Of a stretch of 64,000 bases of DNA, positions 1 to 64,000 are shown in pieces. Positions within the stretch are counted from its first letter, which is position 1, and every line of letters starts with the position of its first letter. Under the pieces are notes generated by a model. That model had not been told where the DNA came from. It did no database searches and was given only the letters and a program-made list of their open reading frames with translations. The stretch is from Bosea vaviloviae (lineage in GTDB: Bacteria; Pseudomonadota; Alphaproteobacteria; Rhizobiales; Beijerinckiaceae), in assembly GCF_001741865.1 (NCBI RefSeq), contig NZ_CP017147.1, positions 2,967,001 to 3,031,000 on the forward strand, in the 5' to 3' direction. Position numbers and translations under genes: made by a program.

Positions 1-1078
1 CGCCTCCTGCGTAGAAGTCGAACTGCGACGGCCCGTCGATCATCGCCGAGGCGCTTCGCGCGAACCCGAACAGCAGCCCGACGAGGAGTGCGCCGCCATA
101 GGTGCCGTGCTCGATGGTCTGGTAGTAACGCCCGACCTCGCCCCGCTCGGCGACCATCTTGGCGACACCTTCACCGATGCCGACGCCGAAGTTGATGACA
201 TCGCCGTCTTTGAGCTCCTGATAGGCGCGCCGCGCGATCAACGTGCGGACGTTCAGCGGCTCGGGCGGGTCGATGATGACCGGCCCGCGCCTCTCCCCGG
301 AGATCAGGGGATCGTAAGGCAGATCATAGCTCATGCGTTGATCAGGATCGACCACGACCGCGTCGACGATGGCGCCTGGAACGCGCACGGAGCGGGCTGG
401 AAGCGAATTCAGGTCGACCGCCGTGCGGACCTGCGCGATGACGATTCCGCCGGAGTTATGGGCCGCGAGCGCGGCCGCGTAGACATCCACGTTCGCAGCC
501 TCCTGATCCAGGCTGATATTGCCATCGGGATCCCCGAAAGAGCCGCGGATGATGGCGACGTTGATCGGGAACGACTTGTACCAGAGGAGTTCCTGGCCGC
601 CGATCGTGACGACCTCGACGAGGTCCTCCCTGGCGGCGCTGTTCATCTTGCCGCCTTGGTGGCGTGGATCAACGAAGGTGCCAAGGCCGACATGGCTGAA
701 GAGGCCAGGTCGCTTGCCGCCGATCTCGCGGTATAACTGCATGACGCAGCCGCTCGGAAGGACGTAGGCTTCGATCTTATCGTCCCGGGCCATCTCTTGC
801 ATCTTGGGCGACCAAACCCAGTGTCCGCCGATCACGCGCTTCACCAGGCCCTCATGGGCAAAGTGATTCATCCCCTCGCTCTTCTTATCGCCGATGCCGA
901 GCGCGTGGACGACGTTCAGGTTACGCGGATAGCCGGTCGACAGGAACCGCCGCGACACCGCGCGAAACGTATGCGTGGCCTCCATGAGGCCACCGCCGCC
1001 GCCCACGAGTGCGACCGTGTCGCCATCCTTGATCAGCCCGACGGCGGCTTCGGCGGTCATGAATTTGTTGCGGGTCAT
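1..1078 (-). CDS. Acyl-CoA transferase, family I (YdiF/propionate CoA-transferase type), partial
   Basis: About 359 codons are visible; the C-terminal end lies beyond the left edge. The protein begins MTRNKFMTAEAAVGLIKDGD and carries the glycine-rich segment VGGGGG near residue 25, as in family I CoA-transferases. Close to the left edge it has TIEHG followed by the conserved FDFYAGG block. In the YdiF family the glutamate of this E-x-G motif forms the covalent acyl/CoA intermediate. The expected reaction is transfer of CoA between acyl-CoA and a free carboxylic acid; the acids are not predictable. The start ATG overlaps the TGA of the upstream MaoC gene (ATGA), so the two are probably translationally coupled. 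It is the distal gene of the operon that starts with the AroE-like gene. Confidence 0.9.
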   Translation of the reverse strand, partial: MTRNKFMTAEAAVGLIKDGDTVALVGGGGGLMEATHTFRAVSRRFLSTGYPRNLNVVHALGIGDKKSEGMNHFAHEGLVKRVIGGHWVWSPKMQEMARDDKIEAYVLPSGCVMQLYREIGGKRPGLFSHVGLGTFVDPRHQGGKMNSAAREDLVEVVTIGGQELLWYKSFPINVAIIRGSFGDPDGNISLDQEAANVDVYAAALAAHNSGGIVIAQVRTAVDLNSLPARSVRVPGAIVDAVVVDPDQRMSYDLPYDPLISGERRGPVIIDPPEPLNVRTLIARRAYQELKDGDVINFGVGIGEGVAKMVAERGEVGRYYQTIEHGTYGGALLVGLLFGFARSASAMIDGPSQFDFYAGG

Positions 1079-1542
1079 TGGACGGCCTCTCGGCTCTCCG
1101 CCGACTGTCTCGGCACCATGAGACGATGCTCACCCTCTTGAACGACCTCGCCGCGCTGGTTGATCAGTTCGATCGCGATGAACAGGATGCCCATGTCGCT
1201 CCGGCTTTTCGGGATGCGCATGTCGGCCACCTTGAACTTCACCTGCAGGGTGTCGCCGATCTGGATCGGCTTCTTGAAGTTCCAGGTCCAGCCCAGGGCG
1301 ATGCCGTCTCTGAAGAACCCTGACTGGACCTTGAGCCCGTCGGTCAGGGAAAGGCCCATGAGACCATGGGCGATACGGCCACCGAATACCGTCGACTGCG
1401 CGTAGACCTCGTCCATGTGGACGGGCGAGAAGTCCCCGGCCACGCCGGCATAGGCGAGAACGTGTCCTTCGGTAACAGTCACGCGGGGAGTCAGTTGCTC
1501 GTCCCCCACCTTGATCTCGTCATAGAGTTTGCCGGGAAGCAT
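1075..1542 (-). CDS. MaoC-like (hot-dog fold) dehydratase/hydratase
   Basis: A 155-residue protein with the hydratase-2 motif AYAGVAGDFSPVHMDEVYA around residues 30-48, whose Asp and His are the usual catalytic pair of R-specific enoyl-CoA hydratases. Length is normal for a single-domain MaoC protein. A GAGGA ribosome site lies about seven bases before the ATG. It sits between an ABC ATPase gene and a CoA-transferase gene in one operon, so it probably hydrates or dehydrates a CoA thioester made by that transferase. The precise substrate cannot be read from the sequence. Confidence 0.9.
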   Translation of the reverse strand: MLPGKLYDEIKVGDEQLTPRVTVTEGHVLAYAGVAGDFSPVHMDEVYAQSTVFGGRIAHGLMGLSLTDGLKVQSGFFRDGIALGWTWNFKKPIQIGDTLQVKFKVADMRIPKSRSDMGILFIAIELINQRGEVVQEGEHRLMVPRQSAESREAVQ

Positions 1543-1616
1543 GATGATGTCCTCGCGATGCGTCGTCGTCGTGCGGCTGTTGCGCGACTGGCCTGGCGTC
1601 TTTGAAACGGGTTGGG

Positions 1617-2402
1617 TCAGTGATGGAGCAGTTGGCCGAGGAAGGCCTGTGTCCGCGGATTCTTCGGGTTGGCGAAGAAGGGGCCGGGCTTGTCGCTTTC
1701 GATGATCTCGCCGCGGTCCATGAAAATGACCCGGTCCGCGACGCTTCGGGCAAAGCCCATTTCATGCGTGACGCACAGCATCGTCATGCCGTCCTCGGCG
1801 AGACCGACCATGGTGTCGAGCACTTCCTTGACCATCTCGGGGTCGAGCGCCGAGGTCGGCTCGTCGAACAGCATCACCTTGGGGTTCATGCAGAGTGCAC
1901 GCGCGATGGCGACGCGCTGCTGCTGCCCGCCGGACAGTTCGGCGGGATATTTCTCCGCCTGCTCTGCGATGCGCACGCGCTCCAGATAGGTCATCGCGAG
2001 TTCAGCGGCGCGATCCCTGGCGATGCCGCGCACCCTCATCGGGGCGAGCATGCAGTTCTGCTTCACCGTGAGATGCGGGAAGAGGTTGAACTGCTGGAAC
2101 ACCATGCCGACTTCGCCGCGCACGGCGTCGATACTCTTCTCGCCTTCGCCGAGGTCGAAACCGTCCACGACGATGCGACCGCCCTGGTAGCGCTCGAGGC
2201 TGTTGATGCAGCGTATCAGGGTCGACTTGCCCGACCCCGACGGGCCGCAGATGACGATCCGCTCTCCCCGCTGAACATCGAGGTCGATGTCCTTGAGGGC
2301 GTGGAAGCTATCGTACCACTTCTGCAAGCCGGAGATGGCGATGATCGGCGATTGCTCTGCAGCAGGCGCTGTCTCGGTTGAGCCACAAGGCGCTAGGTTC
2401 AT
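1617..2402 (-). CDS. Polar amino-acid ABC transporter ATP-binding protein (GlnQ/AapP type)
   Basis: A 261-residue ABC ATPase of the PAAT family. Walker [10 protein letters not shown] is at about residues 53-61, Q-loop [10 protein letters not shown] at 101-110, signature LSGGQQQR at 156-163, Walker B with DEPTSALD at 180-187, and the H-loop in [10 protein letters not shown] near 213. It energises the importer encoded by the two permeases and the binding protein just upstream in the same operon. The N-terminal 20 residues are not conserved in the family, so a slightly later start is possible. Together these genes form a complete importer for a small polar acid or amino acid. Confidence 0.95.
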
Positions 2403-2465
2403 GTCGCTGCTCTCAAAAACACGCGGGAGGGACGGCGGGCGGCAGGTCGCCGCCCGCCATGGCCA

Positions 2466-3311
2466 TCACTTCACCATCGAGATCGGCAGGGCGGCTTCGC
2501 CTTCCCCCGTGGTCGGCATCGCGGCGAGTTCGCCTCCGATCCACTTCTTGTAGAGGGCCTTGATCTCACCGCTTTCGACCTTGCGCGCCACGAAATCGCT
2601 GAGGTAATTGGCCCATTCGCGCGAGGCCGGTCGAACCGCGAAAGCATTGAACGCGCGAGCGACGACGAACTTCTCCTCGTATTTTCCGGGACCGGCGACC
2701 TGCGCGATGTTGGGCACCTGGGTCGCCGCACCGCCGATGACGTCGACCTGTCCGGCGATCAGCGCCTGGACGGTGCTGGCGTCATCATCGAACCTCTGAA
2801 TGACCGTTCCGGCAGGTGCGGCCTTGGTCACCGCGATGTCCTGCGGCGTGCCGCGGGGAACGCCGACGCGAAGCCCCTTGAGATCATCCCAGCCTTTGAT
2901 GTTCGCTCCGGTCTTGCCGATGTAGATCGTGTCGTTCGTCGTGTAGGGGCGTGCGAAGAGCACGACCTTCTGCCGGTCGGCGAAGATGCCCATGACGGCT
3001 GCCAGAACGTCCACCTGTCCGGTCAGGAGGGCGGCGACGCGGTTGCTCGACGTCACCGGCGTGACCTCGACCTTCACACCGAGATCCTTGGCCAGCATCT
3101 CGCCGAGCTCGATGTCGAAACCGGTGAGCTTGCCGGCGCCGTCGGTGAAGCCCCACGGAACCTGCGCTACCTGGGATCCGATCTTGAGCACGCCGCCCTT
3201 CTTGATGGAATCGACGGTCTGCGCGGCGGCATTGCCGAGGCTGAGCGGAGCGACCGCCAAGGCGAACGCCGCGCCCAAGAGCGCACCGCGAATGCGAGAG
3301 ATCATTTGCAT
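2466..3311 (-). CDS. Polar amino-acid ABC transporter periplasmic binding protein
   Basis: A 281-residue family 3 solute-binding protein with a Sec signal peptide (hydrophobic core about residues 8-25, cleavage after NAAAQ). The mature part has the SBP_bac_3 layout: LTGFDIELGEMLAK near the start, then DVLAAVMGIFADRQKVVLFARPY, and GWDDLKGLRVGVPRGTPQ at the hinge. A very strong ribosome site, AGGAGGAGG, precedes the ATG. It delivers substrate to the two permeases encoded upstream. Its operon partners suggest a carboxylic acid that is later CoA-activated rather than a standard amino acid; that is inference. Confidence 0.95.
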   Translation of the reverse strand: MQMISRIRGALLGAAFALAVAPLSLGNAAAQTVDSIKKGGVLKIGSQVAQVPWGFTDGAGKLTGFDIELGEMLAKDLGVKVEVTPVTSSNRVAALLTGQVDVLAAVMGIFADRQKVVLFARPYTTNDTIYIGKTGANIKGWDDLKGLRVGVPRGTPQDIAVTKAAPAGTVIQRFDDDASTVQALIAGQVDVIGGAATQVPNIAQVAGPGKYEEKFVVARAFNAFAVRPASREWANYLSDFVARKVESGEIKALYKKWIGGELAAMPTTGEGEAALPISMVK

Positions 3312-3347
3312 GTTTCCTCCTCCTGCGGATCATTCCGCCTTGTTGAT

Positions 3348-3998
3348 TTAGGTTTTTACTTGAAATCTCTTCTCGATCTTCATGCTGAAGCGCGAGAGCG
3401 GAAAGCATATGATGAAATAGACGATCGCTGCGAAGCCGTAGGCCAATAGAGGCTTGTAGGTCGTACTTGCTATCATCTGAGCCGATCGCGACAGCTCGAC
3501 GAATCCGACGATCGCCGCGAGGGACGTTCCTTTGATGAGCTGAACGAGGAAGCTCACTGTCGGGGCGATCGAGATCCGCATCGCCTGCGGAAGGACGACG
3601 TCCTGCATCCGGTTGAAGTAGCTGAGGCCAAGCGCCTTGGCGGCCTCGGTCTGGCCCTTCGGGACGGCCTGGATCGAGCCGCGCCAGATCTCCCCGAGGA
3701 AGGCGCTCGCGTGGAGGGTCAGGCCGATGCTGACGGCCGTCCAGGGGCCGACCTTGTAGCCGAACACGGGCAGGCCGTAGAACACGAGGAAGAGCTGCAT
3801 CAGCAGCGGCGTGCCCTGGAAGAAGTCGATATAGCCGCTGGCGATCCGCTGCAGCCAGGATCTCTCGGAGGTCCGCATCAGGGCGATGGCGAGGCCAACG
3901 ATGCCACCGCCCGCGAAGGCCACCAGCGACAGCATGACCGTCGACTGGACGCCGGCCAGGATCGACAGGATCTCGGAGAGGCCGAATTGCCTGATCAT
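3348..3998 (-). CDS. Polar amino-acid ABC transporter permease (HisM/GlnP family)
   Basis: A 216-residue inner-membrane permease with about five hydrophobic segments. It carries the EAA-type coupling loop (SIQAVPKGQTEAAKALGLSY near residue 130), which docks onto the ATPase. FFQGTPLLMQLFLVFYGLP is the usual PAAT signature. It starts six bases after the stop of the other permease gene, so the pair is transcribed together and probably forms a heterodimer. Confidence 0.93.
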   Translation of the reverse strand: MIRQFGLSEILSILAGVQSTVMLSLVAFAGGGIVGLAIALMRTSERSWLQRIASGYIDFFQGTPLLMQLFLVFYGLPVFGYKVGPWTAVSIGLTLHASAFLGEIWRGSIQAVPKGQTEAAKALGLSYFNRMQDVVLPQAMRISIAPTVSFLVQLIKGTSLAAIVGFVELSRSAQMIASTTYKPLLAYGFAAIVYFIICFPLSRFSMKIEKRFQVKT

Positions 3999-4004
3999 GA
4001 CGCC

Positions 4005-4673
4005 TCACTTCACCGGATAGGAGAAGTAGGCGCGATCGACAGCCTTGAAGATGTGAGCGAAGCCCAGCGCCATCACCAGGTACAGGACCGTGGTCACGAC
4101 ATAGATCTCGAAGCTCCTGAAGGTCAGCGTATCGATCGACTGGGCTATCGAGGTCAGTTCTTCCGCCGAGATCGACGAGACGATGCTCGTGGTGAGGAGC
4201 GCGAGCACGAACTGGCCGGAGAGGGCCGGGAAGATGATCCGAAGCGCCGGCTTGAGGACGATGTAGCGGTAGACCTGCAGCCGCTTGAGCCCAAGCGCGG
4301 CGCCGGCTTCGAACTGTCCGCGCGAGATCGCGTCGATGCCGCCGCGAATGACCTCGGCCGAGAAGGCGCCGCAGTTCAGGCTCAAGGCGAGCACGGCGGC
4401 GCTCCACGGCTGGAAGCTGATGCCTATCGCCGGCAGACCGAAATAGATGAAGAAGACCTGGACGAGAAAGGGCGTGTTGCGGATCGCCTCGACATAGGTC
4501 GTGGCGGCGAGGCGCACCCAGGCGATCGGGCTCTGCTTGGCGAGCGCAGTCACGATGCCGATCGAGAGGCCCGCCAGAATGGCGATCGTCGATAGCAGGA
4601 CCGTCAGCCAGCACCCGCGCAGGAACTGCTCCCAATACGGCAGGAGCACCGAGAAATCGAATTCGTAGGTCAT
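4005..4673 (-). CDS. Polar amino-acid ABC transporter permease (HisQ/GlnP family)
   Basis: A 222-residue permease paralogous to the one downstream. It has the RNTPFLVQVFFIYFGLP signature and the coupling loop GIDAISRGQFEAGAALGLKR. It probably pairs with the second permease to form the membrane channel. It is the first transporter gene after the AroE-like gene, about 40 bases beyond that gene's stop. Confidence 0.93.
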   Translation of the reverse strand: MTYEFDFSVLLPYWEQFLRGCWLTVLLSTIAILAGLSIGIVTALAKQSPIAWVRLAATTYVEAIRNTPFLVQVFFIYFGLPAIGISFQPWSAAVLALSLNCGAFSAEVIRGGIDAISRGQFEAGAALGLKRLQVYRYIVLKPALRIIFPALSGQFVLALLTTSIVSSISAEELTSIAQSIDTLTFRSFEIYVVTTVLYLVMALGFAHIFKAVDRAYFSYPVK

Positions 4674-4715
4674 GCTTCCTCCAGGCGCCCCCTCTTTGCG
4701 TGGGGATCGTTGTTC

Positions 4716-5576
4716 TTATGGAATGCGGAAAAACTCCCGGTAGAGTTCCACTTGGTTGGTCAGCATGTGGATGCCCGGGTGTGTCGGGAGCCCGATCTCA
4801 GCCGCCGCTTTGAGCAGGCGTGTTTCCGCCGGTTTCATGATGATGTCGGCGACGACGGCGGTCGCAGACAGCAAGGCCGGGTCGAACGGCAGCGGATCGG
4901 TTTCCACCAGGCCAAGCGGCGTCGCGTTGACGACGATATCGCTCCGAGAATCCGGAGCTGCCGCCAACGAAATCCGGCCGGGCCACTTTTTCGACAAGCG
5001 ATCGACAAGACGTCCGGCGCGCTCGGCGGAGAGGTCGGTCACATGGAGCCGCCGGGCTCCGGCGATCATCAAAGCCGCGGCCACGGACACGCCGGCGCCA
5101 CCGGCACCGACAAGGCTGACGACCTTTCCAGAGGGGTCATGACCAGCGCCTTGCAGGCCGCGCACGAACCCTGCGCCGTCGAAATTGTCGCCGCGCCATG
5201 AGCCATCGGGTTCACGGCGCAGCGCGTTAGCCGATCCGGCAAGTGTCACCGCCTCGCTGGCAGCGTCGATCTGAGAGCAGACGGCAAACTTGTGGGGCAC
5301 TGTCACCAGGATGCCGTCGAGGTTGGCGATCTGTTTCAGCCCGGCAAGAACGATCGAGAGGTGCTCCGGCTTCACCTCGACCGCGGTGAGAACGGCGTCG
5401 CAGCCCCGATCGAGGAACAGCGGGTTCATCAATTCGGGAGCCATGACCTGCGCGACAGGATCCCCGATCACGGCGAACAACCTCGTCGCGCCCGAAGGGC
5501 AGGGGATGCTGGAACGGCCCGTCAGCGCGTTCACTGCTGTCTCGCATCTGATTGGAAAATTGTTGTCACAGACCAT
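4716..5576 (-). CDS. Shikimate dehydrogenase-like oxidoreductase (AroE family), first gene of operon
   Basis: About 286 residues from the chosen ATG at 5576. The AroE fold is clear: substrate domain with TVPHK (catalytic Lys about residue 96), GDNFDG (catalytic Asp about 133), and the NADP site GAGGAG (about 157-162). The N-terminal substrate loop reads GDPVAQVMAPELMN. Canonical AroE has two shikimate-binding serines in S-x-S-P there, and both are replaced. The protein may therefore act on a related cyclic acid rather than shikimate. In-frame ATGs further upstream (5603, 5612) would run translation through a palindrome in the promoter region, so I prefer 5576. It leads an operon with an ABC importer, MaoC and a CoA-transferase, which points to catabolism, not aromatic amino-acid synthesis. 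Confidence 0.85.
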   Translation of the reverse strand: MVCDNNFPIRCETAVNALTGRSSIPCPSGATRLFAVIGDPVAQVMAPELMNPLFLDRGCDAVLTAVEVKPEHLSIVLAGLKQIANLDGILVTVPHKFAVCSQIDAASEAVTLAGSANALRREPDGSWRGDNFDGAGFVRGLQGAGHDPSGKVVSLVGAGGAGVSVAAALMIAGARRLHVTDLSAERAGRLVDRLSKKWPGRISLAAAPDSRSDIVVNATPLGLVETDPLPFDPALLSATAVVADIIMKPAETRLLKAAAEIGLPTHPGIHMLTNQVELYREFFRIP

Positions 5577-5589
5577 CGCCGTCAGAACT

Positions 5590-5601
5590 GGAATTAATTC
5601 C
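5590..5601. promoter_or_regulatory. Palindrome GGAATTAATTCC, candidate IclR operator (operon side)
   Basis: A perfect 12-base palindrome 14 bases before the chosen AroE-like start. It shares GGAA/TTCC half-sites with two further palindromes at 5646-5657 and 5662-5674. IclR-family operators often have TGGAA...TTCCA symmetry. Confidence 0.5.
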
Positions 5602-5645
5602 ATTGTGAACATCATTCCATATTTGTCAACGCGCGTGACACTGCG

Positions 5646-5674
5646 TTCCAATTGGAATATGTTCCACTGTGGAA
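5646..5674. promoter_or_regulatory. Paired palindromes, candidate IclR operators before the iclR gene
   Basis: TTCCAATTGGAA (5646-5657) and TTCCACTGTGGAA (5662-5674) lie back to back, just before the GGAGG ribosome site (5676-5680) of the first iclR gene. Their spacing of 16 bases between starts puts them on roughly adjacent helical turns. They probably serve autoregulation and control of the divergent operon. Confidence 0.55.
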
Positions 5675-5685
5675 TGGAGGTGCCG

Positions 5686-6459
5686 ATGGACAGGGCTGTC
5701 GCAATCGTCGAGCTATTGTCGCGGCATGCGTCCGGCCTGCCCTTGATGACGATTGCCGATGACCTCGCCATTCCTCGGAGCGCGACGCATCGCCTGCTCG
5801 GCGACCTGCGTGATGAGGGATATGTCAGGCAGGATTACGAAGGTGGCGCCTATCGCCTGACCGCGAAGATCGTCGCGCTGGGATTCACCTATTTATCGGC
5901 GGCCGGGGCAACCAGCCGGGTCCAGCCCGTACTTGACCGCCTGGCTGAAGAGACCGGTGAGCTCGTCACGTTAGCGGTCATCGACGCCGGGCGGCTGATA
6001 AGGCTGGCGAAGGCTCAAGGCGCCCGAAGGGGCCTGCTCTACAATCCGGATGAAGGGGCGGAGGTCTATCTCGCAGCGACGTCCAACGGCCATGCCTGGC
6101 TGTCGTGTCTCGACGATGAAGAGGTCTTGCAACTCGTCGCGAAGCAGGGATTCAAACGAGAGGGCTACGGCCCCAACGCGCCGCGCTCGCTGAAGGAGCT
6201 CCTAGACTTCGTCGAACGAGCTCGCGCCGCCGGCTGCGCCAAGATCTTCGAGACGTATGAGGCAGGTACCGCGGCGGTGGCTGTCCCGATCTTCCGAGCT
6301 GACGGGGCCGTGCCCATCGGCACCGTCAGCGTCGCGGGACCCTGCATCCGCATGACTGAGAGCATGATGGATCGCATCACTCCGGCTCTCGTCGATGCGG
6401 CGAGGGAGATCGGACAGAAGGGCGCTGGCCTCCCTATCTTCGATCGAGCGGAGCACTAG
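5686..6459 (+). CDS. IclR-family transcriptional regulator (first of tandem pair)
   Basis: About 257 residues. The N-terminal winged helix spans residues 1-60 (IADDLAIPRSATHRLLGDL as recognition region), followed by the IclR effector domain with the TGELV...LAVIDAGRLIRLAK segment and the C-terminal VGTVSVAGP-like block (PIGTVSVAGPCIRMT). The start at 5686 has GGAGG five bases upstream; longer starts would overlap the divergent promoter. It is divergent from the AroE-like/ABC operon and separated from it by three GGAA/TTCC palindromes, so it is the likely regulator of that operon. Its inducer should be the imported compound or a product of it. Confidence 0.9.
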   Translation: MDRAVAIVELLSRHASGLPLMTIADDLAIPRSATHRLLGDLRDEGYVRQDYEGGAYRLTAKIVALGFTYLSAAGATSRVQPVLDRLAEETGELVTLAVIDAGRLIRLAKAQGARRGLLYNPDEGAEVYLAATSNGHAWLSCLDDEEVLQLVAKQGFKREGYGPNAPRSLKELLDFVERARAAGCAKIFETYEAGTAAVAVPIFRADGAVPIGTVSVAGPCIRMTESMMDRITPALVDAAREIGQKGAGLPIFDRAEH

Positions 6460-6460
6460 G

Positions 6461-7237
6461 ATGTCGAGCCGGATCCGCGCCCTGGCCATCCTGGAGCTTC
6501 TCGCCCAATTCCCCTCAGGCCTTGCCCTGCGGGACATCGCGGCGCGTCTTGCAATTCCTGTATCTGCTACGGACCGGCTTCTCGCCGGCCTCGCCGATGG
6601 CGACTTTGTCACCATCGATCAAGGCTCCGGTCTGATCCGACTTCGCGTCAGGCTCGCTGCGCTCGGCCTCGCTTATCTCGGAGCAAGCGGGATCACGGAT
6701 CTCGTACAGCCCATTCTCGACGATCTCGCCAAGCGGACCGGGGAACTCGTCAGGCTCGCCGTTGTCGAAGGTGATCGCCTGACATGGGTTGCAAAGTCGC
6801 AGAGCACCCGGAGCGGCCTGTTCTATACGCCCGATACCGGTACGGAGGTGTATCTTCCCGCGACGGCCAACGGCCAGGCCTGGCTCGCCTGCCTGCCGAA
6901 TTCCGAGGTTCAGCGCCTTGTCGAGAAGCAAGGCATAAAGACGTCTGGTGTTGGTCCCAACGCTCCCAACGATATCGTTTCCCTGCGTTCCCAAGTCGAG
7001 ATAGCGCGGGCACAGAACTTCGCCACCGTGACCGAAGCCTACGAGATCGGAACATCCGCCATTGCCACTGCGATACGGCGAAGAGGGCAGGGCACGCCCG
7101 TCGGTACGGTCAGCGTGGCCGGTCCTACGATCCGCATGACGGCCTCGAGGATGGCAGAGATCAGCCCGTGGCTTCTGTCCAGCGCGGAGGAGTTGGGAGC
7201 GGCTTCTGCTTCCTCCCCGCTCTTCGCCTTCCCCTGA
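6461..7237 (+). CDS. IclR-family transcriptional regulator (second of tandem pair)
   Basis: About 258 residues, clearly paralogous to the preceding gene: the same order of HTH (LRDIAARLAIPVSATDRLLAG) and effector domain (TGELVRLAVVEGDRLTWVAK, GTPVGTVSVAGPTIRMTASR). Its ATG lies one base after the TAG of the first gene, so the two are co-transcribed. Two diverged copies side by side may form heterodimers or respond to different ligands; that is inference. Confidence 0.9.
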   Translation: MSSRIRALAILELLAQFPSGLALRDIAARLAIPVSATDRLLAGLADGDFVTIDQGSGLIRLRVRLAALGLAYLGASGITDLVQPILDDLAKRTGELVRLAVVEGDRLTWVAKSQSTRSGLFYTPDTGTEVYLPATANGQAWLACLPNSEVQRLVEKQGIKTSGVGPNAPNDIVSLRSQVEIARAQNFATVTEAYEIGTSAIATAIRRRGQGTPVGTVSVAGPTIRMTASRMAEISPWLLSSAEELGAASASSPLFAFP

Positions 7238-7323
7238 AGCTTATCTGGACGCTGACCTGCAGCATCCAGACTTCCTGCCGTGGCCGCCCATCGCGAGGCT
7301 TGACGGCGCCGTGTCACGTGTCT

Positions 7324-7347
7324 AAACTTAACTCAATGGTTAAGTTT
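7324..7347. promoter_or_regulatory. Inverted repeat over the start codon of the ArsR-family gene
   Basis: AAACTTAAC, six bases, then GTTAAGTTT: a perfect 9-base inverted repeat whose spacer contains the ATG at 7336. Its position suggests an autoregulatory operator that blocks transcription when the ArsR-type dimer is bound. Confidence 0.6.
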
Positions 7348-7695
7348 CAAGAGGCGCAGCTCGACCGCACCTTCTCCGCTCTGTCCGATCCGACGCGGCG
7401 GGCGCTGCTGGCGCGTCTTGACGGTGAGGACGGGCTCTCGATCAGCGACCTGGCGCGACCTTTTCCGGTCTCGCTGCCGGCGATCATGAAGCATCTCGAC
7501 GTGCTCTCCGACGCCGGGCTGGTCACGCGCTCGAAGCAGGGGCGCACGGTGTCGTGCCGCCTCAACGCGGAACCGATGGAGGAGGCGATGGGCTGGCTCG
7601 CGCGCTACCAACGGTTCTGGACACAGCGCCTCGACGCGCTGGAGGCGATGCTGAACGCACAGCGCCAGGGTCAGGATCTGAAAGACAAGATCTGA
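7336..7695 (+). CDS. ArsR/SmtB-type winged-helix regulator
   Basis: 119 residues with the typical ArsR opening LDRTFSALSDPTRRALLARL and recognition helix SISDLARPFPVSLPAIMKHLDVL. There are no metal-binding cysteine clusters, so it belongs to the metal-independent group often found beside AHSA1/SRPBCC genes. No ribosome site is visible before ATG 7336. An in-frame GTG at 7318 is an alternative, and a leaderless transcript is possible because the inverted repeat covers this point. The SRPBCC gene follows 59 bases later. Confidence 0.9.
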   Translation: MVKFQEAQLDRTFSALSDPTRRALLARLDGEDGLSISDLARPFPVSLPAIMKHLDVLSDAGLVTRSKQGRTVSCRLNAEPMEEAMGWLARYQRFWTQRLDALEAMLNAQRQGQDLKDKI

Positions 7696-7754
7696 AAGAC
7701 GACGCCCGAACAAGGGCGGCGCCTGAAACAAGAAACGCGCCGGGAGGCGATGCG

Positions 7755-8210
7755 ATGGACGCTCGAGCCAAAACCAATCCGATCAAGACCACTCCGAGCC
7801 TGACGATGAAGCGGCGCTTGAACGCGAGCCCCGCCGAGGTCTATCGGGCCTGGACCGACCCCAAGCTGCTGACGCGCTGGTTCGGGCCGGAAAACGTCGA
7901 GACGCTGGAGGCCGAGCTCGATGTCCGGGTCGGCGGCGTCTACCGCATCGTGATGCTGGAAAACACCGGCGAGCGGCACCAGGTTTCGGGCGCCTATCAC
8001 GAGGTCGTCGAGAACGAGCGGCTGGTCTTCAGCTGGTCCTGGGTGACGACGCCCGAGCGCGTCTCGCGCGTCACGGTCACATTGAAGCCCGATGGCGCGA
8101 TCACCATCCTGACGCTGCTGCATGAGCAGCTCTTCGACGAGCAGGCGGTCAAGGGCCACACCCATGGCTGGACCGGCTCGATGGCCAAGCTGGAGGCGCT
8201 GTTCGCCTGA
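7755..8210 (+). CDS. SRPBCC/AHSA1-domain protein
   Basis: 151 residues. After a short leader the AHSA1 pattern begins (LTMKRRLNASPAEVYRAWTD), then WFGPENVE, GGVYRIVML and the C-terminal GWTGSMAKLEALF. The fold is a hydrophobic-ligand-binding START-like cavity with no fixed enzymatic role. GGGAGG lies upstream; of two nearby ATGs only 7755 is in the right frame. It is paired with the ArsR-type gene upstream, the usual arrangement for this family. Confidence 0.9.
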   Translation: MDARAKTNPIKTTPSLTMKRRLNASPAEVYRAWTDPKLLTRWFGPENVETLEAELDVRVGGVYRIVMLENTGERHQVSGAYHEVVENERLVFSWSWVTTPERVSRVTVTLKPDGAITILTLLHEQLFDEQAVKGHTHGWTGSMAKLEALFA

Positions 8211-8316
8211 TCGCGCATGCGATCGGGAACAGCTTGGGGGAAAACCGACCGGGTCATGTTCCGTCGACAACAATGTCCCGTCGACAGAACGCCCGGCCCA
8301 ACACGGAGACGAGACG

Positions 8317-9066
8317 ATGCAACATCAAGTCGTATCCCGCGATGAATGGCTCTTAGCCCGCAAGACCCATCTCGCCCACGAAAAGGCGTTCACTCGGCAG
8401 CGCGATGCCTTGAGCGCCGAGCGGCGCGCCTTGCCCTGGGTCAGGGTCGACAAGGACTATGTCTTCGAGGGGCGCGATGGCCGCCTGACGCTGGCGGATC
8501 TGTTCGGCGAAAACAGCCAGCTCGTGATCTATCATTTCATGTTCGGGCCGGGCTGGACGGAGGGCTGCTCGGGCTGCTCCTTCGTCTCCGACCATTTCGA
8601 CGGTGCCAATCTTCATCTGAAGCACCATGACGTCAGCCTGGTGGCGGTCTCGCGCGCGCCCTTCGCCGAGTTCCAGGCCTTCAAGCGGCGCATGGGGTGG
8701 GATTTCGACTGGGTCTCCTCGGCCGGCAGCGACTTCAACTACGATTTCCACGTCTCGCCGAGCCCAGCCGAACAGGCCGCCGGCCGCTATGAATACAATT
8801 ACGAGACGCGTGACGGGGAGGGCGGCGAGATGCCTGGCTTCTCGGTGTTCTATCGCAACGAGCAGGGCGAGATCTTCCATACCTACTCGTCCTATGAGCG
8901 CGGCTGCGACCTGCTCGTCGGCGCCTATAACTTCCTCGACATGACGCCGAAGGGCCGCAATGAGGACGAGATCATGGACTGGATGCGCCATCATGATCGC
9001 TACGAGGACAAACCCGCCGCGAAGGGGACCCCCGAGCCGGCGACCGCGAGCGCCTGCTGCAGCTGA
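8317..9066 (+). CDS. DUF899 thioredoxin-like family protein
   Basis: 249 residues. The DUF899 hallmarks are present: RRALPWVRVDKDYVF, LADLFGENSQLVIYHFMFG, and the GCSGCSFVSDHFDG loop that stands where thioredoxins have their CxxC. The end carries TASACCS with a Cys pair. The family is cytosolic and of uncertain biochemical role, thought to be thioredoxin-fold. It follows the ArsR/SRPBCC pair on the same strand and may belong to the same stress-type cluster. Confidence 0.92.
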   Translation: MQHQVVSRDEWLLARKTHLAHEKAFTRQRDALSAERRALPWVRVDKDYVFEGRDGRLTLADLFGENSQLVIYHFMFGPGWTEGCSGCSFVSDHFDGANLHLKHHDVSLVAVSRAPFAEFQAFKRRMGWDFDWVSSAGSDFNYDFHVSPSPAEQAAGRYEYNYETRDGEGGEMPGFSVFYRNEQGEIFHTYSSYERGCDLLVGAYNFLDMTPKGRNEDEIMDWMRHHDRYEDKPAAKGTPEPATASACCS

Positions 9067-9481
9067 CCGGCCGCATGAGATATCCCGCAGCCCTCATCCC
9101 GAGGAGCGGGCGCGGCCTGCGTCTCGAAGGATGCTCCAGCTTGCAGGCGAGCCTCCTGGAGCATGCTGCTTACGCTCGGAAACGCCGCGTCATCCTGGAC
9201 AAGCGGCGAAGCCGCGCAGCTCCGGGATCCATCGGAGGGCTCAGCACTCTACGATGGATCCCGGGACATCGCTGCGCGAAGCCCAGGACGACGGCGCGGT
9301 TGCGAGCCTAAGCAGCCTGCTCCAGGCGAATGGCTCCTCAGGATGAGGGCTGGAGTTTCCAAATGGGCTCTGAGCCCGTGCCGCGGCGTTTTGGCGCCCG
9401 CTTCATCGAGTGTGGCGCTGGCTGCCGGTTCTTTCCAACCGGTCTCGAACTAACCCGCCTCGAACCTATGGGAGTGAAACC
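9067..9481. repeat. Gene-free stretch with an interspersed inverted repeat
   Basis: Begins with a CCCTCATCCCGAGGAGCGGG-type arm near 9090 and ends with the inverse arm CTCCTCAGGATGAGGGCT near 9335-9353, then GGAGTTTCCAAATGGG. Related pieces occur at 15965-15980, 34726-34756 and 47178-47235. GGATCCATC...GATGGATCC arms lie inside. No coding sequence is supported. Confidence 0.6.
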
Positions 9482-10192
9482 ATGATGTATGTGCAGGGAT
9501 TCGTCGTCGCCGTTCCGGCCGCGAACAAGGAGGCCTATCGCAAGCATGCCGCTGAGGCCGCCCCGATCTTCAGGGAGTTCGGCGCGACCCGCATCGTCGA
9601 GGCCTGGGGCGACGACGTCCCCGACGGCAAGCTGACCGACTTCAAGGGCGCGGTGCAGGCGACGCCAGACGAGGTCGTCGTCTTCTCCTGGCTCGAATTT
9701 CCCGACAAGGCTGCCGCCGACGCCGCAAATGAGAAGATGATGAGCGACCCGCGCATGGAGGAGATGGGCGCGTCCATGCCCTTCGACGGCAAGCGCATGA
9801 TCCATGGCGGCTTCGCCTCGCTCGCCCAGCAGGGCGCCCGCGGTGGCATGGCCTATGTCGACGGCATGGTCGCCGCGGTTCCGGCCGACAAGAAGGAGGC
9901 CTATCGCGACTTCGCCAGGGATCATGGCGCGGTTTTATGCGAACACGGCGCCACCCGCGTCGTCGACAGCTGGGGCGAGGATGTCCCCGACGGCAAGCTC
10001 ACCGATTTCAAGCGGGCGGTGAAGGCGACGGGTGACGAGAAGGTGGTTTATTCCTGGATCGAGTGGCCCTCAAAAGAGGTCCGCGATGCCGGCTGGCAGA
10101 AGGTCATGGCCGATCCGCGGATGCAGCGCGAGATGCCCTTCGACGGCAAGCGCTTGATCCATGGCGGCTTCGCGCCGATCCTCGACGCCTGA
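9482..10192 (+). CDS. Tandem double-domain DUF1428 protein
   Basis: 236 residues made of two DUF1428 domains in tandem, about residues 1-118 and 120-236. Each repeats the same landmarks: [11 protein letters not shown] / [30 protein letters not shown] / [14 protein letters not shown], and [11 protein letters not shown] / [11 protein letters not shown]. Most family members have a single domain of about 120 residues that adopts a dimeric ferredoxin-like (dimeric alpha-beta barrel) fold, so this protein may be a covalently fused dimer. GGGAG precedes the ATG. It follows the DUF899 gene in the same orientation. Function unknown. Confidence 0.92.
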
Positions 10193-10210
10193 GGCCGACG
10201 CCTTCGGCGG

Positions 10211-10422
10211 GGCGCGGGGAACCCCTCTCCCGCATCGAAGTCGGGTTTACCCGACTTCGACACTCTGAGTGCTGAACCCGGGTATACCCGGGTTCAGTGA
10301 GAGGGGCAGGGGTGAGGGTGTGCCCTCTCAGTAGAAGGCGCAGCGGCGCGGTTGCGCCCCAACAATCAGCGGCAGGCCCTCATCCCTGCCCTTCTCCCAT
10401 CCGGGAGAAGGGTTCCCCGCGA
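10211..10422. repeat. Cluster of palindromic repeats
   Basis: Between outer CCCCTCTC/GAGAGGGG arms lie a 26-base palindrome with TCGAAGTCGGGT arms (10235-10260), CACTCTGAGTG (10261-10271), and a 26-base perfect palindrome with CTGAACCCGGG arms (10272-10297). A second unit (about 10338-10422) with CCCTTCTCCCATCCGGGAG recurs at about 21694-21778. These are REP-like elements between the DUF1428 gene and the convergent SMP-30 gene. The rest of 10193-10574 shows no gene. Confidence 0.75.
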
Positions 10423-10574
10423 CGCCTCTCGACGAGGTGCGCAGCCTGGAGAATAACGCCATCGGTCATTGCTGAAGGCCGTCAGTGAAAGGCCATCCGC
10501 TTGGCTGCCGGAATGACGGAGAAGCCCCGGAGCGGCACGCCCTGGGGCTCCTCCATGAGTGACATCAGGCTGAT

Positions 10575-11801
10575 TCAGCCCGGCCCGGCGCCCTGCGTGC
10601 CGAGATAGACCGCGTAGATCGACTGGCTTGCGGCCATGAACAGCCGGTTGCGCTTGGGGCCGCCGAAGCAGATGTTGCCGCAGATTTCCGGCAACCGGAT
10701 GCGGCCGATCAATTTGCCCTCGGGGTTGAACACCGTGACGCCGTTATAGCCGACGGCGCGGCCGGCATTGGACGAGGCCCAGAGATTGCCCTCGACATCG
10801 CAGCGCAAGCCGTCCGGCCCGCAATTGATGCCGTCGATCACGCAATTCGAGAACAGCTTCTGGTTCGAGAGCTTGTTGTCGGCGCCGACATCGAAGACAT
10901 GGATGTCGCCCTTGCCGCCCGGCCCGGTGTCGCCCGGTCCCTTGCCGGTCGAGGCGACGTAGAGCTTCTTGTAATCGGGCGAGAAGCACAGGCCGTTGGG
11001 GTCGGGCACCTGCTGCTCGGTGACCACGAGGTCGATGCGCCCGCTCGGGTCCATCCTGTAGCAGTTCGTCGGCAGTTCGCGCTTGGCGAGGCCCACCCCC
11101 GGCGGCTGGCCGAGTCGCGGATTGATCTTGCCATTGGCGTTGCTCGGGCCGCCGGCCGCGTCCGGTGCGCCCTCATAGAGCTGGCCGCCATAGGGCGGGT
11201 CGGTGAACCAGTAGCTGCCGTCGGGATGAGCGACGATGTCGTTGGGCGAGTTCAGCTTCTTGCCTTGGAAAGCGTCGGCCAGCACGGTGGCCGAGCCGTC
11301 GAGCTCATAGCGCACGACGCGGCGGTTGAGATGCTCGCAGGAGAGCTGCCGGCCCTGGAAGTCGAAGCTGTTGCCGTTGCTGTTGCCCGAGGGCGTGCGG
11401 AAGACGCTGACATGCCCGTCATCCTCGATCCAGCGCAGTTGCCGGTTGTTGGGAATGTCGCTCCAGACCAGGTAGCGCCCCTGCGCGTTCCAGGCCGGCC
11501 CTTCCAGCCAGAGCCCGCCGGTCCAGAGCCGCTTGATGGCGCTGTTGGGCTGCGCCAGGCCGTTGAAGGAGGGATCGACCGCGATGATGTCGGGGTCCCA
11601 GAAATAGGTCGTAGGCGCGCCGCGCGGGCTGAAATCGCGCGGCGGGTTGGTGACGGTGGTCGGCGGTGCGGCGGGGGTGGCTGCAGTCTGCGCCAGAACG
11701 GGGCCGGCTGCCGCGGCGAGCACGCCGGCGCCGGTCGCTCTGATCAGGGCTCGCCGCGAAAGCGCGCCTTGCTGGGATGTCGCTTCATAGGGGTCTGTCA
11801 T
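10575..11801 (-). CDS. SMP-30/gluconolactonase-like secreted protein (Tat signal)
   Basis: About 408 residues from ATG 11801, chosen because GGGAGG lies five bases upstream; another ATG is directly before it. The N-terminus has SRRALIRATGAGVLAAAAGP, a twin-arginine signal followed by AQ cleavage, so it is exported folded. The rest is an SMP-30/LRE-like six-bladed propeller: LWTGGLWLEGPAWNAQGRYL, NGNSFDFQGRQLSCEH, LNSPNDIVAHPDGSYWFTDP, and DGLRCDVEGNLWASS. Proteins of this family are metal-dependent sugar lactonases or related hydrolases. Substrate not predictable. It is followed on the opposite strand by an unrelated permease. Confidence 0.9.
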   Translation of the reverse strand: MTDPYEATSQQGALSRRALIRATGAGVLAAAAGPVLAQTAATPAAPPTTVTNPPRDFSPRGAPTTYFWDPDIIAVDPSFNGLAQPNSAIKRLWTGGLWLEGPAWNAQGRYLVWSDIPNNRQLRWIEDDGHVSVFRTPSGNSNGNSFDFQGRQLSCEHLNRRVVRYELDGSATVLADAFQGKKLNSPNDIVAHPDGSYWFTDPPYGGQLYEGAPDAAGGPSNANGKINPRLGQPPGVGLAKRELPTNCYRMDPSGRIDLVVTEQQVPDPNGLCFSPDYKKLYVASTGKGPGDTGPGGKGDIHVFDVGADNKLSNQKLFSNCVIDGINCGPDGLRCDVEGNLWASSNAGRAVGYNGVTVFNPEGKLIGRIRLPEICGNICFGGPKRNRLFMAASQSIYAVYLGTQGAGPG

Positions 11802-11816
11802 CATAACCTCCCTCAA

Positions 11817-12167
11817 TTTTTATTGATTGAAACGATTTAGTCCGGGTGCTGCGCGCCCTCTCCGAGTGGCCTCCGATCCTTTCCGATGATGGGTTGCAGC
11901 GGCGTCGATTTCAAACGTTTAGAACATCGCTCCTGCGAAGGACGCAGGTCTCAGGATCGGCCGCACAGTTGCGCGCGGTCGAGCCCCCGTGGCAAGGGGG
12001 CTGCCTTGCCGCAGCCGCATGGGAAGAGCCCCGCCACGGTCCGGCTCTTGCTTGCCTGGCTCCTGTCCAGTCCATCCTGCCTTGGCATGCCGGCTCTGCC
12101 GCAGGCGCCTTGCCGTCGCGGACGAAATCGCCCACAGGATGCGCCTGAAAATCACCGGGCTCATCCC
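11817..12167. other. Intergenic stretch without a recognised gene
   Basis: About 350 bases between the divergent SMP-30-like and TauE/SafE genes. I see no convincing coding sequence, terminator or repeat. It must hold both promoters, but I cannot place them with confidence. Confidence 0.5.
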
Positions 12168-13001
12168 ATGTTTGCTGGAATACCGATCGGCGATCTCGTC
12201 TTCCTCGCCGTCTCGCTCATCGTCGCAGGCGCCTTCACCGGCGTGCTCGCGGGTCTTTTCGGTGTCGGCGGCGGCGCGGTCATCGTACCCGTGCTCTACG
12301 AGGTCTTCCGCGTCATCGGCGTGCCCGAAGAGGTGCGCATGCCGCTTTGCGTCGGCACCTCGCTCGCCATCATCATTCCGACCTCGATCCGCTCCTTCAA
12401 CGCCCATCGCGCCAAGGGGCTGGTCGATCTCGACATCCTCAAGGTCTGGGCCGTGCCGGTCGTGCTCGGCGTCCTCCTCGGCAGCTATGTCGCCCGCTTC
12501 GCGCCGCCTGATCTGTTCAAGATCGTCTTCGTCGTCGTCGCGGTTGCCAGCGCCATGCGCTTGCTCTTCGCTTCGGATCGCTGGCAGCTCGGCTCCGAGA
12601 TGCCGGGCCGGCCGTTGATGACGGTCTATGGCGGCATCATCGGCGTGCTCTCGGCCCTGATGGGCATCGGCGGCGGCCAATTGTCGAGCCTGTTCATGAC
12701 CTTCTATGGCCGCCCGATCCACCAGGCCGTTGCGACCTCCTCGGGGCTGGGCGTCCTGATCTCGATCCCCGGCGCGCTCGGCTTCATCTATGCCGGCTGG
12801 CCGAAGATGGACCTGCTGCCGCCGCTCTCGCTCGGCTATGTCTCCTTCATCGGTTTCCTGCTCTTCATCCCGACCTCGATCTGGACGGCCCCGATCGGCG
12901 CGCGCCTGGCGCATAGGCTCTCGAAGCGCAAGCTGGAGGTGGCCTTCGGGCTGTTCCTGCTGGTCATCGCCTCGCGCTTCCTCTGGTCGCTGCTTGTCTG
13001 A
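12168..13001 (+). CDS. TauE/SafE family sulfite exporter-like permease
   Basis: 277 residues, almost entirely hydrophobic, with about eight membrane segments. Each half carries the family glycine motif: AGLFGVGGGAVIVPVLY near the start and SALMGIGGGQLSSLFM near the middle. The family exports or imports organosulfonates, sulfite or other small anions. The specific cargo cannot be told from the sequence. The start at 12168 (MFAGIPIGDL) fits the family N-terminus. A GNAT gene follows 43 bases later on the same strand. Confidence 0.9.
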   Translation: MFAGIPIGDLVFLAVSLIVAGAFTGVLAGLFGVGGGAVIVPVLYEVFRVIGVPEEVRMPLCVGTSLAIIIPTSIRSFNAHRAKGLVDLDILKVWAVPVVLGVLLGSYVARFAPPDLFKIVFVVVAVASAMRLLFASDRWQLGSEMPGRPLMTVYGGIIGVLSALMGIGGGQLSSLFMTFYGRPIHQAVATSSGLGVLISIPGALGFIYAGWPKMDLLPPLSLGYVSFIGFLLFIPTSIWTAPIGARLAHRLSKRKLEVAFGLFLLVIASRFLWSLLV

Positions 13002-13044
13002 AGGGGCAAGTTCTGAAGGGGCAAGTGATGGAGGGAGGCAAGTG

Positions 13045-13536
13045 ATGGCAGCCCAGACCCGGAAAATCTGCATTCGCCATCTCACGCAAGCCGACCATCC
13101 GGCGCTGGTGGCGCTGATGGTCGAGATGCAGGGGCATTACCGCGTGCCGTGCCCGGAGCCGGCGCAGATCCTGGCCGGCATCGCGTCACCGCCTGCCGGC
13201 GTCGAGCTTCTGATCGCTGGGGATGGCGCGGCGCTGCTCGGCTTCGCCGCGGCGGCGGCGATCTATCCCGGACCCGGCCTGACCTCGGGCTTCTTCCTGA
13301 AGGAGCTTTACGTGGCGCGTGAGGCGCGCGGGGCCGGCATCGGCCGCGCCCTCATGCGCGCGCTTGCCGACCTCGCCTTGGCGCGCGGCCATAAGCGTCT
13401 CGACTGGACGGCGGACGCCGCCAATCCCGAATTGCTGCGCTTCTATGAGAGCCTGGGCGCGGTCGCGCAGCGGGAGAAAATCTTCTACCGGCTGGCGGGC
13501 GAAGCGCTCGTCGCAACAGCGGCAGGGTCGGAATAA
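13045..13536 (+). CDS. GNAT-family N-acetyltransferase
   Basis: 163 residues. Motif A is complete, LKELYVAREARGAGIGRALM near residues 85-105, containing the R/Q-x-x-G-x-G/A acetyl-CoA site. Motif B follows (LDWTADAANPELLRFYESLGA). GGGAGG precedes the start; an in-frame GTG directly before ATG 13045 is an alternative. The acceptor substrate is unknown. Confidence 0.9.
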   Translation: MAAQTRKICIRHLTQADHPALVALMVEMQGHYRVPCPEPAQILAGIASPPAGVELLIAGDGAALLGFAAAAAIYPGPGLTSGFFLKELYVAREARGAGIGRALMRALADLALARGHKRLDWTADAANPELLRFYESLGAVAQREKIFYRLAGEALVATAAGSE

Positions 13537-13555
13537 GCCCGCTCGGCGCCGCACC

Positions 13556-13688
13556 CGTCATTGCGAGGAGCGAAGCGACGAAGCAATCCAGGAGGACTGG
13601 GTAAGACGCGTCGCCAGTCCCCCTGGATTGCTTCGCTGAGCCTGTACTCGGGCTTGCCGAAGGCAAGACCGGGTGCTCGCAATGACGG
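13556..13688. repeat. Dispersed inverted repeat, family A copy 1
   Basis: Outer arms CGTCATTGCGAGG and CGCAATGACGG, inner arms GAAGCAATCCAGG and CCTGGATTGCTTCG. The same structure recurs at 15995-16083, 28562-28647, 47048-47136 and 56830-56910, always between genes. It has no coding potential and resembles a mobile palindromic element. Confidence 0.85.
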
Positions 13689-13699
13689 GCCGCGGGTGT

Positions 13700-13896
13700 T
13701 CAGTTTCGATCGACTTGCGCCCGCATGCGTTCCGGCAGCAGCGCCATCACCGCCAGCCGCTCGGCCTCGCTCATGCCAGCCCATTGCGCGATTCCGGGAG
13801 CGTCCGGCCGCAGCCCTGGCAGAGCTTGCTGGCGGGGTCGATCACGCAGATCTTGATGCAGGGACTCGATATGACTGGACTCGACGCAGTGGTCAC
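13700..13896 (-). pseudogene. DUF1289 zinc-ribbon-like protein gene, frameshifted
   Basis: Starts at GTG 13896, overlapping the TGA of cobS (GTGA). The first frame reads SSPCIKICVIDPASKLCQ then GCGRTLPE, the Cys-rich start of DUF1289. After GRTLPE the frame fails and hits a stop. Shifting by one base at about 13791-13793 restores IAQWAGMSEAERLAVMALLP, the exact continuation of the family, ending at a TGA at 13700-13702. The 197-base span is one base short of 66 codons. One A is missing from what would be GAAATC, so this is either a real -1 mutation or a homopolymer sequencing error. Confidence 0.8.
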
Positions 13897-14783
13897 AGCT
13901 TGGCCGCCCCCAGCATGAGTGCGAAGCCGAGATAGATCGCGATTTCGGAGAGCTGCTGCATCGCGCCGACGATATCGCCGGTCTGCCCGCCGATCAGGCG
14001 GCGGCAGAGCCGCTTGAAGACTATCCCGGTGCCGAAGCTGAGGAACCAGCCGAGCACCAGGCCGAAGGGGGGCGGGGAAAGCGAGGTGTCGAGAACGATC
14101 GCAAAGGCAGCCGACAGGCAAAATGCGATCAAGGCCGTGCGTCCCGTCGGCCGGCCGACCGCCACTGATGTGCCCTCCATGCGCGCCGGTTTCTCGGTCG
14201 CGAGCAGATAGATGCCCTCCGCGCGCGACCAGGGCGCGGCGATGAGGACAGCGCCGGCCGCCGCCCAGGGGCCCGCCGCCGCCAGGATCGCGGCCAGCGC
14301 GGTGACCCGCAGCAGCAGCGACAAGCTCAGCGCCATCGCCCCAAAAGTGCCGACGCGGCTGTCCTTCATGATCTCCAGGCGCCGTTCCGGGGTATGTCCG
14401 CCGAACAGCCCGTCAGCGGCGTCGGCGAGACCGTCCTCATGGAAGGCCCCGGTGGTGAGCACGAGCGCGGTGACGGCGAGCACGGCTGAAAGCGTCGGGT
14501 TGATGCCGGCAAGGCCCGCGCCCAGCAGGATCAGCGCGGCGGGCAGCGCGATGAGGAGGGCGGCGAGCGGCAGGGCGCGCGGTACCAGCCGGAAGTCCGG
14601 CATGGCGTGGACCTCGCCTTCGCTCGCCAGGCGCGGAAACGGCAGCCGCGAATAGAAGCGCACGCAGATCGCGGTTGCCGCCAGCCAGCCCGGCCAAGTC
14701 GGCTCGTCCTGCAATGACGGCTCGTCCTGAAATGTCGGCTCGTCTTGCGGGGTGTTTGTGCTCTCGGCCTGCGTCTCGCTCAT
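13893..14783 (-). CDS. cobS: Adenosylcobinamide-GDP ribazoletransferase (cobalamin synthase) CobS
   Basis: 296 residues, membrane protein. The family motif FHEDGLADAADGLFGG is present near the middle and binds Mg and the nucleotide; it is followed by RLEIMKDSRVGTFG. The enzyme joins adenosylcobinamide-GDP with alpha-ribazole phosphate in the last steps of B12 assembly at the inner membrane. The extra N-terminal 30 residues hold a short QDEP repeat before TWPGWLAATAICVRFYSRLP, where conserved sequence begins. Divergent from cobT, whose product supplies its substrate. Confidence 0.95.
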   Translation of the reverse strand: MSETQAESTNTPQDEPTFQDEPSLQDEPTWPGWLAATAICVRFYSRLPFPRLASEGEVHAMPDFRLVPRALPLAALLIALPAALILLGAGLAGINPTLSAVLAVTALVLTTGAFHEDGLADAADGLFGGHTPERRLEIMKDSRVGTFGAMALSLSLLLRVTALAAILAAAGPWAAAGAVLIAAPWSRAEGIYLLATEKPARMEGTSVAVGRPTGRTALIAFCLSAAFAIVLDTSLSPPPFGLVLGWFLSFGTGIVFKRLCRRLIGGQTGDIVGAMQQLSEIAIYLGFALMLGAAKL

Positions 14784-14864
14784 GCTGTTTCGCTCATGCC
14801 GTCCCGTTGTCCTCGATTGTCTTCATGCGTGCGAGCCTATAGCAGCAGCGGCGAGCCGGCCGCC

Positions 14865-15944
14865 ATGGCGAAGCGCCCGGTGCCCATCTCCGCATCGCCC
14901 GACGAGACGCCCATGCCCGCTTCCGGCTTGCCCTTCGACGATATCCGCCAGCTCATTGCCGCCATGCCCGGCCCCGACATGGCTGCGGCCAATGCGGTGC
15001 GTGCCCGCGACAAGGAGCTGACCAAGCCCGCCGGCAGCCTCGGCCGCATGGAGGAGATTGCCGAATGGCTCGCCGCCTGGCAGGCCAAGCCGATTCCGCG
15101 CGTCGACCGGCCGCTGGTCTGCGTCTTCGCCGGCAATCATGGCGTCGTGGCCCAGGGCGTCTCCGCCTTTCCGCAGGCGGTCACGCGCCAGATGCTGGAG
15201 AATTTCGCCGCCGGCGGCGCGGCGATCAACCAGATCTGCGCGGCCTTCGATATCGGCTTCAAGGTCTTCGACCTGGCGCTCGACCTGCCGACCGGCGATT
15301 TCACGCAAGGGGACGCGCTTGATGAGCGCGCCTGCGTCGCCACCATGGCCTTCGGCATGGAGGCGCTCGCGGGCGGGGCTGATCTGCTTTGTCTTGGCGA
15401 GATGGGCATCGGCAACACCACCTCGGCAGCTGCGATTTACGCCGCGCTCTATGGCGGCGATGCCGCGATCTGGTGCGGCCGCGGCACCGGCGTCGATGAT
15501 GCGGGTCTGAAGCGCAAGGTCGCCGCCGTCGAGGCGGGGCTCGCCCTGCACGCCGCCCATCTCAGCGACCCGCTCGAGGTCCTGCGCCGCTTCGGCGGGC
15601 GCGAGATCGCGGCGATCTGCGGTGCCATCATCGCCGCGCGCTCGCAGCGTATCCCGGTCATTCTCGACGGCTATGTCGTCACCGCCGCCGCTGCGATCCT
15701 GCACGCGCTGGAGCCGTCATCGATCGACCATTGCCTCGCCGGCCATCTCTCGGCCGAGGGCGCGCATGCGCAGGTCCTGGCCCGGCTCGGCAAGCAGCCG
15801 CTTTTGGCGCTCGACATGCGGCTGGGCGAGGGCACGGGCGCTGCGCTCGCCGCCTCGCTGGTCAAGGCCGCCGCCGCGATCCATTCCGGCATGGCGACCT
15901 TCGCTCAGGCTGGTGTGGCGGGGAAGGGGACGGCGGAGGCCTGA
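14865..15944 (+). CDS. cobT: Nicotinate-nucleotide--dimethylbenzimidazole phosphoribosyltransferase CobT
   Basis: About 359 residues from ATG 14865; ATG 14913 (MPASGLPFDD) is an equally plausible start closer to the usual family length. Recognisable blocks are KPAGSLGRMEEIAEWLA, VFAGNHGV, FPQAVTRQMLENFAAGGAAI, GEMGIGNTTSAAAIYAALYG, and LDMRLGEGTGAALA with the catalytic Glu near the C-terminus. The enzyme moves ribose phosphate from nicotinate mononucleotide to dimethylbenzimidazole. It shares an 80-base divergent promoter region with cobS. I see no cobalamin riboswitch there. Confidence 0.95.
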   Translation: MAKRPVPISASPDETPMPASGLPFDDIRQLIAAMPGPDMAAANAVRARDKELTKPAGSLGRMEEIAEWLAAWQAKPIPRVDRPLVCVFAGNHGVVAQGVSAFPQAVTRQMLENFAAGGAAINQICAAFDIGFKVFDLALDLPTGDFTQGDALDERACVATMAFGMEALAGGADLLCLGEMGIGNTTSAAAIYAALYGGDAAIWCGRGTGVDDAGLKRKVAAVEAGLALHAAHLSDPLEVLRRFGGREIAAICGAIIAARSQRIPVILDGYVVTAAAAILHALEPSSIDHCLAGHLSAEGAHAQVLARLGKQPLLALDMRLGEGTGAALAASLVKAAAAIHSGMATFAQAGVAGKGTAEA

Positions 15945-15964
15945 GCGCCGTTTGGCAATTTCGC

Positions 15965-16083
15965 GAGCCCTCATCCTGAGAGACGGGGCCGCATCGTCAT
16001 TGCGAGCGCAGCGAAGCAATCCAGGGAGGCGTAGAGCGAGCCCTCCTGGATTGCTTCGTCGCTGACGCTCCTCGCAATGACGG
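15965..16083. repeat. Dispersed repeats: CCCTCATCCTGAG piece plus family A copy 2
   Basis: 15965-15980 matches the CCCTCATCCTGAG element seen at 9090, 34740 and 47205. Family A (CGTCATTGCGAG...CAATGACGG) spans 15995-16083 with GCAATCCAGG/CCTGGATTGC inner arms. It sits between cobT and the convergent LysR gene. Confidence 0.8.
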
Positions 16084-16121
16084 GACACGCCGCCAGTGCC
16101 ACAGCCTTAGCTTCACAGCCC

Positions 16122-17030
16122 TCACCCAGAGGAGCCGTCGTCAGGCGCGTCTCCATCGCCGCCTTGCGTCAGCGCCTGCCGCAGGAAGTCGCAGAGCGCC
16201 CGCATGGCGGGGCTGGCCCGGCCAGGCGCCATGTGCAGCGCGATCTCGGAGGCCGGCAGGGCCGGCAAGCCGTCGGCCGTGTCGAGCAGGCGCAAGCCCG
16301 GCCGCGCCGTGCCGGCCTTGACGATGGTCAGGGCGGCGCCCGAAGCCGCCATGGCCTCGACCGCGCCGATGCTGGAGCTGCTGAACAGGATGCGCCAGCT
16401 CAGCCCCGCCGCGTTCAGGGCAGCGAGCCCCCATTCCCGGTACATGTTGGGCGCGCTGAGCAGAGCAAGCTTGAGGGGCTGTTCCAGTGACAGGCCATGT
16501 TCCAGCGACAGGCCATGCCGGTCGGAGCAGGCCCAGAGCGTCCGTTCGCTGCGCAGCACCTCGCCGCGCCCGTCGCCCTGCTTCTGGGTCGTGAGCACGA
16601 GGTCGAACTCTTCGCCGAGCCTGGTCAGCAGGTCCCGGGTGAAGCCGGTCGTGACCTCGAGCTCGACATCGGGATGGGAGCGCACGAAGCGGGCGAGCGT
16701 CTCCGGCAGCACGATCGTGGCATAGTCGTCCATCACCGCCAGCCGCACCGGCCCGCTCACGCTCTGCGCATCGGCGACGTCGAGCGCCTCGTCATGCAGC
16801 GCCACGATGCGGCGCGCATAACCCAGGAAATCCTCGCCGGCGCGCGTCAGCGCCACTTCATGGGGCGAGCGCTGCAGCAAGGTGTGGCCGACCAGCTCCT
16901 CCAGCCGGCGCACCTGCGAACTGATCGTCGACTGGCTGCGGAACAGCGCAGCCGCCGCCCGCGTAAAACTGCCCTTCTCGGCGATGGTCACCAGGCAGCG
17001 CATCAGGTCGATGTCGATGTTGCGGATCAT
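16122..17030 (-). CDS. LysR-family transcriptional regulator
   Basis: 302 residues from ATG 17030. The HTH is typical (MRCLVTIAEKGSFTRAAAAL, then SQSTISSQVRRLEELVG), followed by the periplasmic-binding-like effector domain (PVRLAVMDDYATIVLPETLA). Around residue 180 HGLSLE occurs twice in a row, from an 18-base tandem duplication at about 16484-16519. This copy-number feature may differ between strains. It is divergent from ilvD, separated by 275 bases, but nothing ties it to ilvD functionally. Confidence 0.92.
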   Translation of the reverse strand: MIRNIDIDLMRCLVTIAEKGSFTRAAAALFRSQSTISSQVRRLEELVGHTLLQRSPHEVALTRAGEDFLGYARRIVALHDEALDVADAQSVSGPVRLAVMDDYATIVLPETLARFVRSHPDVELEVTTGFTRDLLTRLGEEFDLVLTTQKQGDGRGEVLRSERTLWACSDRHGLSLEHGLSLEQPLKLALLSAPNMYREWGLAALNAAGLSWRILFSSSSIGAVEAMAASGAALTIVKAGTARPGLRLLDTADGLPALPASEIALHMAPGRASPAMRALCDFLRQALTQGGDGDAPDDGSSG

Positions 17031-17191
17031 GCGGTGTCTTCCCGACGCGCCTGCCGTCGAAACCTCCGGCCATGCCTGGTTATGCCAACTCCGGCGGGCC
17101 GTCTCCAGCTCCCTGCGATAGCGACTTGCGATCGGCCGCACCGATCCTGGAAATCGAAGAATTCAATTTTGCCGGCGGCGGCGCAGCGATT

Positions 17192-17242
17192 AGAGCAGGA
17201 TGCGAAAAAGTGGAGACCGGTTTTTCGCGTCGATCCTGCTCT
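17192..17242. repeat. Dispersed hairpin repeat, GCGAAAAAG/CCGGTTTTTCGC type, copy 1
   Basis: AGAGCAGGAT at the left pairs with ATCCTGCTCT at the right, and GCGAAAAA pairs with TTTTTCGC inside. A related element lies at 28485-28535. It sits 60 bases before ilvD. The rest of 17031-17305 shows no gene. Confidence 0.7.
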
Positions 17243-17305
17243 CACTCTTTGATGAGTGCCGGCGATTGTTTTGACGTCCAGTCTCCCGGGCGGAGAGGGT
17301 GAATC

Positions 17306-19147
17306 ATGCCGAAGCTGAGATCCGACACCACCACCAAGGGCCGCAACATGGCCGGCGCGCGCGGCCTGTGGCGCGCCACGGGCATGAAGGACAGCGATTT
17401 CGGCAAGCCGATCATCGCCGTGGTCAACTCCTTCACCCAGTTCGTGCCGGGCCATGTCCATCTCAAGGATCTCGGCCAGCTCGTCGCCCGCGAGATCGAG
17501 CAGGCCGGCGGCGTCGCCAAGGAGTTCAACACCATCGCGGTCGATGACGGCATCGCGATGGGCCATGACGGCATGCTCTACAGCCTGCCCTCGCGCGAGA
17601 TCATCGCCGACAGCGTCGAGTACATGGTCAACGCCCATTGCGCCGACGCGATGGTCTGCATCTCGAACTGCGACAAGATCACGCCCGGCATGCTGATGGC
17701 GGCGATGCGGCTCAACATCCCCGCCGTCTTCGTCTCCGGCGGGCCGATGGAAGCGGGCAAGTACATCGCCGAGGGCGTGCTCAAGAAGGTCGACCTCGTC
17801 GATGCGATGGTCGCCGCCGCCGACAGCAAATATTCCGACAGCGAAGTCGATGTGATCGAGCGCTCCGCCTGCCCGACCTGCGGCTCCTGCTCGGGCATGT
17901 TCACCGCCAATTCGATGAACTGCCTGACCGAGGCGCTGGGGCTGGCGCTGCCGGGCAACGGCTCGGTGCTGGCGACGCATGCCGACCGCAAGCGCCTCTT
18001 CGTCGAGGCCGGGCACCTGATCGTCGACATCGCCCGGCGCTGGTACGAGCAGGACGATGCGAGCGTGCTGCCGCGCAACGTCGCGAGCTTCAAGGCCTTC
18101 GAGAACGCGATGACGCTCGACATCGCCATGGGCGGCTCGACCAATACGGTGCTGCATCTGCTCGCCGCCGCCCATGAGGCCGAGATCGCTTTCACCATGG
18201 CCGATATCGACCGCTTGTCGCGGCGTGTGCCCGTGCTGTGCAAGGTCGCGCCCTCGGTCGCCAACGTCCATATGGAGGATGTCCACCGCGCCGGCGGCAT
18301 CATGGCGATCCTCGGCGAGCTCGAGCGCGCCGGGCTGATCGACACCTCGCTGCCGACGGTCCATGCGGCGACGATGGCTGAGGCCCTGTCGCGCTGGGAC
18401 ATCACCCGGACGCAGAGCGAGGCAGTGCGCTCATTCTACAGCGCAGCGCCGGGCGGCGTGCCGACGCAGGTCGCCTTCAGCCAGGAGCGCCGCTTCGAGG
18501 AGCTCGATCTCGATCGCGCCGGCGGCGTCATCCGCGACAAGGATCATGCCCATTCCAGGGATGGCGGGCTCGCCGTGCTCTCCGGGAACATCGCGCTCGA
18601 CGGCTGCATCGTGAAGACGGCCGGCGTCGACGCCTCGATCCTGAGCTTTTCCGGGCCGGCGGTGATCTTCGAGAGCCAGGACGCCGCCGTCGAGGGCATT
18701 CTCAACCGCAAGGTCCGGGAGGGCGACGTCGTCGTCATTCGCTATGAGGGGCCGCGCGGCGGGCCGGGCATGCAGGAAATGCTCTATCCGACGAGCTATC
18801 TGAGATCGAAGGGGCTCGGCAAGGCCTGCGCGCTGGTCACCGATGGGCGCTTTTCGGGCGGCTCGTCCGGCCTCTCGATCGGCCATGTCTCGCCTGAAGC
18901 CGCGGAGGGCGGCGCGATCGGTCTCGTCGAAAACGGCGACATCATCGCGATCGATATCCCCAACCGCGGCATCAGCCTGCAGGTTTCGCAGGAGGAGCTG
19001 GCGCGCCGGCGCGCCGCGATGGAGGCCAAGGGCAAGGACGCCTGGAAGCCCGCCGCGCCGCGCAAGCGCAAGATCACGACCGCGCTCAAGGCCTATGCCG
19101 CGATGACGACGAGCGCAGCCAAAGGTGCGGTCCGGGTCGTGGATTGA
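17306..19147 (+). CDS. ilvD: Dihydroxy-acid dehydratase IlvD
   Basis: 613 residues, full length. Fe-S and Mg ligands are in the expected blocks: [15 protein letters not shown] near residue 125 and [19 protein letters not shown] near 190. Later blocks are [23 protein letters not shown], and [21 protein letters not shown]. It dehydrates dihydroxy-acids to 2-oxo acids in isoleucine and valine synthesis in the cytosol. The ATG at 17306 follows GGAGAGGG. It stands alone; no other ilv genes are in the window. Confidence 0.97.
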
Positions 19148-19150
19148 GTG

Positions 19151-19309
19151 GGGGGAGGGGCGAGTGGCGAATGGCGAGTAGCGAATGGTGAGAGTGGCTC
19201 TATTCGCTACTCGCTCCTTCAGGCGAAATAGCGAGTAGCGAGTAGCGAGTAGCGAATAGTGAGAGTGGTTCTATTCGCCACTCGCCATTCGCTACTCGCC
19301 CCTCTCCCC
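19151..19309. repeat. Short tandem repeats forming a long inverted repeat (bidirectional terminator candidate)
   Basis: Between the convergent ilvD and histidine kinase genes. Units of GCGAGTA and GCGAATG recur many times, with GAGTAGC repeated in a row at about 19231-19250. The outer arms (about 19151-19188 and 19272-19309) are near-exact reverse complements of more than 30 bases, so transcripts from either strand can fold into a long stem. Confidence 0.8.
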
Positions 19310-20869
19310 TCAAGCCGCCCGCGTCGTCGGTTCCGGCAGGGCCGCCAGCGTATCCATCACCCGCTCGGCCGGGAGCGTGATCGTCACTTCGGTTCCGGCG
19401 CGCGGCTTCGATTTCAGGTGGAAGCCGCCGCTATGCAGGTCGATCAGCCCCTTCACGATCGGCAGGCCGAGGCCTGAGCCCTGCTCGGCCGTCTTGATCG
19501 CCAGCGAGCCGCGCCCGAAGGTCTGCAGCACGATCGGGATTTCATCCTCCGGGATGCCCGGTCCCGTATCGGTGATCGAGACATATTGCCCGCCATTGGC
19601 GGTCCAGCCGACCTTGATCGAGATCTCGCCGCCCTGCGGGGTGAACTTGATCGCGTTGGAGAGGATGTTCAGCACCACCTGCCGGATCGCCCGCTCATCG
19701 GCCCAGACCTTGGGCAGATGCGGCTCGATCGCCTCGCGGATCGTCTGGCCCTTGGCCTTGGCGCGCAGGTTCAGCATGTGGCGGCAATCATCGGCGATGG
19801 CGGCGAGCGAGAGCGCCTCCTCGTTCAGCTCGTATTTGCCGGCCTCGATGCGCGAGAGATCGAGGATCTCGTTGATCAGTTCGAGCAGATGCTGGCCCGA
19901 ACCGTGGATGTCGGCGGAATATTCCTTGTAGGCGGCATTGGCGTGCCCGCCGAACACCTCGTTCTTCATCACCTCCGAGAAGCCCAGGATCGCGTTGAGC
20001 GGCGTGCGCAACTCATGGCTCATCGTGGCCAGGAAGCGCGATTTGGCGAGATTGGCTTCCTCCGCCTTGCGCCTGGCCTCGTCGGAATTGGCGGTCGCGG
20101 TTTCCAGCTCCGCGATCAGCGCGTCCTTTTCGGCGCGGAATTCGATGGTCGAGACCGAGCTGGCATAGAGCCGGTTCGCCAGGAAGATGAAGAAGAACTG
20201 GGCGGAAGCCGCCATCAGCGCCATCGTCACGCTGTCGATGTCGCTGCGGCCCCAGAAGAACAGGCCGATGCCGACGGTGATCGGGAGCAATCCGGCATAG
20301 ACCGCGATCGGAATCGAGGCCGACAGCATCACGGTCAGCGCGCTGACGATCAGCAGGGTCGTGGTGACGAAGACCTTGGCGCCCGGCGCGCTGCTCTGCG
20401 CGAACAGCAACAGGATCAGGGACCAGGTGAAGCCATGGACCCCTTCTGCCAGGGCGAAGAGACGGCGCCACAGCCCGATCCGGACATCGCCGGTCTCCTG
20501 CGCCAGGAAACGCCGACACAGGATCACGATGACCAGGGAGCTGAGGATGACGGCGCCGACCCAGGGCGCGACCCTGGAGATCGGTGTCCACAGGCAGGCC
20601 GCCGCCGCGATGCAAAGCGCCAGCACCAGCGTGCCGACCGTGCCGTTCATGCGGTATTGCGCGAACAGGCGCAGCAATTCGTAGTCGAAGGCGCGCTCGA
20701 GGCCGGTCGAGGAGGTCAGCCGCTCGCGCACCGACTTGACCTCGCGCGTGACGAGCTTGCGGCGCGCCAATGCGTTCGGGTCGGGCCCACGCCCGCGTTG
20801 CACCTGTTCAGCCGTGACTTCCGCCATGATCGAAGCAAAAATGTCCTCGCCCGGCAGCGCAGGATGCAC
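19310..20869 (-). CDS. Membrane sensor histidine kinase (DivJ/PleC/PdhS-like)
   Basis: 519 residues. Several hydrophobic segments between about residues 78 and 232 form a membrane sensor without an obvious periplasmic domain. A coiled linker (242-278) leads to the HisKA box ATMSHELRTPLNAILGFSE with phospho-accepting His near 285. The HATPase part has NILSNAIKF (N box), DTGPGIPEDE (G1) and GSGLGLPIVKG (G2). The HELRTPLNAILGFSE box followed by NEVFG is typical of the alphaproteobacterial cell-cycle kinases DivJ, PleC and PdhS. No response regulator is adjacent, consistent with that orphan group. An alternative start is MAEVTAEQ, 14 codons in. Confidence 0.9.
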   Translation of the reverse strand: MHPALPGEDIFASIMAEVTAEQVQRGRGPDPNALARRKLVTREVKSVRERLTSSTGLERAFDYELLRLFAQYRMNGTVGTLVLALCIAAAACLWTPISRVAPWVGAVILSSLVIVILCRRFLAQETGDVRIGLWRRLFALAEGVHGFTWSLILLLFAQSSAPGAKVFVTTTLLIVSALTVMLSASIPIAVYAGLLPITVGIGLFFWGRSDIDSVTMALMAASAQFFFIFLANRLYASSVSTIEFRAEKDALIAELETATANSDEARRKAEEANLAKSRFLATMSHELRTPLNAILGFSEVMKNEVFGGHANAAYKEYSADIHGSGQHLLELINEILDLSRIEAGKYELNEEALSLAAIADDCRHMLNLRAKAKGQTIREAIEPHLPKVWADERAIRQVVLNILSNAIKFTPQGGEISIKVGWTANGGQYVSITDTGPGIPEDEIPIVLQTFGRGSLAIKTAEQGSGLGLPIVKGLIDLHSGGFHLKSKPRAGTEVTITLPAERVMDTLAALPEPTTRAA

Positions 20870-20913
20870 CGCCGGCTCGCCATCATGGTCGGTAAATCGT
20901 TAAGCTCTTCCTG

Positions 20914-21465
20914 ATGGCGCGCTTCGGATTCGGTCGTTTCAGGTCAGGCCCCTTCGGCTGGCGGCGCGTCAGCCGGCTGGTCGATCTCGTGGTCGCCCTT
21001 GGAATCCTTGGTTTATTGGCGATAGCGGGCGCCGTGCTGCAATATCGGCTCGGGCCTGCGCGCATGCTGACCGGCGCGGCGCAGGCGATCGACGGCGATT
21101 CGCTGCGGCTGAACGGCGAGGAATTGCGCCTGGAAGGGCTGGATGCGCCCGAATATCGCCAGAGCTGCACGACCAAGGCGGGCAGGCCGGTCGATTGCGG
21201 ACGTACAGCGCGCCGCGCTTTGTCTGATTTGCTGGAGCGTGGCCTCGTCACCTGCGAGATCGGCAAGATCGATCGCTATGGCCGCGGCCTCGCTCATTGC
21301 CGTGTCGGCGAGATCGACATCAACGCCGAGCTGGTGCGGCAGGGCCAGGCGGTCGCCTATGGCGGCTACCGCAGCGAGGAAGAGCAGGCGAGGGCGGCCG
21401 GGCGCGGGCTCTGGGCGCTCGACTTCGAGCGGCCCGAGACCTGGCGACGGGAACATCCGCGTTAG
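20914..21465 (+). CDS. Thermonuclease (SNase-like) family protein, membrane-anchored
   Basis: 183 residues. One hydrophobic segment (about 22-46) anchors or exports the protein, followed by a staphylococcal-nuclease OB fold: AQAIDGDSLRLNGEELRLEGLDAPE, GRTARRALSDLLERGLVTC, DRYGRGLAHC, and INAELVRQGQAVAYG. Family members are Ca-dependent nucleases, but many alphaproteobacterial homologues are uncharacterised. Two cysteines flank GRPVD and may form a disulfide. It is divergent from the histidine kinase gene. Confidence 0.9.
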   Translation: MARFGFGRFRSGPFGWRRVSRLVDLVVALGILGLLAIAGAVLQYRLGPARMLTGAAQAIDGDSLRLNGEELRLEGLDAPEYRQSCTTKAGRPVDCGRTARRALSDLLERGLVTCEIGKIDRYGRGLAHCRVGEIDINAELVRQGQAVAYGGYRSEEEQARAAGRGLWALDFERPETWRREHPR

Positions 21466-22054
21466 GTGTGATGACTTGATCTGGGCTTGCCCCATGACTG
21501 TCCAGTTCGCCGCGAGCGCCCGATCGAAAAGCTCCTTTCATTGAAGGCTTTCCAGCGGGCGGTGACGAATGAGACAGGCGCGGGGAACCCTTCTCCCGTG
21601 TGGGAGAAGGGCAGGGATGAGGGCAGGCCAGACAACCAGATCGCGCAAGCGGTTCCGCATCATGTCCTGCGCTTTCAGGATGAAGCCCGCGCTGCGGCGC
21701 GGTTCGCGCCTCAACAATCAGCGGCACACCCTCATCCCTGCCCTTCTCCCATCCGGGAGAAGGGTTCCCCGCGCCCTTCATCGGGCACTTCGCTTCATCA
21801 CGCCCGCGACGGGAGAGCCGTGCATGATCCGCTCAGGGGCCATCTCGTGATGGAAGGGCTCCCTTTGACCAAGCCTCCTCCGGCCCGAGATTCTCGGGGC
21901 AAGCCCGAGAACGACGCGCTAGGATGGATCCCTGTGTCTGCGCGGAGCTGCGTCCTTGGGCCGGCAAGGCTCCATCCTCTAAACAGGGTACACTCTCTTC
22001 TTTTAGGCAACCCGTTCGCATCCAACCTGTTCGAATCATCGTGAGGCAAGACGC
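21466..22054. repeat. 589-base gene-free stretch with REP-like palindromes
   Basis: Holds a unit at 21578-21624 (GGGGAACCCTTCTCCCGTG with its inverse arm) and one at 21727-21774 (CCCTTCTCCCATCCGGGAG). The flank 21486-21577 reappears inverted at about 54464-54560, including TTCGCCGCGAGCGCCCGAT. The last 100 bases before the NadC-like gene have no obvious repeat and probably contain its promoter. No coding sequence is supported. Confidence 0.75.
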
Positions 22055-22891
22055 ATGTATGACCGCTTCTCCGCACTTCGCATGATCGACCTCTGGCTGG
22101 CGGAGGACATTGGCTTCTTCGACCTGACGGCCCAGCTGATGATCGATCCGAAAGCCCGGGCCACCTTTCACATGAATGCGCGCGAGCCGATCACGGTCGC
22201 CGGCATAGAGGTCGCCGCCGCCGTCTTCACGCGCTACGAGCCGTCCTGCCAGATCGAGCTGAAGGTCGAGGACGGACAAGCCGTCGACAAGGGCGCGGTG
22301 CTGATGATCGTCAGCGGGCCGGCCCAGGCTCTGCTCACCGCCGAGCGCGTGGCGCTCAACATTGTCCAGCGTCTGTCGGGCATCGCGACCGAGACCGCGA
22401 AATATGCCTCCGCCATCGCCCACACCAAGGCGCGGCTGCTCGATACCCGCAAGACGACGCCGGGCCTGCGGATGCTGGAGAAGCATGCCTCCGCCTGCGG
22501 CGGTGCGCTCAATCACCGGCTCGGCCTCGACAATGGCGTGATGCTCAAGGACAACCACATCGCGGTCTGTGGCAGCATCTCCGAGGCGGTTCGCCGGGCG
22601 AAGCTGAAGGTTCCGGCGCTGACCAAGATCGAGGTCGAATGCGACCGGCTGGAGCAGGTCCGCGAGGCTCTGGCGGCAGGCGCCGATGTGATCATGCTCG
22701 ACAACATGGCGATCCCTGCGATGCGCGAGGCCGTCCTCTTCGTCGCTGGCCGGGCGGCGCTGGAGGCCTCGGGCGGGATCAGGCTCGATACGATCGCCGC
22801 GATCGCCGAGACCGGCGTCGACTACGTCTCGACGAGCCGGCCGCTGCAGTCGGCGCCGGCGGTCGATATCGGCCTCGACGAGCCGCGCTGA
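22055..22891 (+). CDS. Quinolinate phosphoribosyltransferase-like protein (NadC paralogue)
   Basis: 278 residues. All main NadC landmarks are present: AEDIGFFDLTAQ near 16-26, QRLSGIAT (105-112), DTRKTTPGLR (130-139), GGALNHRLGL (149-158), KDNH (165-168), KIEVE (191-195), DVIMLDN (211-217), and EASGGI (237-242). The known reaction of the family is quinolinate + PRPP to nicotinate mononucleotide + CO2 + PPi in the cytosol. The presence of DTRKTTPG and KDNH separates it from the related ModD group. No nadA or nadB is adjacent. Instead it leads an operon with a PRPP-generating fusion enzyme and an ABC importer, so a salvage role or a substrate other than endogenous quinolinate is likely. 22 bases separate it from the next gene. 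Confidence 0.88.
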   Translation: MYDRFSALRMIDLWLAEDIGFFDLTAQLMIDPKARATFHMNAREPITVAGIEVAAAVFTRYEPSCQIELKVEDGQAVDKGAVLMIVSGPAQALLTAERVALNIVQRLSGIATETAKYASAIAHTKARLLDTRKTTPGLRMLEKHASACGGALNHRLGLDNGVMLKDNHIAVCGSISEAVRRAKLKVPALTKIEVECDRLEQVREALAAGADVIMLDNMAIPAMREAVLFVAGRAALEASGGIRLDTIAAIAETGVDYVSTSRPLQSAPAVDIGLDEPR

Positions 22892-22913
22892 CGAGGCAGG
22901 CGGACGAAACCCG

Positions 22914-25010
22914 ATGAAACCCGGCATTCTCTTCGTCATTGTTGGTGCGAGCGGTGTCGGGAAGGACACGCTGATCGCCGGCGCGATGACCACTCTTTCG
23001 GCGTCAGGTCTTGCCGCACCAGCTCTTGCCGCGCCAGCTCTTGCAGCGTCAGGCCGCTATGTCGCCTGCCGGCGGGTCATCACGCGTGCGGAAGGGCCGG
23101 GCGAGGATCACGAGCCCGTCTCTCCCCAAGAATTCGAACGCCATGCCGCGGCCGGCGGCTTCCTGCATCGCTGGCAGGCGCATGGGCTGAATTATGGGCT
23201 GCCGATTGAGCTGCGCGCCGAGCTGGAGGCCGGGCGCCATGTCGTCGCCAATGGCTCGCGCGGGGCATTGGCGGGGCTCATGGACATCGTGCCGCGCCTC
23301 GTCGTCATCGAGATCACGGCGCCACGCGCAAGATTGCGGGAGCGCCTCCTGGCGCGTGGCCGCGAGAGCGCCGCCGAGATCGAGCTGCGCCTCGACCGCA
23401 GCCCCGATCCGCTGCCGGACGGGATCGAGCTCCTGACGGTCGCCAACGATGCGAGTGTCGAGGCCGGGATCGAAAAACTTGTCGCGGCGATCGAGACCGC
23501 CGCCGCGCGCATGGCGCTGCGCCGCATGCCGATCCATGCGGGGCGCACGAACATGGCCTTCCTGCCGCTGGACAGCAGCGCGGTGCCGGCCGCGACCTAT
23601 GCGGGCAGCGGGCGCATCGAGCTCATGGCCGGCGGGCGCAGCGTGCGGGCCGCGGTCAGCATGGTCGAGCCGGGCACGCTTCTCGGTGATGACGAGATCG
23701 GCCTCTCGGTCGAGGCCTTCGCTGCGCTCGCGCTGCCGGAGGGCCACAGGGTCTCGATCAGGCGGACGCCGACACCCGGCAGCCGCGCGCTGCTCTGCCG
23801 CAAGATCGATGGCGGGCGCCTCTGCGCCGACGAATACGAGACGCTGTTCCGCGACATCGTCGAGGATCGCTATCCCGAGAGTGAGGTCTCGGCCTTCCTG
23901 GTCAAGACGATCCAGAACCTCGACGATGTCGAGGTCGTCGCTGTGGCGCAGGCGCGCTGCCGCTTCATGGCCAGGATCGCCTGGGACGCGCCGATCGTCG
24001 TCGACAAGCATTCGCTCGGCGGCATTCCCGGCAGCCGCATCACCCTGATCGTGGTCCCGATCGTCGCCGCCCACGGGCTGCTGATGCCGAAGACCTCGTC
24101 GCGCGCCATCACCTCGGCATCGGGCACGGCCGATGCGATGGAAGCCGCCTGCCGGGTCGACCTGAATGCTGCCGATGTCGCCCGCGTCGTGCGTCAGACC
24201 GGCGCCTGCATCGCCTGGAACGGCCGGCTCAACCATTCCGCGCTCGACGACGTGGTCAATGCGATCACGCGGCCGCTCGGCCTCGACAGCAACCGCTGGT
24301 CGGTCGCCTCGATCATGTCGAAGAAGTGGACCTCGGGATCGACCCATGTCGCGGTCGATTGTCCCTATGGCCCCAACGCCAAGCTGAAGACCCTGGCTGA
24401 TGCCCGGGAACTCTGCCGCGTCTTCGAGCTGGTCGGCGTCGGGCTTGGCCTCACGGTGCGGGCGCTGGGCACTGACGGCAGCAGTGCGATCGGCCGCGGC
24501 ATCGGGCCCGCTCTGGAGCTGCGCGATGTCGGCCTGGTGCTGGATTGCGACCCGGCGGCGCCCAGTGACCTGCGCGAGAAGGCCCTGACCTTCGCCGCAG
24601 AGATCCTGTCCTTCGATCCCGCGATCGGCGATTCCACACGCGGACGGGCGCGCGCCGAGGCGCTGCTGGCGTCGGGCGCGGCACGCGAGCGCTTCGACCG
24701 CATCGTAGCGGCGCAGGGACGCACGGCCCGGACCGAGCCGGGACCCCTGACCCATATCGTGCGGGCCGCGCAGGCGGGCCACGTCACCGCCATCGACGGC
24801 TGGCAATTGGCCGGCGTCGCGCGCAGCGCCGGCGCGCCGGCGGTCAAGGCCGCAGGCATCGATCTTGCGACCTCGGTCGGACAGCGCGTCGCGGCAGGCG
24901 GGGCGCTCTACACCATTCACGCGACGGGAGCGGCCGATCTGGACGCGGCCATCGAATTGTCGTCGAGACGATCGGGCATCACGCTGAGCGAGGTTTTCGA
25001 GACGGTCTGA
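22914..25010 (+). CDS. Fusion: ribose 1,5-bisphosphate kinase (PhnN) + AMP/NMP phosphorylase (DeoA superfamily)
   Basis: 698 residues, two enzymes in one chain. Residues 1 to about 195 are PhnN-like: P-loop GASGVGKDTL (11-20), RRVITRAEGPGEDHEPVS, HGLNYGLP, and VVANGSRGAL. PhnN phosphorylates ribose 1,5-bisphosphate to PRPP. Residues from about 205 to the end match archaeal AMP phosphorylase: an N-terminal beta domain, then DGGRLCADEYETLFRDIVEDR, VVDKHSLGGIPGSRITLIV, MPKTSSRAITSASGTADAME, SKKWTSGSTHVAVDCPYGP, and TDGSSAIGRGIGPALE. That enzyme releases ribose 1,5-bisphosphate from NMPs, precisely the PhnN substrate, so the chain could turn NMP + Pi + ATP into base + PRPP + ADP. A small APAL tandem repeat (31-45) is an insertion in the PhnN part. 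Co-operonic with a PRPP-using NadC paralogue. Confidence 0.9.
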   Translation: MKPGILFVIVGASGVGKDTLIAGAMTTLSASGLAAPALAAPALAASGRYVACRRVITRAEGPGEDHEPVSPQEFERHAAAGGFLHRWQAHGLNYGLPIELRAELEAGRHVVANGSRGALAGLMDIVPRLVVIEITAPRARLRERLLARGRESAAEIELRLDRSPDPLPDGIELLTVANDASVEAGIEKLVAAIETAAARMALRRMPIHAGRTNMAFLPLDSSAVPAATYAGSGRIELMAGGRSVRAAVSMVEPGTLLGDDEIGLSVEAFAALALPEGHRVSIRRTPTPGSRALLCRKIDGGRLCADEYETLFRDIVEDRYPESEVSAFLVKTIQNLDDVEVVAVAQARCRFMARIAWDAPIVVDKHSLGGIPGSRITLIVVPIVAAHGLLMPKTSSRAITSASGTADAMEAACRVDLNAADVARVVRQTGACIAWNGRLNHSALDDVVNAITRPLGLDSNRWSVASIMSKKWTSGSTHVAVDCPYGPNAKLKTLADARELCRVFELVGVGLGLTVRALGTDGSSAIGRGIGPALELRDVGLVLDCDPAAPSDLREKALTFAAEILSFDPAIGDSTRGRARAEALLASGAARERFDRIVAAQGRTARTEPGPLTHIVRAAQAGHVTAIDGWQLAGVARSAGAPAVKAAGIDLATSVGQRVAAGGALYTIHATGAADLDAAIELSSRRSGITLSEVFETV

Positions 25011-25105
25011 GCACCGCCGGGCTTGGCTATCCACGAGTCTTGGCTATCAACTGCGGCCGCGTCCTCCCCTTCGGAGCACGGGCGGCGATTTTCGGGAGAA
25101 ATCGT

Positions 25106-26095
25106 ATGGCTTTCAGGACACGCAGGAGCGCTCGATCCCTGGTGGCGGCGTTCGCCTTCGCTGCGACCTCGATCTTGTCCGGCCCGGCTGGCGCGGTCGA
25201 AATCTCGATCACGCAATGGGGCGCGAGCCTCTATGGCGCTCCGGTGGCTGTTGCAATCGAGCAGGGCGATTTCAAGAAGGCCGGCATCGACGTGACCGGC
25301 GTGATCGGTTCGGGTGGCGGCGGCACCAGCGTTCGCAACATCCTGGCGAGCGATGTGCCCTATGGCGAGGTCGCCACGGCCGCTGCCCTGGCGGCCGCCA
25401 GGCAGGGGCTGCCGATCGTGCTGATCCATTCCGGCACCCGCACGGTCGCCGAGGCCAGCCTCGTGACGATGCCGAACTCGGAGATCAAGAGCCTCGAGGA
25501 CCTCGTCGGCAAGAAGGTCGCGATCACCTCGCCGAAATCGACCTCCGAAATGGTCTTCCTGATGGAGCTGGCGGCGAAGGGCATCGACGCCTCGAAGATC
25601 CAGCGCATCGCGTCGGGCGGCTATACGCAGGGGCTGACCATGCTGGAGCAGGGAGCCGTCTCGGCCGCCGTCCTGATCGAGCCGCTCTCGATCCTGCGCA
25701 AGGATCGCTACCGCACGGTGATCGCGGCCAAGGGCTTGCTGCCGGCGATGACGACCTCGGTCGGCATCACCACCCGCGACTTCGCCAAGGCCAAGCCCGA
25801 GCAGCTGAAGGCCCTGATCGCCGGCCGCCGCATGGGCGTGCAGGCGATCTACCGCGCGCCGGAAGCCGCCTCCGACATGGTCGCCAAGCAGTTCAACATG
25901 GATCCGGGCCTGGCCAAGGTTGCGATGCTGAACATGATCGAGCCGCAGATGTGGAGCGAGGGCGCCTTCAGCATGGCCGAGCTGAACCGGATCGGCGAGG
26001 GCCTCAAGCTCGTCGGCGAAATCTCCGCCTTGCCGGATTGGGGGGCGCTGATCGACCGCTCCTTCCTGCCGGCCGACCTCAAGGCCGACCAATGA
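25106..26095 (+). CDS. NitT/TauT-type ABC transporter substrate-binding protein
   Basis: 329 residues from ATG 25106, supported by GGGAGAA upstream. Sec signal peptide to about residue 30 (FAFAATSILSGPAGA), then an NMT1/THI5-like periplasmic fold: WGASLYGAPVAVAIEQGDFKKAG, GSGGGGTSVRNILASDVPYG, and SLEDLVGKKVAITSPKSTSE. Related proteins bind nitrate, sulfonates, aromatic acids or thiamine/riboflavin precursors, so the ligand is open. It is the third gene of the NadC/PhnN-phosphorylase operon. Its stop overlaps the ATPase start (ATGA). Confidence 0.93.
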   Translation: MAFRTRRSARSLVAAFAFAATSILSGPAGAVEISITQWGASLYGAPVAVAIEQGDFKKAGIDVTGVIGSGGGGTSVRNILASDVPYGEVATAAALAAARQGLPIVLIHSGTRTVAEASLVTMPNSEIKSLEDLVGKKVAITSPKSTSEMVFLMELAAKGIDASKIQRIASGGYTQGLTMLEQGAVSAAVLIEPLSILRKDRYRTVIAAKGLLPAMTTSVGITTRDFAKAKPEQLKALIAGRRMGVQAIYRAPEAASDMVAKQFNMDPGLAKVAMLNMIEPQMWSEGAFSMAELNRIGEGLKLVGEISALPDWGALIDRSFLPADLKADQ

Positions 26096-26943
26096 CGGTC
26101 GTCGCCATGGCGTCACGCGACGCGCCGAAAGCCGCAGCCGAGCCGCCGGCCGCGAGCCTCAAGGGCGTGACGCGCCATTACCGGTTTCCCGGCGGCGGCA
26201 AGACGCTGCATGCGCTGGGGCCGATCGATCTCGACCTCCGGCAGGGCGAGTTCTTCTCGGTCGTCGGCCCGTCGGGCTGTGGAAAATCGACGCTGCTCGA
26301 CGTGCTGGCGGGGCTGAGCCCGCCCAGCGATGGCACGGCGAGCTTCGAGGGCAAGCCGATCGCCGGCGTGCCCGACGGCATCGGCGTCGTCTTCCAGGAG
26401 GACGCCTCGTTTCCCTGGCTGACGGTCGAGGCCAATGTCGCCTTCGGCCTGAAGCGGGCCGGAATCGGCCAGGCCGAGATCGACCGCCGGGTCGATTACG
26501 CCGTCGGCTTCATGGGCCTGCGCGATTTCCGGCAATCCTATCCGGCGCAGCTCTCGGGCGGCATGCGTCAGCGCGTCTGCATCGCACGCACGCTCGTGCT
26601 GCAGCCGCGGCTGATCCTGCTCGACGAGCCTTTCGGCGCGCTCGACCAGCAGACCCGGCTGATCATGGGCGACGAATTGCTGCGGCTCTGGCGCGAGACC
26701 AAGGCGACCGTGCTGCTGATCACGCATTCGCTCGACGAGGCCGCGATGCTGGCCGATCGCGTCGGGGTGATGTCGGCGCGGCCGGGCCTGTTCATCGACA
26801 TCATCGAGACCGGCTGGCCAAGCGACCGCGACAGCCGGATCGTCGCCGATCCGCGCTTCGGTGAGATGACCGGCCGAATCTGGGAGAAGCTGCGAGCCGA
26901 GACGATGAAGCACATGCAGACGCAAGGCGCCGGACCGCGATGA
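26092..26943 (+). CDS. NitT/TauT-type ABC transporter ATP-binding protein
   Basis: 283 residues. Walker A GPSGCGKST, Q-loop VVFQEDASFPWLTV, signature LSGGMRQR, Walker B LILLDEPFGALD and H-loop THSLDEA are all intact, in SsuB/TauB style. It couples ATP hydrolysis to uptake through the two permeases that follow. Start and stop codons overlap both neighbours by four bases (ATGA), so the block is tightly coupled translationally. Confidence 0.95.
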   Translation: MTVVAMASRDAPKAAAEPPAASLKGVTRHYRFPGGGKTLHALGPIDLDLRQGEFFSVVGPSGCGKSTLLDVLAGLSPPSDGTASFEGKPIAGVPDGIGVVFQEDASFPWLTVEANVAFGLKRAGIGQAEIDRRVDYAVGFMGLRDFRQSYPAQLSGGMRQRVCIARTLVLQPRLILLDEPFGALDQQTRLIMGDELLRLWRETKATVLLITHSLDEAAMLADRVGVMSARPGLFIDIIETGWPSDRDSRIVADPRFGEMTGRIWEKLRAETMKHMQTQGAGPR

Positions 26944-27689
26944 AATATCGCGCGCTCGTCACCCTGGCCGTCGTGCTGGCCTGCGTGCTGGCGCTGGAAC
27001 TGGCCTGCGCCTTGGGCTGGGTCGCCAGGACCGTGATCATCCCGCCCAGCGAGATGGTCGGCAGCCTCAGCGACATCCTGTGGTCGGGCGAGTTCAACCG
27101 CGCGATTCTCCTGACCCTGACCAATGTGATGATCTCGGTCGTGATCTCGATTGCGGCGGGGTTCGTGCTGGGCGTGGCGATCCACGCCAGCGATTTTCTG
27201 CGGCGCGCGGTCGAGCCCTATCTCGCGAGCTATTACGCCGTGCCGACCTTCATCTTCTATCCGGTCTTCATCGTGCTGTTTGGCGTCAACAGCGCCGCCA
27301 TCATCGCCATCGCCGTGCTGCTCTCGATCGTGGCGATGATCACCGCCACAATGAACGGCCTCGACCGGATTCCGACCGTGCTGCTGCGCACCGCCCGGAT
27401 CATGCGCCTGTCGCCGGTCAAGACCGCGCTCATGATCCAGCTGCCGGCGGCGGCGCCGTATTTCTTCACCGGGGCGCGATTGAGCGTGGCCTACTCCTTC
27501 ATCGGCGTCATCGCCTCGGAGTTCATCCTCTCGGGCGACGGGCTCGGCTACGCCATCGCCTATGCCTACAATAATTTTGAAAACCGGCAGATGTACGGGC
27601 TGATGCTGCTGATCGTGATCGCGGTCACGCTCGTCAATATGACGCTCGACAGGCTCGACCGCCGCCTGCAATCGCGCCTGCGCCGCTGA
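26940..27689 (+). CDS. NitT/TauT-type ABC transporter permease 1
   Basis: 249 residues, about six membrane segments. The coupling motif is RTARIMRLSPVKTALMIQLPAAAPY, with PTFIFYPVFIVLFG before it. It is paired with the next gene, also a permease, so the importer uses two different channel subunits where many NitT/TauT systems have one. Confidence 0.92.
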   Translation: MKYRALVTLAVVLACVLALELACALGWVARTVIIPPSEMVGSLSDILWSGEFNRAILLTLTNVMISVVISIAAGFVLGVAIHASDFLRRAVEPYLASYYAVPTFIFYPVFIVLFGVNSAAIIAIAVLLSIVAMITATMNGLDRIPTVLLRTARIMRLSPVKTALMIQLPAAAPYFFTGARLSVAYSFIGVIASEFILSGDGLGYAIAYAYNNFENRQMYGLMLLIVIAVTLVNMTLDRLDRRLQSRLRR

Positions 27690-27697
27690 GGTCCAAG

Positions 27698-28486
27698 ATG
27701 CCGAGCAAAGCCATGCCGAGCAAAACTCTGCCAGGTGAAGCCTTGCGAAACGTCGTGCCGCCGATCGTGCTGGCCCTGGTCCTGATCCTGTGCTGGCAGG
27801 GTCTGCACCTCGCCACCGCATCGGGCGCGATCAGTTCGCCCGCCGCGACCTTGGCGCGGCTCGTCGTACTGATGGGGAGCGGCCGCTTCTGGCTCGACGT
27901 CGTCGAGACCGGCACGGCCTTCGCCTGGGCGCTGGTGCTGTCGATCGTGCTCGGCATCGGGCTCGGCGTCGTGCTCGCTTTGCTGCGGCCGGTCGGCGAG
28001 GTGATGGAACCGATCCTGGTGACGTTCTACTCGCTGCCGAAGGTGACGCTTTATCCGCTGGTCCTGCTGATCTTCGGGCTCGGCATGCCGGCGAAGGTCG
28101 CCTTCGGCATCATGCATGGGCTCGTGCCGATCACGCTCCTGACGCGCAACGCCATCACCCAGTTGAAGCCGGTCTATCTGCGCACGGCCAAGGTGATGCG
28201 GCTCAGTGCGTTCGAAGTGGTGCGATCAGTCGTGCTGCCGGCGATCATTCCCGAACTCGTCGCCGGCATCCGGATCGGTTTCTCGCTGAGCCTGCTCGGC
28301 GTCCTGATCGGTGAGATGTTCGCCTCGAAGCGCGGCCTGGGCTTCACCGCCGTCAACGCGATGGGCCTGGGCGACCTCGACACGATCATGGCGATCGGCG
28401 TGTTCCTGGCGCTTTTCGCGGTGCTGGCGAATGGCGGGCTCCTGTCGCTGGAGCGCGCCATTCGCCACCGCTCGGCCGGCCGCTAG
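27698..28486 (+). CDS. NitT/TauT-type ABC transporter permease 2
   Basis: 262 residues, about six membrane segments, with YSLPKVTLYPLVLLIFGLG and the coupling loop RTAKVMRLSAFEVVRSVVLP. The N-terminus MPSKAMPSKTLPGEA holds a short duplication (MPSKA/MPSKT), so the exact start among two ATGs is uncertain. It begins eight bases after permease 1 and is the last gene of the cassette; a hairpin repeat starts in its stop codon. Confidence 0.92.
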   Translation: MPSKAMPSKTLPGEALRNVVPPIVLALVLILCWQGLHLATASGAISSPAATLARLVVLMGSGRFWLDVVETGTAFAWALVLSIVLGIGLGVVLALLRPVGEVMEPILVTFYSLPKVTLYPLVLLIFGLGMPAKVAFGIMHGLVPITLLTRNAITQLKPVYLRTAKVMRLSAFEVVRSVVLPAIIPELVAGIRIGFSLSLLGVLIGEMFASKRGLGFTAVNAMGLGDLDTIMAIGVFLALFAVLANGGLLSLERAIRHRSAGR

Positions 28487-28535
28487 AGCGGGCTGCGAAA
28501 AAGCGGCAGCCGGTTTTTCGCGCGAGCAATGCTCT
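28485..28535. repeat. Dispersed hairpin repeat, GCGAAAAAG/CCGGTTTTTCGC type, copy 2
   Basis: TAGAGCGGGCTGCGAAAAAG followed by CCGGTTTTTCGC and GCTCTC. Related to 17192-17242. As it directly follows the last permease codon it may act as the 3' end of the cassette transcript. Confidence 0.65.
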
Positions 28536-28561
28536 CAGGGAGGATTTAGCCTGAGCCACAC

Positions 28562-28647
28562 CGTCATTGCGAGGAGCGGAGCGACGAAGCAATCCAGGGC
28601 GGCAGAGCGAGCCTTCCTGGATTGCTTCGCTTCGCTCGCAATGACGG
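28562..28647. repeat. Dispersed inverted repeat, family A copy 3
   Basis: CGTCATTGCGAGGAGCGGAG at the left and GCTCGCAATGACGG at the right, with GAAGCAATCCAGG/CCTGGATTGCTTC inside. Same family as 13556-13688. Confidence 0.85.
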
Positions 28648-28696
28648 CCTGGCGAAAACGCTCTGGCGACGTATGCCTGAGCTGTTGGCGTTGCGG

Positions 28697-28777
28697 GCCG
28701 ATCACGCCCAGCGGTGCGGTCAGCATCGCCATCGCCATCATCGAGAACGCGCGCACCCGGAGCATGATGGCGATCAA
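28697..28777 (-). pseudogene. Remnant of an RND efflux transporter gene
   Basis: The minus strand reads RVRAFSMMAMAMLTAPLGVIG, then loses similarity. The intact RND pump at 29692-32802 has QVRSLSTMTMVMLTAPLGLAG at the equivalent place in its C-terminal membrane domain. About 27 codons survive. The remnant suggests that an ancestral second pump, or part of a duplicated one, was lost when the neighbouring low-GC gene arrived. Confidence 0.55.
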
Positions 28778-29592
28778 GGCGCCAAATAATCACTGACGGT
28801 ATCCCACGCAACTTTCTGCAAAAATCGGGCTGATTCCTCGCCTAAATCGGCTGTATAACTGATTCCGACCGGACTTTTCTTGAAGATTGCAGCATAAATA
28901 GTCAAGGCAGCCAGATAGGTTCCCGCCATGGTCGGATGCCGCTTGTCGGCAATGTACAGGCGGATATCGGGGCGCTCTTTGACAGATCTGGCGAATGCCA
29001 GCCCTGCAGGAATAACCAGGGCCTTGTTCTCATTTCCGATGCGGGTGTAGGCTTCGGCGAGTTGTTCAGTCATCTCCGGCTTATCAAGATAGGCCCATGA
29101 CATGAAGAAAACCGGCTCCGAGCCATTTTTTCTTGCAGTCTCCGCGTGTATTTTTGCGTATTCGTAGAATATGCCTTGCAGCCTCGGATGAACCGGGCAT
29201 TGGCTACAATCCATCATAATCGCCAGGTCGAATAGGCGGTTCGGCTGGTTGAATGTCACAACATTATTGTCGTCTATCGTGTAGCGCCCCACCGCATCAG
29301 GGCGGAAATACGAGCCAACATCGTGCCAATCGAAGCCGGAGCCACTTATTGTCACGAGTGTCGAGCGTAGTTTGTATTTAGGGTCGGCAGATGCGAGGAT
29401 TCTTGCAACCATGCCACTGATGCCGTTGTTGAAATAAAAGAAACTATTTCCGATATAGATGATCGATTCCGGACGTTCGGTTCCAGTGCTCCGAATTGTA
29501 GCTTTCGTCTGCGCGACACTTGCAGAATTTGCCAGAGCAAGAACAACAAAGCCGAATAAAATTTGTATAATCGAATTTGTAAGGCGTTTCAT
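28774..29592 (-). CDS. Secreted SGNH/GDSL-like hydrolase, low G+C, likely acquired
   Basis: 272 residues from ATG 29592. Signal peptide (FGFVVLALANSASVAQ). The mature protein begins with IIYIGNSFFYFNNG, where G-N-S resembles SGNH block I, and has ADKRHPTMAGTYLAAL near the end, whose Asp and His fit block V. SGNH enzymes are esterases or acyl hydrolases. Base composition is clearly more AT-rich than the neighbours, and it lies between an RND remnant and an intact RND operon, so horizontal transfer is likely. The assignment rests on two short motifs, so a different fold cannot be excluded. Confidence 0.7.
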   Translation of the reverse strand: MKRLTNSIIQILFGFVVLALANSASVAQTKATIRSTGTERPESIIYIGNSFFYFNNGISGMVARILASADPKYKLRSTLVTISGSGFDWHDVGSYFRPDAVGRYTIDDNNVVTFNQPNRLFDLAIMMDCSQCPVHPRLQGIFYEYAKIHAETARKNGSEPVFFMSWAYLDKPEMTEQLAEAYTRIGNENKALVIPAGLAFARSVKERPDIRLYIADKRHPTMAGTYLAALTIYAAIFKKSPVGISYTADLGEESARFLQKVAWDTVSDYLAP

Positions 29593-29691
29593 CGTCAGAC
29601 ACCCCTGGTGGATAAATCTACGGCTGAGCAATGTCATCTGGCTCGATTTACTGGCTTGGATTATCGACGAACCAAACTCCACCACGGAACC

Positions 29692-32600
29692 CTACTCGGC
29701 AGCCAGTGCCGGTCGCAGTTCTGGTTCCCCCGTTGAAACCTCATGGTTCCCGTCCGCCGTCGGCTTGATCCGGAACCATGTGGCATAGAGGGCCGGCAGG
29801 AAGAGCAGGATGAGCACGGTCCCGGCCGCCGTGCCGCCGATCAGCGTGTAGGCCATTGATCCCCAGAACACCGAATGGGTGAGTGGAATGAAGGCCAGGA
29901 CCGCTGCCAGCGCGGTCAGGATGACCGGCCGCGTCCGCTGCACCGTCGCCTCGATCACGGCGTGATAATCGTCGAGGCCGGCCACCTGGTTTTCCTGGAT
30001 CTGTTCGGTCAGGATCAGCGTGTTGCGCATCAGGATGCCCGCCAGTCCGATCAGGCCCAGTATGGCATTGAAGCCGAAGGGCTGGTCGAAGGCGATCAGC
30101 ATCGGAACCACCCCGGCAAGCCCGAGCGGCGCCGTCAGCATGACCATGGTCATCGTCGAGAGGCTGCGGACCTGCAGGATGATGACGATCAGCATGGCGG
30201 CGATCATCACCGGGAAGATCTTGGCGAGCGCATCGTTGGCCTTGATCGATTCCTCGATGTTGCCGGCCATCTCGATGCGGTAGCCGACCGGGAGCGAAGC
30301 GATCAGGGGCTGCAGGGCCTTCATGACCTGCTTCGAGACCTCCGGGGGCTGGGTCGCCTCGTTGATGTCGGAGCGGATCGTGATGATCGGCGTGCGATCG
30401 CGGCGTTTGAGGATCGGCTCCTCGAACCGGATTTCGGAGCGCCCGATCTGATCGAGCGGTACCTGACGGCCATCCCGGCTCATCAGCGAGAAATCGGCCA
30501 GCCTTGCCGGGTCCAAACGGTTCTCGCCGGCGCTGCGGGCGACGACCGGCACGTTGCGAATATTTTCGCGAACCTGCGTCACCGGGATACCGCTGACCAG
30601 CATCTGCATCTGCTGGCCTGCCTCTGCCGGCGACAGCCCGATCAGATTGAGCCTGTCCTGGTCGGGAATGTAACGCAGCACGGGAGAACGGTTGCCCCAG
30701 TCCCGGTTCGCCTGCCGAACATCGGCGACGCCCCTCATCAGGCCGAGGGCTTTTTCGGAGATCTGGTAAAGCTGCGCCGGATCGGGCCCCATGACGCGGA
30801 ATTCGACGGGGAACGGCGTGTAGGGTCCGAACACGAGCTGCGTGACGCGGATGAAGGCTTCGGGCGCGAGGCCCTCCGATATCGCATCGCGCAGCCGATG
30901 CTTCAGCGTCTCGCGCGCTTCGGCATTCGCGGTCAGCACGACGAGCTTGGCAAAGGCCGGGTCCGGCAGTTCCGGCGCCATGGCGAAGAAGAAGCGCGGC
31001 GCGCCCTGGCCGACATAGCTCGTGACGATCTTCGCCTCGGCCTGATCCTTCAGCCAACGTTCGACTTTTGCGACCGCGGCCGTCGTCGTTTCGATGCTGG
31101 TACCTTCCGGCATGCGGACCTCGACCAGCACCTCCGGGCGATCGGATGTCGGGAAGAACTGCTGTTTCACCGCGCCCATGCCGAGCCCGGAGAGGCCCAT
31201 GGCGACCACGACGACGGCGCAGGTCACGAACTTGTGGCGCACGGTGAACTTGATGACGCTGCGCAGGCGCCGATAGTTCGGCGTGTTGTAGATGGCGTGA
31301 TGGCCACCCTCGACCGGCTTGATGTCCGGCAGCATCTTGACGCCGAGATAGGGGGTGAAGACCACCGCGACGATCCACGAGACGATCAGCGCGAAGCCGA
31401 CGACCCAGAAGATATTGCCGGCATATTCGCCGGCGCTCGAACTGGCGAAGCCGACTGGCATCAGGCCGATGATCGTGACCAGCGTGCCCGAAAACATCGG
31501 CGCTGCGGTGTGGCTCCAGGCGTAGGCAGCCGCCTTGATCCGGTCCATGCCTTCTTCCATCTTCACCACCATCACCTCGATGGCGATGATGGCGTCGTCG
31601 ACCAGCAGCCCCAGCGCGAGGATCAGCGCGCCGAGCGTGATGCGATCGAAGAAGCGGCCGGTTTCCAGCATGATGAGGAAGACGACGGCAAGGGTGAGCG
31701 GCACCGCGAGCGCGACGACGATGCCGACGCGCCAGCCCAGGGCGACAAGGCTCACGAACAGCACGACGCCGAGCGCCATCGCGAATTTCAGCATGAACTC
31801 GCTGACCGCGGCTTCGATGTTGACGGCCTGGTCACTGACTTTCGCGAGCGTCATGCCGAGCGGAAGCCGCTCGGCGATCGCGCTCGATCGCGCTTCGAGC
31901 GCCTTGCCCAGTTCCAGCCCGTTCCAGCCCAGCTGCATCACCGCGCCGAGCATGATGGCGGGTTCGCCGTCATGGCGGATGATGTAGGTCTCCGGGTCCT
32001 GATAGCCGCGGCGGACATCCGCAACATCGGAGAGTTTCAGCGTCCGTCCGCCGGCGGCGATCGGCGTGTCGGCGATCGCCTGGATGCTGTCATAGGCGCC
32101 GTCGAACCGGACGAAGACCTGCGGGCCGCGCGTGTCGATGGAGCCCGCCGGCGTGACGGTATTCTGGCGTTGCAGCGCACTGGCGATGTCGCGTGCGGAC
32201 ACGCCGAGGGTTGCGAGCTTGGTATAGGAGAACTCGACGAAGATCTGTTCGGGCCGCTCGCCGAGAATGTTGATCTTCTTGACGCCGGGCACATGCAGAA
32301 GGTCCTGACGGATGACCTCGGCCTGACGCGCCAGTTCGCGCATCGGCATGCCCTTGGCTTTGAGCGCGTAGAGGCCGAAGCTGACATCGGAGAATTCGTC
32401 GTTGACGAAGGGTCCGAGCACGCCCGGGGGCAGGTTGCGGGCCTCGTCTCCCAGCTTCTTGCGGGCCTGATAGAACTCCTGTTCGACGGCCGAGGGAGGC
32501 GTGCTGTCCTTCAACGTGATCGTGAGAAAGGCGAAGCCGGGACGCGCTATGGTTTCGACGCGATCGTAATATGTCAGCTCCTGGATACGTTTCTCGAGCG

Positions 32601-32802
32601 GCTCGGAGACGAGGTCTTGCATCTCGCGGGCGGTCGCGCCGGGCCATGCGACGGTGACCGTCAGGCTCTTGATCGTAAAGGACGGATCCTCCGCCCGTCC
32701 CAGCTTGACGAATGCGTAGAGGCCCGCGGCCGCCAGCAGAATGATGAAGAACAGGGTGACGGCTCGCTCGCGAACCGCGATCGCTGAAAGATTGAAGCTC
32801 AT
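29692..32802 (-). CDS. RND efflux transporter inner-membrane pump (AcrB/HAE1-like)
   Basis: 1036 residues, full length. Twelve membrane segments in two halves with two large periplasmic loops. The proton-relay Asp pair is present in LALGLLVDDAIIAIEVMVVK (end of TM4). The N-terminus (SAIAVRERAVTLFFIILLAA) and TAPLGLAGVVPMLIAF in the second half are typical. It should export hydrophobic drugs or detergents from the inner membrane through an outer-membrane channel not encoded here. Its ATG overlaps the stop of the adaptor gene (ATGA). Confidence 0.96.
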   Translation of the reverse strand: MSFNLSAIAVRERAVTLFFIILLAAAGLYAFVKLGRAEDPSFTIKSLTVTVAWPGATAREMQDLVSEPLEKRIQELTYYDRVETIARPGFAFLTITLKDSTPPSAVEQEFYQARKKLGDEARNLPPGVLGPFVNDEFSDVSFGLYALKAKGMPMRELARQAEVIRQDLLHVPGVKKINILGERPEQIFVEFSYTKLATLGVSARDIASALQRQNTVTPAGSIDTRGPQVFVRFDGAYDSIQAIADTPIAAGGRTLKLSDVADVRRGYQDPETYIIRHDGEPAIMLGAVMQLGWNGLELGKALEARSSAIAERLPLGMTLAKVSDQAVNIEAAVSEFMLKFAMALGVVLFVSLVALGWRVGIVVALAVPLTLAVVFLIMLETGRFFDRITLGALILALGLLVDDAIIAIEVMVVKMEEGMDRIKAAAYAWSHTAAPMFSGTLVTIIGLMPVGFASSSAGEYAGNIFWVVGFALIVSWIVAVVFTPYLGVKMLPDIKPVEGGHHAIYNTPNYRRLRSVIKFTVRHKFVTCAVVVVAMGLSGLGMGAVKQQFFPTSDRPEVLVEVRMPEGTSIETTTAAVAKVERWLKDQAEAKIVTSYVGQGAPRFFFAMAPELPDPAFAKLVVLTANAEARETLKHRLRDAISEGLAPEAFIRVTQLVFGPYTPFPVEFRVMGPDPAQLYQISEKALGLMRGVADVRQANRDWGNRSPVLRYIPDQDRLNLIGLSPAEAGQQMQMLVSGIPVTQVRENIRNVPVVARSAGENRLDPARLADFSLMSRDGRQVPLDQIGRSEIRFEEPILKRRDRTPIITIRSDINEATQPPEVSKQVMKALQPLIASLPVGYRIEMAGNIEESIKANDALAKIFPVMIAAMLIVIILQVRSLSTMTMVMLTAPLGLAGVVPMLIAFDQPFGFNAILGLIGLAGILMRNTLILTEQIQENQVAGLDDYHAVIEATVQRTRPVILTALAAVLAFIPLTHSVFWGSMAYTLIGGTAAGTVLILLFLPALYATWFRIKPTADGNHEVSTGEPELRPALAAE

Positions 32803-33953
32803 CGGCTCGCCGCCTGTGCCTGAACACCGGTCCGGACGGCGGCGCCGTCCGTCAGAAGATGAGCACCGAGCGAAACGACCGGCTCGCCGGCCCTCAGTCC
32901 GGAGATCACGGCAGTCTCGCTGGTCACGCGCACCAGCCTGACGGGGCGAAACCTCACCGTCGAGGTCGCTTCATCCATCAGCCAGACACCGGTTTTCTGG
33001 CCGTCATCCAGGACCGCTCCGAGCGGCACTTCCATCTCCGGCTGGCTCGCCTGGTTTGCCAGCCGGATGGTCACGGTTGCCCCGAGCGGTGCTGCCGCGC
33101 CCTCGCCATCAAGCACATAGCGCGCTTCATAGGTGCGGGTCTGGGCATCCGCGGAATCCGACAATTGCCGGAGCGTGGCGGCGTAGCGGCGAGCCTCGCT
33201 GCCATAGAGGCTGGCCACGGCCGCCGAGCCGATGGCCGGCCTGATCGTCTCGGGCAGTGCGACGACTGCCTCGCGAGGGCCGGCCTGGGCCAGCCTGATG
33301 ACGGTCTGGCCGGCGGTGACGACCTGTCCCGGCTCACCGAGGGTTTCGACAACCGTGCCATCGGCATCGGCGACCAGAAGGGAATAGCTCGATCCGTTTT
33401 CCGCGACCTTCTCGTCCGCTTCCGCGGCGGCGAGCTGCGCTGAGGCTGTGTCCAGCGCCGCCTTTGCCTGTTCGTAGCGTTGCGGGCTCGCAGCGAACCC
33501 GTCCTTGACCAGAACGGCGTAGCGTTTTTCGTCAGCCCTCGCCTGAACCAGGACGGCGCGCGCCGCCGCAGCGGCATTGCGTTTTGCGGTGAGCGCGAGC
33601 CGCAGGTCGGTCTCGTCGATCCGCATCAGCGCCTGGCCGACTGTCACGGCCTGGCCGGAATTCACGAGCCGTTCGACGATCTTGCCGGCAACGCGGAAGC
33701 CGAGATTGCTCTGGACCCTGGGAGCGATGACGCCGGTGAAGCGGCGTTCGGCTTCGGCGACAGGTGTTGCCGCAACCAGCCTGACGATCGGAGCATGCTG
33801 CCGCGGGTCGCTCACGGCAGAAGCCTTCTGCGGGCGCGCCGAGAGCACGACGAACGCTGCCACCACTGCGGCTGCGAGCACAACGCTCCCTGCGACGATC
33901 ACCGATCTCTTTCTCTTGCCCATCGCCTGCTTGCCCATAGCCTTCTTGCTCAT
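32799..33953 (-). CDS. RND efflux periplasmic adaptor (membrane fusion protein)
   Basis: About 384 residues. N-terminal membrane anchor (SVIVAGSVVLAAAVVAAFVVL), then the MFP pattern: GVIAPRVQSNLGFRVAGKIV, VNSGQAVTVGQALMRID, a coiled-coil hairpin with many Ala/Lys/Glu, and VVETLGEPGQVVTAGQTVIRLA. The start is uncertain: three near-identical MxKxA units (MSKKAMGKQAMGK) hold ATGs at 33953, 33938 and 33923. The first is preferred because the operator ends just before it. It bridges the RND pump and an outer-membrane factor, and is divergent from a TetR gene across a long palindrome. Confidence 0.92.
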   Translation of the reverse strand: MSKKAMGKQAMGKRKRSVIVAGSVVLAAAVVAAFVVLSARPQKASAVSDPRQHAPIVRLVAATPVAEAERRFTGVIAPRVQSNLGFRVAGKIVERLVNSGQAVTVGQALMRIDETDLRLALTAKRNAAAAARAVLVQARADEKRYAVLVKDGFAASPQRYEQAKAALDTASAQLAAAEADEKVAENGSSYSLLVADADGTVVETLGEPGQVVTAGQTVIRLAQAGPREAVVALPETIRPAIGSAAVASLYGSEARRYAATLRQLSDSADAQTRTYEARYVLDGEGAAAPLGATVTIRLANQASQPEMEVPLGAVLDDGQKTGVWLMDEATSTVRFRPVRLVRVTSETAVISGLRAGEPVVSLGAHLLTDGAAVRTGVQAQAASR

Positions 33954-33965
33954 CGCCCGCTTGCC

Positions 33966-34020
33966 AATTAGATTGCGTTCGAACTCTATATCGATTATAG
34001 ATGTCGAACGCAATCTAATT
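33966..34020. promoter_or_regulatory. Long palindromic operator between tetR and RND operon
   Basis: AATTAGATTGCGTTCGA (33966-33982) and its exact complement (34004-34020) enclose a 21-base spacer that is itself mostly symmetric (CTATATCGATTATAG). The element starts 12 bases before the adaptor ATG and ends 13 bases before the tetR ATG. It is well placed to let one TetR dimer pair shut both promoters. Confidence 0.75.
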
Positions 34021-34033
34021 ATGGAGATCGGCA

Positions 34034-34672
34034 ATGCGGGTCAGTCGTGTTCAGGCGCAGGAAAACCGGCAAGCGGTGATCGATGCGGCAAGTCGGCTTT
34101 TCCGGGAGCATGGATTTGACGGCATCGGCCTGAAGGATCTGATGGCCGGTGCCGGGCTGACGCAGGGCGCCTTCTACAAGCAGTTCGAATCCAAGGACGA
34201 CCTGGCCGCGCAGGCCTCCAGGCGCGCCTTGGAGAGCGCCTTGGGCAGATGGTCGGCCGCTGCCGGGGCCAACCCTGAAGACCCGCTATCGGCCGTGGTC
34301 GAATTCTATCTCAGCATGGGTCATTGCGCCGAGAAGACGGATGGCTGCCCGGTCGTCGCGCTGGGTTCCGATGCCGCCAGGCAGGGCCCCGACGTGAAGG
34401 CGTCATTCGAGGCCGGGATCAAGGACTATCTCGACATGATGGCTGGCTGGGTCGGCAAGCCGGCCGACGACAAGTCGACCGACGACAAGCTGGCCGAGGG
34501 CGGCGAGCCGGACGGCAAGGCCATGGCCATTCTCTCGACGATGGTCGGAGCGGTGCTCCTCGCACGCGCCGTCAACGACGAGCAGATGTCGAAGCGGTTC
34601 CTGCAGGCTGCTGCCGAGAGCGTGCTGCCGCAATCGTCCACGGGCGCCGCACAGCCGGGACGGCGCCAATGA
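34034..34672 (+). CDS. TetR-family transcriptional regulator of the RND operon
   Basis: 212 residues. The N-terminal HTH is canonical (VIDAASRLFREHGFDGIGLK, then GLTQGAFYKQFESKDDLAAQ). The C-terminal ligand domain includes CAEKTDGCPVVALGSDAARQ, seen in the group of TetR proteins beside RND pumps. It probably represses its own gene and the divergent adaptor/pump genes through the 33966-34020 palindrome, and is released by a pump substrate. Confidence 0.93.
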   Translation: MRVSRVQAQENRQAVIDAASRLFREHGFDGIGLKDLMAGAGLTQGAFYKQFESKDDLAAQASRRALESALGRWSAAAGANPEDPLSAVVEFYLSMGHCAEKTDGCPVVALGSDAARQGPDVKASFEAGIKDYLDMMAGWVGKPADDKSTDDKLAEGGEPDGKAMAILSTMVGAVLLARAVNDEQMSKRFLQAAAESVLPQSSTGAAQPGRRQ

Positions 34673-34725
34673 CGATGTCTTGGGTTAAGGCGCGCAGCGC
34701 AATTGCCGCAATCCCTGAGAGTCCA

Positions 34726-34756
34726 TTTTGGAAATTTCAGCCCTCATCCTGAGGAG
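34726..34756. repeat. Fragment of the CCCTCATCCTGAGGAGC dispersed repeat
   Basis: TTTTGGAAATTTCAGCCCTCATCCTGAGGAG matches the inverse of the piece at about 9335-9365. It ends 25 bases before the SDR start and may have inserted into its leader. Confidence 0.6.
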
Positions 34757-34780
34757 CCTGGCCTGAAAGAGACGATTTCC

Positions 34781-35614
34781 ATGAACACAATCAGTCCCGG
34801 CGTCGCCGTGGTGACGGGGGCATCCTCCGGCATCGGCTGCGCGACGGCCAAAGCCTTGCAGGGTGCGGGTTATCGCGTCTTCGGAACCAGCCGTGGTGCA
34901 GCCTCCGAAAGCCTCGCAGCCTCCGATAACCTCGAGGGCGTCACCATGCTGGCCTGCGACGTGACCGATGACGAGTCCGTGGCGAAGCTGATCAATGAGG
35001 TGCTGGCCAGGGCCGGACGCATCGACCTGCTGGTCAACAATGCCGGCATCGGGCTGCTCGGCGGCGCGGAGGAATCCTCGATCGCGCAGGCGCAGGCGCT
35101 GTTTGATGTGAACGTCTTCGGTGTCCTGCGCGTCACCAACGCCGTGCTGCCGGTGATGCGCCGTCAAAGGCTGGGCAGGATCGTCAATCTGAGTTCGCTG
35201 CTGGGCCTGATTCCGGCGCCTTATTCGGCGCTCTATGCGGCCACCAAACATGCCGTTGAAGGCTATTCCGAATCGCTCGACCACGAGCTGCGCGGATTTG
35301 GTATTCGGGTCGTGCTGGTCGAGCCGGCCTATACAAGGACGTCGTTTGAAGAGAATCTCGTCAGGCCCGACCGGCTATTGGAGATCTACGACGCTGCGCG
35401 GGACGGCATGAACACGATCATGCGGACAGCGATCGAAGCCGGCGATCAGCCTGAGGTCGTCGCAAGGACGATCCTCGAAGCCGCGACCGCTTCTGCTCCG
35501 AAGCGGCGCTATGCGGCGGGAAAAATGGCGCGCCAGGTCAGCTTGCTGCGCCGTTTCGTCCCCGAATTCGCCTTCGACAAAAGCCTGCGCAAGCAGAACG
35601 GGTTGTCGGCCTGA
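34781..35614 (+). CDS. Short-chain dehydrogenase/reductase
   Basis: 277 residues from ATG 34781. Rossmann motif VTGASSGIG (about 13-21), NNAG near 90, and catalytic Ser and YxxxK in SSLLGLI...YAATKH. C-terminal VLVEPAYTRTSFEEN is typical of classical SDRs of the oxidoreductase-with-retinol-like group. The substrate is unknown. It is on the same strand as tetR, 108 bases later, with a dispersed repeat in between, so co-transcription is uncertain. Confidence 0.92.
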   Translation: MNTISPGVAVVTGASSGIGCATAKALQGAGYRVFGTSRGAASESLAASDNLEGVTMLACDVTDDESVAKLINEVLARAGRIDLLVNNAGIGLLGGAEESSIAQAQALFDVNVFGVLRVTNAVLPVMRRQRLGRIVNLSSLLGLIPAPYSALYAATKHAVEGYSESLDHELRGFGIRVVLVEPAYTRTSFEENLVRPDRLLEIYDAARDGMNTIMRTAIEAGDQPEVVARTILEAATASAPKRRYAAGKMARQVSLLRRFVPEFAFDKSLRKQNGLSA

Positions 35615-35639
35615 TGGCGGGCCTTCAGCCATTTTTGCG

Positions 35640-35830
35640 CAAGGACATGGCTTGAAGATCGACATCATCGGCGCCGCTTTGGCGCGAAAGCTTGCGGCCG
35701 GCGGCCCAGACCAGAGCCTGGCTGGCATTGGTCATCCGGACCGGCCGGTCGAGATGGTCGGCGTGGACGAACAAGGTCGTCGGTGTACAGCGTTCCGCCG
35801 ACGCTCGCCTGCGACAGGCACTCAACCACG
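35640..35830 (-). pseudogene. Rhs core remnant (fourth, most degraded copy)
   Basis: The minus strand encodes TPTTLFVHADHLDRPVRMTN then ASQALVW, identical to the core of the intact rhs gene, joined through a deletion and frame change to LSQASVGGT, which lies about 125 codons earlier in the intact gene. No open frame spans it. It marks the far end of the rhs array. Confidence 0.75.
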
Positions 35831-35880
35831 CTCCAGTTGCACTCATCATTTGACGATGCATTGTAAACTGCATTTAAATA

Positions 35881-36144
35881 CTACTTTAAAGACAATTCAC
35901 TAGATCTCCACTTAGACAAAGTGCCGTATAATTTTATGCGATCAGTTTCTATCAGATACGATATACGTTTTTCAATCATATCGAAAAATTCTGAGTTTGT
36001 ATTACTAAATTTCTCGCCAACTAAATATATTATCATAGCTGTTTTCAAAGATTCTTTAGAAAGAAACGAAATAATTGCCTCATCCAAATCTGCATCACTA
36101 ACCATTGTCATTGACTCCAATGCATTTATCTCAATCGATGGCAT
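35881..36144 (-). CDS. Candidate immunity protein for the third Rhs C-terminal module
   Basis: About 87 residues from ATG 36144 (MPSIEINALESM); an ATG at 36168 is also in frame. The start overlaps the end of the toxin reading frame by 14 bases. The protein is small, without signal peptide or cysteines (VSDADLDEAIISFLS, then KTAMIIYLVGEKF). Strikingly AT-rich compared with the rest of the window. Position after an rhs C-terminus, size and composition all fit an immunity protein. The closing LYGTLSKWRSSELSL recalls small DUF3658-type proteins, but I would not assign the family. Confidence 0.65.
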   Translation of the reverse strand: MPSIEINALESMTMVSDADLDEAIISFLSKESLKTAMIIYLVGEKFSNTNSEFFDMIEKRISYLIETDRIKLYGTLSKWRSSELSLK

Positions 36145-37080
36145 TTCCGCCACAGCGTTCGCTGACATGACCTTTTGCGCATCCAGCTATAGTTCGGTGA
36201 CCACCTGTAACTCGACGATCTCGCATATAAGGCGGCTTGCTTAGCTCATTTTGACAAACACGCTCGGCGATTTCCCATTCTCTCCTACAATCCGGCGTAT
36301 CTTCTCTCCGTGGACCAGAGCTTCCGCCTCCACCGCCAAAGGTCCGTCGACAGAAATCGTAGATCTGTTGGGCAACAATCGCGTCGGCGCCAGCTGCTGC
36401 TCCAATGGCCGCGATACCCGTAGGAGTGACGAGGGCACCCGCAAACAGCCCCTTCCGATCGGTCAGCATCATCGGCGATCCGTTAAGCATAGACGGAAGG
36501 GCCATCGACGTTACCGAGCGGGTCGGTCTGGAGGTATCGCCCGGTGGTTGGGTCGTAGGTACGGTGCCAGTTATAGTGCAGGCCGGTCTCGAGCTGGAAC
36601 CATTGCCCGGGGAAGCGGGCGTCGAGCGTGGCGGCGCCGGTGATCGAGACGACCTCGCCATAGGGCTTGTAGACGGCGTCCCAGACCAGGGCCTGGCTGG
36701 CATTGGTCATTCGGACCGGCCGGTCGAGATGGTCGGCATGGACGAACAAGGTCGTCGGTGTCGCCGTATCGACATCGGCCACCACCGCCAGCGGGATCGC
36801 GCGTTGGGCAATGCCGCGCCTGGGCCCGTTCAGCGAAGGCAGTTGCGCGCGGGCTGACGGGTCGTTGTCGTTCTCGGCCGAGCCGAGCTTGCCGGAGGGG
36901 CCTGACGCCGCGTTGTCGTTGGCGGGACGCTGCGTTGGGCCTGTGTCGGAGCCGAGGTCGTCGACCTCGAGCCAGACATACTCCCGGATCGTCGCTCCAG
37001 AGGCCGGCCTGCTGCGTTGTGCGAAAAACGCCAGGCCGACGCGCCTTGCGTATCGGTGACGATGTTGCCCGCCCCGTCAT
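36131..37080 (-). pseudogene. Displaced Rhs C-terminal module 3 (frameshifted, internal deletion)
   Basis: A partial copy of the rhs core. 36483-36990 matches the intact gene closely (VVADVDTATPTTLFVHADHL to DPLGNVDGPSVYA). A deletion near 36995 removes about 35 codons of core upstream. At about 36483-36490 a five-base deletion relative to the intact copy turns VYAYASGSPMM into VYA-stop. In the shifted frame a tip continues: PMMLTDRKGLFAGALVTPTG, IVAQQIYDFCRRTFGGGGGS, then a Cys-containing domain ending GHVSERCGGNAID at 36131. The tip has no good start of its own, so it is expressed only after recombination or frameshifting. Confidence 0.75.
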
Positions 37081-37278
37081 GGCCGCGAGGGACTACGCAA
37101 GCCATGTCGGGAGCATGAGGGGGTGAGCCAATTGGGCGGCACGAGCCCAGCGAGATCGGACCAGCAGGCCTAGGCAAGGAGGGCTGCGAGTGCGACCCAA
37201 ACGGGTCTGTCGTCCAGCTCCGCGACAACGCAATGGAGATTAGAATAGATCAAAACAAATAATTCTGTAAAATTATAG

Positions 37279-37593
37279 TCAATCAACCTTTCTAGCAATG
37301 GACGATTCCGTGAATGTAAAAATCATCTGAGCGACTCCCGGTCGTCTCAAATTCACAAGCTTCAAATGGCCAGATCTGCCAGTTGACTCCATAAATGTAT
37401 CAAATTCCACCTCATTCTCAGAGTGCTTTATGTTCGATATAACATACTCTTCACCGTCAACGTGGTCGAATCCCTTAATTTTCAGAGTCCCGCCTGACAT
37501 CGATATGACATACTCAGATCGGGCATCATCATCCTCCGATCTCCAGCGACCAAGAAGAGGATTCGGGAAATTAAGATGTATCAAGTCAGCCAT
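37279..37593 (-). CDS. Candidate immunity protein for Rhs C-terminal module 2
   Basis: 104 residues, AT-rich, no signal peptide. Beta-rich looking sequence with LLGRWRSEDDDARSEYVISM near the start and GFDHVDGEEYVISNI in the middle, suggesting a small beta-sandwich or lipocalin-like fold. It begins eight bases after the stop of the rhs C-terminal module at 37602-38783, the standard position for a cognate immunity gene. No family assignment from sequence alone. Confidence 0.7.
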   Translation of the reverse strand: MADLIHLNFPNPLLGRWRSEDDDARSEYVISMSGGTLKIKGFDHVDGEEYVISNIKHSENEVEFDTFMESTGRSGHLKLVNLRRPGVAQMIFTFTESSIARKVD

Positions 37594-37601
37594 TTTTATC
37601 T

Positions 37602-38783
37602 CTACTTTTTATCTCTAGATTCATCGAATCCAGGGGGTTTCTGCTTGCTGATTTGCTTGCCCGTTTGAGGATCTTTTACGATAACTTTATTTGGGTCGCT
37701 TGGATCGGGGCGCATGTGCTTGAAGGGGTTTTTGGTACCATAAATGCTGCCAGCATAATTACGTTCACCTTTACCCATGCAGAAGTCGATGATCTGCTTG
37801 GCCGCCAGCGCACCTAATCCCGCTACTGCGCCAACAGCGACCGCGCCGGCAGGCGTCGCAGCAAGTACAGGCAGCACGAATAGCCCCTCTTGATCGGTCC
37901 ACATCATTGGCGATCCGCTGGCGTATGCATAGACGGAAGGCCCATCGACGTTACCGAGCGGGTCGGTCTGGAGGTATCGTCCTGTTGTTGGGTCGTATGT
38001 GCGGTGCCAGTTGTAGTGCAGGCCGGTCTCAAGCTGGAACCACTGGCCGGGGAAGCGGGCGTCGAGCGTGGCTGCACCGGTGATCGAGACGACCTCGCCA
38101 TAGGGCTTGTAGACGGCGTCCCAGACCAGGGCCTGGCTGGCATTGGTCATCCGGACCGGCCGGTCGAGATGGTCGGCATGGACGAACAAGGTCGTCGGGC
38201 TGGCGGTGTCGACATCGGCCACCACCGCCAGCGGGACCGCGCGCTGGGCAATGCCGCGCCTGGGCCCGTTCAGCGAAGGCAGCTGCGTGCGCGCTGACGG
38301 GTCATTGTCGTTCTCAGCCGAGCCGAGCTTGGAGCCCGACGCCGCATTGTCGTTGGCCGGCCGCGAGGTCGGGCCTGTGTCGGAGCCGAGGTCGTCGACC
38401 TCGAGCCAGACATATTCCCGGATCGTCGCGCCAGAGGCCGCATTCGCCTCCGCCAGGAGATGGCCGGCGGTGTCGTAGATCAGATGCGTCGTGCCAGACG
38501 GCGTCGTGTTGGTCACCGCCCGGATCGCCAGCCGCTCCAGCCCGTCATAGGTGTAGGCGCCCTTCAGCGTTCCACCCACGCTCGCCTGCGACAGACGCCC
38601 CGCCGCGTTGTGCGTGAAGGTCCAGGCCGCGCTGCCGCGCGTATCGGTTGCGATGTTGCCCGCCCCGTCATGGCCGAAGGTCCGCGTCACCGTTCCATCC
38701 GTCGTAACCTGCACGATCCGGTTCGAGGTCGCCTCATAGCCATCACCCGATCGATCTCGTGCAAAGCCGCCCGCCGCCAACAT
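37602..38783 (-). CDS. Displaced Rhs C-terminal module 2 (orphan core plus toxin tip)
   Basis: 393 residues in an open frame, lacking the N-terminal two thirds of an Rhs protein. From about residue 15 (GYEATSNRIVQVTTDGTVTR) it follows the intact rhs gene closely up to TDPLGNVDGPSVYAYASGSP. The tip diverges there: an Ala/Gly-rich hydrophobic linker (LPVLAATPAGAVAVGAVAGL), DFCMGKGERNYAGS, then NPFKHMRPDPSDPNKVIVKD and QISKQKPPGFDES at the end. That basic ending is of a kind seen in contact-dependent toxins of nuclease type, but no catalytic residues can be named. Whether the orphan is translated is unclear; it is probably a donor for recombination into the full-length gene. Confidence 0.8.
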   Translation of the reverse strand: MLAAGGFARDRSGDGYEATSNRIVQVTTDGTVTRTFGHDGAGNIATDTRGSAAWTFTHNAAGRLSQASVGGTLKGAYTYDGLERLAIRAVTNTTPSGTTHLIYDTAGHLLAEANAASGATIREYVWLEVDDLGSDTGPTSRPANDNAASGSKLGSAENDNDPSARTQLPSLNGPRRGIAQRAVPLAVVADVDTASPTTLFVHADHLDRPVRMTNASQALVWDAVYKPYGEVVSITGAATLDARFPGQWFQLETGLHYNWHRTYDPTTGRYLQTDPLGNVDGPSVYAYASGSPMMWTDQEGLFVLPVLAATPAGAVAVGAVAGLGALAAKQIIDFCMGKGERNYAGSIYGTKNPFKHMRPDPSDPNKVIVKDPQTGKQISKQKPPGFDESRDKK

Positions 38784-38798
38784 GCCGATAATAGTAAC

Positions 38799-39170
38799 TT
38801 AAAGCGGCCTTTCTGCATAGAACGAATATATAAACAGAAGCGCGTTCTTTTCGGAGTCTGTCAATTTTAAATCATCTTCATTTTGTGCCAAACGAAACTT
38901 CCGATCGAGTCCCAACATCTCATTGTAAATGGCCACCGGGAGCGGCGCTAAAGAATCTACGAAGCAATCGACAGATCCAGTCCCCATTTTTCCAAGGCCA
39001 GTTGTTCTGTCAATCTGGACATATTTCTGATTTGTGACAGTTCTGGACTCAATATATTTTTCATTAAGCCCAGTTACCAAACAAATCAAACTGGCGTCAT
39101 TGCTTGTTTTAGCGTGAAATATGTCGCCAACAACAATTCTATCAAGTAATTTTCTTTGACTGTTCGACAT
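38799..39170 (-). CDS. Candidate immunity protein for the full-length Rhs protein
   Basis: 123 residues, AT-rich, no signal peptide. Begins MSNSQRKLLDRIVVGDIFHA and ends EKNALLFIYSFYAERPL. The ATG-to-stop gap with the rhs gene is one base (rhs ends at 39172), so the pair is co-transcribed. It then precedes orphan module 2, giving the order toxin, immunity, old toxin tip, old immunity. I do not recognise a named family. Confidence 0.7.
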   Translation of the reverse strand: MSNSQRKLLDRIVVGDIFHAKTSNDASLICLVTGLNEKYIESRTVTNQKYVQIDRTTGLGKMGTGSVDCFVDSLAPLPVAIYNEMLGLDRKFRLAQNEDDLKLTDSEKNALLFIYSFYAERPL

Positions 39171-39171
39171 T

Positions 39172-42100
39172 TTATTTTCCTATCAGATACGGCGCTAGAA
39201 TCTTGACTTGATCTGATCCGGAATCATCCTCTATACCGAGAATCTTTACGGCGCATGGTCTGCAGACAATTCTGTCGCCGATACAATGCGTCCCGCTCAT
39301 ACCACGTGATCCTCCACTGCGGCAGTCGCCGCCTGTACACCGCAGGGCTCCACTACTACTCGCTAACCCCTCGCGATCGGTCAGCATCATTGGCGATCCG
39401 CTTGCGTAAGCATAGACGCTCGGGCCATCGACGTTACCGAGGGGGTCGGTCTGGAGGTATCGTCCTGTTGTTGGGTCGTAATGGCGGTGCCAGTTATAGT
39501 GCAGGCCGGTCTCGAGCTGGAACCATTGTCCGGGGAAGCGGGCGTCGAGCGTGGCAGCGCCGGTGATCGAGACGACCTCGCCATAGGGCTTGTAGACGGC
39601 GTCCCAGACCAGGGCCTGGCTGGCATTGGTCATCCGGACCGGCCGGTCGAGATGGTCGGCATGGACGAACAAGGTCGTCGGTGTCGCCGTATCGACATCG
39701 GCCACCACCGCCAGCGGGATCGCGCGTTGGGCAATGCCGCGCCTGGGCCCGTTCAGCGAAGGCAGTTGCGCGCGGGCTGACGGGTCGTTGTCGTTCTCGG
39801 CCGAGCCGAGCTTGCCGGAGGGGCCTGACGCCGCGTTGTCGTTGGCGGGACGCTGCGTTGGGCCTGTGTCGGAGCCGAGGTCGTCGACCTCGAGCCAGAC
39901 ATATTCCCGGATCGTCGCGCCAGAGGCCGCATTCGCCTCAGCCAGGAGATGGCCGGCGGTGTCGTAGATCAGATGCGTCGTGCCAGACGGCGTCGTGTTG
40001 GTCACAGCCCGGATCGCCAGCCGCTCCAGCCCGTCATAGGTGTAGGCGCCCTTGACGCTGCCGCCCACGCTCGCCTGCGACAAACGACCCGCCGCGTTGT
40101 GCGTGAAGCTCCAGGCCGAGGCGCCTTGCGTGTCGGTGATGAGGTTGCCCGCCCCGTCATGGCCGAAGGTCCGCGTCACCGTTCCATTCGTCTCGACCTG
40201 CACGATCCGGTTCGAGGTCGCCTCATAGCCCGTCACCTTCGTCGTCGTGGTGGCGCCCTGCGTCAGGATCTCATGCGTCCGGTTGCCGCCCGCGCCATAA
40301 TAATAGGTCAGATCGCCCCACACACCCGTCGCGTTCTGCAGGCGCCGCGCCGGCGAATAATAGAAGCCCTGATGCGGCGGCGGCGAGACGTCGTCGTAAT
40401 TGTAGATATTGGTCAGGTTCAGGCCATTATCGGTGCGGTCATGGAAGCGCTTGATCGTCGCCACGCTGGTCGCCGTGTTCTCGACCAGGAGCAGGTTGAG
40501 CTGGTCGTCGGCGGTGAAGGTGCGCCACAGGCTCAAGCCGTTGCCATAGCTCAGCGACTGCAGGTCCCCAAAAGGCTGGTAGGCGACGCCCGACGCCAGC
40601 ACCGCGCTCGCCGCCGCCGCGTTTTGCTTCGTCGTGACGCCGCCGACCCGGCCCGTCGCGTCGCGGACGACAGCGACGATGCGGCCCGAGGGATAGGTGA
40701 TCTGCGTCACCTTGTCGGCGAGGTTGTAGGCGTAAGCAACGACATAGCTCTTGCCGGCGATGACCCGGGTTTCCGAGGTGACGTTGCCGCGCGCGTCATA
40801 AACCCAAGCCGTCGTGCCGGAGGCGTCGCTCATCCCGGTCAAGCGGCCCTTGCCCTTGTTGCCGCCGGTGACGTCGTCATAGCTCCAGGTCACGTTCAGC
40901 CCCGTCGCTGACGGGAAGGAGCGCGCGGTGATGCGCCCGGCATTGTCGAAAGCCTGGTTCATCACCACGCCGCGGCCATCGGTCTTCTGCGTGATCAGGC
41001 CGCGCGCGTCGCGCTGGTAGACAACCGTGCCGCTATCGGGAGAAGCTGCCTGGATCACCTCGCCAAAACCGTTGCGCACATAAGCCGTGGTGACGTTGCG
41101 GGCATCCTTGTAGGAGGTGATGACATCGACGCCGTTGCGCGTCACCTCGACCTTCTGGCTCTCCTCATCCGTCTCGCTGATCAATCGGTTCAGCGCGTCA
41201 AAGCCGTAATTGTACAGGTTCGAGCGCGGATCGGTCACCGCGACCAGATTGTCCGTCCGGTCATAGCCGAACTGCCAGGTGCTGCTGCCCGCGCCGATCG
41301 CGCGCAGGAGCCGGCCAAGCTCGTCAAAGGTCTGCGTGCGCGCGAAGCTCGTGCTCGCATCGGCCTTCTTGCGCGTGATCGAGGTCGCCCCGCCCATCGC
41401 GTCGCGGACATAATTGGTGGTCTCGCCCGCATTGTTCGTCACCGTCGTCAGCCGGCGCGCATCGTCATAGCTGAAGGACTGCCAGCTGCTATCGGCCTGC
41501 GTGATCTTGGTGACCTGGCCGGCGCCGTCATAGACGATCGTCGTGACCGCGGCGGAGCCGGTCGAATCCGCGGTCACCGTCAGGAGGCGGCCGCGCCCGT
41601 CATAGCCCAGCGCCGTCTTCACCCCATTGGCATCGGTCACCAGCGTCGGCTGGCCCCGGTCATTGACCGTGTCGACCGTCGTGACCTGCCCGAGCTCGTT
41701 CGTGACCGTCTGAACGAAGCCCTGCGCGTCGTAGGTGTAGGAGACCGTGTCGCCCGTTCCCGCCAGCGGCCCGTCCACCGAAGCGAGCAAGCCTGTCGTC
41801 CCGTAAGTATACGCCCAGACCCGCATCTGCCCGCCGGTCGCGTACGGCACCGTCTGCGTCGTCGTGTCCGTCAACGTCCGCGAGGTCAATTGACCCGACG
41901 CGTTCCAGACATAGTCCGTCGTCAGGCCGGGGTCGACAACCTGGGAGGGCACACGCCAGGTCGCGTTCCAGGTGATGGTCGAGGTTGCAGCCGAAGCGGT
42001 TCCCGAGCCCCGTGTGATCGAGGTCGGCTGGCCGATCGTGTCGTTGACATAGGTTGTCACCCGCCCTTCGGCATCCGTCACCGAGGCCATGAAGTCGTTC

Positions 42101-43536
42101 GCATCATAGCTGCGGGTCGTGTTCGACAGAGGGCAGTTGGTCGAGGGCTGCCCGACCAGCGAGGAGACCAGCTTGTTGCCCTGGCTCGTGGTCGAATAGG
42201 TGATCACCTCCTGCTTGCCGAGCGGATTGGTGACCGTCGTCGTGCCCGAGCCATAGCTGAAGCTGTACTGATCGACGCTGCCGGCATGGACGCTGGAGGT
42301 CGCGCGCCCCTGCGCATCATAGCCCCAGGTCGCGTAGCGAATGCCGCGCTCGTCGGTCGTGCCGGTCAGCGCGAATTTATTGTTCGTATCCTCATAGTGA
42401 TAGGTGATGGTCTCGTTGTTCTGCGGCGGGAAGATCACCTTCTCCAGAACCACCGTGCCCTTCGCCACGTCAGCGGGCACGCCGCCGGGATAATAGGGCG
42501 CCAGCAAAGCCGTGTCCGTGCGCGCCAGATACTCGTATCTGACCACCGTTGCGCCGTTGACCTTCACCTCGCTGAGATGCGCCTGGGCGTCATAGACGAA
42601 ACTCATCGCCCGGCCGCGATTATCCGTCACGCCCGTGTTCACCCCAGCAGCGTCATAGACCAGCGTCTGAACATAGCCGCCGATCCTGCGGATGCTAAGT
42701 AACCGTCCGCTGGTGCCATCGAAGACATAAATGACGCCATCCGCAGTGGTCAGCTCAAACTGCGTCCCGGTTTTGGACAAACTTTCCCGGACACCCTTGC
42801 GACCGGCGGAAAAAAACGTTCCCGACGAGTCCACATAAGCTGGGCTCCAGATGTCGCCGGACGTGTTGTAGAAAACCAGCTCCTGGCCGTCGGGAAACGT
42901 GATGTTGGCGTTGGCCTGGCTCCCGCTGAACCTGAAAACTGCTTCGAAATTCGACCTCCAGCCGCGGCCCAAGGCGCCAAAGCGTGATGATTTCAGCCGC
43001 CGGATGCCATTCTGCGAATAGAAGCGCTCAAGCCGAAAATCGTCGCTCCCGCCAAAGGAGAAATCGACATACTCCTCGCGCTTGAAGCCACTGAGACCAT
43101 CGATCGGGTTGCCGCGACATTGCCGTTCGTTTTCAGGAATGGGGCGTTTGCAACTGTCGTCGATGCGAATTTCAGGTGCATCGCAAACCAGATCGGCTCC
43201 CCCACCTCGATAGCCGATATAGCCAAGCCCAGGGGAATAGGTCAGGTAAAAATGCGCGCTGATGTAGCCGTTGAATTGCTCGCAGCCAGTAAACAAGTTG
43301 GCGTCGTTGCCATGGATCGCCTTGGCCTGCGCAATACCCAGTGAACAGCCGTCGCTGCCCGAGAGGATTACACCCCCGCTGAGATAAGTCTCCCAATGCT
43401 CGGCGCGGGATGGCGGCGCATTCAAAATGCTGAGCGCCACGATCAGTCCCACGCCGACCAGGAGGTTGCGAAAGCCTCTGGCGCCGCTGCGCAGCGGGCC
43501 GGTCAGCCAATGTCCCATCAGATTGCGAACACGCAT
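39172..43536 (-). CDS. Full-length Rhs/YD-repeat polymorphic toxin
   Basis: About 1454 residues from ATG 43536, chosen because a signal-like segment follows (NLLVGVGLIVALSILNAPPSRA). A Cys-containing N-terminal region (CSLGIAQAK, CEQF, CDAPEIRIDDSC) leads to GNPIDGLSGFKREEYVDFSF and SDDFRLERFYSQNG, the DUF6531-like opening of Rhs shells. Then many YD repeats fill the middle, and the core ends RYLQTDPLGNVDGPSVYAYA. The tip is short, about 70 residues: LRCTGGDCRSGGSRGMSGTH, CIGDRIVCRPCAVKILGIED. Its four-plus cysteines could bind zinc. The shell should encapsulate and release the tip into rival cells. No PAAR or VgrG motif is present, so export is probably Sec-dependent. G+C is lower in the tip. 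Confidence 0.92.
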   Translation of the reverse strand: MRVRNLMGHWLTGPLRSGARGFRNLLVGVGLIVALSILNAPPSRAEHWETYLSGGVILSGSDGCSLGIAQAKAIHGNDANLFTGCEQFNGYISAHFYLTYSPGLGYIGYRGGGADLVCDAPEIRIDDSCKRPIPENERQCRGNPIDGLSGFKREEYVDFSFGGSDDFRLERFYSQNGIRRLKSSRFGALGRGWRSNFEAVFRFSGSQANANITFPDGQELVFYNTSGDIWSPAYVDSSGTFFSAGRKGVRESLSKTGTQFELTTADGVIYVFDGTSGRLLSIRRIGGYVQTLVYDAAGVNTGVTDNRGRAMSFVYDAQAHLSEVKVNGATVVRYEYLARTDTALLAPYYPGGVPADVAKGTVVLEKVIFPPQNNETITYHYEDTNNKFALTGTTDERGIRYATWGYDAQGRATSSVHAGSVDQYSFSYGSGTTTVTNPLGKQEVITYSTTSQGNKLVSSLVGQPSTNCPLSNTTRSYDANDFMASVTDAEGRVTTYVNDTIGQPTSITRGSGTASAATSTITWNATWRVPSQVVDPGLTTDYVWNASGQLTSRTLTDTTTQTVPYATGGQMRVWAYTYGTTGLLASVDGPLAGTGDTVSYTYDAQGFVQTVTNELGQVTTVDTVNDRGQPTLVTDANGVKTALGYDGRGRLLTVTADSTGSAAVTTIVYDGAGQVTKITQADSSWQSFSYDDARRLTTVTNNAGETTNYVRDAMGGATSITRKKADASTSFARTQTFDELGRLLRAIGAGSSTWQFGYDRTDNLVAVTDPRSNLYNYGFDALNRLISETDEESQKVEVTRNGVDVITSYKDARNVTTAYVRNGFGEVIQAASPDSGTVVYQRDARGLITQKTDGRGVVMNQAFDNAGRITARSFPSATGLNVTWSYDDVTGGNKGKGRLTGMSDASGTTAWVYDARGNVTSETRVIAGKSYVVAYAYNLADKVTQITYPSGRIVAVVRDATGRVGGVTTKQNAAAASAVLASGVAYQPFGDLQSLSYGNGLSLWRTFTADDQLNLLLVENTATSVATIKRFHDRTDNGLNLTNIYNYDDVSPPPHQGFYYSPARRLQNATGVWGDLTYYYGAGGNRTHEILTQGATTTTKVTGYEATSNRIVQVETNGTVTRTFGHDGAGNLITDTQGASAWSFTHNAAGRLSQASVGGSVKGAYTYDGLERLAIRAVTNTTPSGTTHLIYDTAGHLLAEANAASGATIREYVWLEVDDLGSDTGPTQRPANDNAASGPSGKLGSAENDNDPSARAQLPSLNGPRRGIAQRAIPLAVVADVDTATPTTLFVHADHLDRPVRMTNASQALVWDAVYKPYGEVVSITGAATLDARFPGQWFQLETGLHYNWHRHYDPTTGRYLQTDPLGNVDGPSVYAYASGSPMMLTDREGLASSSGALRCTGGDCRSGGSRGMSGTHCIGDRIVCRPCAVKILGIEDDSGSDQVKILAPYLIGK

Positions 43537-44040
43537 ACTTGGCTCCGGCGCGGCTGAAATCGACAAGACGAAGTCCGCGAAAAATTGCGGGACTACGAAT
43601 TTAAAATACGTAGAATTGGATATACTAGCCAGAACTACAGATAACTTGCGGTGTATCCATAAAACTTCTCGGCATTGTACCTCAGTGTATCCGATAAAAT
43701 TGTGCGGAACACAGAAAGTCGTCCAATAATGACCATTAAAAACAACCGATGCGTGTGATGTCAACGCTTGTAGTGAGGCAATGCGCGTAATTTTATATGC
43801 AGCATGCGCATGAGCGGGCCGTGCAGAAAGCGCTTGTCACAGAATGCGCGCCAGCGCGTTTTCGAGCGAAGTGGATACCGGTTCGCGTGAAGAAAATCCG
43901 TCAAAACAAAAAGCCGAGGCCCGCTTTCACGCGTCGCCCATGATCGCCATCGCCAAACATCGATCATGAAATGGCGTCATCCTGTTGACCGCTAAGGCCT
44001 CGCCATGGTCGGGTCGGCCCGCAAAAGGGAGGGGTCTTCG
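43537..44040. other. Gene-free stretch upstream of rhs, with a dispersed palindrome
   Basis: 43560-43790 is AT-rich and probably holds the rhs promoter. Around 43853-43905 is a GTTTTCGAGCGAAGTGGATA-type element with CCGGTTCGCGTGAAGAAAA, a palindromic motif common in Rhizobiales. No gene is supported. Confidence 0.5.
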
Positions 44041-44652
44041 ATGAAGCTCTATGATGGCGGGCGGGCGCCCAATCCACGGCGGGTGCGGATCTTCTTCGCC
44101 GAGAAGGGCATAGCCCTGCCCGAGCTGGTGCCGGTGGATATCGCCAAGAGGGAGCATAGAAGCGAAAGCTTCACGCGCCTCAACCCGCTGCAGCGGCTGC
44201 CGGTGCTCGAACTCGACGACGGCACCGCGCTCGCCGAGACCATTGCGATCTGCCGCTATATCGAGAGCCTCCACCCGCAACCGCCGCTGTTCGGGGTCGA
44301 TCCGAAGCAGCAGGCGCTGGCCGAGATGTGGAATCGCCGGGTCGAGCTCGGCCTGTTCAACAGCGTCTCCGCCGTCTTCCGCCACAGCCACCCCTCCATG
44401 GCGGAGCTGGAAGAGCAAGTTCCCGAATGGGCCGAGGCCAATCGCGAGCAGATCGAGGACCATCTCTGGATCCTCGAGCTCCAGCTTGCCGGCAACCGCT
44501 TCGTCTGCGGTGAAAACCTGACCGTGGCGGACATCACGGCCGGCATCGCGATCGATTTCATGAAGCCCTCGCGTATTTCGCTGCCCGAGGATTTCGTCCA
44601 TATCCGCCGCTGGCACGCCGAAATCTCGGCTCGCCCGAGTTGGAAGGCCTGA
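44041..44652 (+). CDS. Glutathione S-transferase family protein
   Basis: 203 residues from ATG 44041 with GGGAGGGG upstream. N-terminal thioredoxin-like domain (MKLYDGGRAPNPRRVRIFFA, NPLQRLPVLELDDG, LAETIAICRYIE), then an all-helical C-terminal domain with ENLTVADITAGIAIDF, the conserved N-capping box. Cytosolic; conjugates glutathione or acts as peroxidase. Substrate unknown. The two secreted-protein genes follow immediately. Confidence 0.93.
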   Translation: MKLYDGGRAPNPRRVRIFFAEKGIALPELVPVDIAKREHRSESFTRLNPLQRLPVLELDDGTALAETIAICRYIESLHPQPPLFGVDPKQQALAEMWNRRVELGLFNSVSAVFRHSHPSMAELEEQVPEWAEANREQIEDHLWILELQLAGNRFVCGENLTVADITAGIAIDFMKPSRISLPEDFVHIRRWHAEISARPSWKA

Positions 44653-45153
44653 ATGCGCGCGATTGTCGTCTCGGGGTTGGCAGGGTTGGCGCTGGCAACA
44701 TTGGCGCTGGCATCTCTGGCGCTGGTATCACCGGTTTCCGCCGCCGAGCGACTGAGCGGCGAGGCGATCAAGCGCGCCTTCGAGGGCAACACGGTCAGCG
44801 GCCGCTATACCAATGGCGGCTTCTTCACCGAATATCATGACACGGATGGCCGCGCGCTTGGCCATAATGGCTGGCAGCCCAACAAGGACGCCTGCTGGAT
44901 CACCAAGGAGGATCAGGTCTGCTATTATTACGGCCCGCCGACCGACCGCACGGTGCATTGCTTCACGGTCGAGGCCACCGAGAAGCTCTATGTGCTGCGC
45001 AACGTCTCCAACGGCCAGATCAATGCCTTTGCGACGGTCGAACTCGGCAATCCGCGCAAGCACAGCGACAATGGCGCGCCCTGGTATTGCGACGGGTTGA
45101 TCTCGCGCGCGCCGGCCCTGCCGATGTCGCGGCGCAGGTTCGCGTCCCGATGA
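44653..45153 (+). CDS. Secreted protein of unknown function (tandem paralogue 1)
   Basis: 166 residues. Signal peptide of about 30 residues (LALATLALASLALVSPVSA). The mature part reads ERLSGEAIKRAFEGNTVSGR, then DACWITKEDQVCYYYGPPTD, HCFTVE, LYVLRNVSNGQINAFATVEL, and WYCDGLISRAP. Four conserved cysteines suggest two disulfides in the periplasm. The same landmarks appear in the next gene. Starts with no gap after the GST gene and overlaps the next start by four bases. I do not recognise a named family. Confidence 0.85.
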   Translation: MRAIVVSGLAGLALATLALASLALVSPVSAAERLSGEAIKRAFEGNTVSGRYTNGGFFTEYHDTDGRALGHNGWQPNKDACWITKEDQVCYYYGPPTDRTVHCFTVEATEKLYVLRNVSNGQINAFATVELGNPRKHSDNGAPWYCDGLISRAPALPMSRRRFASR

Positions 45154-45623
45154 TGCGGCGGCTCGCCTGCGCTGTCCTGGCTGTGGCCTTGTCGATTCCA
45201 GCCGGTGCCGTCGGCCATGCCGCCGAGCGCCTGAGCGGCGACGCCATCCGCAAGGCCTTCGAGGGCAATACGGTGAGCGGCCGCTATTCCAACAACAACC
45301 TGCCCTTCAGCGAGTTCCACCACCCCGATGGCCGCGCCAGCGGCCACAATCGCAATGTCGCCAATACGGATGCCTGCTGGATCACCACGGCGGATGCGGT
45401 CTGCTACTATTATGGACCGACCGAGACGCGCCGGACCTATTGCTTCACGGTGGAGCTGAGCGGCCGGCTCTATGTGCTGCGCAGCCGGTCGAGCGGGCGC
45501 ATCAACGGCGTCGCCACCATCGAGCCCGGGGATCCGCATGGCTTCAGTGCCGGGGCCGCGCAATGGACCTGCGACGGGCTGATTTCGCGCGCGCCCGGCC
45601 GGTCCCACGTGGCGCGACGGTGA
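45150..45623 (+). CDS. Secreted protein of unknown function (tandem paralogue 2)
   Basis: 157 residues, signal peptide of about 24 residues ending in GHAAE. Homologous throughout to the preceding protein: ERLSGDAIRKAFEGNTVSGR, DACWITTADAVCYYYGPTET, YCFTVELSGRLYVLRS, and WTCDGLISRAPG. All four cysteines are conserved. Its ATG overlaps the stop of paralogue 1 (ATGA), and its TGA overlaps the GTG of the next gene (GTGA). A recent tandem duplication followed by divergence is the simplest reading. Confidence 0.85.
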   Translation: MMRRLACAVLAVALSIPAGAVGHAAERLSGDAIRKAFEGNTVSGRYSNNNLPFSEFHHPDGRASGHNRNVANTDACWITTADAVCYYYGPTETRRTYCFTVELSGRLYVLRSRSSGRINGVATIEPGDPHGFSAGAAQWTCDGLISRAPGRSHVARR

Positions 45624-46291
45624 CACTTGGCGCGACGGTGAGCCTGGCGGAGCCGCTCGACGCGGTGCTGCGGGATCTGCGCGCCTGCCGGATCTGCCGC
45701 GACGCGCCGCTTTATCCACCGCCTTTGCCGCATGAGCCGCGCCCGGTCATCCAGGCGAGCGCGACGGCGCGGCTCTGCATCGCCGGGCAAGCGCCGGGCA
45801 CGCGCGTCCATGCCAGCGGCAGGCCCTTCACCGATCCCTCCGGCGTTCGCTTGCGCAACTGGCTCGGGCTCGACGAGGCCGTCTTCTACGATGAGGAGAG
45901 GGTCGCGATCGTGCCGATGGGACATTGCTTCCCCGGTCTCGACGCCAAGGGCGGCGACCGTCCGCCGCGCCGCGAATGCGCGCCGCATTGGCGCAGCCTA
46001 GTCCTCGCGGCGCTGCCGGAGATCGAGCTGGTGCTGGCGATCGGTCGCTATGCCCAGGCCTGGCATCTGGGGCCGAGCCAGGGTGCCACGCTGTCCCAGA
46101 CGATGGCGAGCTGGCGCGAGATCCTGGAGCGGCCGGTCATGCCGCGCGTGCTGCCTTTGCCGCATCCCTCCTGGCGCAACAATGCCTGGCTGACGCGCAA
46201 CCCCTGGTTCGAGGCGGAACTGGTGCCGGTCCTGCGCGCCGAGATCGCGCGGCTGGTCTCTAAGAGTTATACTGACGGCCTTCAGCGCTGA
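45620..46291 (+). CDS. Uracil-DNA glycosylase-like protein (family 4/5 type)
   Basis: About 223 residues from GTG 45620; GTG 45638 is an alternative within a small GGCGCGACGGTG tandem repeat. It has RACRICRDAPLYP at the start, IAGQAPGTRVHASGRPFTDP where family 4/5 enzymes have their GExPG loop, and LPLPHPSWRNN with the HPS motif near the end. Cysteines are spaced C-x2-C and later C-x16-C (GHCFPG to ECAPHW), consistent with a 4Fe-4S cluster. The expected role is removal of deaminated bases from DNA. Coupled to the secreted-protein gene by a GTGA overlap. Confidence 0.8.
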   Translation: MTLGATVSLAEPLDAVLRDLRACRICRDAPLYPPPLPHEPRPVIQASATARLCIAGQAPGTRVHASGRPFTDPSGVRLRNWLGLDEAVFYDEERVAIVPMGHCFPGLDAKGGDRPPRRECAPHWRSLVLAALPEIELVLAIGRYAQAWHLGPSQGATLSQTMASWREILERPVMPRVLPLPHPSWRNNAWLTRNPWFEAELVPVLRAEIARLVSKSYTDGLQR

Positions 46292-46310
46292 GCGCTGGCG
46301 TTAGTCTCCG

Positions 46311-46512
46311 CCGTCATTCCGGGACATGGCGTCAGCCAATGACGCGAAAGAATATGGGCCCGGAACCCAGAACCGCTGTGTGTCGTCGTGAAGCGAGCCG
46401 GCTCCCAGTGCCTTCTCAAGCAGCGGCATCGGTTCTGGGTTCCGGGCTCGATCCTTCGGATCGCCCCGGAATGACGGCGGAGTCTCAGCCATAAGTCAGC
46501 GTCAAAGGCCGC
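46311..46512. repeat. Approximately 200-base inverted repeat element, family D copy 1
   Basis: Begins CCGTCATTCCGGG, contains CCCGGAACCCAGAACCG and its inverse CGGTTCTGGGTTCCGGG, then CCCCGGAATGACGG and a tail CTCAGCCATAAGTCAGCGTC. A second copy with the same order and a similar tail lies at 51803-51987. It resembles a small non-coding mobile element. Confidence 0.75.
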
Positions 46513-46549
46513 TGGTAATAGAGCAGGATGCGTCGGTGTCCCCGCCAGC

Positions 46550-46957
46550 TCAGCGATAGCCGTAAGTGTAGCCGTCGAGCCCGCGGTCGACGCGGCCCCT
46601 GGCCTGGATGACGGTGCTGACCGGGCCCAGGGTCGTCTGGTCGCGGGTTTCGAGACGCACGCCGGCCTGTGCCGCCGAGCCGGTCCGGCCACCCGTGCGG
46701 ACGCCGTATTCGACGGCGACCGAGCCGCCGAGACGCACGCAGGCCGTGCTGCCTTCCATGCGCACGAAGCCCGGGCCGTATTCGGGGCAGGGGCGGGCGG
46801 TCGTGGCGGGTTTCCAGGGCGTCGCCTTGGTGGTCGTCTTGCTTTGCCCGGGAATCGGCTCGCCGATGACCTGCGCCATGGCGGGACCAGCCGCGACCGC
46901 GAGCGTCGCGAATGTAAGGAATCGGATCAGCACGGTCGGGACCTTCGAATGCGCCAT
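46550..46957 (-). CDS. Small secreted protein resembling the start of an alphaproteobacterial porin
   Basis: 135 residues from ATG 46957 (MAHSKVPTVLIRFL). Signal peptide ends in AGPAMAQ. The mature segment ARPCPEYGPGFVRMEGSTAC followed by VRLGGSVAVEYGVRTGG matches the first strand of Omp2b/RopA-type porins. The rest (QTTLGPVSTVIQARGRVDRG) reads like one further strand pair, so the usual 300 or more following residues are absent. Either a truncated porin or a small protein sharing the porin N-terminal cap. The family of such short proteins is not one I can name. Confidence 0.7.
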   Translation of the reverse strand: MAHSKVPTVLIRFLTFATLAVAAGPAMAQVIGEPIPGQSKTTTKATPWKPATTARPCPEYGPGFVRMEGSTACVRLGGSVAVEYGVRTGGRTGSAAQAGVRLETRDQTTLGPVSTVIQARGRVDRGLDGYTYGYR

Positions 46958-47047
46958 GCGACGATGGTAACGACAGAATTCCGGCGAAGCCATGGCCGCG
47001 GGCCTTGGGCGAGACAGTTTGGACATGTGAGCCCTGGCCGCCCACCC

Positions 47048-47136
47048 CGTCATTGCGAGGAGCGTGAGCGACGAAGCAATCCAGGAGGGCTCGCTCTACG
47101 CCTCCCCGGATTGCTTCGCTGCGCTCGCAATGACGG
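47048..47136. repeat. Dispersed inverted repeat, family A copy 4
   Basis: CGTCATTGCGAGGAGCGTGA to GCTCGCAATGACGG with AAGCAATCCAGGAGG inside. It is followed at 47178-47235 by the CTCCTCAGGATGAGGGC element. 46958-47317 contains no gene. Confidence 0.85.
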
Positions 47137-47248
47137 CTTGGGCGTTATGGACAGGGCTCCAGCGCCCTTCTGAACCATCCTTCGAGACGCCGCTTATGCG
47201 GCTCCTCAGGATGAGGGCACGCGGAGTTTCCAAGCCGGCGTCCAAGGA

Positions 47249-47275
47249 AAAACCCCGGCCTTGCGACCGGGGTTC
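47249..47275 (-). terminator. Rho-independent terminator of the TRAP binding-protein gene
   Basis: On the minus strand AACCCCGGTCGCAAGGCCGG pairs into a GC-rich stem and is followed by GGTTTTT. It lies 43 bases beyond the stop at 47318. Confidence 0.85.
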
Positions 47276-47317
47276 GACAGGCATCGAGTTGGCCAGAAAA
47301 CTGGCCGGTCGCTCTCT

Positions 47318-50163
<2,846 letters not shown>

Positions 50164-51231
50164 ATGGACCAGGACAAATTGGACCAGGACAAGCTAGCCA
50201 GCCTGAGGGCGCGCTATGCCGGCGCGAGCGGGGCCGATATCCACGATCCGCGCTTCGCCAAGGTCGCTGCCGACCAGTTCAAGGGCGACAGGCGCAAATG
50301 GCCCTTCTCCGACGTCGCGACCTTCATCAGCGCGCCCTATAGGCCCGATGCGTTGAGCCTGCCCGATCTCGGTGGCCTCGATGTCGCGATCATCGGCCTG
50401 CCGATGGATCTCGGCGTCACCAACCGCGCCGGCACGCGGCTTGGGCCCCGCGCCGTGCGCGCCATCGAGCGCATGGGCCCGATGGACCATGTCCTGGGCA
50501 CGGCCCCCTTCGGCATGCTGAAAGTGGCCGATATCGGCGACGTGCCGTTCCGCTCGCGCTATTCGCTCGAAAGCTGCCATGAGGACATCGAGGCGACCTT
50601 CAAGACCATCGTCGCAGCCGGCGTCTCGCCGCTCGCGGTCGGCGGCGATCATTCGATCACCTATCCGATCATGCGGGCGGTCGGCGAGAAGCGCCCGGTC
50701 GGCATGGTCCATATCGACGCCCATTGCGACACGTCGGGACCCTATGAGGGCTCGAAATTCCACCATGGCGGCCCGTTCCGGCAGGCGGTGCTCGACGGTG
50801 TGCTCGATCCCAGCCGCGTGATCCAGATCGGCATCCGCGGCGGGGCCGAGTACCTCTGGGAGTTTTCCTATGAGAGCGGCATGACCGTGATCCATGCCGA
50901 TGAAGTCGACGCGCTCGGGCTCGACGCGGTCATCGCCAAGGCGCTTGCCGTCATCGGCGACGGGCCGACTTACGTCTCCTTCGATGTCGATTCGCTCGAT
51001 CCGGCGTTTGCGCCGGGCACCGGCACGCCCGAGGTCGGCGGACTCACCCCGCGCGAGGCGCTCGCCATCCTGCGCGGGCTGAAGGGCTCAAACATCGTCG
51101 CGGCCGACGTGGTCGAGGTCGCGCCGCAATATGATGCGACCTCCAACACGGCCCAATGCGCGGCGCAGGTGCTCTTCACCGAATTGTGCCTGATCGCGGA
51201 AGCCCGCGCTCTGGGCAAGGGCAGGCCGTGA
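50164..51231 (+). CDS. Ureohydrolase (agmatinase/arginase family)
   Basis: 355 residues from ATG 50164 (AAAGG eight bases before); ATG 50140 is an alternative. The two Mn-binding blocks are complete: GGDHSITYPI and HIDAHCDTSG, then SFDVDSLDPAFAPGTGTPEV. The early NRAGTRLGPRAVR stretch is typical of agmatinase/guanidinobutyrase members. It hydrolyses a guanidino compound to urea and an amine. Which one (agmatine, guanidinobutyrate or other) cannot be fixed. DQDKLDQDKL at the start is a small tandem duplication. The Lrp/AsnC gene overlaps its stop (GTGA). Confidence 0.9.
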   Translation: MDQDKLDQDKLASLRARYAGASGADIHDPRFAKVAADQFKGDRRKWPFSDVATFISAPYRPDALSLPDLGGLDVAIIGLPMDLGVTNRAGTRLGPRAVRAIERMGPMDHVLGTAPFGMLKVADIGDVPFRSRYSLESCHEDIEATFKTIVAAGVSPLAVGGDHSITYPIMRAVGEKRPVGMVHIDAHCDTSGPYEGSKFHHGGPFRQAVLDGVLDPSRVIQIGIRGGAEYLWEFSYESGMTVIHADEVDALGLDAVIAKALAVIGDGPTYVSFDVDSLDPAFAPGTGTPEVGGLTPREALAILRGLKGSNIVAADVVEVAPQYDATSNTAQCAAQVLFTELCLIAEARALGKGRP

Positions 51232-51713
51232 AGCGCAAGACGCTGACGCTCGACGCGATCGACCGCCGGATCGTCGCGGTCCTGCGCGGGGAGGGGCGCA
51301 TCACCAACCAGGCCCTCTCCGAGCGGGTCGGGCTCTCCGCCCGGCCCTGCCTCGAGCGCGTGCGCAAGCTGGAGGCGTCCGGCCTGATCCGGGGCTATGG
51401 CGCGCGTCTCGCGCCCGAGCTTGCCGGCCACGCCATCGTCGCCTTCGCGCAGATCTCTTTGCGCGACCACTCGGTCGGTCGGCGCGAGCGCGTCGAGAAG
51501 GTGCTGAAGAGCTGTCCCGACGTGATCGAGGTTCAGGTCGTCAGCGGCGAGGCCGACTATCTCGCCCGCATCGTCGCGGGCTCGCTGGCCGATTATGAAG
51601 AATTGACCGGCGCCTGGCTCGCCGACGCGCAGCTCGGCGTGGCCAGGATCGCCACCAGCTTCGCGCTCAAGGCGCTGAAGGAGTTCGAGGGCTATCCGCT
51701 GGGCGAGGAGTAG
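51228..51713 (+). CDS. Lrp/AsnC-family transcriptional regulator
   Basis: 161 residues from GTG 51228. HTH at the N-terminus (LDAIDRRIVAVLRGEGRITN, then LSERVGLSARPCLERVRKLE), followed by an RAM ligand domain (VIEVQVVSGEADYLARIVAG). The four-base overlap with the ureohydrolase gene implies one transcript. It probably regulates this arginine-related unit in response to an amino acid. Confidence 0.93.
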   Translation: MKRKTLTLDAIDRRIVAVLRGEGRITNQALSERVGLSARPCLERVRKLEASGLIRGYGARLAPELAGHAIVAFAQISLRDHSVGRRERVEKVLKSCPDVIEVQVVSGEADYLARIVAGSLADYEELTGAWLADAQLGVARIATSFALKALKEFEGYPLGEE

Positions 51714-51802
51714 CTTGCTTTCGCGCGAGGTCGACGCCGGCTCGCATCAAGACGACGCGTCAGAACAAGGCGCTGGAGCTTTCTGTCTTGGCAGGGAAAC
51801 AC

Positions 51803-51987
51803 GCCGTCATTCCGGGGCGATCCGAAGGATCGAGCCCGGAACCCAGAACCGATGCCGCTGCTTGAGAAGGGGTAGTCGGTTCGCTTCACGAGGACGCACA
51901 TCGGTTCTGGGTTCCGGGCCCATGGCTGCGCCACGTCCCGGAATGACGGTGGAGCCTCAGCCATAAATCGGTCTCAAAGGCCGTTGG
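51803..51987. repeat. Approximately 200-base inverted repeat element, family D copy 2
   Basis: CCGTCATTCCGGGG, CCCGGAACCCAGAACCGATG, CATCGGTTCTGGGTTCCGGG, CCCGGAATGACGG, then CTCAGCCATAAATCGGTCTC. Same build as 46311-46512, including the tail. No gene is in 51714-52031. Confidence 0.75.
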
Positions 51988-52031
51988 TCTAACGCTGCAC
52001 CGGCCGTGCCTGCGCGACGGAGCGAGATGAG

Positions 52032-52829
52032 ATGATGAGAGGCGCGATGAGAGCGAAATTGGCTTACCCTATCAAACTCTTGGTGTTCGCCTCGCTGCTG
52101 GGCGCGCCCGGCTGGAAGGCGTTGGCGGAGGTGCCGGCATCGGGGCCGGCCCAGTTGAATGCGGCTTTTTCCGCCATGGACGCGCTGACGCGCCAGAGAC
52201 GGGCGAGCGGGACCCTGCCGCGCTGGAGCGATCCCGCGGACGCCAAGGTGCTGGCTGCGTTGTGGAACGCCCCAGCCATCCTCGGCCGACCACCTTATGC
52301 ATCGAACGACATTCCCCTGCTGCTCGACATCCTGGGGAAGGAAACCCAGGTTATGAAGACCTATGCGCTGTTCTCCGCCGATCCGGCCCGGCAGCCAGAC
52401 ACTGCGCGCAATGCGATGATCTTCCAGGATGAGATCACCCGTTCGCACGCCTTCCTGATCAAGGTCATTGCCGCTGCAATGCCCGCCGTGGCCGATTTCA
52501 TCACGCGGCTGAAGCCGGAGGAGATGAACGATGCGCGCCGCCAGGGGCTGCGCACGATGCGCCTGGGCCTCCTGGAGATCGTCAACGCGGCAACGCTTGC
52601 GCTCCGCAGCCCTGGCTTGACCCCGGAGAATCAGCTCGTCCTTGTAAATGGCCTTGCCGAGAATGCTGCCGCGCTGGCCAAGGGAACGACGCGCGGCGAC
52701 CGCCTCGCACTCGTCGCAACAGTCCAGTCCGCGCTCCCGGCGCTCGCTCCCACCGCGCAGGCGCCGCTGAAGGATTTCGTCGCGGCGCTGTCGCTCAATT
52801 CATGCGAGGGGCTCTGCGGGCTGGAATGA
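52032..52829 (+). CDS. Secreted helical protein of unknown function
   Basis: 265 residues. Signal peptide (LAYPIKLLVFASLLGAPGWK to ALAE). The mature part is predicted helical and rich in Ala/Leu, with PPYASNDIPLLLDILGKETQ and TRNAMIFQDEITRSHAFLIK as distinctive stretches. Ends NSCEGLCGLE with a Cys pair. No family recognised. It stands alone between a repeat and a convergent tetR gene. Confidence 0.75.
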   Translation: MMRGAMRAKLAYPIKLLVFASLLGAPGWKALAEVPASGPAQLNAAFSAMDALTRQRRASGTLPRWSDPADAKVLAALWNAPAILGRPPYASNDIPLLLDILGKETQVMKTYALFSADPARQPDTARNAMIFQDEITRSHAFLIKVIAAAMPAVADFITRLKPEEMNDARRQGLRTMRLGLLEIVNAATLALRSPGLTPENQLVLVNGLAENAAALAKGTTRGDRLALVATVQSALPALAPTAQAPLKDFVAALSLNSCEGLCGLE

Positions 52830-52893
52830 GCGCCGCAAGCCGACAGGGCGGTGCCTTTGTCGCTTGCGCCGCCGGTGCGAGCGAGCCTGCCAA

Positions 52894-53574
52894 TCACGCC
52901 CTCGCCTGCGTCGCGGCGAGATGCCGCCGCAGCATCTCGCGCAGCTCTGCGACCGCAGGGTCACGAATGGCGAGATCATCGTCGGCGCGCAGCATCGCCG
53001 CCATGCGGATCATGTGCAGGATCAGCGCGGCCAGGGGCGCGAGCCGTTCGCGCGGCACCGGCGGCGCGATCGTCTGCAGCAGGCCGGCAATGCGGCCGCG
53101 CAGCCGCGCCCGCGCCTGCTTCTTGACCGCCGGATCGAGGCTGCGGCGCTCGCCCAGTACGAGGAAGGCCGGATTGGCCTCGAGATAGACCAGCAGGCGC
53201 TGGAACAAGTCGTCGATGATCCGCTCGCTCGCCGCGCCTTGTTCGCTGGCGGCGCCTGGCTCGCTAGCCGCACCTTGCGCCTCGGCAGCGAGACTGTCGA
53301 AGACCGCGGCAAGGCTGTCGAGATGGCGGGCGTGCAGCGCCGCCGCCAGATGCTCCTTGGTCGGGAAAAACTGATAGAGCGAGCCGATCGAGGCCTTGGC
53401 GCGCCGCGCGATCTCGGCCGTGGTCGCGGCCTCGTACCCAGCCTCCGCGAACACGGCGGATGCGGCGTCGAGCAGGGTCGAGACGCGCTGCACGCCGCGG
53501 CCGCGGCTGGGCGTCTTGGTGATCTTGGCAGTCTTGCTCGCGCCTGCGCTTGACTTTTGTGAGTCCATTCTCAT
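52894..53574 (-). CDS. TetR-family transcriptional regulator
   Basis: About 226 residues from ATG 53574 or ATG 53568. Basic N-terminal tail, then TetR HTH (LLDAASAVFAEAGYEAATTA, EIARRAKASIGSLYQFFPTK). The C-terminal domain holds a GAASE repeat of three units (about residues 95-115) from a tandem DNA repeat. It is divergent from the isochorismatase-like gene and likely controls it and itself through the imperfect palindrome between them. Confidence 0.92.
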   Translation of the reverse strand: MRMDSQKSSAGASKTAKITKTPSRGRGVQRVSTLLDAASAVFAEAGYEAATTAEIARRAKASIGSLYQFFPTKEHLAAALHARHLDSLAAVFDSLAAEAQGAASEPGAASEQGAASERIIDDLFQRLLVYLEANPAFLVLGERRSLDPAVKKQARARLRGRIAGLLQTIAPPVPRERLAPLAALILHMIRMAAMLRADDDLAIRDPAVAELREMLRRHLAATQARA

Positions 53575-53582
53575 AAATCTTA

Positions 53583-53604
53583 AATGTGAGGATTGTCTCA
53601 TATT
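53583..53604. promoter_or_regulatory. Imperfect palindrome, candidate TetR operator
   Basis: AATGTGAG, six bases, CTCATATT: one mismatch in an 8-base inverted repeat, with a further TCTCATA at about 53570. It sits in the short gap between divergent tetR and hydrolase genes. Confidence 0.5.
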
Positions 53605-53680
53605 GACGAGCGCCGCCTGGCTCAAGCCTGCAACTGGCCCGAATCTGCCCGGCGCGACGCCCCGGCTTCCGGAGACCACC

Positions 53681-54268
53681 ATGACCTTTCATCTCGACCC
53701 TGGCAAAACCGCCCTCATTCTCATCGATGTCCAGAACGGCACGCTCGCCATGCCGCTGGCGCCCTATGACCGCGCCACGCTCATCGCGGCGACGCAGCGG
53801 CTCGGACAAGCCTTCCTGGCCGCCGGAGCGCCGATCGTGACCGTGACGATCGCATTCTCGCAGGACGGCGGCGACCGGCTCGCGCAGGCTGTCGACATGC
53901 CCATGCAATTGCCGGCTGGCGGGCCTCCTCCCGGCTGGTCGGAACTGGCGCCCGAGATCGCCGCGCTTCCAGCCACGGTCAGTATCGTCAAGCGCCAATG
54001 GAGCGCGTTCTTCGGCACCGAGCTCGACCTGCAACTGCGGCGGCGTGGCGTCAGCAGCATCGTGATCGGCGGTATCGCCACCAATTTCGGGGTCGAATCG
54101 ACGGCGCGGGATGGCTGGCAGCATGGTTACGCCGTCATCGTCGCGGAGGACGCATCGACCTCGCTGGGCGCCGAGATGCATGAATTCGCCCTGACGAAGA
54201 CGCTGCCGCGCGTTTCGCGCATCCGCAGCAGCGCCGACATCATCGCCGCGCTCGGGCACAAGGGTTGA
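53681..54268 (+). CDS. Isochorismatase-family hydrolase lacking the catalytic Cys (YecD-like)
   Basis: 195 residues from ATG 53681. Isochorismatase fold: LILIDVQNG with the catalytic Asp near 17, VKRQWSAFFGTELDLQL with the Lys near 105, and GGIATNFGVESTARDGW. In the cysteine hydrolases of this superfamily the nucleophile sits where this protein has Gly (TNFGVES). E. coli YecD and isochorismatases of the EntB/PhzD type also lack it, so this is a known subgroup rather than a damaged enzyme. Substrate unknown. Confidence 0.88.
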   Translation: MTFHLDPGKTALILIDVQNGTLAMPLAPYDRATLIAATQRLGQAFLAAGAPIVTVTIAFSQDGGDRLAQAVDMPMQLPAGGPPPGWSELAPEIAALPATVSIVKRQWSAFFGTELDLQLRRRGVSSIVIGGIATNFGVESTARDGWQHGYAVIVAEDASTSLGAEMHEFALTKTLPRVSRIRSSADIIAALGHKG

Positions 54269-54412
54269 GAGCGTTTGGAAACACCGCGAAGACCCGGAAT
54301 CCGAAGCGCGTCATGGTCGGGCTTGACCTACTGCTGTCCGGTTGGGGTTTTGGCCCCTAGGCGGATCCTGCACGGCTCTCCCCTGGCGGGCGAAGGTGAC
54401 GCGAAGCGCCGG

Positions 54413-54560
54413 ATGAAGGGCGCGGGGAACCCTTCTCCCATCCGGGAGAGGGGTTCCCCGCGCCTGTCTCATTCGTTCCCGCTCGCTGGAAAGCTTTCAA
54501 CGAACGGAGCTTTTCAATCGGGCGCTCGCGGCGAACCGGACAGTCGTGGGACAAGCCCGA
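54413..54560. repeat. REP-like palindrome with long flank, inverted relative to 21486-21624
   Basis: CGCGGGGAACCCTTCTCCCA with inverse arm TGGGGAACCCC-like end at 54463, then a flank that is the reverse complement of 21486-21577 (for example ATCGGGCGCTCGCGGCGAA). No gene in 54269-54587. Confidence 0.75.
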
Positions 54561-54587
54561 GAATGACGGTCTATGACGGATTCTGGA

Positions 54588-55259
54588 TCAGCGCCGCGCC
54601 GCCAGCCAGATCACATGCCGTGCGCCGCTGCGGCCCTTATGGGCCCGCACCATCTTCTCCTCGACCGAGAAACCTGCTTGCCGCAGCCTTTGCGTGAAGC
54701 GGCGGTCCGGCCCTTGCGACCAGACGGCGAGCACGCCGCCGGGGCGTAAGGCCTGGCGCGCGACATGCAGGCCCGCATCGCTGTAGAGCCCGTCATTGGC
54801 CGGTATGGTCAGCCCTTCCGGGCCATTGTCGACATCGAGCAGGATGGCGTCGTAGCGCGCCGGCGCGGCGGCGATCGCAGCGCCGACATCAGTGACCGTC
54901 ACGCTGACGCGGGGATCGTCGAGACAGCCCGCGAAGACCTCCGCCATCGGCCCCTTCGCCCAGGCGACGACCTCGGGCACCAGTTCGGCCAGCTCGACCC
55001 TGGCTCCGGGGCCCAGAACCTCAAGCGCGGCGCGCAGCGTGAAGCCCATGCCGAGCCCGCCGATCAGGACCTGGGGCTGCGGCGCTTCTCGCAACGTTGC
55101 GCAGGCAAGCGTGGCGAGCGCTTCCTCGGAGCCGCTGAGCCGGCTGTTCATCAATTCGTTCGTGCCGAGCATGATCGAGAACTCGCTGCCGCGCCGTTTC
55201 AGCCTGAGCTCGCCCTGGCCGGGCAATTTCGCGCTGTCGATCAGGGTCCAGGGGATCAC
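54588..55259 (-). CDS. Spermidine synthase-like SAM-dependent methyltransferase-fold protein
   Basis: About 223 residues from GTG 55259 (VIPWTLIDSAKLPGQGELRL); an ATG at 55391 would add 44 non-conserved residues. The fold is the class I Rossmann type used by polyamine synthases: VLIGGLGMGFTLRAALEVLG binds the decarboxylated-SAM or SAM adenosine, with AELVPEVVAWAKG and DAILLDVDNGPEG as later motifs. The usual aminopropyl-acceptor site is not obvious, so methyltransferase or polyamine synthase activity is undecided. It is divergent from rocD. Confidence 0.85.
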   Translation of the reverse strand: MIPWTLIDSAKLPGQGELRLKRRGSEFSIMLGTNELMNSRLSGSEEALATLACATLREAPQPQVLIGGLGMGFTLRAALEVLGPGARVELAELVPEVVAWAKGPMAEVFAGCLDDPRVSVTVTDVGAAIAAAPARYDAILLDVDNGPEGLTIPANDGLYSDAGLHVARQALRPGGVLAVWSQGPDRRFTQRLRQAGFSVEEKMVRAHKGRSGARHVIWLAARR

Positions 55260-55462
55260 GGGCAGGGTCTCACGGTAAAGGTCTCGCGGCTGGGCAGGAG
55301 GCGGGTCGCCGGCACGGCTATAGCCTTGTCGCGGCGTGGCGGCGAGCCTGGCCACCCGGTTCTGTCGCGTGAACGACAGATTCGGCTGCATCCCCCCTGC
55401 TTCCCGGGCATGTTCGGCTGCTCCTGCGGGCCTATCCTCGGGGCTTGCAAGGGAGAGCCGTC

Positions 55463-56680
55463 ATGAACGCCATCGACCGGGAACAGGCCGTCTGCGCGCA
55501 GAATTATGCGCCGCTGCCGATCATGCTCTCTCATGGCGAGGGCGTCTGGCTGACCGATACCGCCGGCGTGCGCCGCCTCGACATGATGAGCGGCTACTCC
55601 GCCGTCAGCCTCGGTCATGGCCATCCGCGCATCCTGAAGGTGCTCTCCGAACAGGCGCGCAAGCTCGCGGTCACCAGCCGCGCCTTCCACACCGAGCCGC
55701 TCGGCCCGTTCCTGGCCAAGCTCTGCGCGGTCTCCGGGCAGGAGATGGCGCTGCCGATGAACACCGGCGCGGAGGCCGTCGAGACCGCGATCAAGGCGGC
55801 GCGGCGCTGGGGCCATCGCGTCAAGCGCATTCCAGACGGTGCAGCCGAGATCATCGTCGCGGCCGGCAACTTCCACGGCCGCACCACGACCATCGTCGGC
55901 TTCTCCTCGGAGGAGAGCTATCGCGACGGTTTTGGTCCGTTCGCGCCGGGCTTCGTCACCGTGCCCTTCGGCGATGAGGCGGCGATAGCGGACGCGATCA
56001 CGCCCAACACCGCTGCGATCCTGATCGAGCCGATCCAGGGCGAGGCCGGCATCGTCGTGCCGCCGCCCGGCTATCTGCGGGCGCTGCGTGCGCTCTGCGA
56101 CCGGCACAATGTCCTGCTCATCCTCGACGAGGTCCAGTCGGGGCTCGGCCGCACCGGGCGTTGGTTCGCGCATCAGCATGAGGGCATCCGCGCTGACGGG
56201 CTGATCGTCGGCAAGGCGCTGGGCGGCGGGGTCTACCCCGTCTCGGCCTTCCTTGCCTCGCGGGCGGTGATGAGCCTGTTCGAGCCCGGCTCGCATGGCT
56301 CGACTTTCGGGGGCAATGCGCTCGCCGCCGCGATCGGGCTGGAGGCCTTGATCGTGATCGAGGAGGAGCGCCTGGTCGAGCGCTCGGCCGAGCAGGGCGC
56401 CTATATGAAGGCGCGGCTCGAGGCGATGACTGGCCGCCTGGCCCGCTCCGTGCGCGGCCTCGGCCTTTGGGTCGGCGTCGAGATCGATCCCAGGGTCGCG
56501 TCCGCCAAGGCGCTGGTCAAAACCCTGGCCGCGGCCGGGGTGCTGACCAAGGAGACGCATGAAACCGTCATCCGCTTCGCCCCGCCTCTGACCATCACGC
56601 GCGCCGAGCTCGACTGGGGGCTCGCCCGCTGTGAGGCGGTGTTCAAGGAGGCGGCAGCCTCCGGAGCCAGGGCGGCCTGA
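55463..56680 (+). CDS. rocD: Ornithine--oxo-acid transaminase (RocD-like)
   Basis: 405 residues from ATG 55463 with AAGGGAGAG upstream. Class III PLP aminotransferase: NYAPLPIMLSHGEGVWLTD, MMSGYSAVSLGHGHPRI, NTGAEAVETAIKAARRWG, IEPIQGEAGI, LILDEVQSGLGRTG, and the PLP Lys in GLIVGKALGGGVYPVSAF. The NYAP and MMSGYSAV signatures favour ornithine aminotransferase over other members. It converts ornithine to glutamate semialdehyde. It fits with the ureohydrolase 4 kb upstream and the basic amino-acid transporter downstream. Confidence 0.93.
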   Translation: MNAIDREQAVCAQNYAPLPIMLSHGEGVWLTDTAGVRRLDMMSGYSAVSLGHGHPRILKVLSEQARKLAVTSRAFHTEPLGPFLAKLCAVSGQEMALPMNTGAEAVETAIKAARRWGHRVKRIPDGAAEIIVAAGNFHGRTTTIVGFSSEESYRDGFGPFAPGFVTVPFGDEAAIADAITPNTAAILIEPIQGEAGIVVPPPGYLRALRALCDRHNVLLILDEVQSGLGRTGRWFAHQHEGIRADGLIVGKALGGGVYPVSAFLASRAVMSLFEPGSHGSTFGGNALAAAIGLEALIVIEEERLVERSAEQGAYMKARLEAMTGRLARSVRGLGLWVGVEIDPRVASAKALVKTLAAAGVLTKETHETVIRFAPPLTITRAELDWGLARCEAVFKEAAASGARAA

Positions 56681-57153
56681 GCGCCGATTGGGTGGCCGCG
56701 AACGGCTCCATGACGAACCGTCATGGAGCCTCGCAATCCTCTCATGCGATGCCCCTCTACCTTGGGGAGAAGAGCAGGGTGACGGGTCGGCCATTTTACG
56801 TGTTGGCTGTGACCTGATCGCTGCTCCCTCGTCATTGCGAGCGTAGCGAAGCAATCCAGGAGGGCTCGCTCTATGTCCCCTGGATTGCTTTGCTACGCTC
56901 GCAATGACGGCAAGGTCGTCAGGCTACTGGTCCAACGGCCTACACCTCACCCTGTCCTCTCCTTACAGGAGAGGGTTCTCCGTCGAGGTTTCGGTGTCAT
57001 TCAAAATGGGCGCGGGGGCACATCCCCATCATGCGATAAAGGCATGGCTCGTCCCGCCATTGCCTGTTGATCCGGCGCAGGCAGCATGGGTAACACTCAT
57101 GTTGCGCTGCAGCGCGATTGCTGCGCTGCCGGTATTGGGAAGGGACGACATCC
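56681..57153. repeat. Gene-free stretch with family A copy 5 (56830-56910)
   Basis: CGTCATTGCGAGCGTAGCGA to CTACGCTCGCAATGACGG with GCAATCCAGGAGG/CCTGGATTGC inside. Just after the rocD stop, TCCATGACGAACCGTCATGG A is a short hairpin (about 56707-56727) that could terminate rocD. Nothing coding is supported up to the MFS start. Confidence 0.75.
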
Positions 57154-58398
57154 ATGACGGCCGCGACCGAGACGCGCCATGCCGAGATCACCGTGGCGGT
57201 ACGCCAGCCGTCGACGCATCTGGCGCTCGTCCTGTTCGCGCTCGCCATGGGCGGATTCGCCATCGGCACGACCGAATTCGCCGCGATGAGCCTGCTGCCC
57301 TTCTTCTCCAGGGGGCTGGGCATCGACGAGCCCATGGCCGGGCATGTGATCAGCGCCTATGCGCTGGGCGTCGTCGTCGGTGCGCCGATCATCGCGGTGC
57401 TGGCGGCGCGGATCACGCGCCGCACCCTTCTGATCGGCCTGATGAGCGTCTTCGCCGTCGCCAATCTGCTGAGCGCGCTGGCGCCGAGCTTTGGCTGGAT
57501 GCTCGCCTTCCGCTTCCTCAGCGGCCTGCCGCATGGCGCCTATTTCGGCGTGGCGGCGCTGGTCGCCGCCTCGCTCTCCCCGCCCAACCGGCGCGCCCAG
57601 GCGGTGGCGCGCGTGATGCTGGGCTTAACCATCGCCACCATCCTCGGCGTGCCCATCGCCAACTGGATGGGTCAGGCTCTCGGCTGGCGCTGGGGCTTCG
57701 GCATCGTGGCGCTGCTGGCGGTCGCGACCGCGCTCCTGGTCTATGCCTTCGTGCCGCGCGATCGCTTGCAGCCGGGCGCCAGCCCCTTGCGCGAGCTCGG
57801 CGCACTGAAGCGCCGGCAGGTCTGGCTGACGCTCGGCATCGGCGCGATCGGTTTCGGCGGCATGTTCGCGGTCTACACCTATGTCGCCTCGACCTTGCTG
57901 GAGGTGACGCAGGTTTCGCCGGCGCTGCTGCCGATGGTGCTCGCCATCTTCGGGCTCGGCCTGACGGCGGGCACGCTCGTCGGCGGCTGGGCGGCGGACA
58001 AGGCGACCATGCCGGCTGCAGGCGCGATGCTGCTGTGGAGCGCCGGTTCGCTGGCGCTCTTTCCGTTCGCCGCCGGCAACATCTGGGCGATCTCGCTGGT
58101 GGTCTTTCTGATCGGCTGCGGCGGCGGGCTCGGCATCGTGCTGCAGACCCGGTTGATGGACGTGGCCGAGGATGCGCAGACGCTTGCGGCCGCGCTCAAC
58201 CACAGCGCCTTCAACACCGCCAATGCGCTCGGTCCCTGGCTCGGCGGCATGGCGATCGCGGCCGGTTATGGCTGGACTTCGACGGGCTGGGTCGGCGTCG
58301 CGCTGGCGCTGGGCGGGCTTTTGGTCTGGCTGATCGCGCTCCTCGACGACCGTCTCAGTGCGGCCGCGCGCCGCTCCCGCGCCCATCGCATCGGCTGA
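57154..58398 (+). CDS. MFS transporter (AraJ/DHA1-like)
   Basis: 414 residues, twelve membrane segments. MGGFAIGTTEFAAMSLLPFF in TM1 and GRDxxxR-like loop region (ARITRRTLLIGLMSVFAVAN) are typical of the AraJ/sugar-efflux branch; FRFLSGLPHGAYFGVAALVA lies in TM4. GGGAAGGGA precedes the ATG. Likely a proton-driven exporter of sugars or drugs; the cargo is unknown. It is monocistronic. Confidence 0.92.
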   Translation: MTAATETRHAEITVAVRQPSTHLALVLFALAMGGFAIGTTEFAAMSLLPFFSRGLGIDEPMAGHVISAYALGVVVGAPIIAVLAARITRRTLLIGLMSVFAVANLLSALAPSFGWMLAFRFLSGLPHGAYFGVAALVAASLSPPNRRAQAVARVMLGLTIATILGVPIANWMGQALGWRWGFGIVALLAVATALLVYAFVPRDRLQPGASPLRELGALKRRQVWLTLGIGAIGFGGMFAVYTYVASTLLEVTQVSPALLPMVLAIFGLGLTAGTLVGGWAADKATMPAAGAMLLWSAGSLALFPFAAGNIWAISLVVFLIGCGGGLGIVLQTRLMDVAEDAQTLAAALNHSAFNTANALGPWLGGMAIAAGYGWTSTGWVGVALALGGLLVWLIALLDDRLSAAARRSRAHRIG

Positions 58399-58596
58399 AG
58401 CAGCAGGCCGCTTTTCGCAGGGTGGCTGATTTTCCCAATGAAAACAGAGGATTGATCTGCGGAATAATTGGGCGCGCCGGCTCATAAAAGGCGCGCATGC
58501 CCACTTGCGGCAAGGATGCAAGATCGCCCAATCTATGAGCACAAGCCGGACCAGGGAACTCGAAACGCCCGGCCGGCCGAACCTGTGGGAGGTCCT

Positions 58597-59376
58597 ATGA
58601 AAGGTTTCGTTCGTTTCATTGCCGCGGCCGCGTTGACGGTCGTCGGCGCGACCGGCGCTCTGGCGCAAGCCAAGGAGTGGAAGGAGATCCGGATCGGCAC
58701 CGAAGGCGCCTATCCCCCCTTCAACAACCTCAACGCCAAGAAGGAGCTGGAAGGCTTCGAGATCGATTACGGCAATCTTCTCTGCGAGAAGATGAAGGTG
58801 AAGTGCAGCTGGGTCGTCCAGGACTGGGACGGCATCATCCCGGCGCTGCTCGCCAGCAAATACGACATCATCATCGCCGGCATGAACGCCACCGACGAGC
58901 GCAAGAAGCGCGTCGATTTCACCTCGGTCTACACCAAGACCCCGATCTGGATCATCGGACCGAAGACCACGACCTCGACCGACGTCTCGCCGGCCGCGCT
59001 CAAGGGCAAGGCGATCGGCGTCCAGGGCTCGACCGTCCACGCCAACTTCGTCGAGAAGATCTACAAGGACTCGACCGCGCGCCCCTATCCGACGCAGGAG
59101 GAGGCCAACCTCGATCTGCTCAGCGGCCGGCTCGACTACATCATCGCCGACTCGCTCTCGCTCGAGGATTTCCTCAACGGCAAGGGCAAGGATTGCTGCA
59201 AGCAGATCGGTGTGATCGAGCGTGATCCCGCGATTCATGGCGCCGGCGTCGCCGGTGCGGTGCGCAAGGAAGACACCGCGCTGAAGGAGATGTTCAACAA
59301 GGCGATCGCCGAATCGCTTGCCGACGGCTCGCACAAGAAGATCGCCGACAAGTATTTCAAGATCCCGATCCTCTGA
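58597..59376 (+). CDS. Basic amino-acid ABC transporter periplasmic binding protein
   Basis: 259 residues from ATG 58597 with GGGAGG before it. Signal peptide (FIAAAALTVVGATGALAQA). SBP_bac_3 fold of the lysine/arginine/ornithine/octopine branch: IRIGTEGAYPPFNNLNAKKE, VVQDWDGIIPALLASKYDII, ERKKRVDFTSVYTKTPIWII and GVQGSTVHANFVEK. Four cysteines (CEKMKVKC, KDCCK) suggest disulfides. First gene of a binding-protein/permease/permease unit. Confidence 0.94.
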   Translation: MKGFVRFIAAAALTVVGATGALAQAKEWKEIRIGTEGAYPPFNNLNAKKELEGFEIDYGNLLCEKMKVKCSWVVQDWDGIIPALLASKYDIIIAGMNATDERKKRVDFTSVYTKTPIWIIGPKTTTSTDVSPAALKGKAIGVQGSTVHANFVEKIYKDSTARPYPTQEEANLDLLSGRLDYIIADSLSLEDFLNGKGKDCCKQIGVIERDPAIHGAGVAGAVRKEDTALKEMFNKAIAESLADGSHKKIADKYFKIPIL

Positions 59377-59422
59377 CAAAACCTCAGGCCGACCGATCCT
59401 CTGATCGGGCCAGCTTGATCGA

Positions 59423-59445
59423 CCGGCGCGGGTTCTCCGCGCCGG
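59423..59445 (+). terminator. Hairpin between binding-protein and permease genes
   Basis: CCGGCGCGG and CCGCGCCGG with a five-base loop, no T-run. Such structures commonly stabilise or partially terminate the binding-protein message so that it exceeds the permease level. Confidence 0.6.
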
Positions 59446-59478
59446 CTCGCACCTTCAGCCCCGAGCACCGGCTGCTTC

Positions 59479-60207
59479 ATGTTCGATAAGTTTGCTTTGC
59501 TCGGCTTCGGCCCCGGCGGCTGGGGTCTTGCCCTGCTCCAGGGCGCCGGCATCACCATCTCGATCGCGCTCGCGACGCTGCCCTTCGGCCTGGCGCTCGG
59601 CCTGATCGTCGCTCTCGGCAAGCGCTCGCAGAAAACCATTCCGCGCTGGCTGGCGACGGTCTATGCCACGGTCTTCCGCGGCGTGCCCGAACTGCTGACG
59701 CTCTACATCATCTATTTCGGCATCCAGGTGGTGCTGCAGGAGGTCTGGCAGCGGCTCGGCCTTCCCGGCAATTTCTCGATGCCGCCCTTCGTTGCAGGCA
59801 TGGTCGCGCTCGGCGTCGTGCTCTCGGCCTTCTCCAGCGAAGTCTGGGTCGGCGCGTTGAACTCGATCCAGAAGGGCCAGCGCGAGGCCGCAGCCGCACT
59901 CGGGCTATCCAGGAGCCAGGCCTTTCGCCTGATCGTGTTTCCGCAGCTCATCCGGGTCGCGCTGCCCGGGCTCGGCAACAACTGGATGGTGCTGCTGAAG
60001 GAGACCTCGCTGGTCTCGGTCATCACCTTGCCGGACATCATGTTCATCACCACGCGCGCCAATGTCACGACCAAGGAGCCGTTCCTGTTCTTCGGCGCGG
60101 CGATGCTGATCTATCTCGCCTTTTCGCTGGCCTCGGCCTGGGGCGTGGCGAAATTGGAGGCCCGCAGCAATCGCGGCCTCGCCGCCTTCGGGGGGGCGAC
60201 ACGATGA
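59479..60207 (+). CDS. Basic amino-acid ABC transporter permease (HisQ/OccQ-like)
   Basis: 242 residues, about five membrane segments. FRGVPELLTLYIIYFGIQ signature and coupling loop ALNSIQKGQREAAAALGLSR. It starts 102 bases after the binding-protein gene, beyond the hairpin, and overlaps the next permease start (ATGA). Confidence 0.94.
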   Translation: MFDKFALLGFGPGGWGLALLQGAGITISIALATLPFGLALGLIVALGKRSQKTIPRWLATVYATVFRGVPELLTLYIIYFGIQVVLQEVWQRLGLPGNFSMPPFVAGMVALGVVLSAFSSEVWVGALNSIQKGQREAAAALGLSRSQAFRLIVFPQLIRVALPGLGNNWMVLLKETSLVSVITLPDIMFITTRANVTTKEPFLFFGAAMLIYLAFSLASAWGVAKLEARSNRGLAAFGGATR

Positions 60208-60920
60208 ACTGGTGCGAATATCCCGGCTGGCTCCTCGGCAGTGAGGTCTTCCAGACCTATGGCTGCCGCATGGCCGGCGGCCTCTGGGTCACCATCGAAC
60301 TGGTCGTCATCTCCGTCGTGATCGGCTTCATGCTGGCTGTCGGGCTCGCCATTGCGAGGCTTTACGGGCCGCGCTGGGCGCAGATGTCGATCAACGGCTA
60401 CACCACCTTCTTCCGGGGTACCCCGCTGCTCTGCCAGCTCTTCCTGATCTATTACGGCCTCGGCCAGTTCCGCCTGTTCTGGCAGGATATCGGGCTGTGG
60501 TGGTTCTTCCGGGAGCCGTTCTATTGCGCGCTCTTCACCTTCACCATCAACACCGCCGCCTATCAGGCCGAGATCCTGCGCGGCGCCATCCAGTCGATCC
60601 CGCGCGGCCAGTTCGAGGGCGCGCTGTCGCTGGGCCTGCATCGCTGGGCGACCTTGCGCCATGTCATCATGCCCCAGGCGATGATCCTGGGATTGCGCCC
60701 GCTCGGCAACGAATTGATCGTGATGATCAAGTCGAGCGCGGTCGCCTCGCTGGTGACGCTCTACGATCTGATGGGCGCGACCAAGCTCGCCTTCGCGCGC
60801 TCCTTCGACCTGACGATCTATCTCTATGCGGCGCTGATCTATCTCGTGCTGGTCGAGGTGATCAGGCGCGTCTGGGACAGGGTCGAAATCAGGCTGACGC
60901 GGCATATGGCGCTGCGCTGA
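60204..60920 (+). CDS. Basic amino-acid ABC transporter permease (HisM/OccM-like)
   Basis: 238 residues. FRGTPLLCQLFLIYYGLGQF signature and coupling loop AIQSIPRGQFEGALSLGLHR. It pairs with the preceding permease. An ATP-binding gene normally follows in this operon type, but here a convergent methionine aminopeptidase gene follows, so the ATPase must be encoded elsewhere. Confidence 0.94.
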   Translation: MNWCEYPGWLLGSEVFQTYGCRMAGGLWVTIELVVISVVIGFMLAVGLAIARLYGPRWAQMSINGYTTFFRGTPLLCQLFLIYYGLGQFRLFWQDIGLWWFFREPFYCALFTFTINTAAYQAEILRGAIQSIPRGQFEGALSLGLHRWATLRHVIMPQAMILGLRPLGNELIVMIKSSAVASLVTLYDLMGATKLAFARSFDLTIYLYAALIYLVLVEVIRRVWDRVEIRLTRHMALR

Positions 60921-60938
60921 CAGGGCGCCGCGAGGTCG

Positions 60939-61688
60939 TCAACCCGGCAATGTCAGGACCAAGGGCCCGTTCGTCGTCGCGACGACCGTATGCTCGTACT
61001 GGACCGTCGGCGCGCGCGGCTCGCCATAGAGCGTCCAGGGGTCGCCGCCGCTCTGCGCCCAGTTCGCGCCCAGCGACAGGAACGGCTCGACCGTGAACAC
61101 CAGGCCGTTATGCATCAGGCGGCGCTCCGAGCGCTCCGGCCAGGTCGCGATCTCGGTCGGCTCCTCATGCAGCGAGCGGCCGACGCCATGGCTCGCCAGG
61201 TTGCGGACCAGCGTATAGCCGTTCTTTTCGGCAAAGCGGCCGACGGCCTGCCCGATGCCGGCGAGCGGCTTGCCGGCGCCGACCTGCCCGAGCCCGGCCC
61301 AGAGCGCGCGGCGGCCGTCGCGGCACAGCCGCTCGGTCCGGCGCGAGACCGGGGGCACCGCGAAGGACGCGCCCGTATCGGAGAAGAAGCCGTTCCTCTC
61401 GGCGGAGACGTCGATATTGACGAGATCACCGGCTGCGATCCGGCGCGGGCCGGGAATGCCGTGGGCGATCTCCTCGTTCACGCTGATGCAGGTCGCGCCG
61501 GGAAAGCTGTAGGCGAGCTCCGGAGCCGGGCGGGCACCGGCGTTTTCCAGCGCCGCGCGGCCGATCTGGTCGAGCTCCGCCGTCGTCATGCCGGGTTCGA
61601 GAGCCTTGCCCATCGCCGCCAGGGTATTGGCGACGATGCGGCTGATCTCCCGCAATTCCTTCAGATCGTCATCATTGGATATCGTCAT
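60939..61688 (-). CDS. map: Methionine aminopeptidase, type I
   Basis: 249 residues from ATG 61688. Metal ligands are in place: DVSAERNGFFSDTGASF (two Asp), SHGVGRSLHEEPT (His), and VFTVEPFLSLG (Glu), plus a final Glu in QYEHTVV. CISVNEEIAHGIPG is the substrate-pocket signature. It removes the N-terminal Met from nascent proteins. As it is not beside ribosomal or secY genes it may be an accessory copy. Convergent with the permease gene. Confidence 0.92.
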   Translation of the reverse strand: MTISNDDDLKELREISRIVANTLAAMGKALEPGMTTAELDQIGRAALENAGARPAPELAYSFPGATCISVNEEIAHGIPGPRRIAAGDLVNIDVSAERNGFFSDTGASFAVPPVSRRTERLCRDGRRALWAGLGQVGAGKPLAGIGQAVGRFAEKNGYTLVRNLASHGVGRSLHEEPTEIATWPERSERRLMHNGLVFTVEPFLSLGANWAQSGGDPWTLYGEPRAPTVQYEHTVVATTNGPLVLTLPG

Positions 61689-61836
61689 GGCCGCATGCCC
61701 TATCCGGTCCGGCGGCGGGCGACAACATCGGCTGCCACGCTCCATGCATGAGCGGGGTACGGGCGAGCCGCTTTTCAGCCGGCCTGCCACAGGCTAAGTC
61801 CGTTGCGGCATTTCAAGAAAAGCAGTGGAGCGAAAC

Positions 61837-62703
61837 ATGACCAAAGTCGCCTTCCTCGGTCTCGGCGTGATGGGCTATCCCATGGCCGGCCATCTCAAGG
61901 CCAAGGGCCACGAGGTCACGGTCTACAACCGTAATCCAACGAGGGCGCAGGCCTGGGTCTCGCAGCATGCCGGCATCAGCGCCGCAACCCCGGCCGATGC
62001 CGCCAAGGGCCAGGAGATCGTCTTCTCCTGCGTCGGCAATGACGATGATCTGCGTTCGGTGACATTGGGCGAGGGCGGCGCCTTCTCCGGCATGGAGAAG
62101 GGCGCGATCTTCGTCGACCATACAACGGCTTCCGCCGGCGTCGCCCGCGAGCTCGACGAGGCTGCGACCGCGGCCGGCTTCGGCTTCATCGATGCACCGG
62201 TCTCGGGCGGCCAGGCCGGCGCCGAGAACGGCGTGCTGACGGTGATGTGCGGCGGCGAGCCGGCGGTCTATGCCCGCGCCGAGCCGGTGATCGCGAGCTT
62301 CGCGCGCATGTGCAAGCTGATGGGCCCGGCCGGCTCCGGCCAGCTCACCAAGATGGTCAACCAGATCTGCATCGCCGGTCTCGTCCAGGGCCTGTCGGAG
62401 GGTGTCCATTTCGCCAAGCGCGCCGGGCTCGATGTCGAGGCCATGCTGGAGGTGATCTCCAAGGGCGCGGCCGGCTCCTGGCAGATGGAGAACCGCGGCA
62501 AGACCATGAATGCCGGCAAGTTCGATTTCGGCTTCGCCGTCGACTGGATGCGCAAGGATCTCGGCATCGTGCTGGAGGAGGCTCGCCGCAACGGCGCGCA
62601 GCTCCCCGTCACCGCGCTGGTCGACCAGTTCTACGCCGAAGTCCAGAAGATGGGCGGAAGGCGCTGGGACACGTCGAGCCTGATCGCGCGGCTCGAAGAC
62701 TGA
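61837..62703 (+). CDS. NAD(P)-dependent 3-hydroxyisobutyrate dehydrogenase-family oxidoreductase
   Basis: 288 residues from ATG 61837. Dinucleotide site FLGLGVMGYPMAGHLKAKGH, substrate block DAPVSGGQAGAENGVLTVMC, and catalytic Lys in GSGQLTKMVNQIC. The sequence fits the beta-hydroxyacid dehydrogenase family (3-hydroxyisobutyrate, tartronate semialdehyde or similar). Monocistronic, divergent from map. Confidence 0.93.
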   Translation: MTKVAFLGLGVMGYPMAGHLKAKGHEVTVYNRNPTRAQAWVSQHAGISAATPADAAKGQEIVFSCVGNDDDLRSVTLGEGGAFSGMEKGAIFVDHTTASAGVARELDEAATAAGFGFIDAPVSGGQAGAENGVLTVMCGGEPAVYARAEPVIASFARMCKLMGPAGSGQLTKMVNQICIAGLVQGLSEGVHFAKRAGLDVEAMLEVISKGAAGSWQMENRGKTMNAGKFDFGFAVDWMRKDLGIVLEEARRNGAQLPVTALVDQFYAEVQKMGGRRWDTSSLIARLED

Positions 62704-62709
62704 GCCCGT

Positions 62710-63609
62710 TCAGCTTTCCGGCGGCCGGCGTGCGGCGGCTTCACGCAGGAACGCCACGAGCGCATGCACCGCCGGCGCCGGATGCGGGGTCGGCGTCGTC
62801 AGCAGGAAGATGCGGTCGCCGGGGCCGAGCACGTCGTAGTCCGGCAGCAGCCGCAGGAGTTTGCCCTCGGCGATAGGCGCGTCGGCCATATAGTCCGGCA
62901 GCAGTCCGATACCGGCTCCGGCCAGCACAGTGTCGCGCATGAACAGGAAATCCTCCGCCTGCAGCCGCGGCTGGACGACGATTGTCTCGACCACGCCGCG
63001 ACGCGAGAGCCGGATGGCATAGTCGCGGCCGGTCGGCGGCGGCGTGACGACCGGCAGGCGCCGCAACATGTCGGGGCCGCCGGTCCCGAATGCGGCCGCG
63101 ATCTCGGGCGCCGCGCATAGGCGCCAGGCGACGCGCCCGAGCTCACGCGCCACCACCGTCTCGGGCGGCTGCGCCAGAACCCGGACGGCGACGTCGATAT
63201 TGTCGGCGACGAGATCGTCGATGCGGTTGCTGAAGGTCACCTTGAGCGTGATCTCAGGCTGTGCCTGCAGGAAGTCGAGCAGCATGGGCGCCAGCGTGAG
63301 CCGCCCGAGCCCGGTCGGCACGCTGACCCTGACATGCCCGCGCGGGCTGTGCCTGTGCCCGGCGATCGCGGCCAGCGCTGCTCCCGCATCCTCGCGCAGG
63401 CGTAGCGCGTGCTCATAGGCGGTCCGGCCGGCATCGGTCAGGTCGACGCGCCGGGTCGTGCGCCGCATCAGCTGCGCGCCGATCTGGCTCTCCAAGGTCT
63501 TCAAGCGCTGGCTGACGCGCGAGCGGGAGAGGCCGAGCCGGCGCGCCGCCTCGCTGAGATTGGGCGTCTCGACGATCTCGGCGAAGAGCAGGAGGAGATT
63601 GAGATCCAT
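62710..63609 (-). CDS. LysR-family transcriptional regulator
   Basis: 299 residues from ATG 63609. HTH FAEIVETPNLSEAARRLGLS then RSRVSQRLKTLESQIGAQLM; effector domain with HVRVSVPTGLGRLTLAPMLL and VLAGAGIGLLPDYMAD. It belongs to the CrgA-like group of LysR proteins. It ends seven bases from the convergent dehydrogenase gene and is divergent from the acyl-CoA synthetase gene, which it may control. Confidence 0.92.
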   Translation of the reverse strand: MDLNLLLLFAEIVETPNLSEAARRLGLSRSRVSQRLKTLESQIGAQLMRRTTRRVDLTDAGRTAYEHALRLREDAGAALAAIAGHRHSPRGHVRVSVPTGLGRLTLAPMLLDFLQAQPEITLKVTFSNRIDDLVADNIDVAVRVLAQPPETVVARELGRVAWRLCAAPEIAAAFGTGGPDMLRRLPVVTPPPTGRDYAIRLSRRGVVETIVVQPRLQAEDFLFMRDTVLAGAGIGLLPDYMADAPIAEGKLLRLLPDYDVLGPGDRIFLLTTPTPHPAPAVHALVAFLREAAARRPPES

Positions 63610-63726
63610 CTGATTGTCGCGAAATCCAGAACAGTCATGTCGACAGGCCGGGGATTGTAGACGTTCAGGCACGGGTTACAATTGCCGGCAGAAGGGCGCC
63701 CGAATGCCCCCCGCGAGGAAACATCT

Positions 63727-64000
63727 GTGCCGGCCGAACTGATCTTCGAATCCCGCCGCATTCCAGGCGATGAGCTGGCGGCGCGTGGCGCGCGTCTCGC
63801 CGGCGGTCTGGCGGATCTCGGCCTGCGCGAGGGGGACGTCGTCGCCGTCCTGCTGCGCAACGATCCCGCCTATGCCGACATCATCCAGGCCTGCCGTATC
63901 GGCGGCTTCGTCTATTGCCCGGTCAACTGGCATTTCGCAGCAGCCGAGATCGGCTTCCTGCTGGAGGACAGCGGCGCAAAGGCCCTGATCGGGCACGCCG
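63727..64000 (+). CDS. AMP-dependent acyl-CoA synthetase/ligase, partial (5' end only)
   Basis: The first 91 codons from GTG 63727 are visible; GAGGAA lies about ten bases upstream. The reading frame gives LAARGARLAGGLADLGLREG, DVVAVLLRNDPAYADIIQAC, and RIGGFVYCPVNWHFAAAEIG, the typical N-terminal portion of the ANL superfamily. The rest, including the ATP-binding motif, lies beyond the right edge, so the acid it activates cannot be guessed. Confidence 0.85.
   Translation, partial: MPAELIFESRRIPGDELAARGARLAGGLADLGLREGDVVAVLLRNDPAYADIIQACRIGGFVYCPVNWHFAAAEIGFLLEDSGAKALIGHA

Follow-up and report, generated by a model that had tools for sequence, protein, structure and literature searches.

The 64-kb window (the whole stretch of DNA analysed here) encodes a fusion of a PhnN-type kinase with an NMP phosphorylase of the AMP-phosphorylase type rather than the DeoA type, located directly downstream of nadC. 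This pairing with nadC is nearly constant among related loci, and the cassette is linked to nicotinate catabolism both in its flanks and in the gene content of genomes. We hypothesize that NadC and the fusion probably operate as a phosphoribosyl-carrier cycle in which quinolinate is decarboxylated and the resulting nicotinate is catabolized. The genes and domains of the cassette are as follows.

22055..22891, + strand: nadC, quinolinate phosphoribosyltransferase, 278 aa (TIGR00078; sole nadC of the genome)
22914..25010, + strand: PhnN / NMP-phosphorylase fusion, 698 aa (family models, solved-structure matches, AlphaFold model)
22914..23507, + strand: PhnN-like ribose 1,5-bisphosphokinase domain, about residues 1-198 (TIGR02322 on residues 4-194; guanylate-kinase fold match 6wct)
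23511..23783, + strand: AMP-phosphorylase-type N-terminal domain, about residues 200-290 (NF003338 from residue 200; 4ga5 alignment from residue 234)
23784..25007, + strand: catalytic phosphorylase part, about residues 291-698 (SRAITS at 396-401; fusion-only invariant R348, N436, H441, N449 and P609)
25040..26095, + strand: ABC substrate-binding protein, NMT1/SsuA type (PF09084, E 1.2e-21)
26092..26943, + strand: ABC transporter ATPase (PF00005, E 1.5e-32)
26940..27689, + strand: putative ABC permease 1 (position and hydrophobicity; relatives beside 27 of the best 80 of 539 loci)
27698..28486, + strand: putative ABC permease 2 (accompanies the fusion in L031 and L033, both near relatives)

Domains of the fusion and its phosphorylase family

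The fusion gene is one open frame (22914..25010, + strand, ATG start, 698 aa), uninterrupted throughout, and contains the strings GASGVGKDTL, VVDKHSLGGIPGSRITLIV and KTSSRAITSASGTAD as quoted in the first-pass annotation. That annotation had described a P-loop domain carrying the first of these strings followed by a full phosphorylase, and the models TIGR02322 and NF003338 confirm both parts within the single 698-aa frame. Among NCBIfam models, the PhnN model TIGR02322 matches residues 4-194 at 148.7 bits (E 1.4e-43), below its cut-off of 156. Residues 200-692 score 569.4 bits with NF003338, named 'thymidine phosphorylase' (cut-off 434), and 440.6 bits with TIGR02645 (cut-off 434.6). The AMP phosphorylase model TIGR03327 gives 375.1 bits, under its cut-off of 535, and the DeoA/PyNP models give 105-154 bits, far under theirs (TIGR02643, 112.5 versus 570.7; TIGR02644, 142.3 versus 409.05).

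The nearest solved sequences to the second part are the Thermococcus kodakarensis AMP phosphorylase constructs 4ga5 and 4ga4. Both of these entries carry the name 'putative thymidine phosphorylase'. An AlphaFold model of the fusion, built on a 20-row alignment (mean pLDDT 86.6, pTM 0.70), retrieved 4ga5 as its top fold match (E 1.6e-42; 503 columns) followed by 4ga4, and its N-terminal part matched guanylate kinase 6wct (E 1.7e-11). The model and the 4ga5 match place the phosphorylase N-terminal domain between the two catalytic parts, where the first-pass annotation had proposed to look for it. The P-loop GxxGxGKD and further residues of the kinase part are invariant among 20 aligned fusions, some of them lying in what we take to be PhnN motifs, and the window copy carries 15 extra residues, within residues 28-47, that occur in none of 19 aligned relatives. 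Published work (PMC9700705) agrees with the same annotation in describing PhnN as converting ribose 1,5-bisphosphate to PRPP.

We placed the phosphorylase part in a tree of 71 chosen rows, comprising 35 fusions (the window protein and 34 from the named loci, which are the best 80 of 539 scan matches), 14 standalone bacterial enzymes, 13 archaeal enzymes and 9 DeoA proteins, with branch supports of 100, 100, 89 and 100, respectively. DeoA stands outside the group that joins the fusion phosphorylase with archaeal AMP phosphorylase and the bacterial type-2 enzymes. The standalone type-2 enzymes are the sister group of the fusions, with a support of 90 and long branches joining the two. The motif SRAITS, which we take to be the AMP-phosphate-binding stretch, is present in 35/35 fusions, 14/14 standalone enzymes and 12/13 archaeal enzymes, the lone archaeal exception differing at one position, and in 0/9 DeoA proteins. 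A DeoA-type thymidine phosphorylase is rejected by both the tree and the motif, and the earlier assignment to the AMP-phosphorylase type stands.

Other positions vary among the fusions or separate them from their relatives. Of two further positions that we take to be AMP-phosphorylase contacts, that of K288 is kept in 32 of 35 fusions and that of D256 is D in 20 of 35 (E, N and A among the others), with the window protein retaining both. Five residues, R348, N436, H441, N449 and P609, are invariant in all 35 fusions and found in no more than 10% of archaeal and standalone rows. By alignment to Gln156 and Tyr168 of thymidine phosphorylase, which we assume to be base-pocket residues, positions 436 and 449 would fall at or beside such residues, and N436, H441 and N449 may lie in the pocket.

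Distribution of the fusion and its pairing with nadC

The same full-length architecture recurs in 118 of the 120 best protein matches (665-702 aa, covering 95-100% of the query), which rules out an assembly artefact; in P0022 and P0115, the two exceptions, the beginning of the kinase part is missing. The fusion occurs in 22 of 37 genomes of the genus, its own included, and in two of 289 genomes sampled across the class (its own and G114). The phosphorylase part alone is found in 38 further genomes of that class sample, and so the surprise first expressed at such an enzyme in a bacterium is not borne out.

The named loci are drawn from alpha-, beta- and gammaproteobacteria and, as the best 80 of 539 scan matches, are not a census. 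Both halves lie in one unbroken frame in 73 of these best 80. In four others (L107, L109, L110 and L111), PhnN and phosphorylase stand end to end in different frames, representing either split genes or sequencing frameshifts, and three of the 80 (L108, L122 and L123) have no PhnN part. The phosphorylase N-terminal domain went undetected in 17 of the best 80, with space for it in most; it seems to be lost in L119, L120, L124 and L126, because only 31-40 bp separate their PhnN and phosphorylase matches.

The gene upstream of the fusion scores 320.6 bits against TIGR00078, over the cut-off of 198.4. A ModD identity was rejected (106.1 bits; cut-off 178.85). The motifs DTRKT, NHR, LKxNH and LDN align with three solved quinolinate enzymes and presumably include the residues that bind quinolinate or PRPP. 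The possibility of an extra copy beside a canonical one was likewise rejected, this being the only nadC in its genome. On the same strand and ahead of the fusion, nadC is present at 76 of the best 80 of 539 loci. Two of the four remaining loci have the fusion start close to the end of their stretch, 431 bases away in L078 and 140 in L115; L106 and L108 do not. The gap between nadC and the fusion is within 150 bases either way at 65 of these 76 loci; the remaining 11 comprise six larger gaps (210-1032) and five negative ones, explained by a best match that sets in within the protein or by the lack of a PhnN part.

Within the genus, every one of the 22 fusion genomes has a single nadC, separated from the fusion match downstream by 16-43 bp, and among the 15 genomes without the fusion nadC occurs only in G013, G023 and G036, each with nadA. 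Among 26 named fusion genomes searched (from the best 80 of 539 matches), another nadC scoring over the cut-off was found in 12 and not in the other 14. The linked NadCs, 75 rows, make up one clade (support 99; with long-branch warnings), apart from 18 unlinked NadCs taken from the genus and order, which are 38-56% identical to the window NadC. Moreover, NadC distances track fusion distances (Mantel r 0.80, 0/999 permutations, n=74).

The loci that lack PhnN bear on the substrate of the phosphorylase. In L122 and L123, which are MAG loci closely resembling each other, the phosphorylase follows nadC; in L108 it stands without PhnN or nadC, next to a Bug protein and NicAB-like genes. At these three loci PhnN is thus the part more easily dispensed with, which points to NaMN, the product of NadC, as the phosphorylase substrate. 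The first-pass annotation had taken AMP to be the natural substrate, which is not supported as stated; the context argues for NaMN, given nadC at 76 of the best 80 loci and its retention with the phosphorylase in L122 and L123.

Transporters and nicotinate-catabolism genes

The binding protein of the downstream ABC genes is distantly similar to a taurine-binding protein of known structure, and comparison with L031 and L032 suggests that its true start is the ATG near 25106. With each locus counted once, ABC transporters accompany 27, TRAP-TAXI transporters 24 and Bug proteins 9 of the best 80 of 539 loci, and no transporter was recognised at 20. In previous work, Bug27 and Bug69 bound quinolinate in vitro, although growth on quinolinate continued after bug69 was inactivated (PMC11452294). 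Quinolinate is the putative ligand of the linked transporters.

The search around the named loci covered flanks of at most 10 kb on either side, shorter where a contig ended. Genes resembling 6-hydroxynicotinate reductase were found at 20 of the best 80 of 539 loci, NicB-like genes at 16, other Mo-hydroxylases at 10 and enamidase-like genes at 9, and at least one of these four nicotinate markers at 34. A BpsR-like MarR regulator is present in the flanks of 30 of the best 80 loci, either a marker or MarR at 44, and neither at 36. None of the 16 queries reached its threshold at 40 control loci, 20 around unfused PhnN and 20 around DeoA, each of 20 kb except one of 11 kb. The contrasts of 34/80 and 44/80 with 0/40 (Fisher 5.8e-8 and 5.8e-11, ignoring relatedness) are somewhat favoured, because we set the thresholds ourselves, drew the queries from fusion loci and took the controls from the genus and its order only, a narrower range than that of the 80 loci.

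The enamidase-like label derives from a match to 2vun (E 7.7e-113) and the reductase label from a plasmid annotation ('hnr: 6-hydroxynicotinate reductase'), the reductase-like protein itself having no Pfam or NCBIfam match. The NicB-like protein, which we presume to merit that name, is 1187 aa long and combines molybdopterin with cytochrome c domains. A conserved cluster containing the 6-hydroxynicotinate reductase gene has been described in nicotinate degraders (PMC3511419). The linked MarR proteins are nearest to 6pcp and 6pco, both BpsR entries, and four BpsR residues bind 6-hydroxynicotinate: Tyr15, His23, Arg26 and His32 (PMC6837509). Of 37 MarR matches counted, from overlapping named and unnamed sets with one locus contributing two, 36 were readable; Tyr15, Arg26 and His32 are kept in 36/36 of these and His23 in 10/36 (Tyr in 11, Phe in 15).

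No nicotinate marker and no MarR occurs in the 64-kb window itself. The same genome holds a nicotinate cluster at C1:4712001-4732000, about 1.7 Mb from the cassette, with two AA_synth genes and enamidase-like, MarR, Mo-hydroxylase, reductase and UPF0280 genes. Across the genus, 6-hydroxynicotinate reductase is found in 21 of 22 fusion genomes versus 3 of 15 others (Fisher 2.8e-6, ignoring relatedness). The exceptions are G031 (92% complete), with the fusion and no reductase, and G004, G019 and G025, with the reductase and no intact fusion; G019 keeps only a piece of the PhnN half.

A proposed phosphoribosyl-carrier cycle, alternative readings and known systems

In the cycle that we propose, quinolinate would be taken up by the linked transporters and converted with PRPP to NaMN, CO2 and PPi by NadC, the phosphorylase half would cleave NaMN with Pi to nicotinate and ribose 1,5-bisphosphate, and the PhnN half would use ATP to turn ribose 1,5-bisphosphate back into PRPP, releasing ADP. 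The net reaction would be quinolinate + ATP + Pi -> nicotinate + CO2 + ADP + PPi, with PRPP required only catalytically, and the nicotinate would pass into 6-hydroxynicotinate catabolism. Fusion of the two enzymes would keep ribose 1,5-bisphosphate from being lost, and it may be channelled to PRPP as the first-pass annotation proposed. The first and last of the three reactions are the known NadC and PhnN reactions, and the second would be that of an NMP phosphorylase acting on a different base; phosphorolysis of a pyridinium nucleotide is expected to be favourable, as it is for nicotinamide riboside.

We count in favour of this cycle the nadC pairing, the co-divergence of NadC and fusion, the retention of nadC without PhnN in L122 and L123, the flank markers, the reductase co-occurrence, the nicotinate cluster of a genome without nadA, the three conserved BpsR contacts, the second nadC in 12/26 genomes, the fusion-only residues, and the orthologs of quinolinate-binding Bug27 beside nadC and phnN (PMC11452294). 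Against it we count that a characterised relative cleaves AMP, CMP and UMP (PMC9700705), that 36 of the best 80 loci are markerless and the genome's own cluster lies so far off, that four genomes of the genus are exceptions, that His23 is kept in so few regulators, and that this nadC, as the only copy in its genome, may also, or exclusively, serve NAD synthesis. The fuller reading, that this is an undescribed pyridine-dicarboxylate decarboxylation in which NadC loads the carrier, an NaMN-specific phosphorylase frees nicotinate and the fused kinase recharges PRPP, with quinolinate becoming food and an archaeal-type NMP phosphorylase re-purposed to NaMN, strikes us as only slightly better than an even bet.

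Alternatively, the fusion might make PRPP from AMP, CMP or UMP for NAD salvage, with NadC turning imported quinolinate into NaMN, an extension of the published reading of the nadC-phnN-bug27 neighbourhood that we consider unlikely. Published work already ties nadC and phnN, together with quinolinate-binding proteins, to NAD metabolism (PMC11452294). Since nadA was not found in the genome under study, quinolinate there is not made by NadA, and with one nadC its salvage could matter. G008 and G014 have nadA with the linked nadC as their only one, so that the linked NadC can probably serve NAD synthesis there. However, pncB is present in 23/23 genomes of the genus examined, this one included, so nicotinate already feeds NAD; moreover, the link to nicotinate degradation is not predicted by NAD salvage, 12 of the 26 fusion genomes searched carry another nadC, and loci without PhnN could not supply PRPP by the fusion. 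General nucleotide salvage along the lines of the first-pass annotation, from AMP (or CMP, UMP) through ribose 1,5-bisphosphate to PRPP with nadC as a passive neighbour, we regard as quite improbable. While the AMP-binding stretch is conserved, and unfused type-2 phosphorylases adjoin unfused PhnN in G199 and G348 and PRPP-synthetase-like or metallo-beta-lactamase-like genes elsewhere, neighbours that make salvage attractive for those unfused relatives, such a role leaves nadC at 76 of the best 80 loci, the co-divergence and the nicotinate genes all unexplained.

A further version keeps the carrier cycle but supposes that the linked NadC clade has shifted to some other pyridine carboxylate, with the cassette feeding a different pyridine to degradation. 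The distinctness of the linked clade, with unlinked NadCs 38-56% identical to the window NadC, a differing BpsR ligand contact in 26 of 36 linked regulators, and the Mo-hydroxylases beside some loci, which could take other substrates, are compatible with this version, to which we give the least credence; the NadC motifs align with solved quinolinate enzymes, and the enamidase and 6-hydroxynicotinate reductase identifications fit nicotinate.

The cassette has been recorded previously under other labels. Two plasmids in public annotation carry it, as TAXI-TRAP-nadC-'phnN' and as MarR / nadC-'phnN'-TctC. The nadC-phnN-bug27 neighbourhood reported for Variovorax and Jezberella (PMC11452294) is very probably the same cassette, given a Variovorax plasmid record that shows nadC, a TctC protein and a 'phnN' as long as the fusion; the passages of that paper on the neighbourhood relate it to NAD metabolism and leave the phosphorylase half unmentioned. 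Among titles and abstract openings of the top-ranked open-licence PubMed Central papers listed, no description of the fusion or of a quinolinate-to-nicotinate carrier cycle was found, nor any open-licence paper joining PhnN with thymidine phosphorylase. The domain families are known, and their combination and the proposed pathway are, to our knowledge, new. If correct, the carrier cycle would provide a function for an alpha-, beta- and gammaproteobacterial fusion that records label only as PhnN, a way for quinolinate to enter nicotinate catabolism, and a case in which PRPP is recycled as a carrier rather than consumed as a donor. It would also extend the role of NMP phosphorylases beyond the RuBisCO III route, make base specificity in this family testable at a few fusion-only residues, and offer quinolinate as a testable ligand for ABC, TRAP-TAXI and Bug transporters.

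Among characterised systems, the AMP (NMP) phosphorylase TK0352 of T. kodakarensis (4ga4, 4ga5, 4ga6) is the nearest solved structure and shares the fold, the N-terminal and catalytic domains and SRAITS; in contrast to it, the fusion carries PhnN, scores below the TIGR03327 cut-off, forms its own bacterial clade, has the fusion-only N436, H441 and N449, and stands in a nadC and nicotinate context. The standalone type-2 'thymidine phosphorylases' (NF003338/TIGR02645) exceed the same model cut-offs and form the sister group (support 90), but they lack the PhnN part and, at the loci examined, neighbour metallo-beta-lactamase-like or PRPP-synthetase-like genes or unfused PhnN rather than nadC. PhnN of the C-P lyase pathway shares the P-loop kinase domain (TIGR02322, E 1.4e-43), whereas the fusion kinase falls slightly under the model cut-off and no phosphonate genes were recognised beside it. 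A phosphonate role was rejected for the fusion on that ground; the genome has another PhnN outside the fusion, among genes that we take to be a phn operon. Finally, the genes of the 6-hydroxynicotinate reductase/enamidase route (Eubacterium barkeri and Azorhizobium type) lie beside many fusions and in this genome, and while the route as known begins with nicotinate, the proposed module would supply it with nicotinate made from quinolinate.

Origin and local features of the window's cassette

By comparison with loci L050 and L047 and in a tree of 71 chosen sequences, the fusion encoded in the window lies closer to copies from Xanthobacter, Jiella, and Acuticoccus than to most copies of its own genus (57-60% identity), and this placement suggests that the cassette has been transferred horizontally. 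The protein also carries 15 extra residues made up of AAPAL-like repeats within fusion residues 28-47 (window 22995-23054), which are found in none of 19 aligned relatives; residues 31-46 are the region of lowest confidence in its predicted AlphaFold model.

At L031, a near relative of the window locus, a MarR gene lies immediately 5' of nadC. Because the corresponding stretch of the window (~21466-22022) does not align to that of L031 and no MarR gene was found there, the local regulator seems to have been lost or replaced. Elsewhere in the window, at ~36400-43800, GC content is reduced (0.55-0.61 in several 2-kb bins) and long minus-strand frames occur, which look Rhs-like by eye.

Fusion variants and unfused counterparts

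Four fusions from Cupriavidus pinatubonensis and Caballeronia (L119, L120, L124, and L126) seem to lack the phosphorylase N-terminal domain between PhnN and the catalytic part. In genome G019, locus L046 (3533-4375) encodes the PhnN half only, and merely part of that half; nadC was not found in this genome, which retains 6-hydroxynicotinate reductase, and the locus is a probable remnant of the cassette.

Unfused type-2 phosphorylases adjoin unfused PhnN-like genes at two loci, a second association of the fusion's two activities in which nadC is absent:

L196, 11176-11763 beside 9576-11069, without nadC
L198, 8392-8946 beside 9035-10615, without nadC

Standalone type-2 phosphorylases are accompanied by PRPP-synthetase-like and metallo-beta-lactamase-like genes at L041-L043, L199, L200, L206, L209, L211, and L212, a combination by which PRPP is perhaps made from the products of RNA degradation.

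Recurring neighbours of the fusion

Among the 80 named loci (the best 80 of 539), neighbour-gene cluster 9 recurs in 15 (e.g. L088, 7854-8714) and resembles an FRG-domain protein that is annotated next to plasmid cassette L216. AA_synth (16 of these 80 loci) and UPF0280 (20 of the 80), two families whose function is unclear, recur alongside nicotinate genes, as also at L191, and possibly supply missing steps of the nicotinate pathway.
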